From NCBI GenBank assembly GCA_902556905.1, contig CACDYK010000005.1, forward strand, positions 16,919 through 80,918: DNA of 64,000 bases. The letters run 5' to 3'. This DNA comes from an uncultured Pelagibacteraceae bacterium (lineage in GTDB: Bacteria > Pseudomonadota > Alphaproteobacteria > Pelagibacterales > Pelagibacteraceae). Under the pieces are notes generated by a model, which saw nothing but the letters and a program-made list of their open reading frames with translations, was not told the DNA's origin and ran no database searches. Position 1 is the first letter of the stretch. Each line of letters opens with the position of its first letter. The position numbers and the translations under genes were made by a program. Below, one piece after another: positions 1 to 64,000 of this stretch.

Positions 1-1445
1 TGACCATAGGTTGGCATTTTGATAATACATATTCAAAATTACCTGATACGTTTAAAGAAGATATCAAACCTACTCCAGTCCATGACCCAGAATTATTAAT
101 CTTGAATGATAAATTATCTAAAGATTTAAATTTAGATTTTTCAAAAATAGATAAAGGAGAGCTATCTAAAATTTTTTCTGGAAATAGTTTACCAAAAGGT
201 TCAACGACTATAGCACAAGCTTATGCTGGCCATCAATTTGGGCACTTTACAATGTTGGGCGATGGAAGAGCAGTACTTTTAGGTGAACATTTGGTTAATA
301 ATACCAATAGATTTGATGTTCAGTTTAAAGGTTCTGGCAGAACATCATTTTCAAGAAGTGGTGATGGTCGTGCTGTTTTAGGTCCAATGCTAAGAGAATA
401 TATTATTAGTGAAGCTATCCATGCCTTAAATATTCCAACAACTAGAAGCCTTGCAGTAGTGAAAACAGGAGAAAAAGTTGTCAGAGAAAATTTATTACCT
501 GGTGCTATTTTAACTCGTGTTGCTTCAAGCCATATAAGAGTTGGAACTTTTCAGTATATTGCCGCTAAACAAAATATAGATGATTTAATCACTCTAGTTG
601 ATTACACAATTCAAAGACATTACCCAGAAATTAAATCTTCTAAAAATAAAGCATTAGATTTATTAAATCTCGTAATGGAAAGACAATGCAAATTAGTTGT
701 TAACTGGATGCGCGTAGGTTTTATTCATGGAGTAATGAATACAGATAATATGGCTATATCAGGTGAAACTATTGATTATGGTCCATGTGCATTTATGGAT
801 CATTATGATCCAAAAACTGTTTTTAGCTCAATAGATAAATTTGGAAGATATTCCTTTTCAAATCAGCCTCCTATTACAAAATGGAATTTAGCAAGATTGG
901 CTGAATGCTTAATCCCTCTGATAGATAAAAATGAAGATGCTGCAATTAAGATTGCAACTGAAACTATAGATAGTTTTCAAAATATTTATGAAAACAAATG
1001 GCTAAATATGATGAGAGATAAGCTTGGTTTATTTGGAAAAGATAAAAATGATCTAAAATTGATCAATGACTTATTACATTGGATGGAGTCTAATCAAGCT
1101 GATTATACAAATACTTTTTGTCATTTAATGAATATAAATTCTAGCAATGACTCAAAATATAAAGATACAAATTTTATAAATTGGTTTAAGCAATGGGAAA
1201 GTAGAGTTTTGATAAATAATGGATCAATAGAAAAATCGATCAATCTTATGAAAAAAAATAATCCTATTGTTATTCCAAGAAATCATAAAGTTGAAGAAGC
1301 CTTAGAAGCTGCAAATAATAATGATCTGAGTTTAACTAAAAAGTTATTATCGATTTTAAATAAACCTTATGATAATCAAAATGATATTGATGCTTATCAG
1401 TCTCCCTCAAGCAATAGAGAATATCAAACATTTTGTGGAACCTAA
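1..1445 (+). CDS. selO: SelO/YdiU-family protein adenylyltransferase (UPF0061), 5' end cut by the window by about one base
   Basis: Frame is open from base 3 (TIGWHFDNTYSKLPDTFKEDIKPTPVHDPELLILN...), upstream of the ORF-track start at 102. Motifs AYAGHQFGHFTMLGDGRA and QFKGSGRTSFSRSGDGRAVLGPMLREY are typical of SelO. Confidence 0.9.
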   Translation, partial: TIGWHFDNTYSKLPDTFKEDIKPTPVHDPELLILNDKLSKDLNLDFSKIDKGELSKIFSGNSLPKGSTTIAQAYAGHQFGHFTMLGDGRAVLLGEHLVNNTNRFDVQFKGSGRTSFSRSGDGRAVLGPMLREYIISEAIHALNIPTTRSLAVVKTGEKVVRENLLPGAILTRVASSHIRVGTFQYIAAKQNIDDLITLVDYTIQRHYPEIKSSKNKALDLLNLVMERQCKLVVNWMRVGFIHGVMNTDNMAISGETIDYGPCAFMDHYDPKTVFSSIDKFGRYSFSNQPPITKWNLARLAECLIPLIDKNEDAAIKIATETIDSFQNIYENKWLNMMRDKLGLFGKDKNDLKLINDLLHWMESNQADYTNTFCHLMNINSSNDSKYKDTNFINWFKQWESRVLINNGSIEKSINLMKKNNPIVIPRNHKVEEALEAANNNDLSLTKKLLSILNKPYDNQNDIDAYQSPSSNREYQTFCGT

Positions 1446-1446
1446 A

Positions 1447-2550
1447 TTATAAAACGTAAGGTTCAGGTCTAGCACTATTTCCAAGTACTCTTTCAACTGC
1501 AAAATCACTAATATCGATGGTTTGATATGCACCTGTCGTAATTAATTCAGTTAAAGCTCTGCCGATTCCTGGAGCTTGCATTAATCCTCTGCCAGTAAAT
1601 CCTGAAGCCATATAAACATTATCAAACTTTGGATGCTTACCTACAACAGCATTATTATCTAGTTTATTACAATCGTAGTAACCTGCCCAACCACCAGTAA
1701 GTTTTAATTCTTCAAATGCTGGAATTCTTTGTGCTAATGCAGGCCATACTAGTTCTTCAAAATCATTCCAGGCTGGTTCTAAATCCTTAGCATCAAATAC
1801 TGAATTTGGTGATCCAGCTAAATACTCTCCACCTTCTGGTCTCCAATAAACTCCTGTTGTCAAATCACCTGTTAAAGGCATTTCTTTTATATATTTTGGG
1901 CATTTAACTCTGAAAACCGTATGTTTTTGAGGAACTACTGGAATATCTTCTAACAGCTCTTTAGTCCAACATCCTGCTGCTGACACTATTGTTTTAGCCT
2001 TAATTTCAGAAATACTTTTTACTTCACCTTTTATAAATTCAGCTCCAAGTTCTATTGCCTTGCTTTTAAGTGCACCATGAAACATAAATGGATCAATCCA
2101 CCCTTCGCTTTGATTATCTGTGTAAGTTGCTGTTTCGATACCTTCACTTTTTATATATGGAAAAACCTTAGATAATTCTGAACCTTTAATATTTTTTGTT
2201 CCAGCTTCACACTCTTTATGATTTTCTAGAGCTCTGTATTGTTCTTCGGCATGTTCAGGACCAAACATCAATAAATACCCATTAGTTACCATACTTGCAG
2301 TTGGGTTAGGATTTTTTTCAGTTTTTAAAAGATCTGGAATTTGAAAGATAAATTCTCTAGCAAACTTACCAAGTAAAATATTTTCTTTTTGAAAAAATTG
2401 TCTTCTAAATCCACCTAATGATAATGGAAAAGATGCAGTTTTATAAGTTGGGTCTCTTTCAATTACTTTTACTTTTCTACCCTCTTTAGATAAAAAATAG
2501 GCTGTAGCTGCCCCTATTATACCACCACCAATTACTACTACATCATCCAT
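1447..2550 (-). CDS. FAD-dependent oxidoreductase (DAO/sarcosine-dimethylglycine oxidase-like)
   Basis: N-terminal VVIGGGIIGAATAYFLSKEGRKVKVIER Rossmann motif; C-terminal ASGFTGRGLMQAPGIGRALTELI. Confidence 0.8.
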   Translation of the reverse strand: MDDVVVIGGGIIGAATAYFLSKEGRKVKVIERDPTYKTASFPLSLGGFRRQFFQKENILLGKFAREFIFQIPDLLKTEKNPNPTASMVTNGYLLMFGPEHAEEQYRALENHKECEAGTKNIKGSELSKVFPYIKSEGIETATYTDNQSEGWIDPFMFHGALKSKAIELGAEFIKGEVKSISEIKAKTIVSAAGCWTKELLEDIPVVPQKHTVFRVKCPKYIKEMPLTGDLTTGVYWRPEGGEYLAGSPNSVFDAKDLEPAWNDFEELVWPALAQRIPAFEELKLTGGWAGYYDCNKLDNNAVVGKHPKFDNVYMASGFTGRGLMQAPGIGRALTELITTGAYQTIDISDFAVERVLGNSARPEPYVL

Positions 2551-2552
2551 AA

Positions 2553-3038
2553 TTAATTTAAAATTATTAAGCTAATATTGAGAATTAGTGCAAAGCAACA
2601 CCAAAGTAAATATGGAATCATTAAATAAGCACTAATCATCTTGACGCGTCTAAAACTTAAAATAAGATTGATAATCAATGCTATTAATATGATTATCACT
2701 GCTAAAGCTAAAATCATGTTATGAAATGCAAAAAAAGTTATACTCCAAGTTGCATTAAAAACTAAGTGAATAAAATAGATATAAATCGTATTCATTTCTT
2801 TATTTTTTGTGTGCCAATAAAGCCATATTGAAATAGTCATCATTAAGTACAAAATAGTCCAAACAGGACCAAACACCCAATCTGGTGGATTAAATATTGG
2901 CTTATTCAATAATGAATACCAAGGATTCATAAAGTTAATTGTTGCCAAACCTCCAATTAAGGAAGCTGAAAAAGTAATGAGAAGAAACAGTATAAATGTT
3001 AATAATTTATTTTTAATCATGTTAATAATACATAACAA
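2553..3038 (-). CDS. tspO: TspO/MBR family tryptophan-rich sensory protein
   Basis: Five-TM protein with PWYSLLNKPIFNPPDWVFGPVWTILYLMM and FNATWSITFFAFHN motifs. Confidence 0.88.
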   Translation of the reverse strand: MLCIINMIKNKLLTFILFLLITFSASLIGGLATINFMNPWYSLLNKPIFNPPDWVFGPVWTILYLMMTISIWLYWHTKNKEMNTIYIYFIHLVFNATWSITFFAFHNMILALAVIIILIALIINLILSFRRVKMISAYLMIPYLLWCCFALILNISLIILN

Positions 3039-3041
3039 AAA

Positions 3042-3800
3042 ATGAACAAAAAAACTATTTGGATAACTGGCGGAAGTACTGGAATTGGTAGAGCTTTAGC
3101 AATTAAATTTGCAAGCAAGGGTTGGAATGTAGCTGTATCTGCAAGAAGAGTAGAGTTATTAAACGAGCTTTCAAATTCATATGAAAATATCTCTGCTTTT
3201 CCACTTGATGTCACTGACAAATCTAAATGCAAAGAAGTGTTTAATGAAATTAAAAATAAGTTTGAAAATATAGATATATGTTTTTTTTCAACTGGTACAT
3301 GGAACCCTAAAAAAGAAAAAGATATAGATGTTGAACAAATGGAAAAAGTATTTAAAGTAAATTTTTTTGGAACCGTAAATAGCATTAAGGCTGTAGAGGA
3401 ATACTTCAGAAACAAAAAGAGTGGTATTATTTCAATAGTTTCATCAATAGCTGGATACAGAGGATTGCCAAACTCTACAGGTTATGGGCCATCCAAATCT
3501 GCTTTAAATAATTTAGCCGAAAGCTTATATTTTGATTTTAAAAGATATAATGTACGTATTTGCTTAGTTTCTCCAGGTTTTATTAAGACACCAATGACAG
3601 ATAAAAATGATTTTAAAATGCCATTTTTAAAAACACCAGAATATGCTGCAGATCAAATTTATAATGGTTTAATTAACAAAAATATATTTGAAATACATTT
3701 TCCTAAAGCATTGACAATTACATTAAAGCTTTTAAGTTTTTTACCTAGTAAAGTTTATTTTAGTTTAATTAGTAAAATGACAAAATATCAAAAAAAATAA
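3042..3800 (+). CDS. Short-chain dehydrogenase/reductase
   Basis: TGGSTGIGRALA cofactor motif; SSIAGYRGLPNSTGYGPSKSAL (Yx3K) active site. Confidence 0.88.
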   Translation: MNKKTIWITGGSTGIGRALAIKFASKGWNVAVSARRVELLNELSNSYENISAFPLDVTDKSKCKEVFNEIKNKFENIDICFFSTGTWNPKKEKDIDVEQMEKVFKVNFFGTVNSIKAVEEYFRNKKSGIISIVSSIAGYRGLPNSTGYGPSKSALNNLAESLYFDFKRYNVRICLVSPGFIKTPMTDKNDFKMPFLKTPEYAADQIYNGLINKNIFEIHFPKALTITLKLLSFLPSKVYFSLISKMTKYQKK

Positions 3801-4349
3801 TTAATCTTTAACAAATACAACTGTTAACTCTGCAACTTTAAATCCAAACTTAGTCATAGTAGCTCTATTAATAGCAACTCTGTCATCTTGTTTAAAAATC
3901 CAGTCATCAAATGTAATTTTCATTTCTTTACCTTTAACTGGAACTAATAAAACATATTCAAATTTAAATGCAGGTCCATAAGAGTAACCTTTAGCTTTTC
4001 CAACAACATCACCCGCTGTTCCTTCATAATTATGTTCGTCTATCTTATTGATTATCCATTCCCTATCTTGAACTTCGCCGTCATCCCAATTAAATTTTTC
4101 TTTTAAAATTAATTGTTTTCCATCCCAAGTACCATTTAAATCAGCAGAAAACTGTCTTGTAACTTTTCCTGATCTATTTTGTAAAACACCCCAAGCTTTA
4201 ACATTTCCTGTCATATACTCTTCTATGACTAATCTTGGTTCTTTATTTTTAAAATCTTCTGGTTTCATGGCACTATTATTTGAACAACTTGTAATTAAGA
4301 ATATTGAAATTATCAATAAAATAGATCTAATTATATTTATATGCCGCAT
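3801..4349 (-). CDS. DUF3833-like putative lipoprotein
   Basis: Lipobox-like LITSCSNN; GTWDGKQLILKEKFNWDDGEVQDREW; next to a CFA synthase cluster. Confidence 0.7.
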   Translation of the reverse strand: MRHINIIRSILLIISIFLITSCSNNSAMKPEDFKNKEPRLVIEEYMTGNVKAWGVLQNRSGKVTRQFSADLNGTWDGKQLILKEKFNWDDGEVQDREWIINKIDEHNYEGTAGDVVGKAKGYSYGPAFKFEYVLLVPVKGKEMKITFDDWIFKQDDRVAINRATMTKFGFKVAELTVVFVKD

Positions 4350-4367
4350 TTATATCTCCTATATGTA

Positions 4368-5546
4368 TTATTTGCTCTGAAGTGAAAATTGAATTAAATC
4401 AATATTTTTTGATTTAAATCCCGCTTCGCAATATGAAAGATAAAACTCCCACATCCTCTTAAAAGTTAAATCAAAACCTTGTTCTTTAATTAAACTCCAC
4501 TTTTTGTTAAATTCGTCTCTCCATATAGCAAGTGTGTCAGCATAATGATCAGCATATGAAATATATGAATTTACACTTAGCCCGTTCTTAGAAACAAGTT
4601 TATTTATAGTATTTTTATTTGGTAAAAAACCACCTGGAAAAATATATTTTTGAATAAAATCCTCTTTATTTCTATATCTATCATAAAGACTATCATCAAT
4701 TGTAATAGCTTGTATGGCTGCTTTGCCTCCATCAGATAAACTATCTTTAATTGTTTTAAAATAACTTTCTAAATAATTTTGTCCAACAGCTTCAATCATT
4801 TCAATTGATGCAATAGAATTATACTTGCTGTTTAAATCTCTATAATCCTTAATTTCAATATTTACTTTTTCATTAAGACCACAATTATAAATTCTCTCTT
4901 TAGCATATTCGAATTGTTTTTTTGAAATGGTTATGCAATCTAATTTAACGTCATAATTTTTGCCTAAATATTCAGCAAATCCACCCCAGCCACAACCGAT
5001 CTCTAAAACTTTATCACCATTTTTTGGTTGAATTAAATTAATCAATTTTTGATATTTATTATTTTGAGCCATTGATAAATCTTTATTTTGCTCATCAAAT
5101 ATAGCACTTGAATAAGTAAGAGTTTTATCAAGCCAGAGTGAAAAGAAATCATTTCCAAGATCGTAGTGTTTTGCGATATTTTCTTTGCTTCTGCTTTTTG
5201 TATTTTTAATAAATTTATTTTTAATAAAATTTAAAAATTTTAAATCTAATATTCCCGCAAACTTATGAATAATATTAATATTTCTTGCTGCCAATTCAAT
5301 TAGATTAGACAAATTGCTAGTTTCAAATTCATTTTTCATATAACATTCAGCTAGACCAACACTTCCACCTTTAATTAAATTATAGCTTAGAGCAGAAGAT
5401 TTTATTCTTAAATCTGCTTTTAGTTTATCATTATAATTTCCAAATTTTAAAAGTTCACCTGAAGTTGAAGTAATTTCTAAATATCCTACGTTTATCTTTT
5501 TAAGAATATTAAAAATAATTTTATCAGCAATTCTGTATAAGATCAT
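4368..5546 (-). CDS. Cyclopropane-fatty-acyl-phospholipid synthase family SAM methyltransferase
   Basis: ENIAKHYDLGNDFFSLWLDKTLTYSSAIF, VLEIGCGWGGFAEY, QKYIFPGGFLP. Confidence 0.92.
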   Translation of the reverse strand: MILYRIADKIIFNILKKINVGYLEITSTSGELLKFGNYNDKLKADLRIKSSALSYNLIKGGSVGLAECYMKNEFETSNLSNLIELAARNINIIHKFAGILDLKFLNFIKNKFIKNTKSRSKENIAKHYDLGNDFFSLWLDKTLTYSSAIFDEQNKDLSMAQNNKYQKLINLIQPKNGDKVLEIGCGWGGFAEYLGKNYDVKLDCITISKKQFEYAKERIYNCGLNEKVNIEIKDYRDLNSKYNSIASIEMIEAVGQNYLESYFKTIKDSLSDGGKAAIQAITIDDSLYDRYRNKEDFIQKYIFPGGFLPNKNTINKLVSKNGLSVNSYISYADHYADTLAIWRDEFNKKWSLIKEQGFDLTFKRMWEFYLSYCEAGFKSKNIDLIQFSLQSK

Positions 5547-6310
5547 TAATTCTCAATTGTTATATTATTTTTAATTTTTATTTTCCTTTTAATAAATTTA
5601 ATTCCTTTTACCCACAATTTAAACGCTTCAAAATGTATCGCTAAAATTATTTTAAATGTCATTATAGGATGTTTTAAGTAAGATTTAATTAAATGCTTAG
5701 TATTAAAGTCACTTCTAAGCCCATCTTGAGAAGCATATAAAATTTTATCCTCATTATCATATTGATCAATTATAACTGAAATCTTATTTCCTGGTTTTAA
5801 TAATCTAAAAAAATAAGTACAATTCATTTCAATAAATGGTGATACATGAAATTTTTTAGAACAATTATTTTGTATTAAATTTGAGTCTTTTGTTACTTTA
5901 AAAATATAAGTATGCTGTTCTCCAAAGGTATTTTTAACTTCATACAAAATTGAAATTAACTGATCCTTTATATTATATACATAAAAAACACTTAATGGAT
6001 TAAAAACAAATCCAAAAATTCTTGGATAACATAAAATTTTAATTTTAATATTTTTTGTCTGAATATTATTTTTTTCTAAATTTTGATGTACCCATAATTT
6101 AAGTGAAGATCCATTTCTTTCTCCATGATCTTTTTCATGAAAACTTATTAAATTAAATTTATTAAAAGAGAAAAAATTAACTTTTTTGTCTAAAGTTTCT
6201 AATTCAGAGAGATCTATTAGTAAGGAAAAAACTTTGTATTTAAAATAGTGAACCTTAGGTTTAAACCTTTTATGAATTACTTGTCCATTATAAATAGCAG
6301 AGTTAATCAT
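5546..6310 (-). CDS. DUF1365 family protein
   Basis: IYNGQVIHKRFKPKVHYFKYKVFSLLIDL; FNPLSVFYVYN; start/stop coupled to the CFA synthase. Confidence 0.85.
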   Translation of the reverse strand: MINSAIYNGQVIHKRFKPKVHYFKYKVFSLLIDLSELETLDKKVNFFSFNKFNLISFHEKDHGERNGSSLKLWVHQNLEKNNIQTKNIKIKILCYPRIFGFVFNPLSVFYVYNIKDQLISILYEVKNTFGEQHTYIFKVTKDSNLIQNNCSKKFHVSPFIEMNCTYFFRLLKPGNKISVIIDQYDNEDKILYASQDGLRSDFNTKHLIKSYLKHPIMTFKIILAIHFEAFKLWVKGIKFIKRKIKIKNNITIEN

Positions 6311-7547
6311 TTAAGGATTTAAGCATTTCTATAGAAGATTTTATTCCATCTTCATGAAATCCGTAACCAAAATAACTTCCAGCAAATAAAGTATTATTAA
6401 CGTTTTGAATAGATTTTAAATTTATCTGATTTTGTAAAGCATTTTCATCATAATATGGATGAGTAAAGTCTATTTCATTGAATACTTTATTCTGATCTAT
6501 TTTAAAAAATGGGTTTATGGTTAAAAAGATATTTTTATCAATTTTTAAATTCTGTAATTGATTAAGCCAATATGTAACTGATGATTGTTCGTTATTACCA
6601 GGGTTTAAAGATGAATTCCAGGAGCACCAAGCTTTCTTATTTTTAGGCATCGCATTTTCATCATAATGGATAATCGCTTTATTTGCTCTATATTTAAAAT
6701 TACCTAAAATCTCTTTTTCATTATTTGTAATATCTGAGATAATTTTTAAACTTTCATCTGCATGTGATGCTAGAACAACTTTGTCATAGATGAAAAATTC
6801 ATTTTCTGAACCATAATAAATTTTAACACCATTGTTGCTTCTAATTATTTTATTAATTTCATAATTTTTAAAATATTCTCCACTAATTTTAGAAAGTATT
6901 TTTGTAACATAAGTTTTACTTCGATTTGAAACTGTAAACCATTGCGGTCTATTTTTAAGCTTGAACAATCCATGATTTTTAAAAAAATTTAAAAAAAATA
7001 CTAATGGCATTTGTGAAGCTTCATAAGGTGGCATTGACCATATAGCTGAAACCATTGGTATTATATGATAATTAATAAAATATTTGGACTTACCTATTTT
7101 ATTTAAATATTCACCTAATGTAATTTTTTCTATGGCATTTGAATTTAAATTCTCACATTTTTTATAAAAATTAATAATTTCAAAAAACATTTTTACAAAT
7201 TTATAATTAAACAAATTTCTTCTATTTGAAAAAATACCATTTAATCCTTTACCACAGTACTCAATATTTGAGTCTTGGACACTTACTGAAAAAGACATAT
7301 CACTTTTCTCAATTTCAATTTCATTTTCTTTGAAAAAATTAATTAAATTTGGATAAGTGACTTTGTTGAAAACCATAAAACCAATATCAACTGCAATTTT
7401 TTCTTTATCGTTAAGTTTGATATCTAGTGTATATGAATGACCCCCAAATCGGTCTTGTTTTTCAAATAAATCAACTTTGTGTTTTTTTGATAAATAATAT
7501 GCTGAACTTAATCCAGATATACCTGATCCAATTACAGCAATTTTCAT
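6303..7547 (-). CDS. FAD-dependent amine-oxidase-like protein (COG2907-type)
   Basis: MKIAVIGSGISGLSSAYYLSKKHKVDLFEKQDRFGGHSYT; NTLFAGSYFGYGFHEDGIKSSIEM. Confidence 0.87.
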   Translation of the reverse strand: MKIAVIGSGISGLSSAYYLSKKHKVDLFEKQDRFGGHSYTLDIKLNDKEKIAVDIGFMVFNKVTYPNLINFFKENEIEIEKSDMSFSVSVQDSNIEYCGKGLNGIFSNRRNLFNYKFVKMFFEIINFYKKCENLNSNAIEKITLGEYLNKIGKSKYFINYHIIPMVSAIWSMPPYEASQMPLVFFLNFFKNHGLFKLKNRPQWFTVSNRSKTYVTKILSKISGEYFKNYEINKIIRSNNGVKIYYGSENEFFIYDKVVLASHADESLKIISDITNNEKEILGNFKYRANKAIIHYDENAMPKNKKAWCSWNSSLNPGNNEQSSVTYWLNQLQNLKIDKNIFLTINPFFKIDQNKVFNEIDFTHPYYDENALQNQINLKSIQNVNNTLFAGSYFGYGFHEDGIKSSIEMLKSLND

Positions 7548-7559
7548 TAATAAATTATT

Positions 7560-10442
7560 CTATGCAGCAGTATCTTTATATTCATCGATTGATGGACATG
7601 AACATACTAAATTTTTATCTCCATAAACATTATCAACTCTAGCAACAGGTGGCCAGTATTTAATTTGTTTTAAAAACTCTGATGGATAAGCAGCTTCCTC
7701 TCTTTCATACTTGTGTTCCCATTTGTTTGCAATTAACTCAACATGAGTATGAGGCGAGTTTTTAATTGGATTATCAGACTTATCGTATTCTCCTGATTTA
7801 ACTTTATCAATTTCTTCTTTTATTTTTTTTAATGTATTACAGAACCTATCTATTTCTTGTAAACCTTCGCTCTCCGTTGGTTCTATCATCATAGTTCCTG
7901 CTACCGGCCATGACATAGTTGGAGCATGAAAACCAAAATCAATTAATCTCTTTGCTATATCTTCTTCAGTAATACCTACTTCCGATTTTATTTTTCTAAT
8001 ATCAATAATGCATTCATGAGCTACATTACCATTTTTACCTTTGTACAATATCGGGAACGCATCTTTTAGTTTATGAGCTACATAATTGGCATTTAAAATC
8101 GCAACTTGTGATGCTTTTTTAAGCCCTCCAGAACCCATCATTTTTATATACATCCACGAAATAGATAAAATACTGGAACTTCCCCATGGTGCTGCAGAAA
8201 CTGCGCCCATACCTGTTACAGGTCCACAATCTTTAATTACAGAATGATTTGGTAAATAAACTTCCAAATGTCTTTTACATGCGATAGGTCCCATGCCAGG
8301 TCCTCCACCACCGTGAGGTATACAAAATGTTTTGTGCAAATTTATATGACAAACATCAGGACCAAACTTTCCAGGTTTTGCAATTCCAACAAGTGCATTA
8401 AGATTGGCACCATCCATATAAACTTGTCCACCATTATCGTGAATAAGTTCACAAATTTCAGAAATTTTTTCTTCAAAAACTCCATGTGTAGAAGGATAAG
8501 TAACCATTAATGCTGCAAGATTTTCTGAATGAGTTTTTGCTTTTTCTTTAAGATCCTCAATATCAACATTTCCATGTTCATCACATTTTATAACTACCAC
8601 TTTCATGCCTACCATTTGTGCACTAGCTGGGTTTGTTCCATGTGCTGAGCTTGGTATTAGACAAACATTTCTATTCTTATCACCATTATTTTCATGAAAT
8701 TTTTTGATGACCATTAAACCTGCAAACTCTCCTTGAGCCCCAGCATTTGGTTGTAAAGATACTCCAGAAAACCCTGTGATAGATCTAAGCCAGTTCTTTA
8801 AGTCAGTAAATAAAGTTCTATATCCTTCCATTTGCTCTACAGGAGCAAAAGGATGGGGTTCAGAAAATTCTCTCCATGTAACTGGAATCATTTCTGCAAC
8901 TGCATTTAATTTCATCGTGCAAGAACCTAATGCTATCATAGATCTATTTAGAGCTATATCAGCATCCTCTAATTTTTTGAGATACCTAAGCATATCTGTT
9001 TCTGAGTGATAACTGTTAAAAACAGGATGAGTTAAATATTCAGATGTTCTTAGCAAATTCTTAGGTAAATTATTTAAATTTTCATTTAAATTTTCTTTGA
9101 TTGCTTCTGAACAATTAAAAATTTTTAATAATTGATTAGCTCTATAAACATTTTTTCTTTCATCAAATGCAACTGAAAGCATTTCAGAATTAACTTTTCT
9201 TATATTTACATTTTGTCGTAGTGCATTTCTAAAAATAGAGTCTGTTTTGTCTAAAGTTTTAATTGTAACAGTATCAAAGAAATGGTCTGAATATAGCTCA
9301 TAACCAGATTGTTTAATCTTATCTGCAAAATTTTTTGCTAATTGAGATGTATTTTCTGCAATTTTTTTTAAACCAGCAGGTCCATGATAAATTGCATATG
9401 CAGCAGACACAATTGCAAGTAAAGCTTGAGCTGTACAGATATTGCTTGTAGCTTTATCTCTTCTTATGTGTTGTTCTCTTGTTTGAAGAGAAAGTCTGTA
9501 AGCTTTATTTCCATGTCTATCAACTGAAACACCTATAATTCGGCCAGGCATAGATCTTTTAAACTCATCTTTTGTTGCAAAGAAACCCGCGTGTGGACCT
9601 CCATATCCCATTGGAATTCCAAATCTTTGTGAACTACCGACTGCAATGTCAGCTCCTAATTCAGCTGGTGTCTTTAATTTAGCTAACGCTAATAAATCAC
9701 AAACCAGCACAGCTTTACCATTATTTTTATGAATTTTACTTATAGCTTCGCTTGGATCCTTAATATCTCCCAGAGTTCCAGGATACTGCAAAATTCCACA
9801 TACAATATCTTCATTAATATCACTAGATTCATCTCCTACCACAACTGTAAGACCTAAAGGCTCCGCTCTAGTTTTTATGACATCAATAGTTTGTGGATGA
9901 CAATCTTTTGAAACAAAAACAATATTAGAATCATTTTTACAAATTCTATAGCTCAAGCCTACAGCTTCTGCTGCAGCTGTTCCTTCATCTAATAGAGAGG
10001 CATTTGCAATATCTAAACCTGTAAAATCAATTATCATTTGTTGAAAATTTAAAAGCATTTCCAATCTTCCTTGAGCAACCTCTGGCTGATAAGGAGTATA
10101 AGCTGTATACCATCCAGGATTTTCTAAAATATTTCTTAAAATTACGTAAGGGGTATAAGTACCATAATATCCCATTCCAATAAAATTTGAATAAATTCTA
10201 TTTTGTTTTGAAATAACTTTTAACTTTCTCAAAGCTTCATATTCAGAATTTGGTTCGCCAATTCCAAGATCTTCTTTTAGTAAGATTTTTTCAGGAACAG
10301 TTTTTGAGATTAAATCATCCAAACTATCAAAACCAAGCTCATTCAACATTATTTGTTGATCAGCTTCTGATGGACCAATATGTCTTTTAATAAAATCTTT
10401 TTGAGAACTTTTAAGCATTTTATTTTCCACTCTCCTTTGCAA
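7560..10442 (-). CDS. gcvP: Glycine dehydrogenase (decarboxylating), P protein
   Basis: [46 protein letters not shown]-lysine motif; 960 aa. Confidence 0.97.
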
Positions 10443-10800
10443 ATTTATCGTATTCTTCTTTATTCATCAAACTATCCAACTCACTACTATCTTTTATTTT
10501 TAATTTAAAAAACCAAGCTTCGTTTTCTGGGTCTGAGTTTATCTTCCCTGGATCATCAACAATCGACTGATTATTTTCCATTACTTCACCTGAAATAGGT
10601 GTATAAACATCACTTGCAGCTTTAGTAGACTCTACTACCCCTGCATTACCATCTTTTTCAACAGATGAACCCACATCTGGTAATTCAACAAAAACTATAT
10701 CTCCGAGCATTTCTGTTGCATGTTGCGTGATACCTATTGTGCCCACATCTCCCTCTACTTTAATCCACTCGTGTTCTTTAGAATATTTAACGTCACTCAT
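10420..10800 (-). CDS. gcvH: Glycine cleavage system H protein
   Basis: [20 protein letters not shown] lipoylation region; overlaps gcvP. Confidence 0.96.
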
Positions 10801-11903
10801 TAGTTTACTCCTTTCACATAACTTTTTTTATAAAATGGTAATCCACAGATATTTGCAGGATATTTTTTTCCTCTTACTTCCAATAAAATTTTTGTTTCTT
10901 TTTTTGAAAATTCTTGATCAATAAAACCCATTGCTATTGGTCCATTAACACTTGGTCCGAATGTGCCACTAGTTACTTCCCCAATCACCTTTTCATTTTC
11001 ATTATAAATTATAGTCTTTTCTCTGGCAATTAGTCTTCCCTCTGGTTTGATGCCAACTCTAATTTTTTTAGCACCATCTTTAATTTGGTTTAAAACATTT
11101 TCAGAACCAATAAAACCACCACTATTCAGTCTCTCTTTAGAAATTGCCCATTTAAGATTTGCCTCGATAGGTGTTGTTTCAGTGCTAAGTTCGTGACCAT
11201 ACAGGCAAAGACCAGCTTCAAGTCTCAATGTATCTCTTGCTCCAAGACCAATTAATTTAGCACCATTATCTAATAATTCTTTTGTGAATACCTCAGCTAA
11301 TTCATTAGAAATTGAAACCTCAAATCCATCTTCACCAGTATAACCAGATCTTGTTACGTATAATTTTTGATCTTTATATGGAAACCAATTGCCTGACATA
11401 AAGTTTAAATCAGTGACAGATTTTAGAATTTGATTTAAAATTTCAACAGACTTAGGTCCTTGAATAGCTATTAACGATCTTTGGTCATCCAAAACCATTT
11501 TATATTTATCTTTTAATAGGCTAGATAAAATTTTTAAATCATTATCTTTACACGCTGCATTTAAAATTATTAAAAATCCCTCTTTTAATTTAGTGATAAT
11601 TAAATCATCATAGATGCCAGCTTTATCATTCATTAAAAAACTATATTTTGATGAATTAATTTTTAAATTTTTTAAATCTAGTGGAAAAATCTCCTCTAAA
11701 TCATTAATCAAATTATCATCACCATAAATAAATAGTTGCCCCATATGTGATACATCAAAAATTCCAGAATTTGATCTTGTAAATTTATGTTCTTCAATAA
11801 TTCCTAAGCTATACTGAATCGGCATTTCATAACCAGCAAACTCAACGAACTTAGCTTTGTTTTCTTGATGAAGTTTATTTAAAGATGTTTTTTTTATTTC
11901 CAT
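10800..11903 (-). CDS. gcvT: Aminomethyltransferase, T protein
   Basis: [58 protein letters not shown]. Confidence 0.96.
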
Positions 11904-12066
11904 ATTAACTCTTTGTACCCATCTGTATATTTGCCTGAGAGTTTTGCTCCTTCGGCGAGAATTTAATCTCTTTCCAGAGTTAATATGTTACGGTCCTTTT
12001 TACCTGAGAGTTTCCTGGGCGGTTGCTCCTTCGGTGCTACAAAATTAATAGTCTCTCCCGTTAATA
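11904..12066 (-). promoter_or_regulatory. Tandem glycine riboswitch (two aptamers) in the gcvT leader
   Basis: Minus strand has two copies of the glycine-aptamer core: CGGGAGAG...GCACCGAAGGAGCAA...AAACTCTCAGGTAAAAAGGACCG, then CTCTGGAAAGAG...CGCCGAAGGAGCAAAACTCTCAGGC, directly upstream of gcvT. Confidence 0.95.
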
Positions 12067-12093
12067 AGTAACTTATCAATTATTTTAGAATCG

Positions 12094-12972
12094 TCAATGA
12101 GAAATACTTTTTTTATTCTTAGATAGCAATGAATAAAACTGTATTAAAACAGCAAAAAGAATTATTGCTCCTCCAATTAATCCATACATTGAAGGTCTTT
12201 CACTTATAAATACGAAAGCCCATATAGGACCAAGAACAGACTCTGATAACATAATTATTCCAACCATAGCAGAAGGTGTTGTTCTTGCACCTGTGGTAAT
12301 GAAAATAAAACCTAAACCAATTTGAAAAAAGCCAGCTAAAAAACCTAAAAAAATATCATGCGGGGAAATCATAATCTTTGTTGATAAAATATAACCAACA
12401 AAACAACAACTTATTCCAGCAATAAATTGTGCTGGAACCATATCAACTGTTGGGAATTTTCTAACAATAATTATTAAAATTGCAAAAGTAATTGGCATTG
12501 AAAAAGCTGCTAAATTTCCAGATAATTCTCCAGGAGTTAATGAATTACCAACCATTAATAATACTCCTGTCATAGCAAGAATAATTGAGGTTAGAGTAAT
12601 TGCAGAAATTCTTTCTTTTAAAAAAAAATATCCTAATATAGCTAGAAATAAAATTTGAAGAGATATAATAAAATTCGTATTAGCAACTGTTGTGTTATAC
12701 ATTGCAAAAACATAACCACAGAAACCAAAAGATAAAATAATTCCACCTATAAAACCTGGTAATCCTGATTCTTTAAATGCTTTAAATGTTTTTTCTCTGT
12801 AACTAATGATTAAGAAAGCTAAGACTGTTAATGAAAAAAATAAAGATCTCCAAAATAATATTTGCCATAAGGTTGATCCTTCAAAAGATTTTACAATTAA
12901 CCCACCAAAACTTAAACAACACGCCCCAAGAAACACCAATAAAGGTCCAGGGATTTTTGTGATTATGTTCAT
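12094..12972 (-). CDS. EamA/DMT-family transporter
   Basis: Ten-TM drug/metabolite transporter pattern; TNFIISLQILFLAILGYFFLKERIS and LSESVLGPIWAFVFISERPS repeats. Confidence 0.87.
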   Translation of the reverse strand: MNIITKIPGPLLVFLGACCLSFGGLIVKSFEGSTLWQILFWRSLFFSLTVLAFLIISYREKTFKAFKESGLPGFIGGIILSFGFCGYVFAMYNTTVANTNFIISLQILFLAILGYFFLKERISAITLTSIILAMTGVLLMVGNSLTPGELSGNLAAFSMPITFAILIIIVRKFPTVDMVPAQFIAGISCCFVGYILSTKIMISPHDIFLGFLAGFFQIGLGFIFITTGARTTPSAMVGIIMLSESVLGPIWAFVFISERPSMYGLIGGAIILFAVLIQFYSLLSKNKKSISH

Positions 12973-13916
12973 TAAATTTGAGAAAGTAAATTCTGAGTTT
13001 CCATCTCATATAATTTAAATAAAGTTTCTGCATCTGATAATTCAATTTCTTTAAACTTTATTTTCGATCCTGGTGATATTTGAACTAATCTATCGTAATC
13101 AACACTAGCGACGACTGCAATTTTTGGGTACCCCCCTATTGTTCCATGATCTGATAGCATTATAATAGGATTGCCATCTGCTGGAACTTGAATAACCCCT
13201 TTCAATAAACCTTCAGATTTAATGTTAGTATTTACAATATTTTCTATTTTTGGACCTTCTAATCTCATACCCATCCTGTCAGACAGTTTAGAGACTGTAA
13301 ATTCTTTTTCTAAGAAATCTTTTTTTCCTTTCTCTGAAAAATAGTCAAAGTTAGTTCCTTTCATTATTCTAATATTTTCTATTTTTGAATTTAGATAATC
13401 AATTTTTTTTTTATTGATATTTTCATTTAATTTAGAAATTTTAATTTCTTGCTCACTTTCTAATTTTTTTCCCTCATTAGAACCAATATTTGCTTTAGTA
13501 TTAATTGAGCAACTACCCCATTGTAATTTTAGATCAAATGTGCCTGAAATTGCTAAATAACCATAAACAGATTTATTTGTTGATAGAATATTAATCTCAT
13601 CCTCATTTTCTAATTGATAAGTTTCATAACAATTTCCATCAAATTCCTTATCTTGTTGTTTTAATTTAAATACAACATCACCAGTAATGACAATATTAAT
13701 CTTATCTCCATAAAATTTTAATAGTGGCCCCTGATATGCAAACTCAATGACAGGTGAATCTAATTTATTACCTGCTAACTTATTAGCTAATAAATAATTT
13801 CTATTGTCCATTGCTCCACTAAATGGAATGCCTATATGATATAAATTATTTCTTCCTTTGTCTTGAAAGGTTGTATTTACTCCAGCCCTTAATATTTTAA
13901 AAAAATTATTACTCAT
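12972..13916 (-). CDS. pxpC: 5-oxoprolinase subunit C (KipA/biotin-dependent carboxyltransferase-like)
   Basis: VNTTFQDKGRNNLYHIGIPFSGAMD; VPADGNPIIMLSDHGTIGGYPKIAVV. Confidence 0.88.
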   Translation of the reverse strand: MSNNFFKILRAGVNTTFQDKGRNNLYHIGIPFSGAMDNRNYLLANKLAGNKLDSPVIEFAYQGPLLKFYGDKINIVITGDVVFKLKQQDKEFDGNCYETYQLENEDEINILSTNKSVYGYLAISGTFDLKLQWGSCSINTKANIGSNEGKKLESEQEIKISKLNENINKKKIDYLNSKIENIRIMKGTNFDYFSEKGKKDFLEKEFTVSKLSDRMGMRLEGPKIENIVNTNIKSEGLLKGVIQVPADGNPIIMLSDHGTIGGYPKIAVVASVDYDRLVQISPGSKIKFKEIELSDAETLFKLYEMETQNLLSQI

Positions 13917-14583
13917 TATAATTTTTATATTCCTCTAATGAAATCTGCTTAAATTTAACTGTGTCCCCTGGATTAACTAAATTTGGTTCTTCTTCCTTAG
14001 AACTCTGAAATACTTCTAGTGGAGTATTGCCAATTATGTTCCAACCGCCAGGACTTTCAAATGTATAAATATTAGCAAACTGCTCAGTCATGCCGACAGA
14101 TCCTTTTGGAACTTTTACTCTTGGAGTTTCCAAACGTTGAGCTCTCATTTTTTCACTTAAATCACCTAAAAAAGGCATTCCAGCTATAAAACCTGTCATG
14201 TAACAAAAGAATTCTTGATTAAAAAAATTTTCTAAAATTTCATCTTTATTTAGGTTTAATTTTTTTTCTAATCTTTCGATATCTAAAGAGAAAGATGCAT
14301 CACAACAAACTGGGATTTCTAAATTTTTATTAATTATCTTTTGTGTCTCACTCTCACTAAGTTTTTCAATTTCATTTTTAATTTCCTTAAAATTTGTCAC
14401 TTTAAGATCAAATGAAATTATTAATTTATTATAAGAAGGAGTAAGATTATTAATTCCTCTAATATTTTTTTCTCTAATACTATTAAAATACTTAATTACT
14501 TCAGAGTTAATTTGTTTATTAACCTCGGTTCCAAAATCACAATAAAGAGCTGCGTCACCAAGATTTGATATATTTTTTATCAT
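13909..14583 (-). CDS. pxpB: 5-oxoprolinase subunit B (KipI family)
   Basis: CYMTGFIAGMPFLGDL; RLETPRVKVPKGSVGMTEQFANIYTFESPGGWNIIGNTP. Confidence 0.9.
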   Translation of the reverse strand: MIKNISNLGDAALYCDFGTEVNKQINSEVIKYFNSIREKNIRGINNLTPSYNKLIISFDLKVTNFKEIKNEIEKLSESETQKIINKNLEIPVCCDASFSLDIERLEKKLNLNKDEILENFFNQEFFCYMTGFIAGMPFLGDLSEKMRAQRLETPRVKVPKGSVGMTEQFANIYTFESPGGWNIIGNTPLEVFQSSKEEEPNLVNPGDTVKFKQISLEEYKNYNE

Positions 14584-14611
14584 GCCATGTTATACTTCAA
14601 CAATGGAGACT

Positions 14612-15385
14612 ATGGAAATTAATATAAATTGTGATTTAGGTGAAAAATCTAAACATCATTCAAACAAGTATGATCCAGATTTACTTGAAATAGTAAATTC
14701 AGCTAATGTTGCTTGTGGATATCATGCTGGTGATGTTTCAACAATGCATGATGTAGTTCAAATTTCAAAAAAAAACGGTGTGAGTATTGGTGCTCACCCA
14801 TCTTTTAATGATCCTAAAAATTTTGGAAGAGAAAGAATGTATTTGACTAGTTCTGAAGTTAAAAAATTAATTTATGATCAGTATGATATTTTACAAAACA
14901 TTTCAATTCAACATGGTCAAAATGTAACTCACATGAAGCCACACGGAGCACTTAACAATATGGCTTGTGAGGATATTGAGCTAGCAACAACATTAGCTAA
15001 TGCTATAAATGAAATTAGTAAAGATTTAATATATTTAGTTCCAACAGGATCAAAAATGGAGGAAGCTGCAAAAAAGCTTAATATGAAAATTGCATGTGAA
15101 ATTTTTGCTGATAGAAATTATGAGGATGATGGTAATTTAGTCTCAAGAAAAAAACCTCATGCACTAATTACTGATCCAGAAGAAGCAAAAAAACATGTTT
15201 TAACTATGGTTAAAAATCAGTCACTTAATTGTCACAGTGGAAAGCAAATATCTTGTGAAATAGACTCTGTATGCATACATGGTGATAATGAAAGTTCGTT
15301 ATCAACAGCAAAATCAATAAGAGAAAATTTAATAGAAAATGGACTTAAATTAAAACCATTAAACCAAATGAGGAAATTTATATGA
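14612..15385 (+). CDS. pxpA: 5-oxoprolinase subunit A (LamB/YcsF family); start moved to the internal Met (track starts at 14582)
   Basis: MEININCDLGEKSKHHSNKYDPDLLEIVNSANVACGYHAGD matches the family N-terminus; VTHMKPHGALNN. Confidence 0.9.
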   Translation: MEININCDLGEKSKHHSNKYDPDLLEIVNSANVACGYHAGDVSTMHDVVQISKKNGVSIGAHPSFNDPKNFGRERMYLTSSEVKKLIYDQYDILQNISIQHGQNVTHMKPHGALNNMACEDIELATTLANAINEISKDLIYLVPTGSKMEEAAKKLNMKIACEIFADRNYEDDGNLVSRKKPHALITDPEEAKKHVLTMVKNQSLNCHSGKQISCEIDSVCIHGDNESSLSTAKSIRENLIENGLKLKPLNQMRKFI

Positions 15386-15870
15386 TTATTAAAAAAACTT
15401 TTTTTTCAATTATAATGTTAATTTTGTTATCAACTAATTTGTACTCTGCAGGTACCGATAGTACTAGTAAAGTAAAGTCTGATTATGCCAAAGCTGTGAC
15501 CATAATTAAAGCTGCTAAAAAATATGAAAAAAAAGGTAAATTAGAAAAAGCAAAAAAAAGATATGAAAAAGCTCAAGCTTTACTTATTAAATCAAATAAG
15601 AAAAAACCACTTCAAGCTGACACTTTAAACTATCTTGGTTTTACAACTAGAAAATTAGGAGATTATGAGAATGGTGAAAAATATTATCTTTTAGGGTTAG
15701 AAATTAATCCAAATCATATTGGAATTAATGAATATTTAGGTGAACTATATGTTGCAACTAATAGATTAGATTTAGCTAAAGAAAGATTAAAAATATTAGA
15801 AAGCTGTAGTTGCGAAGAGTATAATGAATTAAAAGAAATTATTGAAGGTACAAAAAAATCTAAATATTAA
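15382..15870 (+). CDS. Secreted TPR-repeat protein
   Basis: Signal peptide then ADTLNYLGFTTRKLGDYENGEKYYLLGLEINPNHIGINEYLGELYV TPR pattern. Confidence 0.75.
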   Translation: MIIKKTFFSIIMLILLSTNLYSAGTDSTSKVKSDYAKAVTIIKAAKKYEKKGKLEKAKKRYEKAQALLIKSNKKKPLQADTLNYLGFTTRKLGDYENGEKYYLLGLEINPNHIGINEYLGELYVATNRLDLAKERLKILESCSCEEYNELKEIIEGTKKSKY

Positions 15871-15875
15871 TCTTT

Positions 15876-16661
15876 ATGCTTGATATTCAAGACCCGATTG
15901 AAGCGCGAAAAGCCATAAGAGAAAATAAATATACCGAACAAACAGCAGGATCTGCAAATAAATATGTTCAAGGGAATCTTTGTATTCTTCCAAGCAAGTA
16001 CGCTATGGATTTTGCATCTTTTTGCCAAAAAAATCCAAAACCTTGTCCACTGATTGGTTTTGGAACTAAAGGAGATCCTTCATTAAAAGATTTGGGAGAT
16101 ATAGATATTAGAACTGATGTGCCTCAATATAGAATTTGGGAAAAAGGAAAAATTATTGATGAACCATTTGATATTAAAAAATATTGGAATGATGATTTAA
16201 CAACATTCGTTCTTGGTTGTTCTATGTCTTTTGAATTACCTTTGATTGAAGCAGGAATTCCAATACAACACATTGAAAATAATACTATTGTTCCAATGTA
16301 CCAGACATCAATTGATTGTGAGCCTGCAGGGCAGTTTTCGGGAAAACTTGTTGTATCCATGAGACCATTAAATGCAAAAGATGCTATTAGATCAATTCAA
16401 ATTAGCTCAAGGTTTCCAGCTGTTCATGGAGCTCCTGTCCACTTAGGAGACCCAGCTGAAATTGGAATAAAAGATATAATGAACCCTGAGTATGGAGATG
16501 CTCCAAGAGCATTTCAAAATAACGAAATTCCAGTTTTTTGGGCATGTGGAGTAACTCCACAATCAGTTTTAGAAAATTCAAAACCTGATTTTTGTATAAC
16601 CCATAGTCCAGGAAAAATGCTTATTACTGATAAATTAAATAACGATTTAGCTGCGCTATAA
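15876..16661 (+). CDS. DUF1445/YcsI-family putative hydro-lyase
   Basis: VQGNLCILPSKYAMDFASFCQKNPKPCPLIG; RPLNAKDAIRSIQISSRFPAVHGAPVHLGDP; HSPGKMLITD. Confidence 0.87.
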   Translation: MLDIQDPIEARKAIRENKYTEQTAGSANKYVQGNLCILPSKYAMDFASFCQKNPKPCPLIGFGTKGDPSLKDLGDIDIRTDVPQYRIWEKGKIIDEPFDIKKYWNDDLTTFVLGCSMSFELPLIEAGIPIQHIENNTIVPMYQTSIDCEPAGQFSGKLVVSMRPLNAKDAIRSIQISSRFPAVHGAPVHLGDPAEIGIKDIMNPEYGDAPRAFQNNEIPVFWACGVTPQSVLENSKPDFCITHSPGKMLITDKLNNDLAAL

Positions 16662-17369
16662 TTAATTTCCTAAAAAAACTTTAGTAACTTTTTCATTATC
16701 GATTAGTTCTTCTGAATTTCCGTGTATAACTAATCTTCCACTTTCAAGCACATATCCTCTATCAGCCATACTAAGAGCTAATCTTACATTTTGTTCTACA
16801 AATAAAATTGAAATTCCCTCTTTAACAATATTTTTGAATATCTTTATCAAATCTTTCATGACCATGGGTGACAAACCTAAAAAAGGTTCATCAACCATTA
16901 ATAGTTTTGGTAAACCCATCATACCTCTTGCAATTGCAAGCATTTGTTGTTCACCCCCAGACATTGTTTTGGCAAGTTGATTTGATCTTGTCTCTAATTT
17001 TGGAAAAATTTTATATATTTTCTCTAATGAATTAGATAATTCATCTTTTGCTTTTGGATGCCAAGCACCAAGTAACAAATTTTGCTTTACTGTTAAGTGT
17101 GGAAAAACTCTTCTTCTTTCAAGCACATGTGAAATACCTAACTCAGTTCTTTTATAAGTTGGAATATTTGAAATTAAATTATTTTCAAAATTAATAGTAC
17201 CGTTCTTATGTTCCACTAAATTACTAATGGTATTTAAAATAGTGCTTTTACCAGAACCATTTGGACCAAGAAGAGCAACCATTTCCGCTTTATCTACGTT
17301 AATTGAAACGTCCCAAATAACCTGGAAATCATCATACAGAACATCAATGTTTTTAATATCAAGCAGCAT
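16662..17369 (-). CDS. livF: Branched-chain amino acid-type ABC transporter ATP-binding protein
   Basis: Walker A GPNGSGKST, signature MSGGEQQMLAIARGMM, LivF-type length and order. Confidence 0.9.
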   Translation of the reverse strand: MLLDIKNIDVLYDDFQVIWDVSINVDKAEMVALLGPNGSGKSTILNTISNLVEHKNGTINFENNLISNIPTYKRTELGISHVLERRRVFPHLTVKQNLLLGAWHPKAKDELSNSLEKIYKIFPKLETRSNQLAKTMSGGEQQMLAIARGMMGLPKLLMVDEPFLGLSPMVMKDLIKIFKNIVKEGISILFVEQNVRLALSMADRGYVLESGRLVIHGNSEELIDNEKVTKVFLGN

Positions 17370-18081
17370 CGAAAGTTCCTAAGTATGAATCTATCACTAC
17401 TTTGTTTTTTTGAATCTCTTTTGGACTCCCAAAAGCAATACTTTTACCTTGATCCAAAGCTAAAACATTGTCAGAAATTTCCATGATTATATTAATGTTA
17501 TGTTCAATTGTGATTATGGTTACTCCAGTTTTTTTTAGTTTTTTTATAAGTTCAACCAAACTAGGAATTGTTTTTTGATCAACTCCACCTGTTACTTCGT
17601 CCATCAAAAGTAATTTTGGTTCTATTGCCATCGCTCTTGCCATCTCTAGTCTCTTTCTTTGCCCTGTTGATAGCTCTTTCGCAAAATGATGTCTCTTTTC
17701 AATCAAATCCACAAAGTCAATAATCTCAAGAGCCTTATCTCTAGCTTTTTTTATATTCTGCTCTTTAACAAAAGCACCAATCATAACGTTTTCAAGCAGA
17801 GTTTGATCAGCGAATGGTTTGAGTTTTTGAAAAGTTCTACCTACTCCTAAATTACTTATTTTATCAGGACTTAAACCAAAAATATTTTTTTCAAAAAAAT
17901 GTACCTTTCCACTATCAGCTTTTGTGTAACCTGTAATTAAATCAAATAAAGTTGACTTACCAGCACCATTAGGTCCAATAATTCCAAGTATACTTCCTTC
18001 ATCTACAGTAAATGAAATATTATCATTTGCTTTAATACCTCCAAAAGATCTACTTAAATTTTCTACTGACAATATTTTCAT
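17359..18081 (-). CDS. livG: Branched-chain amino acid-type ABC transporter ATP-binding protein
   Basis: GPNGAGKSTLFDLITG; LSTGQRKRLEMARAMA; GVGRTFQ. Confidence 0.9.
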   Translation of the reverse strand: MKILSVENLSRSFGGIKANDNISFTVDEGSILGIIGPNGAGKSTLFDLITGYTKADSGKVHFFEKNIFGLSPDKISNLGVGRTFQKLKPFADQTLLENVMIGAFVKEQNIKKARDKALEIIDFVDLIEKRHHFAKELSTGQRKRLEMARAMAIEPKLLLMDEVTGGVDQKTIPSLVELIKKLKKTGVTIITIEHNINIIMEISDNVLALDQGKSIAFGSPKEIQKNKVVIDSYLGTFDAA

Positions 18082-19088
18082 CTTTGTTTCTTTCTTTCTA
18101 AAATATCTTTAGGAATGAAGGAAATGAGTCCGTTTGGTCTAAACACACAAATAATCATTAAAATTAATCCATATAAAATTAAATCAACTGCACCACCTGT
18201 TCCTCCCAAATATATTCTTGAGTATTCAGAAATTGGTATAAGAATAGATGCTCCAATAATAGGACCCCAAACATTTCCTATTCCACCGAGAACAGTGATT
18301 AATAAAACTATTATTGATATCTCAATATTAAATACTCTATCAGGATCAATAATTAAAATATATTGAGCAAACAAACTTCCCATTGGCGCCATGATCATTG
18401 CTGAGATTACATAAGCGATGATTTTATAATTTGATACATTAATACATAAACTCAAAGCTGCTTGCGGATCATCTCTAACAGCTCTTAATCGATAGCCCAA
18501 TTTAGACCTACTTAAAACCCATACAGCAAAAAAAGAAATTAAGAAAAAAACTAAAAAAATATAATAATAAGGAAGTTTACTTTTATGAAATTGAAGCGCT
18601 ATCCAAGAGTCTTCTGGGGTCATGGTAATCCATAAACCAGAGGCAGCACCTACTAAATCCCACCTTTGAAAAACTACTTGAAAACTTATTCCAATTAATA
18701 ATGTTGCAATCGCAAAATAGTGACCACTTAATCTTAACATTGGTATTCCAATTAAAACTGCAAAAACTCCTGAAATGAACATTCCAAAAAATATACTTAT
18801 CCAAGGTGTTATACCGTATTCCATATAAAAAAATGAGGTTGCGTACGCACCAATACCAAAGAACGCACCATGACCTAAGCTGATTTGGCCAGAAAAACCT
18901 GCTATCACATTCCACGATTGAGCCATAACCGCATGCATAAAAATCATTATAAATAAGTGAAGATAAAAAGAATTTAAGCCAACTAATGGTAAAACAAATA
19001 ATAGAACAACCAGGCCAACAATTATAGATATAACTTTATTATTTGTGTTCCAAAGTGGTTCAGATTTTGCTGCTATCAATTTATCCAT
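18078..19088 (-). CDS. livM: Branched-chain amino acid-type ABC permease
   Basis: NVIAGFSGQISLGHGAFFGIGAYA; VLGGIGNVWGPIIGA. Confidence 0.9.
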   Translation of the reverse strand: MDKLIAAKSEPLWNTNNKVISIIVGLVVLLFVLPLVGLNSFYLHLFIMIFMHAVMAQSWNVIAGFSGQISLGHGAFFGIGAYATSFFYMEYGITPWISIFFGMFISGVFAVLIGIPMLRLSGHYFAIATLLIGISFQVVFQRWDLVGAASGLWITMTPEDSWIALQFHKSKLPYYYIFLVFFLISFFAVWVLSRSKLGYRLRAVRDDPQAALSLCINVSNYKIIAYVISAMIMAPMGSLFAQYILIIDPDRVFNIEISIIVLLITVLGGIGNVWGPIIGASILIPISEYSRIYLGGTGGAVDLILYGLILMIICVFRPNGLISFIPKDILERKKQR

Positions 19089-19954
19089 TAATACCTGCCA
19101 AACAAACCTTGTGGTTTATAGATCACCACTAATAAATAAATTACAAAAACATATAAAAGTTTAAATGATGGATCTATTAGAAGGCCCCCCAAAGATTCTA
19201 CCAATCCAATTATAATTCCAGCATACAAACATCCTATAATGCTTCCAAACCCTCCAAGAGCAACTGCAACAAAGGCAAATAATGCAAAATTTATTCCAAC
19301 ATCTGTAAAAATGAAAAAATAATTAGCCATCATACCACCTGCTACTCCTACACAGCCAAGTCCTATTGCCCAACCTATTGCAAACATTTTATTTGAAGGT
19401 ATACCTAAAATTTCTGCTGCATGTCTGTCTTGAGCAGTTGCTTGAAGAGCTAAACCAGTTTCAGTTTTTGTTACAAATAAATATAACCCTATAAATGCCA
19501 TTAAACATACTAGACTTGCTATTAATTGTGGTTGACCGATAAAAAGAGAGCCAATTTCTAATCTACCCTCCAATAGAGGTTTATCTACATTTCTAAAATC
19601 AGGTGTCCAAAGTAACTGAGCGATTGATCTGATAAATATTGATAATCCAAATGTTGCACAAATTTGAATTAACATCTTAGCTTTTAAAATATATCTTATT
19701 AAAAAGTAGTGTGTAATTATTCCACAAAATGCCATTAACAAAATTGTTATTGGAATAGAAAAAATCGGATCTAAACCAAATAAGGACCATAACCAAAAAG
19801 AAGAAAACATAGATAGCATTAAATGCTCTCCATGAGCAAAATTAACTATTTCCATTAATCCAAATATTAAACTTAATCCTGCAGCTATAAGTGCATAGAT
19901 TAAACCCATCATTAATCCAGTTACTATAGCTTGAAGAATTATTTCAGAGGTCAT
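19088..19954 (-). CDS. livH: Branched-chain amino acid-type ABC permease
   Basis: GLSLIFGLMEIVNFAHGEHLMLSMF; AVALGGFGSIIGCLYAGIIIGLVES. Confidence 0.9.
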   Translation of the reverse strand: MTSEIILQAIVTGLMMGLIYALIAAGLSLIFGLMEIVNFAHGEHLMLSMFSSFWLWSLFGLDPIFSIPITILLMAFCGIITHYFLIRYILKAKMLIQICATFGLSIFIRSIAQLLWTPDFRNVDKPLLEGRLEIGSLFIGQPQLIASLVCLMAFIGLYLFVTKTETGLALQATAQDRHAAEILGIPSNKMFAIGWAIGLGCVGVAGGMMANYFFIFTDVGINFALFAFVAVALGGFGSIIGCLYAGIIIGLVESLGGLLIDPSFKLLYVFVIYLLVVIYKPQGLFGRY

Positions 19955-20111
19955 TTTATTAATTTAGTAATGTATATATAGATAAGTATATATTATATAT
20001 ATAAATCTTATCTAGAATAATTCTTAACAATCATTACAAAGTAAATGATTGAATTGGTATCTCAGATAGTATTAAAATAATGTTTTAAAAAACAAATACG
20101 AGGGGAAATAA

Positions 20112-21368
20112 ATGAAAAAATTAATACTTTCAGTATTTACTTTTTTATCATTAGTTTGTGCACCTGTTTTAAGTTCTGCACAAGATGTTAAAATTGGAGT
20201 ACTGTATCCATTAACTGGTCCTGTAGCTCAAGTTGGTAAGGACGCAGTTGCAGCAGTTCAAACTGCTTTAGACATTATTAACAATAGTCACAATATTCCT
20301 GGAATGCCTTTAGCAAAAGATGCTGGTCTTAAAGGATTAGGTGGTGGAAAAATATCTATCGTTGTAGGCGACCATGGTGGAAAGCCTGATGTTGGTGTTG
20401 GTGAAACTGAAAAAATGTTAAATTCTGATAAGGTGCATGCGATGTTTGGTGCTTACTACTCATCTGTTACTGGTGCAGCTAGTCAAGTATCTGAAAGAGC
20501 AGGAATTCCTTGGGTTAATGGAGAGTCTACATCTCCTAAATTAACTACTAGAGGTTTTAAATATTTCTTTAGAGTTACACCTCATGATGGCGAATTTACT
20601 CAATTAATGTTTGAATTTATGAATGATTTTAACAAGAAAAATAGCAATAAGCTAAACACTCTTGGTATTATTCATGAGGACACTTTATGGGGATCAGATA
20701 GTGGTGGAACTCAAAACAAAATGGCTAAAGATCAAGGCTATAAAGTTATAGAAAAGATAAGTTATAAAGCAAAAACAACAACTTTAAGTTCTGAAGTACA
20801 AAGATTAAAAGCAAAAAACCCAGATGTTTTATTGCCTTCTTCTTATACTGCTGATGCATATTTATTTTTAAATACAGCAAAAGAACTTGATTATAACCCA
20901 AAACTTTTAGTTGCTCAAAATGCTGGTTACACAGATCCTAAATTTATAGCTACTATGGGAAGCAAAGCAGAAGGTGTGATTACAAGATCGCCTTTTAATA
21001 CTGACTTAGCAACTACTATCCCAATGATAGGAACTGTAAATGATCTTTTCAAAACGCATTCAGGTGGAAGAGATTTGTCTGATGTACCTGCTAGAGCATT
21101 TACTGGATTTATGGCTTTAGCTAATGCAATTAATAATGCAGGATCAACTGACCCTGAAAAAATTAGACAAGCTTTAGTTAATCTAGATATGTCATCAGAC
21201 TCATTAATTGTTCCATACAGAGGAATTAAATTTGGTGCTGATGGTCAAAATGAAAAAACAAGAGGTATTTTAATGCAAGTTCAAGGTGGAAAATACTGCA
21301 CTGTTTATCCATTTGAATTAGCTGCATGTAAATTACAGTACCCAATGCCTACTTGGGCACAAAAATAA
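20112..21368 (+). CDS. Periplasmic substrate-binding protein of the Liv-type ABC transporter
   Basis: Signal peptide; VKIGVLYPLTGPVAQVGKDAVAAVQTALDIIN; divergent from livHMGF; SD AGGGG upstream. Confidence 0.9.
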   Translation: MKKLILSVFTFLSLVCAPVLSSAQDVKIGVLYPLTGPVAQVGKDAVAAVQTALDIINNSHNIPGMPLAKDAGLKGLGGGKISIVVGDHGGKPDVGVGETEKMLNSDKVHAMFGAYYSSVTGAASQVSERAGIPWVNGESTSPKLTTRGFKYFFRVTPHDGEFTQLMFEFMNDFNKKNSNKLNTLGIIHEDTLWGSDSGGTQNKMAKDQGYKVIEKISYKAKTTTLSSEVQRLKAKNPDVLLPSSYTADAYLFLNTAKELDYNPKLLVAQNAGYTDPKFIATMGSKAEGVITRSPFNTDLATTIPMIGTVNDLFKTHSGGRDLSDVPARAFTGFMALANAINNAGSTDPEKIRQALVNLDMSSDSLIVPYRGIKFGADGQNEKTRGILMQVQGGKYCTVYPFELAACKLQYPMPTWAQK

Positions 21369-21382
21369 TTTTAAATATTATT

Positions 21383-21415
21383 AAAGGCGGTCATTAATTT
21401 GACCGCCTTTTTTTT
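21383..21415 (+). terminator. Rho-independent terminator
   Basis: AAAGGCGGTCA-ttaattt-TGACCGCCTTT plus T-run; perfect 11-bp stem. Confidence 0.95.
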
Positions 21416-21462
21416 ATACTTTTGATTGAATTATTAAAAATTTAAAATATTATTAAATTATA

Positions 21463-22077
21463 TTGATAGAAGAAGGCATAATATTACTCCAAATTATATT
21501 CATAGATATTATCTTAGCAGCAGATAATGCTATTATAATTGGTTTAATAGCTGCTAACTTTGTTCCAAAATATAGAAAACAAATAATTTTATGGGGTGTC
21601 GCTGGCGCTCTCGTCTTTAAAGTTATTTTTGCAATATTTGCTACTTATCTTTTTGAATTTTATTTCATAAAAATCTTAGGAGGGCTGCTTCTAATTTGGA
21701 TTGTTAATGATCTTAGAAAAGATTTAGTCGAGATGAAAAATAAGGTAAAGGCTCCAACAAAAAAATCTAAAGCACCATCTTATATACATAGTGTCTATAA
21801 AGTATTATTTGCAGATATCACGATTAGTTTTGATAATGTAATTGGAGTAGTTGGTGCAGCCAAAGGTTATTTTGGTTTTATGATTTTTGGTCTTGTTTTA
21901 TCTGTTGTTTTGACTGGTGCTCTTGCAACCTATATGGCAAATTATATACAAAAGCATATCTGGATTGCTTATGTAGGGCTAATCTTTATTTTAATAGTTG
22001 GCTTACAATTAATAATTGGTGGATTAGTTGATTTAGAAATACTTAAAATCAATGAGGAGTTTATTAAATATTTTTAA
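21463..22077 (+). CDS. TerC-family integral membrane protein (probable TTG start)
   Basis: IIFIDIILAADNAIIIGLIAA and ADITISFDNVIGVVGAA paired acidic motifs. Confidence 0.87.
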   Translation: MIEEGIILLQIIFIDIILAADNAIIIGLIAANFVPKYRKQIILWGVAGALVFKVIFAIFATYLFEFYFIKILGGLLLIWIVNDLRKDLVEMKNKVKAPTKKSKAPSYIHSVYKVLFADITISFDNVIGVVGAAKGYFGFMIFGLVLSVVLTGALATYMANYIQKHIWIAYVGLIFILIVGLQLIIGGLVDLEILKINEEFIKYF

Positions 22078-22851
22078 TTAGTAAGAGTGTTTTTTTAATG
22101 GAAACTTTTTACTTCTCACATCTCTAGCATAGCTACTTACAGCTTTTTTCATCTCTTTTCTAATATTTGAATACTTTTTAACAAATCTAAAATCTATTGA
22201 GTTAAGACCTATTAAATCATCAAATACTAAAATTTGCCCATCACAATTATTTGATGCCCCTATACCTATAGTTGGAATATTTATTTTTTTGGTAACTAAT
22301 TTTGCTAAAGATGTTTCTACACATTCTAATACAATTGAAAAAACTCCCGCAGACTGCAATAATTGTGCATCTTTTAAAATTTTATTTCTTTCTGAAATTT
22401 TCTTACCTTTAAATTTAAATGTTTTATCTGTTTGAGGTAAAAGACCCAAATGTCCCATAACAGGAATTTTATTTTTAACTAACATCTTAATTATTTGTAA
22501 AATTTTTTTACCACCTTCTAATTTTACCGCATCAGATTTTGTTTCTGACATAATTTTTTTTGCATTATTTAAAGCCTCTTTCGGATTTCTGTATGTATTA
22601 TGAGGCATATCAACTACCATTAAACTTTTTTTGACACCCATCCTTACACTTTTAGAATGTTCTATCATTGCATCTAATCTTACTTCTCTAGTTGACTTAT
22701 AATTATATAAAACTGAACCAAGAGAGTCTCCTACAAGGATAACATCACAAAAATTATCCAAAATAGTTGCAATATTTTTTGAGTAAGCTGTTAAGCTTAC
22801 AATCTTAGATTTGTTTTTCTTATCAATTAATTCAAGAATTTTTTTTTTCAT
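22078..22851 (-). CDS. panB: 3-methyl-2-oxobutanoate hydroxymethyltransferase
   Basis: VILVGDSLGSVLYNYKST; MGHLGLLPQT; TIGIGASNNCDGQILVFDDLIGL. Confidence 0.92.
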   Translation of the reverse strand: MKKKILELIDKKNKSKIVSLTAYSKNIATILDNFCDVILVGDSLGSVLYNYKSTREVRLDAMIEHSKSVRMGVKKSLMVVDMPHNTYRNPKEALNNAKKIMSETKSDAVKLEGGKKILQIIKMLVKNKIPVMGHLGLLPQTDKTFKFKGKKISERNKILKDAQLLQSAGVFSIVLECVETSLAKLVTKKINIPTIGIGASNNCDGQILVFDDLIGLNSIDFRFVKKYSNIRKEMKKAVSSYARDVRSKKFPLKKHSY

Positions 22852-22855
22852 CGAC

Positions 22856-23275
22856 TTACCAAGAGCCGGTATTTTCCATTGAAGCCCATGGTTCTTTGGG
22901 TTCTAAATTCCCTTCTTGAAGAATTTCTATTGAAATTTTGTCTGGAGATCTAACAAATGCCATATGTCCATCACGTGGCGGTCTATTAATAGTATAGCCC
23001 ATATCCATTAATCTTTGACAAGTTTCATAAATATTATCCACTCTATAAGCTAGATGGCCAAAATTTCTTGAACCTTCACCAAGCTCATCACCATCCCAAT
23101 TATATGTTAATTCAATTTCTGCTTTTTCATCATTTGGGGCAGCAAGAAAAATTAGAGTAAATCTACCCTTTTCATATTCCATACGTCTTGTTTCTTTTAA
23201 ACCCAACCCTTCACAAAAAAACCGTAATGAATCTTCGACATTTTTAATTCTGATCATTGTGTGTAAATATTTCAT
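22856..23275 (-). CDS. gloA: Lactoylglutathione lyase / VOC-family glyoxalase I
   Basis: LHTMIRIKNVEDSLRFFCEGLGLKETRR; ELTYNWDGDELGEGSRNFGHLAYRVDNIY. Confidence 0.87.
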   Translation of the reverse strand: MKYLHTMIRIKNVEDSLRFFCEGLGLKETRRMEYEKGRFTLIFLAAPNDEKAEIELTYNWDGDELGEGSRNFGHLAYRVDNIYETCQRLMDMGYTINRPPRDGHMAFVRSPDKISIEILQEGNLEPKEPWASMENTGSW

Positions 23276-23298
23276 ATAAATAATTTATAGTTACAAAA

Positions 23299-24861
23299 CT
23301 ATTCTAATTCAATAGTGCTTGGTGGTTTTGAGGTAACATCATAAACAACTCTATTAATACCTCTTATGCTATTCACTATTTGATTGGAAATTGTTTCCAT
23401 AAAAGGCTTTTTAAACTCATAAAAATCCGCAGTCATTCCATCTTCTGATGTAATTGCCCTTAACAAACATAAATATTCATAAGTACGGTTATCACCCATA
23501 ACACCTACAGTTTTTACAGGTAGTAAAGCAGCATAAGCCTGCCAAATCTTATGATATAAACCATGATCCTTTAAAGCTTGAATAAAATAATAATCAGCTT
23601 CTTTAAGTATTTTTATTTTATCATCAGTAATTAAGCCTGGCATTCTAATTGCCAAACCAGGTCCTGGAAAAGGATGTCTTGAAATAATATCTTTACTTAA
23701 ATTTAATTCTAAGCCTAATTTTCTAACTTCATCTTTAAATAAAAACTTTAAAGGTTCTACAAGTTTTAATTTCATTTTTTTTGGAAGTCCACCAACATTA
23801 TGGTGGGATTTAATTTTAGATGTTTGACTTCCCGTTACAGATTTACTTTCAATTAAATCTGGGTAAAGAGTTCCTTGAGCTAAAAATTTTACATTTTTTA
23901 TTTTTTTTGCATATCTTTCAAATATTTTAATAAATAGATTGCCAATAATTTTTCTTTTTTTTTCAGGATCAGAAACATTTTGAAGTTTTTTTATAAATTC
24001 TCTTTCCGCATTTACATAAATTAAATTCATCTTTAATTGCTTCTTAAAAGTCTGCACAACCTGTACTTCTTCATTTTTTCTCAAAAGACCAGTGTTAACA
24101 AAAATACAATACAATTTTTTTCCAATAGCCTTATTTAGTAATTGAGCTACAACACTACTATCAACACCTCCAGATAAAGCACAGATAACTTTCTCTGAAC
24201 CAATTTGATCTTTGACTTCTTTTATAAGTTGAATTTTTTGATTTTTGGAAGACCAGTTTCGTTTAATTTTACAAATCAAAAAAATAAAATTATTAATTAA
24301 TTTTTTACCATTTTCAGTATGAGTAACTTCTGGATGAAATTGTATGCCATAAAAATTTTTTTTTTTATTTTCAACGATAGCAAATTTTGAATTGGTACTT
24401 GAAGCAATTACTTTAAAGTTTTTTGGAAGTTTTGATACTTGATCGGCATGACTCATCCAAACTTTTTTAAATTTTTGTTTGTTAAAGAAATTTTTAATCA
24501 AAAGACTTTCATTTTTTTTATGTATATTTGCTAATCCAAATTCACGATGTTTAGATTGTTTTACTCTTCCTCCATTTAGCTTAGAAAGAATTTGATGACC
24601 AAAACAAATTCCTAGAATTGGAATACTTAAATTTATAATTTTTTTATCAAATGAATATTTGTTTATTTGATAAACATTTAGTGGACCACCTGATAAAATA
24701 ATTCCTTTAATTGTTTGATCGATATCCTTTAATTTAATTTTTTTATGACTTTTAATCTCAGAAAAAACTCCTAATTCTCTTATTCTTCTGGCAATTAATT
24801 GAGTAAATTGTGAACCAAAATCTATGATTAAGATTTTATCAAGATTTTGATCAAGACTCAT
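23299..24861 (-). CDS. guaA: GMP synthase (glutamine-hydrolysing)
   Basis: GICFGHQ amidotransferase motif; [19 protein letters not shown]-terminal [20 protein letters not shown]. Confidence 0.96.
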
Positions 24862-25288
24862 TTTCTGGTTCTATATTTTTAAGAGACTTTTGAATTTCAT
24901 CATTTTCATTACATAGTTTTTCACAAACTTTTATAAATGTTTGAGAAAGATCTTTAACTTTTGAGTAATTTGATTTCTTTAAAGCTATTTTCATCAGCAT
25001 TAAAATAACTTCCTCATTATTTGGTTCTATCAATAATGCTGTATCCAAATTATATTCTTCTTTTCTCTGATTTTCTTCATGGTTGTAAATTTTTGCTAAG
25101 TATAGGTAAGATTTAGCGTCTTTTGGGTTAAATACTATATTTCGTTCTAACAAAAATCTTGCATCATCATATTCTTTGACTTCATACATTTTTATTGCCT
25201 CTTTAAAAAAATTTTCATTACCTAATGCAGTGGTTGCACCAAGCATTGAAAAATATATTAAGGTAATTAATTTAAAAATTTTATTCAT
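24851..25288 (-). CDS. Small secreted TPR-like protein between guaB and guaA
   Basis: Signal peptide plus [46 protein letters not shown]. Confidence 0.65.
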
Positions 25289-26364
25289 TAATATTTACTA
25301 TCATTCTTAATAACATCTACATTGTGAACCATACTTTCAAAAAATCCTGCTTTAGTAATCTTCACAAAATTTGGTTTTATTCTAAGTTTTGTTATATTTT
25401 TTGAACCAAGGTAGCCCATAGATGATCTTAATCCTCCAATTAATTTATAAATAATACTTCTAACATCCCCTTTGTATTTTGCAAAACCTTCTACACCCTC
25501 TGGAACATATTTTGATGTATCTTTTTGTTTAACTTGAAAATATCTATCCGCCGACCCTTTATTCATTGCTCCTACAGAACCCATGCCTCTAAAACTTTTA
25601 AACAATTTTCCATTTTTCTTTATTAATTTTCCTGGTGCCTCATCAGTACCAGCAAATAAAGACCCTATCATTACAGCATCAGCTCCAGCAGCAAATGCTT
25701 TTGCCAGATCTCCTGAATATTTAATTCCACCATCAGAAATAATTTTTACATTTTTATTTTTAAGTCCATTTCTAACAGATAGTATTGCACTTAACTGTGG
25801 AACACCAATTCCTGCAACTAATCTTGTAGTACAAATAGATCCAGGGCCGATTCCAACTTTAACAATATCTACACCTAATTTAATCAAAAATTTGGCTGCT
25901 TCTGGTGTAGCAATATTTCCAGCACATAAAGCAATTTTATTATTTTTAAACTTTTTTATAAATTTAATTATTTCTCCAACTTTTTTGGTATGACCATGGG
26001 CAGTGTCGACCACTATTAAATCAACACCTTCTTTTATTATAGCTTTTGCTCTATCAAATTCATTAGGTCCTGCTCCAACAGCTGCTCCCACTATTAATTT
26101 TTGTTTCTTTACTTTTTTAATCTCTAAAATTTGTTTTTTTATATCTAAATTTCTATGAATAACTCCAATTCCCCCTGCTTTTGCTATAGCAATTGCCATT
26201 TTGCTTTCTGTAACTGTATCCATTGCAGATGATAAAACTGGGACTTTAAGTTTTAAACTACTAGTTAGCTGAGTACTTGTATTGACCTCGGATGGTAGTA
26301 TTTCTGAATATTTTGGCGAAAGTGTTACGTCATCAAAGGTGAGTGCTTCTTTTATAGGAACCAT
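25288..26364 (-). CDS. guaB: IMP dehydrogenase lacking the CBS (Bateman) domain
   Basis: LTFDDVTLSPKYSEILPSEV; VGIGPGSICTTR catalytic Cys loop; only 358 aa. Confidence 0.92.
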   Translation of the reverse strand: MVPIKEALTFDDVTLSPKYSEILPSEVNTSTQLTSSLKLKVPVLSSAMDTVTESKMAIAIAKAGGIGVIHRNLDIKKQILEIKKVKKQKLIVGAAVGAGPNEFDRAKAIIKEGVDLIVVDTAHGHTKKVGEIIKFIKKFKNNKIALCAGNIATPEAAKFLIKLGVDIVKVGIGPGSICTTRLVAGIGVPQLSAILSVRNGLKNKNVKIISDGGIKYSGDLAKAFAAGADAVMIGSLFAGTDEAPGKLIKKNGKLFKSFRGMGSVGAMNKGSADRYFQVKQKDTSKYVPEGVEGFAKYKGDVRSIIYKLIGGLRSSMGYLGSKNITKLRIKPNFVKITKAGFFESMVHNVDVIKNDSKY

Positions 26365-26401
26365 AATCTTTTATATACGATTCATTTAAAAATTAAAGTC
26401 C

Positions 26402-27013
26402 CTATCTAAGTTTGTTACAAATTATAAAACTTTCTTTAGAATCTTTTCTGCTAGATTTTGGTTTAAAAACCTTAACTTCTTTAAAGTATTTTTTTCCTTC
26501 TGCGACTATTTCGTTAAATGATCCACCCATAAAAATCTTAGAAATAAAATAACCATTATTTTTTAATTGATCTTTTGCAAAAAGCATCGCTTCTTTGCAT
26601 AGCTCACCTGTTTGAATAGAATCTATATTCTTAATACCTGTCGTATTCACAGCCATATCCGACATAACAACATCTATTTTATCTTTTATATGTTTTTTAA
26701 TTTCATCTTGAATATTTTCTTCAGTAAAATCACCCTGAATTTGTACCGTATTACCAATAGGCTCCATTTCTTTTAAATCTATTGATACTAATCTTCCACT
26801 TTTTGCAGCTTTTGACGCATATTGAGACCAACTTCCTGGGGCCGCACCTATGTCTATTATTGAAATACCACCTTTAAATATTTTAAATTTATCGTCTATT
26901 TCAATTAATTTATAAGCAGATCTAGCTCTATACCCATCAACTTTTGATTGTCTAACGTAAGTGTCTCGTCTTTGTTTATTTAGCCAATTTTTTGAAATTT
27001 TATTTTTTTTCAA
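26402..27013 (-). CDS. rlmE: 23S rRNA 2'-O-methyltransferase, RlmE/FtsJ family
   Basis: YRARSAYKLIEIDDKF; IIDIGAAPGSWSQYA; VVMSDMAVNTTGI. Confidence 0.92.
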   Translation of the reverse strand: MKKNKISKNWLNKQRRDTYVRQSKVDGYRARSAYKLIEIDDKFKIFKGGISIIDIGAAPGSWSQYASKAAKSGRLVSIDLKEMEPIGNTVQIQGDFTEENIQDEIKKHIKDKIDVVMSDMAVNTTGIKNIDSIQTGELCKEAMLFAKDQLKNNGYFISKIFMGGSFNEIVAEGKKYFKEVKVFKPKSSRKDSKESFIICNKLR

Positions 27014-27925
27014 TTAATTATTAAACCTTAAGCTTTTACTGACAGTTTTTCCTTTAAGTGTTTTAATATCTATTGTGATTTCTTTATTTACTCTCATGTC
27101 TTTTTTATCTTTCCAAATACCTGCCGCCAAATGCATTATACCAATTTTATAATTAGGCAAATAAGGTTCAACAAAAGTAGAATTTTCTTCATCAAACTTT
27201 GGTAAAAGATTGCTTGTTATCCAATTACAATTAAGAGGTAGAAATTCAGTTTCAATTTCATCAATATAAACGGACATATTCATTGCTAACTGTTCAGAGC
27301 CAAAGATATCACCACCTTTTAAAGTTTGCTCTAAATTTTTCTGCCACGAATTCCATGAGATTGAATTTTTTTCTAAAGAAAAAACTCCAATATTTATATG
27401 AGGTGCAAATGCAAGTTTTCTAGCTTTTGAAAAACTAATTTTAGACTTCACAGCATGCTTAAAATTTTGAGATTTGATAATTGCTAACTTTCCAATTAGC
27501 CATTTAACTTTTGAAGTTATCTTGTAACCTGGTCCAATAGTTTGCGTTATTCCCAATTTACCATCATCACATGCTTTAAAGTATATTTCTACCGCTTTCC
27601 AATCGTTGACCCATGCATCACAATCAATCCATAAATATTTTTCATAACTTGGAAAATATTTTGGAATAAAAGCTCGTGAAACTTGACTTTTAAGCCATTC
27701 TCTTCCTTTTATTTTTCTATCTGGAACTTTTATATCCCATTTAGCCAGTTTTATTTCATCAACCTTTTTAGACAATTGTTCTTTTTGCTCATCAGTTAAA
27801 CCAGCATCTAAAATACAAATAGATACATCTTTGCTTTCTTTAAAGCTTTTGATTGAGTTAATTAATTCATCTAATAATGGAAAATAATTTGAGTCAGCTA
27901 AGGATATTATTGTATTTTTTTTCAT
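27014..27925 (-). CDS. GT8-like glycosyltransferase, paralog of the next gene
   Basis: IISLADSNYFPLLDELINSIKSF; YEKYLWIDCDAWVNDW (DxD-like); NIGVFSL. Confidence 0.72.
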   Translation of the reverse strand: MKKNTIISLADSNYFPLLDELINSIKSFKESKDVSICILDAGLTDEQKEQLSKKVDEIKLAKWDIKVPDRKIKGREWLKSQVSRAFIPKYFPSYEKYLWIDCDAWVNDWKAVEIYFKACDDGKLGITQTIGPGYKITSKVKWLIGKLAIIKSQNFKHAVKSKISFSKARKLAFAPHINIGVFSLEKNSISWNSWQKNLEQTLKGGDIFGSEQLAMNMSVYIDEIETEFLPLNCNWITSNLLPKFDEENSTFVEPYLPNYKIGIMHLAAGIWKDKKDMRVNKEITIDIKTLKGKTVSKSLRFNN

Positions 27926-27946
27926 AACTATAAAATAAGAATTTTT

Positions 27947-28849
27947 TTATTCATTATTAAACCTTAGATTTTTTTCTATTATTTTTCCATCTAAGCATTC
28001 TATTTTACTCAGAATATTTTTATTATTTCTTATTTGATCATTGTGTTTCCCTGCAAAATGAATGATGCCAATTTCGTGATTAGGCAAATATGGTTCAACA
28101 AATGTTTTCTTATCTTCATCATATTTCATTCCACCTATATGTGTCCAATTACAATAAGCTGGTAATATCTCTACAGGTAAATTGTCATAATAAATTGTAA
28201 TATTTAGTGCTATTTGATCTGATCCCCAAACTTTTCCTGATTTTAATGACTCCTCTAAATTTTTTCTCCATACTTTCCAATGAGGTGCATTAGATGTTAA
28301 AGAAAATACACCAGCATTTAAATGTGGCTTTAAAGCAACCTCTCTAGCTATTTTTTCTGAAAAACCAGATGACTTAGCATGTTTATAATTTTGTGATTTT
28401 ATTCTTGCAAAACTTCCTAAAAGCCAATCTACTTTTGTTCCCCCATAAGCTCTGTCAGCATTAGTGGAAATACATAATTTGTTATTCTCACAACCTTTAA
28501 AATATAATTCTACTGCTTCCCATGAATTCACCCAAGCATCTGCATCAATCCATAAATACTTTTCATAATTTGGAAAATATTCAGTAAGAAAAGCTCTTGT
28601 TATTAAACTTTTAAGCCATTTTTTTCCCATAATCTTAAATTGACTTATTTTGATATCCCATTCAGATGATTTTATTTCATCAACTTTTGACACTAATAGT
28701 TTTTTTTGTTCCTCTGTTAGTCCGCCATCTAAAATACAAATCGCAGTATTTTCACTTTGTTTAAATCTTTTTATTGAATCTACTAGCTCATTCAATAACT
28801 CAAAATAATTAGCATCAGCTAGAGAGATGATTACATTTTTTTTAATCAC
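27947..28849 (-). CDS. GT8-like glycosyltransferase, paralog of the previous gene
   Basis: IISLADANYFELLNELVDSIKRF; YEKYLWIDADAWVNSW; LNAGVFSL; similar to 27014..27925 throughout. Confidence 0.72.
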   Translation of the reverse strand: MIKKNVIISLADANYFELLNELVDSIKRFKQSENTAICILDGGLTEEQKKLLVSKVDEIKSSEWDIKISQFKIMGKKWLKSLITRAFLTEYFPNYEKYLWIDADAWVNSWEAVELYFKGCENNKLCISTNADRAYGGTKVDWLLGSFARIKSQNYKHAKSSGFSEKIAREVALKPHLNAGVFSLTSNAPHWKVWRKNLEESLKSGKVWGSDQIALNITIYYDNLPVEILPAYCNWTHIGGMKYDEDKKTFVEPYLPNHEIGIIHFAGKHNDQIRNNKNILSKIECLDGKIIEKNLRFNNE

Positions 28850-29649
28850 AGCACATCTTCTAAATCGTCATCATCAGCTATGTTGCTGTCTGCATGCTGT
28901 TTCTTAAATCTTTGATAATGAAGAAAACTAATAGGTAATATTAATAGGTAAATAATTGAACTAATTGCTATAACATTAAAAGGATAAACTAGTAATAGTC
29001 CAAAAAATAAAATTATTCCAAACAATAAAAAAATTGTTGTTTTTCTTTGAATAACAATCTTTTTAAAAGAGTAGCTTGGAAATTTACTAATTAACAAAAA
29101 AGAAGTGATTACAAAAAATATTGGTACAATAATATCATAATTTAGTTTGATATAATCAAAATCAGTCAAACTTATGATAAGTGGTGTCAAAACTAAAATT
29201 CCCCCAGCTGGAGAAGGAACACCTTCAAAAAAATTATCCCTCCAGGAAGGCTCTTGATTAGAATTTACATTAAATCTTGCTAGTCTTAAAGCTACACAAA
29301 TTACAAAAATTAAACATACTAACCATCCAAATCTACCTAAGGTATTTAGCTTCCAAAAGTACATAATAAATGCTGGGGCCACACCAAAACTTATCATGTC
29401 TGTCAAAGAATCTAATTCTTTTCCTACTTTGGATGTTCCTTTTATTAATCGTGCAATTCTACCGTCTAAACCATCAATTAATGCTGCAAAAATTATTGCT
29501 ATAATTGCAAATTCAAATTTTCCATCTAATGCAAACCTAATTGATGTTAATCCAATACAAACACCTATTAAAGTCAACATATTGGGTAAAATTACTCTAG
29601 CATTTTTTTTATCTGCTATAATTTTTAAATTATTTTTGGGTTGTTCCAT
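28846..29649 (-). CDS. pssA: CDP-diacylglycerol--serine O-phosphatidyltransferase
   Basis: CDP-alcohol phosphotransferase motif DGLDGRIARLIKGTSKVGKELDSLTDMISFGVAPA. Confidence 0.93.
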   Translation of the reverse strand: MEQPKNNLKIIADKKNARVILPNMLTLIGVCIGLTSIRFALDGKFEFAIIAIIFAALIDGLDGRIARLIKGTSKVGKELDSLTDMISFGVAPAFIMYFWKLNTLGRFGWLVCLIFVICVALRLARFNVNSNQEPSWRDNFFEGVPSPAGGILVLTPLIISLTDFDYIKLNYDIIVPIFFVITSFLLISKFPSYSFKKIVIQRKTTIFLLFGIILFFGLLLVYPFNVIAISSIIYLLILPISFLHYQRFKKQHADSNIADDDDLEDVL

Positions 29650-29651
29650 CT

Positions 29652-30299
29652 TTATTTTTTAGCCAATAAGGTCTCACCAGAAATTGTTTTTTGTCCAACC
29701 TTCACTAACGGTTCATAATTTTCATAATATACATCTGCACGACTTCCAAATCTAATCATACCAATTCTATCACCTTGATTAAGATCTTGCCCATTATCTG
29801 TTTCACAAACAATTCTTCTTGCTATTAATCCAGCTATTTGAACTACTATTATATCATTTCCACTTTTATCTTTTATTTTATAGTAGTTTCTTTCATTATC
29901 TTCACTTGCCTTGTCTAAGGATGCATTAAAAAATTTTCCAGGTTTATATAAAATATCTTCTACTTTTCCTGAGCAAGGTGTTCTATTTACATGACAGTCA
30001 AAAACATTCATGAATATACTTATTTTTTTAAATTTTTTATTTTCAAGACCTACTTCTTTTGGACCATCAACCTCTTCAACTTTTATTACTTCGCCATCTG
30101 CAGGACTTACTAAATAATTATCATCCTCAATTATAACTCTTTCAGGGTCCCTAAAAAAATAATAAACCCAAACAGTTAAAAGCAGACCAATGGCTCCTAG
30201 AAAGCCACTAAAAAATAAAAGAATAATTGTTACAAACCCTGCAATGACTAAAAATTTGTATCCTTCAGTATGTATCTTTGGAAATATCTTGGTAAACAT
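29652..30299 (-). CDS. psd: Phosphatidylserine decarboxylase (short type)
   Basis: YYFFRDPERVIIEDDNYLVSPADGEV; RIGMIRFGSRADVYY (LGST-like processing region). Confidence 0.92.
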   Translation of the reverse strand: MFTKIFPKIHTEGYKFLVIAGFVTIILLFFSGFLGAIGLLLTVWVYYFFRDPERVIIEDDNYLVSPADGEVIKVEEVDGPKEVGLENKKFKKISIFMNVFDCHVNRTPCSGKVEDILYKPGKFFNASLDKASEDNERNYYKIKDKSGNDIIVVQIAGLIARRIVCETDNGQDLNQGDRIGMIRFGSRADVYYENYEPLVKVGQKTISGETLLAKK

Positions 30300-30375
30300 A
30301 TTCTTCTATTTGCTAATTTTTGATTAATATGTATATAAACCAATCAAATTCAATTAATAAGATAAATTTATTTTA

Positions 30376-31590
30376 ATGAGTAAAATCAAGGTAAATAACC
30401 CTATCGTAGAGCTAGATGGGGATGAAATGACCCGTATTATATGGGAGTTCATCAAAAATAAGCTAATACTGCCTTATCTAGATCTTGGTATTGAATATTA
30501 TGACCTTGGAATGAAAAGTCGAGATAATACATACGATCAAATCACAATAGACTCCGCAAATGCTATAAAAAAAATTGGCGTTGGAGTTAAATGTGCAACG
30601 ATTACTCCTGATGAAGCTCGTGTTGAAGAATTTGATTTAAAAAAAATGTGGAGATCTCCAAATGGAACTATAAGAAATATCATAGGTGGTACAGTTTTTA
30701 GAGAGCCTATTATATGTAAAAATATCCCAAAACTTGTTCCTTCTTGGACTGATCCGGTAATTATTGGAAGACATGCTTTTGGAGATCAGTATAGAGCAAC
30801 AGATTTTAAAGTACCTGGAAAAGGTAAAATGGAAGTTAAATGGACATCTGAAGATGGAAAAGATGAAATAAAATATGAAGTATTTAATTTTACAGGCCCT
30901 GGTGTTGCACTTTCAATGTACAACTTAGATAAATCAATTGAGGATTTTGCAAGATCTTGTTTCAGTTATGGGTTAATAAAAAAATGGCCAGTTTATATGT
31001 CCACTAAAAATACAATTTTAAAACAATACGATGGTAGATTTAAGGACATATTTCAAGAGATTTTTGAAAAAGAATATAAAGTAGATTTTGAAAAAAATAA
31101 TTTAACTTATGAACATAGATTGATTGATGATATGGTTGCTTGTGCAATGAAATGGAGTGGTAAATATATTTGGGCATGTAAAAATTACGATGGAGATGTT
31201 CAATCTGATACAATGGCACAAGGTTATGGTTCCTTAGGATTAATGACTAGTACATTGTTAACACCAGATGGAAAGGTAATGGAAGCTGAAGCTGCTCATG
31301 GAACAGTTACTAGACACTTTAGAATGCACCAGCAAGGCAAAGAAACCTCAACAAACCCTATTGCATCTATTTTTGCTTGGACAAGAGGGTTGGCTCATAG
31401 AGGAAAACTCGATAATAATGATGAGCTAATTAAATTTGCACAAACTATTGAGAAAGTTTGTATTGACTGCGTTGAAAATGGTGCGATGACAAAAGATTTA
31501 GCAATTCTTATTGGTCCATCAAGCAAATATTTAACTACTAATCAATTCTTAGATGAAATTGATGGTAATCTTAAAAAGAAATTAAATTAA
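30376..31590 (+). CDS. icd: NADP-dependent isocitrate dehydrogenase
   Basis: [45 protein letters not shown]. Confidence 0.95.
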
Positions 31591-34248
31591 AGTTTTAAGT
31601 TTTTCAAATGCTTGATCAATTTTAGATTGGTCTTGTCCACCAGCTTGGGCAAAATCTTTTCTACCTCCTCCACCTTGACCCCCTATAATTTCTGATCCAA
31701 CTTTAACAAATTTAACTGCATCAAATTTTTCTGTTAAATTATCAGTAACACCAACTGCAATTCCAACTTTATCATCTTTGCTTGCAAAAACTATTACAAT
31801 TCCATCATTCAATTCCTTTTTACCTTTATCAACAAGTTTTCTTAATTCTTTTGGTGGTAATCCATCAACTTTTTGAAGTCTCAGTTTAACTCCATTTATT
31901 TCTTCATCTTGAATGATATTTTTTGATTTATCTTCTAAAATTGAATTAACTGAAATTGTCTCTAACTGCTTTGATAAATTTTTGATTAATGTTTTTTGAT
32001 CTAATTGATCTAAATTTGGCTTTCCACCAAGATTGGTAATTTGTCCACTTAGCTCTTTAATAAGCTCATTATCCTTTTCAGAGGAAATATTAGATAATTT
32101 CTCTTTATTTTTTAAATAATCCTCTAATTGCTTATCTCTTAAAGCTTCAATTCTTCTAACACCTGCTGCAATTGAGGATTGGCTAATTATCTTAAATTTA
32201 CCAATGTCACCTGTGTTTTTAACGTGAGTACCTCCACAAAGTTCTGTTGAAAAATATTTTCCCTCTTCATCACCCATCGAAAGAACTCTAACCTCGTCTC
32301 CGTACTTTTCTCCAAATAAAGCCAAAGCACCATTTTCAACAGCTTCATTAGGTGTCATCAAACGTGTTTTAACATCTGATTTTTTTGAGACCATTTTATT
32401 TACAAAACCTTCTACTTTATCAATTTCTTCTGTTGGTATTGGTTTCATGTGACTAAAATCAAACCTTAAACGACTTGGTTCAACTAATGAGCCTTTTTGT
32501 GTAACATGATCACCTAAAACTCTTCTTAAAGACTCATGCAATAAATGAGTTGCGGAATGGTATGCTCGAGTATCATCTCTTCTCTTGATATCAATTTTTA
32601 ACTCTACAGTATCATTTGTCTTTATAGATCCACTGATTACTTTTCCATAATGTACAAATAGATCACCTAATTTCTTTTGAACATCTGTTACTTCAAATTT
32701 AAAATCATTTCCAATAATTTCACCTGTATCTCCTACTTGACCTCCAGACTCTCCATAAAAAGGTGTCTGGTTAACAATGATCATACCTTCATCATTTTCT
32801 TTTAATTCATTCACTTCTTTATTGCTTGAAAGAACCGATAAAACCACACCTTCTGCTTGATTGCTTTCATAACCTAAAAATTCTGTTGCTCCTAACTTAT
32901 CTTTAATTCCAAACCAAATATCTTCAACAGCGGCATCACCTGAGCCTTTCCAATTTTTTTTAGCAAGTTCTCTACTTTCTTTCATCAAAGATTGAAATTT
33001 TTCTGTATCAATTGACATTGATTTATTTCTTAAAATATCTTCTGTAAGATCTAATGGAAATCCATAAGTATCATATAATTTAAATGCTATTTCCCCTGGT
33101 AAAATTTTATCTATTTTTGAAATTTCATCGTTTAAAATTTTAATTCCTCGATCTAAAAGTACTAAAAACTTTTCCTCTTCCATTTTTAAAGTTTCTTTAA
33201 TTAAAGACTCTGCCCTAACTAGCTCAGGATAGTTCCCTGACATTTCATTTTTGAGTGTATCAAATAAATTAAAAAAAACTGGGTCTTTAGATCCAAGTAA
33301 ATGTGAATGTCTCATTCCTCTTCTCATTATCCTTCTAAGCACATAACCTCTGCCTTCGTTAGAAGGAAGAACACCCTCAGCAATTAAAAATGCGCTAGCC
33401 CTTAAATGATCTGCTATAACTCTAAAACTTGATTGATTAGATTGATCTTGTTTTATCTTAATAATTCCAGAGGCAGCACTTATAATTTTTTTAAAATGAT
33501 CTGTTTCATAATTATCGTGTGTCCCTTGTAGTAAAGCTGCAATTCTCTCTAGACCCATTCCAGTATCAACTGAAGGTTTTGGAAGATCTATTCTTTTATC
33601 TTTAGAAATTTGTTCAAATTGCATAAAGACCAAATTCCATATTTCAATAAAACGGTTTCCATCTTCTTCTTTAGTTCCTGGCAAACCTCCTTCTAGGTGA
33701 TCTCCATGATCATAAAAAATCTCTGAACATGGGCCACATGGACCCGTCTCTCCCATCGACCAAAAATTGTCAGATGTTGCTATTCGAATAATCTTATCAT
33801 CACTAAAACCAGCTATTTTCTTCCAAAAATCGAAGGCTTCATCATCTTCATGATAAACAGTCACATAAAGTCTGTTTTTGTCAATGCCAAAATCTTTAGT
33901 AATTAAATTCCAAGCATAGTGGATTGCTTGCTCTTTGAAATAATCTCCAAATGAAAAATTTCCCAACATTTCAAAGAATGTGTGGTGTCTTGGTGTGTAG
34001 CCAACATTCTCTAAATCATTATGTTTTCCCCCTGCTCTTACACATTTCTGAGAAGTAGTGGCTGTTTGATAATCTCTTTTCTCTAAACCTGTAAATACAT
34101 TCTTAAATTGTACCATCCCTGAATTTGCAAACATCAAGGTTGGATCGTTATTTGGAACTAAATTACTAGATTCAACAATCTTATGATCATTCTTCTCAAA
34201 ATATTTTAAAAATGTACTCCTTATTTCATTTAAAGATTTGTCAGCCAT
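31582..34248 (-). CDS. alaS: Alanyl-tRNA synthetase
   Basis: [69 protein letters not shown]. Confidence 0.97.
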
Positions 34249-34294
34249 ATTTTTAAAATACAGCTTTTTTGTTTTATGTCTAGATAACAGTAAG

Positions 34295-34325
34295 GGAAAA
34301 AAGGCGCTTATATTAAGCGCCTTTT
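34295..34325 (-). terminator. Rho-independent terminator downstream of recA
   Basis: Minus strand AAAAGGCGCTTA-ata-TAAGCGCCTTTTTT; 12-bp perfect stem. Confidence 0.93.
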
Positions 34326-34348
34326 AATAATTAAAGATGACTTTTTAA

Positions 34349-35497
34349 CTAATTCTTTTTAGTAGGAACTACTTCCTCTTTAACTTCTGCTTTTGGATCT
34401 TCTATTTGATCTTTTGCAGCTTTCTCAGGATCTAAAGGGTTTCCTTCAATCTTTTTTTGAATTACGCCTGCTTTTTCTCTTATTAGCAGTTCGATTTCAG
34501 CAGCAACTTTAGGGTTTTGAGCAAGATAAGTTTTTGCATTTTCTCTACCTTGGCCTATTTTTTCACCCTTATAAGCGTACCAGGCTCCTGATTTTTCAAT
34601 AATGTCTGCTTTAGAACCTAGATCAACGAGTTCTCCCATCTTACTGATCCCTTTTCCATACATTAAATCAAATTCAACAACTTTAAATGGTGGAGCTACT
34701 TTATTTTTAACTACCTTAACTCTTGTTGAGTTTCCAATAATTTCATCTTTATCTTTAATTGCACCAATTCTTCTAATATCCATTCTAACAGATGAGTAGA
34801 ATTTTAATGCATTTCCACCTGATGTTGTTTCAGGACTTCCAAACATAACTCCAATTTTCATTCTAATTTGGTTAATAAAAATCATCATTGTGTTTGTATT
34901 TGAAATTGAACTTGTTAGCTTTCTTAAAGCCTGACTCATTAATCTAGATTGAAGACCAACGTGATGATCTCCCATCTCACCTTCGATTTCAGCTCTTGGA
35001 GTTAAAGCTGCAACTGAGTCAATTACGATAACTGAGATAGATCCTGATTTAACAAGAGTGTCAGCTATTTCTAAAGCTTGTTCACCAGCGTCTGGCTGAG
35101 AAATTAAAAGCTCTTCTGTATTTACTCCTAATTTTTTTGCATAAACTGGGTCTAATGCGTGCTCTGCATCAACAAACGCACAAATTCCACCAGCTTTTTG
35201 AGCTTCAGCAACAACTTGTAATGCTAATGTTGTTTTTCCTGAAGATTCTGGTCCATAAACCTCAACAATTCTTCCTTTTGGCAATCCACCTATTCCTAAT
35301 GCTAAATCAAGGCTTAAAGATCCTGTGGATACAGACTCAATGTCCATTGCTCTTCTTTGGCCAAGCTTCATAACTGAACCTTTTCCAAAATTATCAGTAA
35401 TCTGAGCTATTGCTGCATCTAATGCTTTGTTCTTTTCTTTGATATCCATTTCTTGATCTTTAGTAGATTTAACTACTTTTAAGTTACTTTTCGTCAT
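34349..35497 (-). CDS. recA: Recombinase RecA
   Basis: [60 protein letters not shown]. Confidence 0.97.
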
Positions 35498-35604
35498 TTT
35501 TAGCCTCTTTTTTTAATTTTTTTAACACTCGAATCATAATTTAAATGTACACATTTTGTTCTCATTAGCAATAAATTTATTTATGGATCAAAAAAACCAA
35601 ATAA

Positions 35605-36903
35605 TTACTTAAGATTTAAGTAGTCACTATTCAGTAAACCTACTGATTTTAGTACTCTATATTGAGATAATAAATAGCTTCTTTCAGCTTCAGCAAGATT
35701 AATTTTTGCACTGATTAAATTAGATCTAGATTGAAGAACATCAAAAGTTGATCTTCCTGAGCCATTTTCATACTCGAAGCTAATTCCTTCCGTTGCAATC
35801 TCTGAAGCCTTAACCTGAGATTGAACTGCTTGTAAAAAACTTCTTGAAGATTGTAATGTTGACCAAGCCGATGTGACTGATTGAGTATTATTTTTTTGAG
35901 CATTTTCTAACAATAATCTTTTCATTCCTTTTGCTTCAAGATTTTTATTAACTATAGATTTATTCTTTCCACCAAATTGAAAAGGCCAAGAAACTGTTGC
36001 TTGTAAAACATCTTTTTCTCTTTTGTCATAAGTTGCACTTAAATCATCAGAATAAGTTCTTTCTAATGAAATTTTTGCAGTAGGTGAAAGATCAGATCTT
36101 GCTATTTTCACATCCAATTCTGATTGACCATATTCTATTTCGGCAATAATTAGTTCAGGACTTTTTTTCAAAGATATTTCTTTTGCTTCATTTAAATTTG
36201 ACGGAATCGTTAATTCAGTTTTATATATTTTTCTCAAATTTTCTTTAGTTGTAATAATTCCTATTACATTTTCATAATTTAATTTACTAGTTACTATATT
36301 ATTTTGGGCTTCAATATATCTTGCTTGTGCTCCAGCTAAAGACGATTGAGATTGAGCTAAGTCAGATGCTGTAATTTGACCTCTACTAAGTCTAGCATTG
36401 TCTAATTCAAATTGTCTCTGAAGTAAATTTACATTTTCTTCGTTAATATTTAATTTTTCATAAGCTAAAATTAATCCAGTATAAGTTTCTATTGCTTTTA
36501 AAAAAACTTCTTGTTCTTTTTTAATAAGTTTTGCTTCAGATATATTTAATCCTAATTTACTTTTTTCATATTCTGTTTTTCTTCCTTGGCCATCTAGTAA
36601 AGTTTGCTCAATTTTTATTGAAGATGTCATTGAGTTGGTATCAGTTATCGATGCATCTCCCCCACTCTGGTTTGTAAGTTTACTTGTTTCTTCAAAGTTT
36701 TTTGTACCCGTTAAAGTCATTGTTGGAAAAAGATCACTTTTAGAAATATTTAAAACTTCTTTTTGAATTTCTAAGTTTCTTCTTTCCGCCTGAAGTTCTA
36801 AATTATTTTCATAAGTTTGCTTTAAAGCATCTTTTAGTGTTGCTGAAAAAGCACTTAATGGAAAAATTAAAGTACAGAAAATAATTAAAAAAATATTATT
36901 CAT
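35605..36903 (-). CDS. tolC: TolC-family outer membrane efflux protein
   Basis: Signal peptide; TLKDALKQTYENNLELQAERRNLEIQKE; repeated OEP coiled-coil halves. Confidence 0.87.
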   Translation of the reverse strand: MNNIFLIIFCTLIFPLSAFSATLKDALKQTYENNLELQAERRNLEIQKEVLNISKSDLFPTMTLTGTKNFEETSKLTNQSGGDASITDTNSMTSSIKIEQTLLDGQGRKTEYEKSKLGLNISEAKLIKKEQEVFLKAIETYTGLILAYEKLNINEENVNLLQRQFELDNARLSRGQITASDLAQSQSSLAGAQARYIEAQNNIVTSKLNYENVIGIITTKENLRKIYKTELTIPSNLNEAKEISLKKSPELIIAEIEYGQSELDVKIARSDLSPTAKISLERTYSDDLSATYDKREKDVLQATVSWPFQFGGKNKSIVNKNLEAKGMKRLLLENAQKNNTQSVTSAWSTLQSSRSFLQAVQSQVKASEIATEGISFEYENGSGRSTFDVLQSRSNLISAKINLAEAERSYLLSQYRVLKSVGLLNSDYLNLK

Positions 36904-37826
36904 TTATTATATTTTATTGTCTTAATTTGATGATTGCTATTTAAATTTAAAATTATTGAAGAATATTTTGGCGCATATTTAAACATATTTTGTGTTATTC
37001 TTTGGTAAGTTTGCATAAAGTTAATAACTTTGTCTTTGCTCATGATTTTATGACTAGATTTGTTCTTAGTTTTTAACCATAGCTTATTCTCTTGCTTTAA
37101 CCTCCATTTTTGAAGCAAACCAAAGTTTTTAGCCTTTAAATATATTAAACAATTAAGTTGGGCATATAATTTCTTATATTTCATCTTTAATTGTTGATTA
37201 ACATATTTTCTCCAAATAAGTTTTTGATCATTTATTTTTTCAAGTGAATTGATAGATTTTTTAAGAGTTTTATTTGCCTCAGCTTTTGCCCCTACGCACC
37301 AGCCCTCAAATATTATTACATCTGACCGCTGTTTGATCTTATACCAATTCTTTCTAGGAAATCTGTCGTCAACTGCTTTATTGAAATTTGGCAAATCAAT
37401 TTTTTTAAAATTTTTACTTTTTGCTTTTTTAAAAAAGTTTAACATCATTTGAATATCATGAGTTCCTGGTACTCCTCTTGTAGCCAACATTGGGTGAATT
37501 TTTTTTGATAAATTTAATCTTTCTTTTCGAGTTTTATAAAAATCATCTATTGAAATTTTAAATACTTTTAATTTAAAATATTTTTCTAATATAATTTTTA
37601 TAATTGAACTGATGGTCGTTTTACCTGTTCCTTGTCCACCTGCTAAACCTACAATATAAGGTTTTTTACTATTTGTTTTTTTTGCAATCCAAAAACACAT
37701 TGGAATTAAAAAAGACTTCAGCATTCCCTCTTTATTACTAAATTTTTCTTTAGATGTTTCTTGTGATTTAATAAATTTAAAACAATCTTTTTTAACTTTA
37801 CTAAAACACTCTTCAGTAATTTTCAT
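36900..37826 (-). CDS. P-loop kinase, D-glycerate 3-kinase-like
   Basis: PYIVGLAGGQGTGKTTISSII; FKISIDDFYKTRKERLNLSKKIHPMLATRGVPGTHD; FEGWCVGAKA. Confidence 0.8.
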   Translation of the reverse strand: MKITEECFSKVKKDCFKFIKSQETSKEKFSNKEGMLKSFLIPMCFWIAKKTNSKKPYIVGLAGGQGTGKTTISSIIKIILEKYFKLKVFKISIDDFYKTRKERLNLSKKIHPMLATRGVPGTHDIQMMLNFFKKAKSKNFKKIDLPNFNKAVDDRFPRKNWYKIKQRSDVIIFEGWCVGAKAEANKTLKKSINSLEKINDQKLIWRKYVNQQLKMKYKKLYAQLNCLIYLKAKNFGLLQKWRLKQENKLWLKTKNKSSHKIMSKDKVINFMQTYQRITQNMFKYAPKYSSIILNLNSNHQIKTIKYNK

Positions 37827-37831
37827 TGAAC

Positions 37832-38203
37832 TTATTGCTTTTTTTGATCCATAGGATGGTTTTGACCATCTATCAAAGTTATATCTTTTAAGTTTGCTAC
37901 ATCAACTTCATCAACACAACCTAAATTAAATCCTGTCATAGTAGGAGCACTTCTTGGATTATGATGTGTATAAATCCCGCATTCCGAACAAAAATAATGT
38001 TTAGCCACTTTTGTATGAAATTGATAAAGTTTTAATTTGTCTTCTCCTTTTGTAATTTTAAACTCTTCATTTTTAACCATGCCCATTGTTGCACTTTTTC
38101 TTTTACAAATAGAACAATTGCATTTTACAATTTTTACTAATTCATTTATTGGAACACTAATTTCAGCTTCAATCGATCCACAATGACATGTTAGTTTTTG
38201 CAT
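37832..38203 (-). CDS. GFA-family (glutathione-dependent formaldehyde-activating-like) zinc protein
   Basis: CHCGSIEAE, CNCSICKRKS, HYFCSECGIYTHHNPRSAP Zn-binding Cys pattern. Confidence 0.87.
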   Translation of the reverse strand: MQKLTCHCGSIEAEISVPINELVKIVKCNCSICKRKSATMGMVKNEEFKITKGEDKLKLYQFHTKVAKHYFCSECGIYTHHNPRSAPTMTGFNLGCVDEVDVANLKDITLIDGQNHPMDQKKQ

Positions 38204-38209
38204 TAAGTA

Positions 38210-38560
38210 TTATTCTCCCCATTTTCCATGAAACTCATAAACAACTGCTGGTTCATTACCTACTACCCAACCATCATGACCTGGATCTATTGAATATGCA
38301 TCACCAGCTTTATATGTTAATTCTGTTCCATCATCATGTTTGGCACAAACTGCTCCAGCAACTATTACACCAAGATGTTTTGCTTTGCAGCTATCAGTGC
38401 CTACTGTTGGTTTAATATCTTGTGACCATTTCCAACCAGGTTGTAAAACTAATCTCATTACTCTTTGATCTCCTATTTTTACAATATCCATTTTAGCATT
38501 GTTAAAGCTGGTATTACTTTCGTCTGGATTATCAAAAGTTTTAACTTCAATTGAGCTCAT
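38210..38560 (-). CDS. Cupin-domain protein
   Basis: RLVLQPGWKWSQDIKPTVGTDSCKAKHLGVIVAGAV; GDAYSIDPGHDGWVVGNEPAVVYEF. Confidence 0.77.
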   Translation of the reverse strand: MSSIEVKTFDNPDESNTSFNNAKMDIVKIGDQRVMRLVLQPGWKWSQDIKPTVGTDSCKAKHLGVIVAGAVCAKHDDGTELTYKAGDAYSIDPGHDGWVVGNEPAVVYEFHGKWGE

Positions 38561-38728
38561 ATTTTTCTCCTTTTATAATTAAATTAGAATTACAGACTAC
38601 TAATGGTTTGAGTTATCCACAAGCATACAAAATGTAGTTTCGATGTTCACGTTTTGATTCACTTTTGATTCAGTTACAGACTCAAAATACAACTTCTTGC
38701 GTGTATTGTATAACTAGGCTATAAATTA

Positions 38729-38743
38729 GAACAAAACAAGAAC
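38729..38743. promoter_or_regulatory. Alphaproteobacterial-type LexA/SOS box next to the umuD start
   Basis: GAACaaaacaaGAAC (GAAC-N7-GAAC) ends one base before the umuD ATG at 38744. Confidence 0.75.
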
Positions 38744-39139
38744 ATGAAACTAACAATCCCTTATTATCTACATAAAGCAGGCGCTGGTTTCCCGTCCCCT
38801 GCAACTGATTATATCGAAGAAGATATTGATCTTAACATGCATTTAATAAGAAATGTTCCAGCTACTTTCATTATTAGAGTGCAAGGTAAATCAATGGTGG
38901 ATGTTGGAATTAATGATGGAGATTTATTGGTAGTCGACAAAAGTTTAAAACCAAAAAACTTTTCAACTGTGATTGCAAACGTTCATGATGAACTTGTAGT
39001 TAAAAGCTTAGTTCAAGAAAGAGATAAAAAGTTTTTAACGTCAGGATCTAAAGAATTTACTGACAGAATTTTAATTAACGAAGAACAAGATATCTTTATC
39101 TGGGGGGTTGTAACTTATGTCATCCATTCTACGTACTAA
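38744..39139 (+). CDS. umuD: UmuD-like S24 peptidase (DNA polymerase V subunit)
   Basis: GFPSPATDYIEEDIDLNMHLI; VQGKSMVDVGINDGDLLVVD (Ser); ELVVKSL (Lys). Confidence 0.93.
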   Translation: MKLTIPYYLHKAGAGFPSPATDYIEEDIDLNMHLIRNVPATFIIRVQGKSMVDVGINDGDLLVVDKSLKPKNFSTVIANVHDELVVKSLVQERDKKFLTSGSKEFTDRILINEEQDIFIWGVVTYVIHSTY

Positions 39140-40394
39140 AAAAATAGCATTAGTTGATTGTAATTCCTTTTACGTTTCGTGTGAAAGATTATTCAATCCT
39201 AAAATAAGAAGAAAACCTGTCGTCGTTTTATCTAACAATGATGGTTGTATCATCTCAAGATCAAATGAAGCAAAAGCTTTAGGAATTAAAATGGGTGAAC
39301 CTTATTTTAAAGCAAAAGATATTATTGTTAAAAACAAAGTTGAAGTTTTTTCATCTAATTATTCTTTGTATGGAGATTTATCTAGAAGAGTAATGAGAAC
39401 TCTTAAAAGATTTAATGCAGATATAGAAGTTTATTCTATTGATGAAGCATTTTTAGATTTGTCTAATTTCCTAGATCAAGATATAGAAAAAGTTGGAAAA
39501 GAAATTAGAGATACAGTTTTACAATGGACTGGCATTCCAACTAGTATTGGAATTGCTAAAACAAAAACGCTAAGTAAAATTGCAAATCATATTGCAAAGA
39601 AAAAACAATCAGGAGTTACTAGTTTAATTGGAATTGATAACTTAGATCCAGTACTTGAAAAAGTTGAAATTAATGATGTCTGGGGTGTTGGTAGACAACT
39701 TACAAAATTTTATCAAAAACACGGAATTTATAATGCTAAGCAACTTAAAAATAAATCTAATAGCTGGATTAAAAAATCTTCAAATGTTTTAAGTTCAAGA
39801 ACTGCAATGGAACTTAAAGGAATTCCTTGTATCAATTTAGAAACTACTACTACAAAAAGAAAAAGCTGCGTTGTTTCAAGATCGTTTGGAAAAAGAGTAG
39901 AAAGATTTCAAGAATTAAAAGAAGCAGTTGCAAATTATTGTTTAAATGCATCTGAGAAAATAAGATCAGAATCGTTAGTTGCAAAAGCAATCACTGTATT
40001 TGTTAGAACTAGTCCTTTTCAGAGAAATTATGGATATTACTCGAATGCAAAGACAATTGATTTTCCAATTGCAACAAACAATAGTATCGAAGTAGTTAAA
40101 ACTGCAGTTACAATACTTGAGAGTATATTTAAAAATGGTTACCAATATCAAAAAGCAGGTGTCATGCTAACGGGATTATCGAACGCCAATGATAAAACCA
40201 ATCTATTTTCATCTGAAAAAGATGAGAAAATAAGTAGTTTAATGAGATCTATTGATAACACTAATCATCGATACGGTAGATCTACTCTAAGTGTTGCTAG
40301 CGCTGGTGTTCAAAAGCGATGGAATATGAAAAGAGAATATTCTTCTAAAATTGATACAGCTGACTTCTATTGTCTACCAACGATTAGGGCTTGA
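39117..40394 (+). CDS. umuC: Y-family translesion DNA polymerase V subunit UmuC
   Basis: IALVDCNSFYVSCERLFNPKIRRKPVVVLSNNDGCIISRSNEAKALGI; YSIDEAFLDL. Confidence 0.95.
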   Translation: MSSILRTKKIALVDCNSFYVSCERLFNPKIRRKPVVVLSNNDGCIISRSNEAKALGIKMGEPYFKAKDIIVKNKVEVFSSNYSLYGDLSRRVMRTLKRFNADIEVYSIDEAFLDLSNFLDQDIEKVGKEIRDTVLQWTGIPTSIGIAKTKTLSKIANHIAKKKQSGVTSLIGIDNLDPVLEKVEINDVWGVGRQLTKFYQKHGIYNAKQLKNKSNSWIKKSSNVLSSRTAMELKGIPCINLETTTTKRKSCVVSRSFGKRVERFQELKEAVANYCLNASEKIRSESLVAKAITVFVRTSPFQRNYGYYSNAKTIDFPIATNNSIEVVKTAVTILESIFKNGYQYQKAGVMLTGLSNANDKTNLFSSEKDEKISSLMRSIDNTNHRYGRSTLSVASAGVQKRWNMKREYSSKIDTADFYCLPTIRA

Positions 40395-40395
40395 T

Positions 40396-41817
40396 TTACT
40401 TGCCCTTTTTGATTGGGTCGTAAACAATCTTTTTATAATTAAAATCTTCGTATAAAGCGTTAGTTACTACAATTCTAGATTTTTCAAAATCAATTACAAC
40501 ATGTTGGCCACCTCTACCATGCATACCCATTACAGCTCTTTTTTTACTAATTCCTTTATAATGAGCTTGAAATTGTCCTGCATATCCACGGGCGTATATC
40601 CATTGACCTGGCCTTCCTTCTTTATTTCTTTTCTCATTCTCTTTATCTATTCTATTCTCAAAAATAGTTTTTAAATATTTACCAACACAAGTATCTTTTT
40701 GCCAATCATTTAACATGGCTTTAGCAATTCTAAGATAATCATATCGTGTAGCATAAAACATAATGTTCGCATTTCCTTTTTCCTTTGAAGAATTTTTAAC
40801 TTTCCAGAATATTACACTGTCTTTAATTTTAGCTTTTTTATTAAATGTTTTTTCTAAAATTTTTTCAAAGTCATCACCTGTTTTAAACAAAACATAGTTT
40901 AATGCCAATGTTGGATTCATACTGGAATAATTAAAATATGGTTTAGATTTTTTTGTATTTTTAAAAAGAGAAATATATTGTTTAAAATCAATTACATAAT
41001 CATCAAGACCACGAAATTTTTCATCTATTAAATTTTTATTTACAATTTTTGACAATTCAGAACCCACGATATACTCTTGATCACCTGAGTTCATATTCAA
41101 AATATCAATTAATTTTTGATCATAATAAAGTGTATTTTCTAGTAATGGCCAATCATTTAATCTTGAATTAATATTTTCAATATAACCATCACATATTGCG
41201 TGTCCAATTACATAAGATACCATTGTTTTACCTGCAGACATTGATCTTAATTTAGTGTCTTTATTTATAAATTTTCCAAATCGATTATCTGGGGTAAATT
41301 TATCAATGGTGATTTTATTTCCTTCAAACCTCAAATAACTTAACAAAGCTGTTTTCTCTAATTGTTTGTCAATATACTTATCTTCTTTTAGCTTGGATTT
41401 AAACTTATAAGGTTTTTTAGATGGTTTTACTTCGTATACACCAACAATTGGTTTATCTCTGTATGGGGAGTATGTGTATTTGTAAAGTTCGAAAAGCAAA
41501 GTATCGAAATTAGGTTTTTCAGTTTCTTCTGGAAGCCAGCTACTATCATCGTAAAATTTTATTTTAAGATTATTTTCATACTTAGGTTTGTCACATTTAT
41601 TATAATACCAAAGATGGCTATACTTAGGTTCTGCTTTGCATACTTTACTTTCTTCTTTTGTTACAAATTCACTGTGACCATTTTTAAATAGCCATTTGTT
41701 AAATCCATCAAGCCTATTATTTGCATAGCTATTTTGAAAAATAAAAAAGCTTAAAGTCAAAAATACTAGTATCTTTCTCATTATTAAAAGGCTAATCAAA
41801 ATAGTTGTTTGTTTCAA
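40396..41817 (-). CDS. Serine hydrolase, beta-lactamase/6-aminohexanoate-dimer hydrolase-like; start may be the internal Met near 41781
   Basis: LRSMSAGKTMVSYVIGHAI (SxxK); YNYSSMNPTLALNYVL-type second motif (FNYSSMN); signal peptide MRKILVFLTLSFFIFQNSYA after an internal Met. Confidence 0.75.
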   Translation of the reverse strand: MKQTTILISLLIMRKILVFLTLSFFIFQNSYANNRLDGFNKWLFKNGHSEFVTKEESKVCKAEPKYSHLWYYNKCDKPKYENNLKIKFYDDSSWLPEETEKPNFDTLLFELYKYTYSPYRDKPIVGVYEVKPSKKPYKFKSKLKEDKYIDKQLEKTALLSYLRFEGNKITIDKFTPDNRFGKFINKDTKLRSMSAGKTMVSYVIGHAICDGYIENINSRLNDWPLLENTLYYDQKLIDILNMNSGDQEYIVGSELSKIVNKNLIDEKFRGLDDYVIDFKQYISLFKNTKKSKPYFNYSSMNPTLALNYVLFKTGDDFEKILEKTFNKKAKIKDSVIFWKVKNSSKEKGNANIMFYATRYDYLRIAKAMLNDWQKDTCVGKYLKTIFENRIDKENEKRNKEGRPGQWIYARGYAGQFQAHYKGISKKRAVMGMHGRGGQHVVIDFEKSRIVVTNALYEDFNYKKIVYDPIKKGK

Positions 41818-41874
41818 TATCCTTTTTTAATAAAAAATATTGTATTATTGATAAAAAATACTAATAAATAGAGC

Positions 41875-42096
41875 ATGCAAAACCAAGAAATAGTCAAAAT
41901 AATTGATAACCTTAAAGGAAGAAGAGGTTATGAGGAAAAAAGAGCGTCTAAATTAGGTTTTTCATCTCTTTATGCTTATTTTGAAGACAAAATTTCAAAG
42001 AAACAAAAAGCTATTGAAGACGAGCAAAAAGAATTAGAAGCTGCAAAAATTGAAGACCAACCAAAAGCAAATAAAAAAAGCTGCGGTTGTTGTTAA
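41875..42096 (+). CDS. Small charged protein with C-terminal CGCC
   Basis: 73-aa ORF ending PKANKKSCGCC, close upstream of the BKACE gene. Confidence 0.6.
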   Translation: MQNQEIVKIIDNLKGRRGYEEKRASKLGFSSLYAYFEDKISKKQKAIEDEQKELEAAKIEDQPKANKKSCGCC

Positions 42097-42100
42097 ATAA

Positions 42101-42886
42101 ATGAGTTTTTATAAACCGGAAAAGTTACCTAAATTAATGGTAGCTCCAAATGGAGCTAGAAAAGTAAAAAAAGATCATCCAGCTGTTCCTTTAACAATTA
42201 GCGAGACAGTAGCAACAGCAAAATCTTGTTATGAAGCTGGTGCAGGTGCAATACATTTGCATGTAAGAGATAAAGAAGGTCAACACGTATTAGATGCAGG
42301 ACTTTATAAAGAAGCACTAAGTGAATTAGAGCATCAAGTACCAGAAATGCATATACAAGTTACAACTGAGGCTATTGGAAAATATTCTCCAGCAGATATG
42401 CGGAAGCTTGCATATGATGTAACTCCACCAGGCACATCAATTGGAACATCAGAATTAATTCCTTCTAGAAAACCTGAAGAGGAAGATATCAAACTTTATA
42501 AATATTTAACTGAAGCAGGTACAAAAATTCAACACATACTTTATAAACCTGAAGATATAGATTTATTAGTTGAATTACTAAATAAAGCAGAAATTCAAAT
42601 CAATGATGCTTGGTGTTTATTTGTTATTGGTCATTATAGTGGAAGAATAAGCTATCCAGAAAATATTTCACTGTTTGTAAAAAAAATGGAAGAGCATAAA
42701 GTAAATCTTGATTGGGCAATATGTGCTTTTGGAAAAGAAGAAATGAGTTGTTTAGAAAAAGCTATAAGTCTAGGAGGAAAAATAAGAGTTGGATTTGAAA
42801 ATTCATTATTTATGCCTAATGGAGAAATTGCTCCAGACAACCACATCAAAGTTGATGCTGTTAATAAATTGTTTCAATTAAACTAA
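42101..42886 (+). CDS. BKACE family (DUF849) beta-keto acid cleavage enzyme-like
   Basis: PLTISETVATAKSCYEAGAGAIHLHVRDKEGQHVLD; RVGFENSLFMPNGEIAPDNH. Confidence 0.87.
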   Translation: MSFYKPEKLPKLMVAPNGARKVKKDHPAVPLTISETVATAKSCYEAGAGAIHLHVRDKEGQHVLDAGLYKEALSELEHQVPEMHIQVTTEAIGKYSPADMRKLAYDVTPPGTSIGTSELIPSRKPEEEDIKLYKYLTEAGTKIQHILYKPEDIDLLVELLNKAEIQINDAWCLFVIGHYSGRISYPENISLFVKKMEEHKVNLDWAICAFGKEEMSCLEKAISLGGKIRVGFENSLFMPNGEIAPDNHIKVDAVNKLFQLN

Positions 42887-44338
42887 AATAGATAAATTCT
42901 TATTTAAATAAGATTTAAAATCCTTAACTGATTTACATGAAGAAAGAATAAATCTATCTGGTCTTACTATTATAGCTTTTGAATTAGAATTTTTAAAAAA
43001 TTTTTCTAAATCTTTATTATTTTTTGATTGTATTGAATTCAATTTACCAGAGATATTATTTTTAATCTCTTTTGATAATATTAAAATTGGTTTTAAAGAA
43101 AATTTATCATCTAATAATTTTCCATTTTTTATTTTAAATTGAGGAAATATTTTTCCTCGATTTTTATCTTGAACCTTTCCTAGACCTTTACCTAGTTTAG
43201 GTTTAATCGATTTCATACTCTTTTGGCCATCAGGTGTAGAGGAGACTTTGCCTGTTATATTTGAAGTTCCAACTGCATTGACAAATTCCCCCATTTTAGC
43301 TGTTGTTTTTATGTATTCTTTAACATTTGAATATCTCTCAGATTGATACGTTTTAAGGAGTTTATCACTGTGATTGTTTTTCAAACAATGTGCAATCTTC
43401 CAGGATAGATTTGATGCATCTCTAATTCCAGCACACATTCCTTGACCCATAAAAGGGGGCATTAAATGTGCTGCATCGCCTGCAAGAAAAACTCTACCTT
43501 TTTTCCAATTTTTTGAAATTGCAGATTGAAAAGTATAAATAGTCTTTCTTTCCATAAAAGCATCACTGGGTTTTAACCATGGTTTTAGAAAATTCCAAAT
43601 ATATGAATTAGATAAGACTTTTTTTTCACTTTCATTGTCATGGATTGCAAACTCCCATCGTCTCCTTTTGCCGACATTTCGACAATAGGTAGCTGGACGT
43701 TTTGGATTAGAATATTGAATGGTTCTATCTGGTAATTCCTTTTTATCTTTTTTTAAAATTAAATCTACTACAGCCCATTTTTGAGTAAATCCAAGATTTT
43801 GAAATTTTGCTTTTATCTGTTCTCTTGTTGTTGAATTAGCACCATCACATCCGACAACATACTTAGAACTTATTTCTTTAATTCTTTTATTATTAACATT
43901 TTCTAAAATTATTTTTACTGAATTTTTATCTTCTTTAAGATTAACAACTTTTGTATTTTGCATTTTTGTTACTTTTTTAAAGTCTTTTAGTCTTCCCCTA
44001 AGTTTTCTTTCTAGGTCTGGCTGATGAAATCTATAACTTGGATACCAACCATTCTCAGTTACTGATCTTGGTCTTGGCCAATCTAATACTTCTTTATTTT
44101 TAGAATTAACAAATTTTGTTCCTTTATTAATTATTGTATGTTTTAAAAATTTATCTGTAATACCAATTGTTTGAAAAACTCTCATAATCTCATCATCAAA
44201 ATGAACAGCTCTTGGTAAAGGATAAAAACTTTTTTCTTTTTCAACTATCAAAATTGAAAAACCATGTAATGCTAATAGATTAGCTAAGGTACCTCCTGTG
44301 GGACCAAAACCTATAATTACAACATCATAATTTTTCAT
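42878..44338 (-). CDS. FAD-dependent aromatic hydroxylase (MhpA-like)
   Basis: YDVVIIGFGPTGGTLANLLALHG; VVGCDGANSTTRE; VFLAGDAAHLMPPFMGQGMCAGIRDASNLSWKI. Confidence 0.88.
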   Translation of the reverse strand: MKNYDVVIIGFGPTGGTLANLLALHGFSILIVEKEKSFYPLPRAVHFDDEIMRVFQTIGITDKFLKHTIINKGTKFVNSKNKEVLDWPRPRSVTENGWYPSYRFHQPDLERKLRGRLKDFKKVTKMQNTKVVNLKEDKNSVKIILENVNNKRIKEISSKYVVGCDGANSTTREQIKAKFQNLGFTQKWAVVDLILKKDKKELPDRTIQYSNPKRPATYCRNVGKRRRWEFAIHDNESEKKVLSNSYIWNFLKPWLKPSDAFMERKTIYTFQSAISKNWKKGRVFLAGDAAHLMPPFMGQGMCAGIRDASNLSWKIAHCLKNNHSDKLLKTYQSERYSNVKEYIKTTAKMGEFVNAVGTSNITGKVSSTPDGQKSMKSIKPKLGKGLGKVQDKNRGKIFPQFKIKNGKLLDDKFSLKPILILSKEIKNNISGKLNSIQSKNNKDLEKFFKNSNSKAIIVRPDRFILSSCKSVKDFKSYLNKNLSILV

Positions 44339-44356
44339 TTAAAAAATAATAATTTT

Positions 44357-45331
44357 TTATTTTTTGTTAGTAGTATTTGAGTATAGCCAAGGACAATCAA
44401 TAAAAAGTGGTGCTTGTTTTCCTTCAGAGGCTGTTTCTAATCTTTTGTTTCTAAACTTCATTCTTTCTTCATCAGGTAAATATAATCTTTCATGTCCCCA
44501 AAAACTTGGTCCTTCAAACGTCTCTATTGGCTCCCACGTTTTAGGATCAATAATTCTTCCACCCCAACCATTTTCAATAAAAAATCCTGACGGTGTTATA
44601 GAATAAAATGATGTCATATAATCATTAGTGTGCCTTCCAAGAGTATAAGCTATTTTATTATCTTGATATTGAAGTAAGTCATACCCTTGACCAACATCAT
44701 CTAAACTATTGTATTCGACCATGAAATGATGAAAACCAGTTCTACCAGATCCAAATAGTGCTAAACTGTGATGTCTTCCATTTACATGAAAAAAACATAG
44801 AGAAATTGGTGTATGACTATAATCGCTTATTTTAAAGCCCAAAACTTCAGTGTAAAATGGTATTAAATCATCAATTTTTTTAACATGAATTACTGCATGA
44901 CCCATTCCAAGAGCGCCTGTTTTAAACCCCGAAATTGGACGACTTGGTTTAAATGGATCCGTATCATTCATAGGATTATAAACTAGCTCAATTTTATTTC
45001 CTTGAGGATCATTAAAATAAATTAAATCTTCAACAAACCTTTTATCAGCAAAAGATGTTTTGCCTTGTTGAACTTGAATTTTATTTTCTTCTAATTTTGA
45101 TGCAAAGAATAATAAATCTTCTTTCTCATCAACTTCCCAACCCATAAATCCAAGACCATCACCCGTATCACCTGTTATTGTTAATCTTTGTTTTTGATCG
45201 TCCATTCTAAAAGATAAAATATCTTTTCCTCGATCAACTTGCTGCATGCCTAAACTTTTTTGAGTATAGTCTGACCAATCTTCAAATTTATCTGAGTTTA
45301 CTCCAATGTAACTAAGAGCTTTTATAGCCAT
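44357..45331 (-). CDS. Type I extradiol ring-cleavage dioxygenase (VOC superfamily)
   Basis: Two VOC halves; metal ligand positions in GHAVIHV, HHFMVEY and GFFIENGWGGR. Confidence 0.87.
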   Translation of the reverse strand: MAIKALSYIGVNSDKFEDWSDYTQKSLGMQQVDRGKDILSFRMDDQKQRLTITGDTGDGLGFMGWEVDEKEDLLFFASKLEENKIQVQQGKTSFADKRFVEDLIYFNDPQGNKIELVYNPMNDTDPFKPSRPISGFKTGALGMGHAVIHVKKIDDLIPFYTEVLGFKISDYSHTPISLCFFHVNGRHHSLALFGSGRTGFHHFMVEYNSLDDVGQGYDLLQYQDNKIAYTLGRHTNDYMTSFYSITPSGFFIENGWGGRIIDPKTWEPIETFEGPSFWGHERLYLPDEERMKFRNKRLETASEGKQAPLFIDCPWLYSNTTNKK

Positions 45332-45344
45332 CTAAATTTTTCCT

Positions 45345-45380
45345 AAATAAAATGAGCCCACAAAAACGTGGGCTCAAAAG
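45345..45380 (-). terminator. Rho-independent terminator after the TRAP substrate-binding gene
   Basis: Minus strand TGAGCCCAC-gttttt-GTGGGCTCA followed by TTTTA. Confidence 0.9.
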
Positions 45381-45392
45381 TATATATTATTA

Positions 45393-46406
45393 TTAACCTT
45401 CTACTGCAGTAATGATTTGTCTAGCTCTATTAAGAACTGCATCACCATCAAGGCCTTTACCACTCATTTCTTTTAACCAATTAGATTCGATTGGTGCTAA
45501 TATTTTTTTATATTCAGCAATAACGTCATCTGATGCAATTATGATTTCATGATCTGCTCTTTTTGAGATTTCATTTTTCATTACCGCATTTTGATTATCA
45601 ATTAAGTTTGAAGCCCAATCACCAAAAGCATGACCACTGTATTTATTGATACAAGCTTGCGCGCCTGATGATAAGCTATTGAACTTATCTTCATTCATGA
45701 TCAAACCAAATGTAGCGTTAGTGATGTTAACTTCTGTATGATATTTAGTTACGTCAAATAATCTGAAAGATCCAACAGCAGTATATGGAAAAGGAGTTCC
45801 ATCAACTACGCCTTTGCTTAAAGCTTCTGAAGTTCCTGGCGCAGGTACTTTTACTCCAGTTGCTCCTAAAGTTTTTAAAATTGTGCCAGCGATTTTACTT
45901 GGTACTCTCATTTTCTTACCTTTAAAATCTGCAGGATTTACAACTTTAGTATCCTTCATATGAATTTGATATCCAGGATTAGAGTGAAGACCTATCACTT
46001 TAATGCCCGCCATTTCTTTATCAAGATAACCTTCTTTAAATAAAGAATTTAAAGCCGTTGTTCCAGCTTTAGAAGTTTTTGTAAGAAATGGTAATTCAAT
46101 TACTGAACTTAAAGGAAATTGACCTCCAATGTATCCTAATACAGTCCATGAAATATCTGCAACACCTGATGTTACAATATCATACTGCTTAGGAGGACTT
46201 CCTAAAACTCCACCAGCATACATTTTTACATTTAATGCTCCAGCTGAACATTGATTTACTTTTGTTGCCCAACCTGCAAGAATTTTACTTGCGATAAATG
46301 CCTTAGGTGGTTCAAAAGTAGCCAACTTAAGTTCAGTTGCCGCAGATGCACTAACTATGCTTAATGAAAAAATTCCAATAATTAATCCAATTAATTTTTT
46401 TTTCAT
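45393..46406 (-). CDS. TRAP transporter solute-binding protein (DctP family)
   Basis: Signal peptide; GGVLGSPPKQYDIVTSGVADISWTVLGY; FKGKKMRVPSKIAGTILKTLGATGVKVP. Confidence 0.9.
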   Translation of the reverse strand: MKKKLIGLIIGIFSLSIVSASAATELKLATFEPPKAFIASKILAGWATKVNQCSAGALNVKMYAGGVLGSPPKQYDIVTSGVADISWTVLGYIGGQFPLSSVIELPFLTKTSKAGTTALNSLFKEGYLDKEMAGIKVIGLHSNPGYQIHMKDTKVVNPADFKGKKMRVPSKIAGTILKTLGATGVKVPAPGTSEALSKGVVDGTPFPYTAVGSFRLFDVTKYHTEVNITNATFGLIMNEDKFNSLSSGAQACINKYSGHAFGDWASNLIDNQNAVMKNEISKRADHEIIIASDDVIAEYKKILAPIESNWLKEMSGKGLDGDAVLNRARQIITAVEG

Positions 46407-46456
46407 AAAATTATCCCCTTGTTGTTTATAATTATTCTAAAAGTGTAGCTTGAAAT

Positions 46457-47308
46457 TTAAACTATTTCATCCTTAATTGTATTAGATAAAACCCCAATCT
46501 GGGTTACTTCTATCTCAACTTTATCCCCTGGTTTCATGAAAACTGGCGGATTTCTTTTAAATCCAACCCCTCCAGGAGTACCTGTAACTAACACGTCTCC
46601 TGCTCTCCAAGCCATTGCTTTAGAAACATAGGAAATCAATATTGGAATATCAAAAATTAATTGGCTTAATTTTGCATTTTGCATCACTTCACCATTTAAT
46701 CTTGTTTCAAGAGTAAGTTCTTTATAATCTTTTATGTCTTCTGCAAGAACCATGTGAGGGCCAAAGCTTCCTGTTTTTTCAAAATTTTTTCCCATACCAA
46801 ATTGTCTTGTGTGTCTTTGCCAATCTCGAATTGTGCTTTCATTATAACAAGAATAACCAACTATATGTTTCAAAGCTTCTTCTGGTTTAATATGTTTTCC
46901 TGCTTCTCCCATAATTACTGCCATCTCTCCTTCAAAATCTAAATTATCAGAAGCAATTGGTCTTTGAATTGGTTGCATATGAGCAGTTTGACTTTCAGGA
47001 AAACGATGAAAAATAACAGGATTTTCTTCAACTGTTCTATTCGTTTCTTTAACATGCTCACTATAATTTAAACCTACGCAAATAATTTTTCCAGGATTAG
47101 GGATTAGCGGTAAATACTCAATATCATCTACACTTAACTTACCTGGATTTGTGCTTGCATAAGCTTTTGCCTCTGAAATACCATTTTTAGAAATAAGATC
47201 TTTTAAAGTATCTGCTCCTGATATTTTACCTGTTAGATCTGTAATTAAATTGTTGTCTATAACACCAAATTTTGGTTCTGAATTATGTTTGTAAGAAATA
47301 AATTTCAT
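46457..47308 (-). CDS. Fumarylacetoacetate hydrolase (FAH) family protein
   Basis: IICVGLNYSEHVKETN; LDFEGEMAVIMGEAGKHI; DVLVTGTPGGVGFKRNPPVFMKPGDKVEIEV. Confidence 0.92.
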   Translation of the reverse strand: MKFISYKHNSEPKFGVIDNNLITDLTGKISGADTLKDLISKNGISEAKAYASTNPGKLSVDDIEYLPLIPNPGKIICVGLNYSEHVKETNRTVEENPVIFHRFPESQTAHMQPIQRPIASDNLDFEGEMAVIMGEAGKHIKPEEALKHIVGYSCYNESTIRDWQRHTRQFGMGKNFEKTGSFGPHMVLAEDIKDYKELTLETRLNGEVMQNAKLSQLIFDIPILISYVSKAMAWRAGDVLVTGTPGGVGFKRNPPVFMKPGDKVEIEVTQIGVLSNTIKDEIV

Positions 47309-47389
47309 AATTAATACTTTCTGTTTAAAACAAACCTTATATGCTAATGTTTAATAAAATTGAAGAGACATTTTTATAAAAAATAAAAA

Positions 47390-47869
47390 ATGAATAAAAT
47401 ATTTGATTATTCAGCAATTGCTTCTGGGATAATACTTTTATTATTATCAGTATTAACTTTTTGTGATGTCTTTGGACGAAGATTTTTGAATTCACCAGTT
47501 ACAGGTACAATCGAATTAGTAGAAATTGGAATGGCTTTAGTAGCTTTTCTAGCAATGCCAAGAGCATTTTTTTTAAACGCAAACGTTTCTGCTGATTTTA
47601 TCAATAATTTAAATTTGGGAAAATTTAAAACTTATCTAATAATTCTAAAGTTTATTTTAATGATGATAATCATGTCTTTAATGGCTTATGCTACCACTAA
47701 AACTTCAATAAAATTTATGGGAAATGAAAGAGTTACTCTTGACTTAGAGTTATACTTTTATCCATTTTATTTTATCTCATCATTAGGAATGTGGTTAAGT
47801 GTACTTGCAATTATTGTTTGGTTTATAAAAGCTTTATCTGAAACAACCACAAAACTGAGAGATATATAA
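47390..47869 (+). CDS. TRAP transporter small permease (DctQ)
   Basis: Four TM; FCDVFGRRFLNSPVTGTIELVEIGMALVAFLAMPRAF. Confidence 0.88.
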   Translation: MNKIFDYSAIASGIILLLLSVLTFCDVFGRRFLNSPVTGTIELVEIGMALVAFLAMPRAFFLNANVSADFINNLNLGKFKTYLIILKFILMMIIMSLMAYATTKTSIKFMGNERVTLDLELYFYPFYFISSLGMWLSVLAIIVWFIKALSETTTKLRDI

Positions 47870-49179
47870 TGGACATGGATCCAATTATTAATGGTGGAAT
47901 AGCTTTTGCAGCAGTCTTAATACTAATGGTATTAAATATTCCAATTGGAATTGCGATGTTACTGGTTGGATTTACTGGTTTTGCATTAATTTCTGGATTT
48001 GATCCTGCTATTTTTGTGTTAGGCACTGCCCCTTTTGATGCGGTTTCAAAATATACATTATCAGTGCTTCCTCTTTTCGTTTTAATGGGAAATCTTGCTA
48101 ATAGCGCTAATTTATCAAGGAATTTATATGATGCTGCTTATGCAGTGGTTGGTCATTATAAAGGTGGGTTAGCAATGTCTACCGTTGGTGCGTGTGCTGG
48201 GTTTGGAATGATATGTGGTTCTTCAATTGCAACAGCAGCTACGATGTCACAAATGGCAGGACCAGAAATGAAAAGACATGGTTACAGTGATGCTTTGATA
48301 AGTGGTTCAATTGCATCAGGTGGAACTCTTGGAATTATTATTCCACCAAGTGTCATTTTAGTAATTTATGCATATTTAACAGAACAATCTGTTCAAGAAC
48401 TTTTCTTTGCGGCACTAATTCCAGGATTGATAGCTGTGGTTTTATATATGATTGCAATAAGAGTTTATCTTATAATTTATCCTTCTCACGGTGGTTATGG
48501 AAATAAAATGCCTCTCAAAGAAAGAATTGCAGCGATTACAAAAGTTTTTCCAATATTTTTAATTTTTGCAATAATTATGGGAGGTCTTTACCTTGGTTTC
48601 TTTACTGCAACAGAAAGTGCTGCTGTTGGAGTAGTACTAGTTTTATTATTCATTTTAGTAAGAGGCCAACTGACACTTAATTTATTAAAAGAAGCTTTAT
48701 GGACAACAATAAAAACAGTTGGTTCTTTATATTTAATTGTAATTGGTGCTAGTATTTTTAATTATTTAATTACAGTAACTCAATTACCCTTTGCAGTTGT
48801 TGATTTTATAAATCATTTAGAACTTACACCATTAGGAATTATTTTAGTTATTTGTGTTATTTATTTAGTCCTTGGAACGGTAATGGACTCTCTTGCAATG
48901 TTATTCCTAACTATTCCTGTTTTTTATCCTGTAATAGTTGATGCTGGAATAGACCCTGTTTGGTTTGGTATTTTTGCAGTGATAGTTGTAGAATTTGGAT
49001 TAATTTCACCTCCAGTTGGAATGAATTTATTTGTGATCAAAGGCGTAATGCAAAATACTCCTCTTCAAACTATATGGTTTGGAACTGTTCCTTTTTTAAT
49101 CACAGATGTAATTAGACTTGCTTTGATTATTGCATTTCCTGCAATATGTTTATACCTGCCTAGTTTAATGACACCTTAA
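47869..49179 (+). CDS. TRAP transporter large permease (DctM)
   Basis: GGLAMSTVGACAGFGMICGSSIATAATMS; GTLGIIIPPSVILVIYAYLTEQS. Confidence 0.93.
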   Translation: MDMDPIINGGIAFAAVLILMVLNIPIGIAMLLVGFTGFALISGFDPAIFVLGTAPFDAVSKYTLSVLPLFVLMGNLANSANLSRNLYDAAYAVVGHYKGGLAMSTVGACAGFGMICGSSIATAATMSQMAGPEMKRHGYSDALISGSIASGGTLGIIIPPSVILVIYAYLTEQSVQELFFAALIPGLIAVVLYMIAIRVYLIIYPSHGGYGNKMPLKERIAAITKVFPIFLIFAIIMGGLYLGFFTATESAAVGVVLVLLFILVRGQLTLNLLKEALWTTIKTVGSLYLIVIGASIFNYLITVTQLPFAVVDFINHLELTPLGIILVICVIYLVLGTVMDSLAMLFLTIPVFYPVIVDAGIDPVWFGIFAVIVVEFGLISPPVGMNLFVIKGVMQNTPLQTIWFGTVPFLITDVIRLALIIAFPAICLYLPSLMTP

Positions 49180-50084
49180 TGACAAAATTTAAAATTGGTA
49201 TTGATTATGGAGGAACTAAAATTGAAGGGATTCTTTTAGATCCAAATGGAGAAAAGTTAGAGAGAAAAAGATACTCTTATAATAAAAATTATTCATCAGG
49301 TATTTCAACTGTTCAAAAATTAGTAAATGAATTTGATAAAATTAGCGGAGAAATTTGTACTGTAGGAATTGGTATCCCAGGATTTTCATCTAAAGATACT
49401 GGATTAGTTACTAATGCTAATTCCTTATGGTTAAACGATAAACCATTCAAAAAAGATTTAGAAAGTGCGCTTAATAGAGATGTAAAATTAATGAATGACG
49501 CTAATTGTTTTACTTTATCAGAAGCAATTGACGGTGCTGGCAAAGATTTTAAATCAGTCTTTGGTATTATTATAGGGACCGGTTTTGGTGGTGGTTTATC
49601 TTATAAAAAAGAAATTATAGAAGGAGCAAATCAAATTGCTGGAGATTGGGGCCATCAACCACTTCCATACCCAACAACAGAAGAGATTGAAACTCAAATA
49701 AGTTGCCCTTCAAATAATTGTGGTAGAGCATTGTGCGCAGAACAATTTATGTCTGGAATAGGGTTTGCTGACATTTTTAATAAAAAGAATAATACTAATT
49801 TTAATTCTCATGAAATTGTGGAGCTTGATTTAAAAAATGATCCAAGAGCAAATTTAGAGTTTAATCTTTATGAAGATAGAATGGCTAGATTAATGGCGGT
49901 AATGATTGGAGTTTTTGATCCAGAAGCAATCATTCTTGGTGGAGGTATGTCTAACATAGATAGATTATACAAAAATATTCCTCCGTTATTATCGAAATAT
50001 ACTTTTTCAAATAAAGTAAAAACTAAGATCTTAAAAAATATTCATGGTGACTCGAGTGGGGTAAGAGGTGCAGCTTGGCTTTAA
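49179..50084 (+). CDS. ROK-family sugar kinase
   Basis: FKIGIDYGGTKIEGILLD; GTGFGGGL; GDWGHQPLP; CPSNNCGRALCAEQFMSG zinc motif region. Confidence 0.92.
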   Translation: MTKFKIGIDYGGTKIEGILLDPNGEKLERKRYSYNKNYSSGISTVQKLVNEFDKISGEICTVGIGIPGFSSKDTGLVTNANSLWLNDKPFKKDLESALNRDVKLMNDANCFTLSEAIDGAGKDFKSVFGIIIGTGFGGGLSYKKEIIEGANQIAGDWGHQPLPYPTTEEIETQISCPSNNCGRALCAEQFMSGIGFADIFNKKNNTNFNSHEIVELDLKNDPRANLEFNLYEDRMARLMAVMIGVFDPEAIILGGGMSNIDRLYKNIPPLLSKYTFSNKVKTKILKNIHGDSSGVRGAAWL

Positions 50085-50096
50085 ATAAAATATGAA

Positions 50097-51680
50097 TTAC
50101 CAAACACCAATCATTATACCATCATCCTTAGTATAATCTCTTTCTTTAGTCACAAACTCATCAGTTGCTGCAACTCTATTTTTTCTATCAATTATTCTTT
50201 TAAGAAGAAGCTCTTTCATCTCTTCTCTAATTTTTGAATGATCATTTGATCTACCTAAATCATTAAATTCATCTGGGTCATTTTTTAAATCAAATAGTTG
50301 AGGCTCAAATCCTTTATAATAAATATATTTCCATTCATTATTTCTAATCATAAAAGCTCTTGCATCAGATGCTCCTAAATTAAGAATTTTTCGAGCTTCA
50401 TTAAATGAATAATCAATTTCACTAAATACAAAATCTTTCCAATTTTTTGGATCTTCTCCTTTTATTACTGGCATTAAAGAATTCCCTTCTAACCTGTGTT
50501 TACTAACAGAACTTTCTACTGCATCTAAAAAAGTTGGAAGTAAATCAATTGCTTCAATAAATCTTTTTTCTTTAGTGCCTCTAGTTTTATTTGCATATTT
50601 ACTTGGATCATAAATTATCATTGGTACTCTTACAGATTGTTCGTGAAATAATTCTTTCTCACCTAACCAGTGATCTCCTTGGTAATCACCATGATCTGAG
50701 GTAAATACAATCATAGTGTCTTCCATACGACCAGCATCTTCTAAAAACTTAAATAATCTTCCTAAATTATCATCAATTTGTTTAATCAAACCCATGTATC
50801 CAGATAAAACTGTATTTCTAACTTCATCTTTTGAAAAAGTTTTTGATATACTATTTTCCATAAATGCTTTGTAAACTGGATGATCATTATTTCGTTCTGC
50901 ATCATTTCTATGCACAGGATAAAATTCATTGGCTGAATACATATTATGATAAGGAGCTGGTGCCATATAAGGCCAATGCGGTTTAATATAAGATAAATGT
51001 AGAAACCATGGTTTATCTTTACTCTCTTCAATAAATTCCATTGCACGATTAGTCATAAAAGCTGTTTCAGAATGTTTTTCAGGAATTCTTGCAGCTTTAT
51101 TGGAATTTCTTAATCTCCAACCACTTAAAATTTCTCCATTTTCACCTTCTGCAGAATTAGCCCAATCATTCCATGGATTAGGTCCATCGTAACCAAGTTT
51201 ATTTAACCATTCATTATAAGATAAAGTTTTTTTTGAATTTTTAATTTGATTATTTGGATGAAGTCCATCATCTCTTTCATAAGGATCAAAACCTGGCTCA
51301 CTTACTATTAATCCTATTTCAGTATCTTTAGTAATACCTAATCTACTCATACCTTCTAAATCTGGTCTCATATGTGTTTTACCAACAACGCCAGTTCTTA
51401 TTCCTGATTGACGGAGATAATCTCCAATAGTCAATTCTCCAATTGGAAGTGGAACTTGGTTCCATGTGGATCCATGGCTAAAAACAGTTCTTCCAGTATA
51501 GTAAGATGCTCTTGAAGGTCCACATACAGGTGATTGGACAAAAGCAGATTCAAACTGAACTCCTTTTTTTGCTAAACTATCAATGTTTGGAGTTTTTAAA
51601 TGAGGATGACCATAACAAGAAAGATAATCCCATCTTAACTGGTCAGCCATTATAAAAAGAATATTTCGAATTTTTTTCAT
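50097..51680 (-). CDS. Type I sulfatase
   Basis: ILFIMADQLRWDYLSCYGHPHLKTPNID; formylglycine motif CGPSRASYYTGR; FTSDHGDYQGDHWLGEKELFHEQSVRVP. Confidence 0.92.
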   Translation of the reverse strand: MKKIRNILFIMADQLRWDYLSCYGHPHLKTPNIDSLAKKGVQFESAFVQSPVCGPSRASYYTGRTVFSHGSTWNQVPLPIGELTIGDYLRQSGIRTGVVGKTHMRPDLEGMSRLGITKDTEIGLIVSEPGFDPYERDDGLHPNNQIKNSKKTLSYNEWLNKLGYDGPNPWNDWANSAEGENGEILSGWRLRNSNKAARIPEKHSETAFMTNRAMEFIEESKDKPWFLHLSYIKPHWPYMAPAPYHNMYSANEFYPVHRNDAERNNDHPVYKAFMENSISKTFSKDEVRNTVLSGYMGLIKQIDDNLGRLFKFLEDAGRMEDTMIVFTSDHGDYQGDHWLGEKELFHEQSVRVPMIIYDPSKYANKTRGTKEKRFIEAIDLLPTFLDAVESSVSKHRLEGNSLMPVIKGEDPKNWKDFVFSEIDYSFNEARKILNLGASDARAFMIRNNEWKYIYYKGFEPQLFDLKNDPDEFNDLGRSNDHSKIREEMKELLLKRIIDRKNRVAATDEFVTKERDYTKDDGIMIGVW

Positions 51681-51735
51681 ACCTTTTTAAAAGGTAATTG
51701 AGCACAATTTGAATGTCAATTATAAGAATAAAATT

Positions 51736-52752
51736 CTAAAAATCTAAAATTTTTTTAGATCCATCACTATATGTAAATTCTACTTGTTTTTTTGAAATGC
51801 TTTTAATTGATGTAAATCCATCATATTCAGCAATAAATTCATTTAATTTTTTTCTACCCTTTTTACTCATTTTTTTTCCTGGAGCATTAACACCGACATC
51901 GATAATTAACTCAGCTCCATTTAAAAATGCTTTTACCCAAGCTTTTACTGGAGCGCCACAAGTCATAGCTTCGGTTAACCAAATAGGTTTATTTACATCT
52001 ACACTTTTTAGTAAGGCTGCAAATTCATCCACCCATAGTTCTTTATCACACTGACCATCCGGGCCGCTTATGTGGTGAATATTTGCAATATCAAAATGAT
52101 CTTTAATTTTTGGCAAAACTGATTTCCAATATTTTTTATTTTCAGGAAACATTCCTGCAGCACCCGCCATTACAATGACGGCATCTGGCTGCTTTTCCTT
52201 AATTACTTTGGAAGAAAAATTAAAAATTTCTACAAAGTCTTCCTTGCTTCCTTTAAAAAACATTTTAAACTCTGGTTCATTCATGACATCCCAATATTTT
52301 ATAGGTTTAGTTAATCCTGGCATATCATTTGAGCCATCTCCGTCATAACGATCAACCAATTTAAAAAGGAAAGTTTTATAATCATCCATAGAACAAGGTT
52401 TGCTTAGATATTTCGTAAAACGCTTTCCAAAAGGACTTCTTGCTTTTTTTCTTTTACAGGATTTTTGCTCCCAATTTGCATGAGGCCAAATAGTGGCTAA
52501 AATTGTTTGATTATGTTCTTGAGCATAAACGACATATTTATCTACTTCTTCCCAAGTAAACTTTCCTTTTTCTTTTTCAATGTGGTTCCAAATAAATGGC
52601 CCTGGATGAGGTCTTACCCATTGACCATCTTTTCCTCTCATTCTTTCATCACGCATTTCTGTTAATTCACCAAATCTTGATTTAGAATAAGAAAAATTTA
52701 TCGAAAAAATAATAAAAATTAAAAAGTTTAAAAAAATTATTTTGTTTTTCAT
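51736..52752 (-). CDS. Secreted clan GH-A-like glycoside hydrolase
   Basis: Signal peptide; FTWEEVDKYVVYAQEHNQTILATIWPHANWE; KYWDVMNEPEFK (acid/base Glu); KPIWLTEAMTCG (nucleophile Glu). Confidence 0.75.
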   Translation of the reverse strand: MKNKIIFLNFLIFIIFSINFSYSKSRFGELTEMRDERMRGKDGQWVRPHPGPFIWNHIEKEKGKFTWEEVDKYVVYAQEHNQTILATIWPHANWEQKSCKRKKARSPFGKRFTKYLSKPCSMDDYKTFLFKLVDRYDGDGSNDMPGLTKPIKYWDVMNEPEFKMFFKGSKEDFVEIFNFSSKVIKEKQPDAVIVMAGAAGMFPENKKYWKSVLPKIKDHFDIANIHHISGPDGQCDKELWVDEFAALLKSVDVNKPIWLTEAMTCGAPVKAWVKAFLNGAELIIDVGVNAPGKKMSKKGRKKLNEFIAEYDGFTSIKSISKKQVEFTYSDGSKKILDF

Positions 52753-52767
52753 TTTAAAAAATTAATT

Positions 52768-55251
52768 TTATTTTGGATCAGGACCTGGACCTGGACCTGG
52801 ATCACCTGGGCCTCCTGGATTACCTGGACCTGCTGGATTACCTGGACCTCCTGGATTACCTGGTGCACCTTCACCGCCCATAGCACCTTCTACTGCACCT
52901 CCGATGTTGCCCATAGCTCCACCTGGATCACCCATAGCTCCACCCATGGCTCCTCCTGGATCACCCATAGCTCCTCCCATGGCTCCACCTGGATCACCCA
53001 TGGCTCCACCCACGGCTCCACCAGCTTGACCTGCCATAGCTCCGGCCATTGAGCCGCCCATTACGCCGCCCATTCCTTCTTTCATAGCTCCGCCCATGGC
53101 TTCACCCATGGCTCCTTCACCCATACCTTCCATTCCCATTGCGGCTCCCATTGCATGAGAACCCATTGCTGAAGCAGCAGCTCCTTGAGCAGACATCGCT
53201 GCTCCCATTGCAGCACCTGCTAAACCTGATCCTGCTTCGTTAGCTGCCATAGCAGCTCCTGCTACTGAACCCATTGCTTTTCCAGGATCTATTCCTGTTC
53301 CCATTGCAGCAGATACTTGTCCTAAATTCATTCCACCTTTCATCATGGCACCATCCATTGCACCCTCCATACCTTTAGGATTTCCCATGATATCTCCAAG
53401 TTTAGCTCCTTCTGGACCAGCTGCTAATCCCATGCTGGCTGCCATTTCAGGATTCATTTGAGCATTTAAATCCATTTCACCCATTCCTACTATACCACCA
53501 CTCATAGCTGCTAATCCCATGTCGCCACCTTCCATTCCCATGGCGCCACTTAATTCTTTCATTCCTTTAGCTCCCATTGCTGCCATAGTACCTTGGTTAA
53601 CCAAGCCAACTTCCATCATGTCCCCCATTTCTCCAACAGACATATTTCCTTCTTTTGCCATGTTCGCTATACCTTGAACTGCTTTACTTCCTAATCCAGC
53701 GACATTAGTTGACATAACTGAAGTGATATCCATTCCAGCCACTCCAGCTGCTCCCATACTAGCAACCATTCCTGGTGTTAATCCTGTTTGTGTAGCCATG
53801 TCTGCCATTCCTAATTTATCCATTGTTCCGACATCCATTCCTGTCATATTTGCCATAGCTTCGCCCATTTCAGCCTTTCCCATGCCTTGCATAACATCTC
53901 CCATCATTTGTCCTGATGGAGCGTCACCTGTCAACATAGCTCCCATAGCTGTTGCTGTCATTCCTTCAGGAGGAGCCATTGCACCAGGCAGACCTCCAGC
54001 TAAAGATGGTTTTGCCATAACCATAGCTCCCATCATCATGCCTGACTCACTAACATTCTCTGGCATTTCTAAAGCCTGTGGTCCAGCTTCTCCCATTTTA
54101 CTAGCAAAAGAACCTTTTATTTCTGTTCCTTTTTGGAGTGCATTTTTTTCTTTAGGAGTTTTTCCTGATATAGCCTGACTAATCATTCCTACAGTTCCTG
54201 ACATTGCGTTAGCAATACCTACTTCTGGATTTGCGAATGCAGTAGATAAAGATTTAGCCATATCTTCCATTCCCATATCAGCCATTGCTTTTCCAATTTC
54301 TTGCATTCCTTCAATACCTTTCATTCCATCTGCCATATTTGCCATTCCTTGCATACCAATACTGGTTTCCATACTTTTCATCATATCTTCACCCATACCT
54401 TTTGCACTCATTGTAGCAACTATAGCCCCTGTCATAGTCTTACCCATTTTTCCCATTGCTTCAGGATTAGCTGCTAAAGTTTCTAAAGCAGCAGTTGCTG
54501 CTCCAACAGGTAAAGCTTCTAGGGCTCCAGTCATCATTGCAGGGTTCATTCCCATCTCTGCAACATTCATAGATGCAAAATTTCCCGCATCAAAACTTCC
54601 CATATCAAACTTTGCAGATCCTGTAACAGCTTCCATATCAACCATTCCTGCATTAGCGAGACCTTCCATTGCAGCTCCCATTCCAATTCCTTGAGCATCA
54701 AGTGATCCCATCATTCCTTTTGCATCAAAGCCAGCAGCACCAAGAGCATTCATTTGTCCTGCCATTTTTTGCATAGCTACAACTTTTCCAGCTCCCATTT
54801 GTCCAGCAATACTTGATAAAGCAGCCATTTCTGCTGGAGAAAAATCTTTTCCAAAATCTATACCTGTCATATCTAGTGCTGTTGGATCTGGAATAGCTCC
54901 TAGAGCCATATCAGTAACACCTTCTACTAATGACATTGCTTGAACTGCTGAAGTAATATCTCCTTTTGCTAAACTCTCTGTTGCAAATGACATTGCACTT
55001 TCAGCTTGTGCTATTGAAACATCTAAAGCTTTACCAATATCACTTTTAGCCTCACCTAAGGCTTCAGTTGCTCCAGCTATATTTGCTGCTACTTTTCCAG
55101 CATCAGAAGCTAGTTGATCAGCTGCAGCTTGTGCTGAACTCCCTGCTGCTTCAGAAATTCCTGACATAGAAGTAATATCATTTGCTTTAGCTGTTATATT
55201 TATAAATAATAAAAATATTATTAAGTTTTTTACAATAACTTTTCTGATCAT
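52768..55251 (-). CDS. Secreted Met/Ala/Gly-rich low-complexity repeat protein with collagen-like C-terminal tail
   Basis: 827-aa ORF with signal-like MIRKVIVKNLIIFLLFINITAKA; continuous reading frame through repetitive MGxAM-like text; ATGA overlap with the upstream gene. Confidence 0.8.
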   Translation of the reverse strand: MIRKVIVKNLIIFLLFINITAKANDITSMSGISEAAGSSAQAAADQLASDAGKVAANIAGATEALGEAKSDIGKALDVSIAQAESAMSFATESLAKGDITSAVQAMSLVEGVTDMALGAIPDPTALDMTGIDFGKDFSPAEMAALSSIAGQMGAGKVVAMQKMAGQMNALGAAGFDAKGMMGSLDAQGIGMGAAMEGLANAGMVDMEAVTGSAKFDMGSFDAGNFASMNVAEMGMNPAMMTGALEALPVGAATAALETLAANPEAMGKMGKTMTGAIVATMSAKGMGEDMMKSMETSIGMQGMANMADGMKGIEGMQEIGKAMADMGMEDMAKSLSTAFANPEVGIANAMSGTVGMISQAISGKTPKEKNALQKGTEIKGSFASKMGEAGPQALEMPENVSESGMMMGAMVMAKPSLAGGLPGAMAPPEGMTATAMGAMLTGDAPSGQMMGDVMQGMGKAEMGEAMANMTGMDVGTMDKLGMADMATQTGLTPGMVASMGAAGVAGMDITSVMSTNVAGLGSKAVQGIANMAKEGNMSVGEMGDMMEVGLVNQGTMAAMGAKGMKELSGAMGMEGGDMGLAAMSGGIVGMGEMDLNAQMNPEMAASMGLAAGPEGAKLGDIMGNPKGMEGAMDGAMMKGGMNLGQVSAAMGTGIDPGKAMGSVAGAAMAANEAGSGLAGAAMGAAMSAQGAAASAMGSHAMGAAMGMEGMGEGAMGEAMGGAMKEGMGGVMGGSMAGAMAGQAGGAVGGAMGDPGGAMGGAMGDPGGAMGGAMGDPGGAMGNIGGAVEGAMGGEGAPGNPGGPGNPAGPGNPGGPGDPGPGPGPDPK
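52919..53017 (-). repeat. Three tandem 33-bp repeats encoding GGAMGDPGGAM units
   Basis: ccacctggatcacccatagctccacccatggct / cctcctggatcacccatagctcctcccatggct / ccacctggatcacccatggctccacccacggct. Confidence 0.93.
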
Positions 55252-55793
55252 TCAGCTGCCTCAATTTTTTCTTGTGCTTTAATGGTTGCTGCTCTTTGAG
55301 CATTTACTTTTGCTGTTGCAATTTGTTTTTTTAAATTAGCTAGCACTGCCGCACGCTCAGCTATTTCTGGTGTCAATTTTTTTTCTTTCTTTTTTTTATT
55401 TTTTTTATTTTTTTTGTATGCTGCTTTGAGCATTTTACCTGTTGCCCAAAATTTTAAAATTGCTTCCGACGATTTAGCTTTAGGAGAAATATTCAAACTC
55501 ATTCTCATTGCTTCTCTTCCTTTTTTTAAACCTTCTAAAGTTTCAACTTTTGCTTTTCTATCATTAAGCATTTCATTAAATAAGGCTTCAAAGTATGCCA
55601 TGTCTCTAATCATTAGATGCTGATATTTATTAAGACTTGATTTACCTTTAACAAACCTTTTGTAAACTTTTGATCCTGCTTCGCCTTGTTTTTGTTTGCT
55701 TTTAATTAAACTTTCATGAAACATTCCTTCAGGATAATCTATGTTTTCATGAATGAATGCAGCGGGTCTCTCATTTTCTGGCCAATCACCCAT
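55248..55793 (-). CDS. Hypothetical Lys/Ala-rich protein; true N-terminus probably upstream (open frame to about 55945)
   Basis: ORF overlaps the Met-rich gene by ATGA; upstream in-frame text reads KFKYLNFLFQIVIIFTIIIFSSSNLEAAKKKDEEKDCIYCKKYEKM, resembling a signal peptide plus CxxC, but with no NTG codon. Confidence 0.65.
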   Translation of the reverse strand: MGDWPENERPAAFIHENIDYPEGMFHESLIKSKQKQGEAGSKVYKRFVKGKSSLNKYQHLMIRDMAYFEALFNEMLNDRKAKVETLEGLKKGREAMRMSLNISPKAKSSEAILKFWATGKMLKAAYKKNKKNKKKKEKKLTPEIAERAAVLANLKKQIATAKVNAQRAATIKAQEKIEAAE

Positions 55794-56073
55794 TTTTTCA
55801 TATTTTTTACAATAGATGCAATCTTTCTCTTCATCTTTTTTTTTTGCAGCTTCTAAATTGGATGATGAAAAAATTATAATTGTAAAAATAATTACAATTT
55901 GAAATAAAAAATTTAGATATTTAAATTTAACTTCGCCTGGCTAAACCTTTCATGAGTAAACGTTACACCTAATTGTCGCAGTTAAAAAGCTATTATATAA
56001 TAAGTAAATAAAGAGTTTTAATTATTATATTCAATTAATACGTGTATCAAAAAAACTAAGATTGTTAATGAAT

Positions 56074-57081
56074 TTAAAAAGGTGCAGGACTTCCTTTTCT
56101 ATAACTAAAACTTTTACACTGAGCAGGTTGATTAGGAAATTGTTTACAAAGTGAAACGTCTACTACTCCATGAACTTGGGATTGGTTTTTTAGTTGACCT
56201 GTTATTTCATCACAACCATTCCACAATTCATCACAACTATCTGCCTTACCAACATTAGAGTAACGAATTGTTGCATCATTTATCTTTAACCCAGCATTAG
56301 TAGCATCATCCATATGATTTCTGTAAGGTCCAAATTTAAATCTTGCACTTGTGGCACCAGCCATCATATCACCAAAATAGCTTGATCTAAGTTTGCCATC
56401 AATCCATAAATGAAGAAATCCATCTTTGGCCCACTTTGCATTAACAAGTATATTCACCCACTTGCCTTTAAGAGGAGAGTAATTATGATCTAAATCAACT
56501 GCGTAAGCATCAAAGTAATAAGCTTCAGATTTCTCATTCTTTTTAACTATATAATTTGGAGTATTAAACAACCAACCAAAACTGTTATTAGAATAATTAA
56601 AAGAAGGTCCTACGGTTTTTTCACCTTTGCCGTATAACATTTTAAAATCAAACAATGATAAATTATGCTTTGGCGTATTAACATCTTTTGACAAGAAATA
56701 CCCTACTCTATACCACTTAGTTTTACCTTTTTTTGTAGTATGTTTGTAAGGTTCCATAATTTGAAATCTTTGAGCATGACCTGGTTTACCCCATCTATTC
56801 CAATCATCTTTGTGACCTTTATCAGAATACTTTAAATTAAATTCAATTCCTTGCTCAGCAACACCCATGTGATCTTCAATCTTATCAAAAAATTTATAAA
56901 GACCATTTTTATTTGGAGCATTTCTACTGTTAAAAACCATTTTATTTTTTGACTGGGCTTTTAAAACATAACGTCCAAAATCTTTCTTTTCCTGCTTTTT
57001 CATATTTGTATGCCATTTTCCAGCATAAGAAAGTGATGGCAATAAAAGAAGGGATAGAAGAATAATTATAATTTTTTTCAT
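56074..57081 (-). CDS. Secreted polysaccharide-lyase-like (heparin-lyase-I/PF14099-type jelly roll) protein
   Basis: Signal peptide; GKWVNILVNAKWAKDGFLHLWIDGKL, also found in the neighbouring paralogs. Confidence 0.7.
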   Translation of the reverse strand: MKKIIIILLSLLLLPSLSYAGKWHTNMKKQEKKDFGRYVLKAQSKNKMVFNSRNAPNKNGLYKFFDKIEDHMGVAEQGIEFNLKYSDKGHKDDWNRWGKPGHAQRFQIMEPYKHTTKKGKTKWYRVGYFLSKDVNTPKHNLSLFDFKMLYGKGEKTVGPSFNYSNNSFGWLFNTPNYIVKKNEKSEAYYFDAYAVDLDHNYSPLKGKWVNILVNAKWAKDGFLHLWIDGKLRSSYFGDMMAGATSARFKFGPYRNHMDDATNAGLKINDATIRYSNVGKADSCDELWNGCDEITGQLKNQSQVHGVVDVSLCKQFPNQPAQCKSFSYRKGSPAPF

Positions 57082-58004
57082 TTAATTACATGTACTTTTT
57101 CTAATTTTTGATTTTCTAAATCCTTACAAGAATAACTAATTTTTTTTAAATTAATTTTTTTACAAGATGATGCTGTTCTTATTTCATCATAATAAACAAC
57201 ATGATTTGCGTCTCCAGAATTTTTAGCAGCACCTCTATATATTCCCAACTGATGAATTGCTGCATCATCTGCTTCAGGTCCAATAGTTCTTCCCTTAAAA
57301 TGATAAATAAGTTTTCCGTTTAACCAAAATTTAAAATAACCTTTTTTTTCGTTATTTGTCCAATTGGCACTAAAAATAAAGTCATTCCATTTTCCAAACA
57401 ATTGATCACTATCAAGAATTTTTATTCTTCTATTCTCAGGATCATTGGAAGAGCATGATCTTCCTATTTTTTTTGGATGAATACATAAAAACCTTGTCAC
57501 TAAAAGAAATTGATCATGCTCAAGATCCAAATTTACAGGTGGGTAGGATACATTTAATGAATGAAATTGACCCATTGTTATCCATTCAGAGATTACTTTT
57601 GGATTATCTTTTGGTAAATAAATTGAATATGTATGCCATTTCTTTCCTAAAATATCATTTCTGTTAGTAAGCTCGTGTCTTTCTGCCGGAGGTGTTGCTT
57701 TACAATCATTATAAGAACCTTTTCTTTTTTGATGACAATCTCCTTTTCTTAATTCCATTCTAATTGATTTTTTTCCAAGTCTTACTGGATGGTTGTCTTT
57801 TTTATTTACAATTTGTAAAGCATATTTAGGTGCCATACATTTACCGTCATCTGTCCATGTGCAAAATAATTCCCAAGGGTTTTCATATCCTCTTGCAACG
57901 TCTTTTGGTAACTTTACTCCATTTTTAACATTCATCTTTTCTCCAAAGACATTGCTAAAAGAAAATAAAGATAAAATAAAAAAAATAATTAAAGTTTTTT
58001 TCAT
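57078..58004 (-). CDS. Secreted polysaccharide-lyase-like protein (PF14099-type)
   Basis: VRLGKKSIRMELRKGDC...AERHELTNRND; FGKWNDFIFSANWTNNEKKGYFKFWLNGKLIYHFKGRTIG; VVYYDEIRTASSC. Confidence 0.77.
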   Translation of the reverse strand: MKKTLIIFFILSLFSFSNVFGEKMNVKNGVKLPKDVARGYENPWELFCTWTDDGKCMAPKYALQIVNKKDNHPVRLGKKSIRMELRKGDCHQKRKGSYNDCKATPPAERHELTNRNDILGKKWHTYSIYLPKDNPKVISEWITMGQFHSLNVSYPPVNLDLEHDQFLLVTRFLCIHPKKIGRSCSSNDPENRRIKILDSDQLFGKWNDFIFSANWTNNEKKGYFKFWLNGKLIYHFKGRTIGPEADDAAIHQLGIYRGAAKNSGDANHVVYYDEIRTASSCKKINLKKISYSCKDLENQKLEKVHVIK

Positions 58005-58888
58005 TTTTGACTCTCAATTTCTTTGCAAGAGTATCCTAAATCTTTAAGTTTAAGTTTTTTGCATGACTTTGCTATTCTTATCTCATCATAATAAGCTATT
58101 TGGGTTGCATCAGGCTCAGGTGTTCTGTGTATAAATGATCTATATACGCCAACATGAAATTCTGTCCGCTCTCCTTTGTGTTGAGTTGCCCCTTTCCAAT
58201 GAAATTTCAACTTTCCATTGATCCAAATTTTAAAAAAACCATCTTTTTTATATGTCCACTTCGTATTAACCAAAATATCATTCCATTTACCGTGCATGTC
58301 TGTCTTATCTAATAATTTTATTGGAATATTATTTCCTCCGACATATCTATCAACTTCAATCCAATAACCTCCAGCATCTTTTTTTGACTTATTAAACTGA
58401 TTTTCAAAAGCAAAAGCTGGGGGATAATCACCATCATTATGAAATTGAGCCAACATTGTTTTAGCAGGATAAATTATTTTATAATCGTCTGGTAGATATA
58501 AAGACCAAGCTGACCATGTAGTTTTTTTGTTAACGCAACATATTAATAACTCAACTCTTTCTCTATTATTTCTTGAGTCCCAGCCCCATCCGTCTCCATC
58601 TCTAACTTCAAATCTTAATGACTGTTTTCCAAATCTAACTGGATAATTTTTTGATTTATTTACTATCTTAACAACATGTTTTCTAGAATCTTTATCTGAG
58701 TCTAAAATTTTTTTATTTGTTACTCTCCAATTATTAGGTTTATTATCTTCTCCTCTATCTATTATTTTTTTAAATCCTTGAGCTATATCTTTATTTTTTT
58801 TGATTTCTTTAAGGACTTCTTCGACACCTGCAAAACTATTGCCACATAGCAATAAACTTATGAGTATGATTCTTAAAAAATTTTTCAA
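58001..58888 (-). CDS. Secreted polysaccharide-lyase-like protein (PF14099-type), TTG start
   Basis: RFGKQSLRFEVRDGDGWGWDSRNNRERVEL; GKWNDILVNTKWTYKKDGFFKIWINGKL; TTGA overlap with the upstream gene. Confidence 0.8.
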   Translation of the reverse strand: MKNFLRIILISLLLCGNSFAGVEEVLKEIKKNKDIAQGFKKIIDRGEDNKPNNWRVTNKKILDSDKDSRKHVVKIVNKSKNYPVRFGKQSLRFEVRDGDGWGWDSRNNRERVELLICCVNKKTTWSAWSLYLPDDYKIIYPAKTMLAQFHNDGDYPPAFAFENQFNKSKKDAGGYWIEVDRYVGGNNIPIKLLDKTDMHGKWNDILVNTKWTYKKDGFFKIWINGKLKFHWKGATQHKGERTEFHVGVYRSFIHRTPEPDATQIAYYDEIRIAKSCKKLKLKDLGYSCKEIESQK

Positions 58889-59763
58889 TTTTGACTCTCA
58901 ATTTCTTTGCAAGAGTATCCTAGTTCTTTAAGTTTAAGTTTTTTGCAAGACTTTGCATGTCTTATCTCATCATAATAAGCTATTTGAGTTGGATCTGGCT
59001 TATTTGTTCTAGACAAAAATGATCTGTATACACCGACATGAAATTCTATTCTTTCACCTTTTTCTTGTGTCCTACCTTTGTGATGATAGGCAAGTTTTCC
59101 ATTGATCCAAATTTTAAAAAAACCATCTTTTTTGTGAGTCCATTTTGCATTGACTAAAATATCATTCCATTTTCCAAACATTTCTGACTTATCTAGTAAT
59201 TTTGATTGTTTATTGTATCCAGAGATATATCTATCAACATCAATCCAATATCCCCCTCCGCTAGAGTGAGATTGGTTTTCAAAAGCAAAAGCTGGTGGAT
59301 TATCGGCATCATTATGAAATTGAGCCATCATAGTCTTAGCAGGATAAATTATTTTATAATCGTCTGGTAAATATAATGACCAAGCTGTCCATGTTGTTTT
59401 TTTATTAACACAACATATAAGTAACTCAACTCTTTCTCTGTCATTGCTAGCATCCCAGCCCCATCCGTTTCCATCTCTAACTTCAAATCTTAATGACTGT
59501 TTTCCAAATCTAACTGGATGATTGTCAGACTTATTTACTATTTTAACAACATGTTTTCTTAAACTCTTGTCTGTGTCATAAATTTCATGAAATGGAACTC
59601 TCCAATTATTAGATCTATTATCATCTCCTTCATCTTTTACTCTCTTATACCCTTGAACTATATCTTTATTCTTTTTAATTTCTTTCAGAACCTCTTCGAC
59701 ACCAGCAAAACTAATATTGCCACAAACTAAAAATAAAATGATAGTTGTTAAAAATTTTTTCAT
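58885..59763 (-). CDS. Secreted polysaccharide-lyase-like protein (PF14099-type); start corrected from 59805
   Basis: MKKFLTTIILFLVCGNISFAGVEEVLKEIKKNKD start; close paralog of 58001..58888. Confidence 0.8.
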   Translation of the reverse strand: MKKFLTTIILFLVCGNISFAGVEEVLKEIKKNKDIVQGYKRVKDEGDDNRSNNWRVPFHEIYDTDKSLRKHVVKIVNKSDNHPVRFGKQSLRFEVRDGNGWGWDASNDRERVELLICCVNKKTTWTAWSLYLPDDYKIIYPAKTMMAQFHNDADNPPAFAFENQSHSSGGGYWIDVDRYISGYNKQSKLLDKSEMFGKWNDILVNAKWTHKKDGFFKIWINGKLAYHHKGRTQEKGERIEFHVGVYRSFLSRTNKPDPTQIAYYDEIRHAKSCKKLKLKELGYSCKEIESQN

Positions 59764-61259
59764 TATCCTCCAAAAGCTACTTGGCTTGAATAATGCACAT
59801 AACAACCATTTTCATGTTTATCGGTACATTTTTTCATAGCCTCTTCAATAGCTTGTTCTTTACTGTCTGTTCTAACTTTAATTAAAACTTTATCGTCAGA
59901 TTTATTTTTTACTATAGCAATAAATTCAAATCTTTTTCCCGAAGGTTTAATTTTTGATAAATCAGCATAAGCGCATGCACAATTAACACCATAGCCATGA
60001 CTCCATCCTATTTTTGTCCAATATCCATATGGTTTCATATAATATTTAATAATTTTTTTACTTACATCAGTGTTTGGAAATCTTTTTAAATATGCATAAG
60101 ACCAACCTAAACTATTGTCACCAAAATTAGCTTTCAAAACTTTTTCTCTTTGTTGTCTTTCTGGGTCAATATACTTTTTCTTCTTCACGCCAGATTCTGG
60201 ATAACCAAGATATGAAATTAAAAAATCAATCATTTTATGAACTGTAACTCCTTTTTTTGTTTCATATGAGTAAAGATCGTAACCTTGATTTTTAAATATT
60301 TCTGCAATCATCACCATTCCACCTACAACCTGAGTAAATTTTTCTAATCCTCTAATACTTCGTTTGCTATGTTTTTCTTGTTTTCGAATTTCCCAAGGAG
60401 AACTGCCATCTTTTCTAGTTAATTTAAGAGCAACCAAATAATATTTAAGACCTGCCTGGAAATATTCATCATTTCCACTGATTACACCCCACATTGTATA
60501 AACTCTTGCTTTAGAGGCTTCAGTATGATTTGCAGGAGGAAATTTATCTCCTGGTTTTCCTGAACCATCTAATTCTCCAATTGATGTTTTGGCAACCACT
60601 CTTTCAAACCAATCATAAAGTATTTTGTCTTCGCTCTCAGTTAAAGCATTTGCTTGTCTTAATAGATCATAACCAAATAACATTCTAACTATTGTTTGAC
60701 GTACATATTCTAAGGTATCTATATAGCCAAAGTTTCCTCCCCATGCTTCACCATCTGATATTAGTACCTGATACGCATCTGCTTTAGCCCATGCCAATAA
60801 TTGTTTTTTTAAAAAATTTAGGTAAACCTCCTCACCTGTTGCCATCCAGTGAGAATTAAGTTGATTTGTATTATCCACCATTTTAGCTGATGGATTGTCA
60901 CCAGTTATAGGTGTAGCACCCTCTTGCCATTTAAAACCTCTTCCTTCTAAAATTGGTTCAATTAATATTTGGTTTCCAGCTTTAACTTTTTGAGCATAGC
61001 CTGTTTGAAGTCCACATAATTTATTTATGTTTTTGAATAGCTTAAGTTTTTTTTGTCTTTCACTAATATCTATATAAATTATAGAGCCTGGCTTATTTAC
61101 TTTAAAATCTTTTAAACTAATTTTACCTGGAACTTTTAATTTTTTTGGTGTTTTTCCTGCAATTGAAACTATGGGGCTTTTAAGTTTAGGGTAATCTTCT
61201 GCAAAAGAAGTAGAAAGAATTAATAAAAATATTATTGATATCCCTAATAGTTTTTTCAT
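59763..61259 (-). CDS. Secreted alginate-lyase-like (PL5/PF05426-type) protein with C-terminal Cys tag; start corrected from 61301
   Basis: MKKLLGISIIFLLILSTSFAEDYPKLKSP; NHTEASKARVYTMWGVISGNDEYFQAGLKYYLVALK; ends NGCYVHYSSQVAFGG. Confidence 0.75.
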   Translation of the reverse strand: MKKLLGISIIFLLILSTSFAEDYPKLKSPIVSIAGKTPKKLKVPGKISLKDFKVNKPGSIIYIDISERQKKLKLFKNINKLCGLQTGYAQKVKAGNQILIEPILEGRGFKWQEGATPITGDNPSAKMVDNTNQLNSHWMATGEEVYLNFLKKQLLAWAKADAYQVLISDGEAWGGNFGYIDTLEYVRQTIVRMLFGYDLLRQANALTESEDKILYDWFERVVAKTSIGELDGSGKPGDKFPPANHTEASKARVYTMWGVISGNDEYFQAGLKYYLVALKLTRKDGSSPWEIRKQEKHSKRSIRGLEKFTQVVGGMVMIAEIFKNQGYDLYSYETKKGVTVHKMIDFLISYLGYPESGVKKKKYIDPERQQREKVLKANFGDNSLGWSYAYLKRFPNTDVSKKIIKYYMKPYGYWTKIGWSHGYGVNCACAYADLSKIKPSGKRFEFIAIVKNKSDDKVLIKVRTDSKEQAIEEAMKKCTDKHENGCYVHYSSQVAFGG

Positions 61260-62437
61260 TATCCTCCAAAAGCAACCTGGCTTGAATAATGCACATAACA
61301 ACCATTATTCTCTAAATCAGATAAATCAGAGAAGTTTTCAACACATTTAGACATACCTTTTTTAGACGCTCCCTCTTTGCTATATCCTAAATATTTTAAC
61401 AAATATTTGTCATCCTTCTTGTTTTTGATAATTGCAAGAAAATTTCCTTTCATTTCTTTAAAGTTAATCTTTTTTGGAACTACCTTTGATGTAATTCTTT
61501 TAATCTTTTTAGCACCCTCAGGAATATAATGTCTATCACTTACTCTATATTTATATTTTGTTTTCGGAACGTTATCTTTAGATTTATATTTACATTTATC
61601 TTTATCCATTATTTTTTGACAATCTTTGCTTATTGCATATTCTTTTATAGATAATACAGATGGTTCAATCATTTTTGAGTCTAATTTTGCATTCCAATAA
61701 CGATACAAACCGATCTTAAATGCAATTCCTCCCGTTTTATCTAAAATCATATTTGGTCCATAAAATTCAATTACTCTCTCGTCATTCAACCACATTATAA
61801 ATTCACCATCATCTTTTTTAGAAGGTTTTATTTTGAATAGCGCTGTCTGATATCTTTTGTTAAATGCATGCAGGCTTCCTATATCAAATTTATAGGTTGT
61901 AGATTTAAATCTATTTGCTGATGGATCAATATCGGTCCAGAATACTTCCTCAATTTGTTTATAATAAAACTGTACTCTATTAGGAAGATCATCTTCATCA
62001 GTCGTATATCTAATCTGCATAGAAGGATAAATAATTTCACCTCCCTTTTTTGTTCCAACCACTTGCCAGATATTGGCACTATGATTTTGACCAGCATTTA
62101 ATTTAAATATATATTTTAAATAAACTTCCTTACCAAGCTTGTGATAATTTTTTTTTTTTGTAACAAATTCCCATCTTTGAGCTTGATCATCAGAAAGATC
62201 CCAATCTTCTGGATGTCCTTTCATTGAATAATCTAGAGTGATTTCTATAGCTTCCTCATCTTTATTATAATGAAGTATTTCTTTATGTTTTGTAAGGGAG
62301 TCATAGGCAAGAGCCATCTTCTTCTTTGCATCGCCACCCAATATTTCTTTTTTAAAAATTTTTAAAGGATTATCTTTTGAATAGGAAATATTACATATCA
62401 ATAAAGCTGAAATGATAATTGTTAAAAGTTTTTTCAT
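61259..62437 (-). CDS. Secreted polysaccharide-lyase-like (PF14099-type) protein with C-terminal Cys tag; start corrected from 62449
   Basis: MKKLLTIIISALLICNISYS; MKGHPEDWDLSDDQAQRWEFVTKKK; EFIMWLNDERVIEFYGPN; ends NGCYVHYSSQVAFGG. Confidence 0.72.
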   Translation of the reverse strand: MKKLLTIIISALLICNISYSKDNPLKIFKKEILGGDAKKKMALAYDSLTKHKEILHYNKDEEAIEITLDYSMKGHPEDWDLSDDQAQRWEFVTKKKNYHKLGKEVYLKYIFKLNAGQNHSANIWQVVGTKKGGEIIYPSMQIRYTTDEDDLPNRVQFYYKQIEEVFWTDIDPSANRFKSTTYKFDIGSLHAFNKRYQTALFKIKPSKKDDGEFIMWLNDERVIEFYGPNMILDKTGGIAFKIGLYRYWNAKLDSKMIEPSVLSIKEYAISKDCQKIMDKDKCKYKSKDNVPKTKYKYRVSDRHYIPEGAKKIKRITSKVVPKKINFKEMKGNFLAIIKNKKDDKYLLKYLGYSKEGASKKGMSKCVENFSDLSDLENNGCYVHYSSQVAFGG

Positions 62438-63699
62438 TAATTCATACACTTTGGTTCAAACCCAAAGTTTCTATCTACAAAATAAGCTGATTTTTTCGAT
62501 TTCCACATCCTATCATTTGCAACAATAGTATGATCTCTGTCTGTGTAATTCTCAATTAACCAATCTAATGAAATAGCCATCTGGTGTGTGTGATATGCGG
62601 CATCTTTTTGTTCTTTTGTATGATTCTGTAGTTGTTTAGGATCTTTACGTTTTCTATAAGTTTTAACGTCTGTAAGACCTAGGTTTAGTACATCAACAGT
62701 TTTGTCTATTTTTTTCTTTAATTTTTTTGGAAACTTTTTGTAACCCCATAGTTCAGCTATAGCATAAAGTCCTAGCAAATTGTTCACACCCTTTGAATGA
62801 TACCAAACATCTTTAACACCCCTGAAACTGTTATTATGAATATAGCCATCCTTGTAAACAACCTTATTAGCTTTTTTAATTCCTCTCTTAATCCATTTCG
62901 ATGCTTCCTCTGGTTTATCTTTCCAAGCTAAATATGATAATACAGAAACAGTTCCATCAGCCATTTGAAAAAAACCTACTGATGATTTACCTGCTGATAA
63001 AGTCCACGGCTCGATATACTTTTTGTATAAAGTATCAATATACTTATCAATAATTTTAAATTGTTTTTTAGTAAATTGATCTCTCATCAAATATGCTTGT
63101 TGGATATAAGTGCTTCCATATATTTGAACTTCTTGAGGTCTGTGTGAAAGACAAGGTTTGTCACCTTTAGCTTTACCGCCGCCATAACAACTCTTGGCTT
63201 TACCTTGTTTTTTTAGTTGGCTAATTTCTTCATCAGTTAATGTGTTCAACATCACACCTGCCTCTGCCCAGGCTACCATAACTTCAGCAATAATTGGGCC
63301 ATGTTCCTCCATTTTATTATCTATGATTGCTGTAACAATTGCTCCATGCAGTAGTGCCATCCTATTAGTATGTTTTTCGTGATTAACATATACACTGTTT
63401 GATCTTAGTACGTGATCTTTGTTCCAATCATACTTGGTAAATTTCATTAAATGATCATAATTATTTCCTTGAAGTTCAGGATTTTTTTTTTTGCTTACAT
63501 GAGTTATGGCAAGATCCAATTCCCAATATGTTTTGCCCCAACTTCCATGACCATGCACACCTTCTAGTGGGCAAGTTTCTCTTGTAAGCTCGTTTGCAAA
63601 GAAATATTTTGGAATAACAATATCATTTTTCTTTGCGTGAGCACTACTACTTAACAACAAGCTAAGAAATAGAATAACTAAAAATTTTTTTATTAACAT
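62437..63699 (-). CDS. Secreted alginate-lyase-like (PF05426-type) protein
   Basis: Signal peptide; GSWGKTYWELDLAITHVSKK; NNSFRGVKDVWYHSKGVNNLLGLYAIAELWGY; TAATG junction with the next gene. Confidence 0.7.
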   Translation of the reverse strand: MLIKKFLVILFLSLLLSSSAHAKKNDIVIPKYFFANELTRETCPLEGVHGHGSWGKTYWELDLAITHVSKKKNPELQGNNYDHLMKFTKYDWNKDHVLRSNSVYVNHEKHTNRMALLHGAIVTAIIDNKMEEHGPIIAEVMVAWAEAGVMLNTLTDEEISQLKKQGKAKSCYGGGKAKGDKPCLSHRPQEVQIYGSTYIQQAYLMRDQFTKKQFKIIDKYIDTLYKKYIEPWTLSAGKSSVGFFQMADGTVSVLSYLAWKDKPEEASKWIKRGIKKANKVVYKDGYIHNNSFRGVKDVWYHSKGVNNLLGLYAIAELWGYKKFPKKLKKKIDKTVDVLNLGLTDVKTYRKRKDPKQLQNHTKEQKDAAYHTHQMAISLDWLIENYTDRDHTIVANDRMWKSKKSAYFVDRNFGFEPKCMN

Positions 63700-64000
63700 C
63701 CAAATTGTTTCATAAAGTCTTTATAAGCTTTTGTACCTGGCTCAAAATCAAGCTCATTATCTTGTAAATATTTTGCTATAGGCTTATATTTTGTTCCAAA
63801 AGTTCCATCGTCTTTCATATATTGAAAAGGGATACCTTTGCATACTTTGCCAGAGGTAGCATCAATTTGCACAAAATTTAGCGCTTTTGATGAATTTTTT
63901 GATTTAATACTTTTAATTATTTTAGATCCACCAGTTTTGCCTTTTCTTTCTTTTTTCTTATACTTTAAACTTGTTTTGGATTGTCTATCATTAGATTTAT
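63693..64000 (-). CDS. Partial CDS, C-terminus of a Lys-rich protein, cut by the window edge
   Basis: Open minus frame ending ...KALNFVQIDATSGKVCKGIPFQYMKDDGTFGTKYKPIAKYLQDNELDFEPGTKAYKDFMKQFGC*, overlapping the start of 63699 by 7 nt. Confidence 0.6.
   Translation of the reverse strand, partial: KSNDRQSKTSLKYKKKERKGKTGGSKIIKSIKSKNSSKALNFVQIDATSGKVCKGIPFQYMKDDGTFGTKYKPIAKYLQDNELDFEPGTKAYKDFMKQFGC

Follow-up and report, generated by a model that had tools for sequence, protein, structure and literature searches.

Jelly-roll polysaccharide lyases are recognized by a signature consisting of an arginine, a QxH motif and a tyrosine, and periplasmic AlgL, of the PL5 family, trims alginate. The described proteins closest to the genes considered here are the glucuronan lyase of PF14099/PL20 (PDB 2zzj) and the PL5 lyases A1-III, AlgL, Smlt1473 and PanPL. 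As regards genomic setting, two arrangements invite comparison: HVR2, a hypervariable region of SAR11 genomes that harbours cell-surface genes between the 23S and 5S genes (Wilhelm et al. 2007, PMC2217521), and the DUF1800-DUF1501 pairs that adjoin bacterial chitin synthases (PMC5122149). The lyase families themselves and variable surface islands in SAR11, such as HVR2, are already known. No prior account of the island described below was found among papers dealing with CAZymes or polysaccharide lyases in SAR11, a search that left most subscription papers outside its reach.

A run of seven lyase-like genes

The window is a stretch of 64,000 nucleotides from an uncultured Pelagibacteraceae bacterium (genome G000) and coincides at its far end with the end of contig C5. 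Seven consecutive minus-strand open reading frames, overlapping head to tail, occupy positions 56074-63699, and the start/stop overlaps noted in the initial annotation are confirmed. The true starts of three genes (58885, 59763 and 61259) are the internal ATG codons at positions 59763, 61259 and 62437, respectively; the TTG or GTG extensions upstream of them merely read through the overlap. An eighth gene (63693-63998, minus strand) is truncated by the contig end and weakly resembles 61259-subfamily proteins in their C-terminal part (E = 0.002); a comparison gave no support to its being the end of a DUF1501 gene. When inspected by eye, all seven proteins display a lysine-rich, hydrophobic N-terminus with an A-x-A-like site, in keeping with the signal peptides first proposed, and none carries a clear lipobox. 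Leaders of this kind point to export at least as far as the periplasm.

Five members of the run are jelly-rolls of PF14099 and the other two are alpha/alpha toroids of PL5 type, the very composition put forward in the initial annotation. Pfam assignments were accepted above the gathering score, and six proteins pass the PF14099 or PF05426 cut-off. The jelly-roll members are encoded at 56074-57081 (subfamily PLc, 2.6e-7), 57078-58004 (6.2e-25), 58001-58888 (6.4e-22), 58885-59763 (1e-22; 78% identical to 58001) and 61259-62437 (subfamily PLb, 1.6e-9), all on the minus strand. Profile comparison of the family, including 58001, found one solved relative, the glucuronan lyase 2zzj (E = 1.3e-13). 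The protein at 59763-61259 (minus strand) matches PF05426 Alginate_lyase (3e-20) and A1-III both in sequence (6e-11) and in fold. That at 62437-63699 (minus strand) has no Pfam or NCBIfam match. Its family profile matches AlgL weakly (E = 0.02), and its predicted structure (pLDDT 66, pTM 0.76) finds PL5 lyases as top PDB matches, namely Smlt1473 (E = 2e-4), PanPL and A1-III; its description as an alpha/alpha alginate-lyase-like protein is upheld on these two grounds. The structure models derive from shallow alignments and contain low-confidence loops, so that the overall fold alone was used. Since both folds are those of polyuronate lyases, glucuronan, mannuronan or similar polymers are the putative substrates.

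Two proteins of different fold, 59763 and 61259, share a DUF4189-like C-terminal tail of 55-63 residues (about 55 residues in 59763, at 59763-59933, minus strand), modelled as a separate beta-beta-alpha-beta unit. The last 60 nucleotides of the two tails are 87% identical and similarity drops going upstream. Eight copies of the tail were counted in 61 genomes, and at the loci examined it occurs only on PF14099 or PL5 lyases or, once, in a short remnant.

Active sites and selection

Alignment shows the full R / QxH / Y signature in three of the seven proteins: 57078, 58001 and 58885 retain R111, Q148, H150 and Y249 (58001 numbering), with QFH as the central motif. The arginine lies in an RxE motif where 2zzj has a histidine, and the histidine of the window enzymes follows in QFH. 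The remaining four proteins have altered sites. In 61259 arginine, glutamine and tyrosine are kept and a valine stands in place of the histidine; its subfamily (n = 11) reads QVIA, QVVG or QTVG. In 56074 arginine and tyrosine are likewise kept and DFK replaces QFH, as it does in 12 of the 14 subfamily members. PLb and PLc have lost the QFH histidine, and the window lyases further differ from 2zzj in being located together with a glycosyltransferase pair and PL5 proteins. Neither PL5-type protein of the window holds the complete catalytic N-H, R and Y set of its family. In 59763, as judged by comparison with PL5, the N-H pair is retained and the catalytic tyrosine has become phenylalanine, and the extra C-terminal domain sets it further apart; in 62437, R293...Y300 occurs at the same spacing as R239...Y246 of A1-III, and the N-H pair is missing.

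For the five lyase genes that have close orthologues dN/dS ranges from 0.07 to 0.29, which indicates purifying selection; 59763 and 62437 were left out of this set, their relatives being distant (35-36% identity). Selection is strong on the altered gene 56074 (dN/dS 0.066 against L059), and on this ground its product probably has a function.

The four altered sites lend some support to a reading in which many members are by now lectins or pseudo-lyases, serving to bind or to shield a surface glycan, and few are active enzymes. The strong conservation of the DFK subfamily, which constitutes the sole lyase-like cargo of several islands, would fit this scenario. Nevertheless it appears rather unlikely: QFH persists in the three window members and in 42 of 59 PLa-type sequences, solitary PL5a proteins of other islands retain N-H, R and Y, and DFK could represent another catalytic arrangement.

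A hypervariable SAR11 island

The records retrieved by similarity searches are Pelagibacteraceae single-cell genomes, and their comparison places the seven-gene run as cargo of a hypervariable SAR11 island. In relatives one edge of this island is petABC-FNR-GST-DksA-GT39-GT2 and the other is umuC-umuD-GFA-glxK-tolC-recA-alaS, conserved flanks that bear out the synteny expected in the initial annotation. The GT39 protein is of the PMT_2 type (PMT/ArnT-like) and forms with GT2 a lipid-linked-sugar glycosyltransferase pair. In many islands GT2 is followed by DUF1800 and DUF1501 proteins, the latter with a Tat signal. In the window genome contig C1 ends with GT39-GT2-DUF1800-DUF1501 and contig C5 with the lyases; the far edge is marked by umuD-umuC (38744-40394, plus strand; umuC 39117-40394). 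With umuC and the GT2 at the C1 end as edges, and assuming that C1 and C5 join as they do in relatives, the island spans no less than 23.6 kb of C5 and a further 4 kb of C1. It is distinct from HVR2, with which it shares hypervariability and a probable cell-surface function: some 120 kb separate it from the 23S gene in G146 and more than that in G147, a distance that rules out identity, its flanks are GT39-GT2 and umuCD, and it carries exported lyases where HVR2 contains LPS synthesis genes. The DUF1800-DUF1501 pair resembles that of the chitin synthase loci in its Tat-bearing DUF1501 and its proximity to polysaccharide genes; it differs in lying between GT2 and the lyases, and no chitin synthase was seen in the island. 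The known place of such pairs beside chitin synthases gives a further hint of polysaccharide handling. Two tandem DUF1800-DUF1501 pairs occur directly after or near GT2 in L059 (3285-7005), L116 and L117.

Next to the lyases, the window island accommodates a small lysine-rich protein of no known family (55248-55793, minus strand), which stays with its neighbour in two relatives. This neighbour is an exported protein of 827 residues (52768-55251, minus strand), repetitive and rich in methionine, glycine and alanine. The protein ends in a collagen-like Pro-Gly-rich region; its gene contains repeats of 33-36 bp and has a GC content of 0.43-0.45, compared with about 0.30 in the surrounding DNA; among the relatives compared only L059/L116, L113 and L048 possess it. 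Then follow an exported, weakly GH10-like glycosidase-like protein (51736-52752, minus strand), a recurrent cargo that takes the place of a lyase in L128, and a sulfatase or phosphonate-ester hydrolase-like enzyme (50097-51680, minus strand). The latter has no signal peptide and appears cytoplasmic, which does not agree with the part in a surface-matrix system originally envisaged for it. A TRAP transporter block with an FAH-family protein and a ROK sugar kinase (45393-50084) is cargo in several relatives. Exported beta-lactamase-like serine hydrolases (cluster BLA) are also recurrent cargo, and the window copy (40396-41817) has no Pfam match.

This assemblage calls to mind a glycan-use locus, in which exported lyases would cut dissolved acidic polysaccharides or oligosaccharides that enter the periplasm by way of porins; uptake and processing of the products would fall to the TRAP transporter, the ROK kinase and the cytoplasmic sulfatase. 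Complementary lyase types, a glycoside hydrolase, a sulfatase, a transporter and a sugar kinase do occur together in the window, and lyase content differs between lineages as that of niche genes does. On the other hand, no TonB receptor (PF00593) was matched in the window genome, nor any in the island, and only 3 of 61 genomes of the genus have one; KduI is found in none of the 61, the window genome included. Moreover, the TRAP block has dioxygenase/FAH-type genes as its neighbours, most lyase-bearing islands lack it, and single lyases are found with the glycosyltransferase pair alone. A locus for glycan use is therefore a less likely, though not negligible, alternative. Missing TonB receptors and KduI count against a classical utilization locus, are compatible with scavenging, and make uronate use less likely than trimming or binding of the cell's own surface glycan.

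Lyases and the GT2 gene across genomes

PF14099 is present in 44 of 101 genomes of the genus and in 70 of 198 genomes of the order, and PF05426 in 25 of the 101. Outside the window genome, the genomes in which GT2 could be located contain 73 PF14099 genes, 44 of which lie within 20 kb of GT2 where about three (2.9) would be expected; in the same comparison, made by hand, this holds for 18 of 21 PF05426 genes. The other 29 PF14099 genes are located elsewhere, for example alone within the his operon. In six genomes (L082-L087:10001) the histidine operon is interrupted by one PF14099 lyase gene, between a hisH-like gene and hisA.

Forty GT2-anchored loci, picked without regard to lyases, yielded 35 closed, fully spanned islands. 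At least one lyase is present in 19 of these and six are empty, the remainder containing only PEP carboxylase, urease, DUF1800/DUF1501, glycoside hydrolase or sulfatase genes. The number of lyases ranges from one to about eight per island over many lineages, and where the slot holds one gene this may be a PF14099 member of either of two subfamilies or a PL5 protein of either of two types. A lyase directly after GT2 starts between -1 and +16 nt from the GT2 stop codon, and with so short a gap the two genes are likely to be on one transcript. In many genomes the slot between GT2 and umuC contains a PEP carboxylase gene (L061:4983-7670, L098-L110), which often immediately precedes a lyase, and a urease cluster is located within the same island in L118, L120, L121, L122, L071, L072 and L079. 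In L096 (12476-15387) the cargo includes a HATPase-like protein of 764 residues and a partner of 206 residues, possibly a defence pair, which has no PADLOC match.

Enzyme exchange in the slot

Closely related loci capture the slot in different states. GT2 and umuC are 5 bp apart in L126, L130 and L131, and one lyase fills this space in L124, L125 and L127, whose GT2 is 93-96% identical and umuC nearly identical to those of the empty loci; between the empty L126 and the occupied L127, GT2 is 94% and umuC 100% identical. In L128 a glycoside hydrolase gene lies between two remnants of a lost lyase, its first about 29 nt and its last about 33 nt. From GT2 onwards L128 matches L127 (94% over 89 nt) up to about nucleotide 29 of the cargo gene and then diverges; on the far side similarity returns some 33 nt ahead of the stop codon of the lyase (90% over 94 nt), and the hydrolase ends at its own stop codon ahead of the old one. 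As read from these alignments, the junctions are the scar of a lyase replaced by a glycoside hydrolase. Non-homologous lyases are likewise swapped in one slot beside GT2. A tentative extension of these observations, for which the odds are somewhat against us, is that exported glycan-cutting enzymes of unrelated fold are exchanged by recombination within shared signal-peptide ends and 3' tails and are translationally coupled to the conserved GT2-GT39 pair, which would give each lineage its own set for surface-glycan editing.

Such hypervariable placement and turnover would also fit an arms race, with lyases acting as weapons or shields that degrade the capsules or matrix of other cells or strip phage-bound glycan. 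This appears improbable, as neither a secretion system nor a defence gene was found with the lyases, the leaders predict periplasmic export only, and at the sensitivity used no relative of 58001 was found in phage records or viral contigs. The latter search, a test for close relatives only, also yielded nothing in favour of a phage origin, and the lack of a PADLOC match dismissed a defence system.

A proposed role on a glycan of the cell itself

The explanation that we favour for the whole is that the island stores exported glycan-active enzymes beside GT39-GT2 and that these act on the cell's own surface glycan; its probability is put at slightly below one half. Of the two roles considered at the outset, use of a foreign glycan and trimming of the cell's own polysaccharide, the second fits better, because the lyases are tied to the GT2/GT39 pair by anchoring, shared orientation and close spacing, and by reason of the missing TonB receptor and KduI. 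What did not hold is the likeness to an alginate export system: neither the window nor the islands of its relatives show a polysaccharide synthase, Wzx/Wzy or an outer-membrane exporter, such as Alg8, AlgE or Wza, so that the lyase island is not an alginate-type operon, and neither 59763 nor 62437 belongs to one. Position alone is no proof of a joint pathway either, since the pair is also found where the slot is empty or filled by housekeeping genes such as those of PEP carboxylase and urease. The 29 PF14099 genes remote from GT2 and the four window proteins with altered sites likewise count against the favoured explanation. The core of the initial annotation stands, as lyase homology, secretion and synteny are supported and catalytic residues are complete in three of the seven proteins.

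Under the favoured explanation GT2 would make a polyprenyl-phosphate sugar, which the PMT/ArnT-type GT39 would use outside the inner membrane, and the pair may thereby contribute to the synthesis or decoration of a periplasmic or surface glycan that contains uronate. Those lyases whose active sites are complete would cut this glycan, in the manner of periplasmic AlgL on alginate, and members with altered sites may bind it or cut it by means of another set of residues. A change of enzyme set from one lineage to the next would then alter the surface glycan, plausibly under pressure from phages and grazers.

Concluding remarks

The empty, single-lyase, replaced and multi-lyase versions of the island, set in near-identical flanks, form a natural series, and the question they raise can be tested with single proteins. 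One to about eight lyases for acidic glycans per lineage point to either a surface glycan or a carbon source that has so far gone unexamined. The island suggests that the minimal cells of SAR11 remodel a surface glycan.
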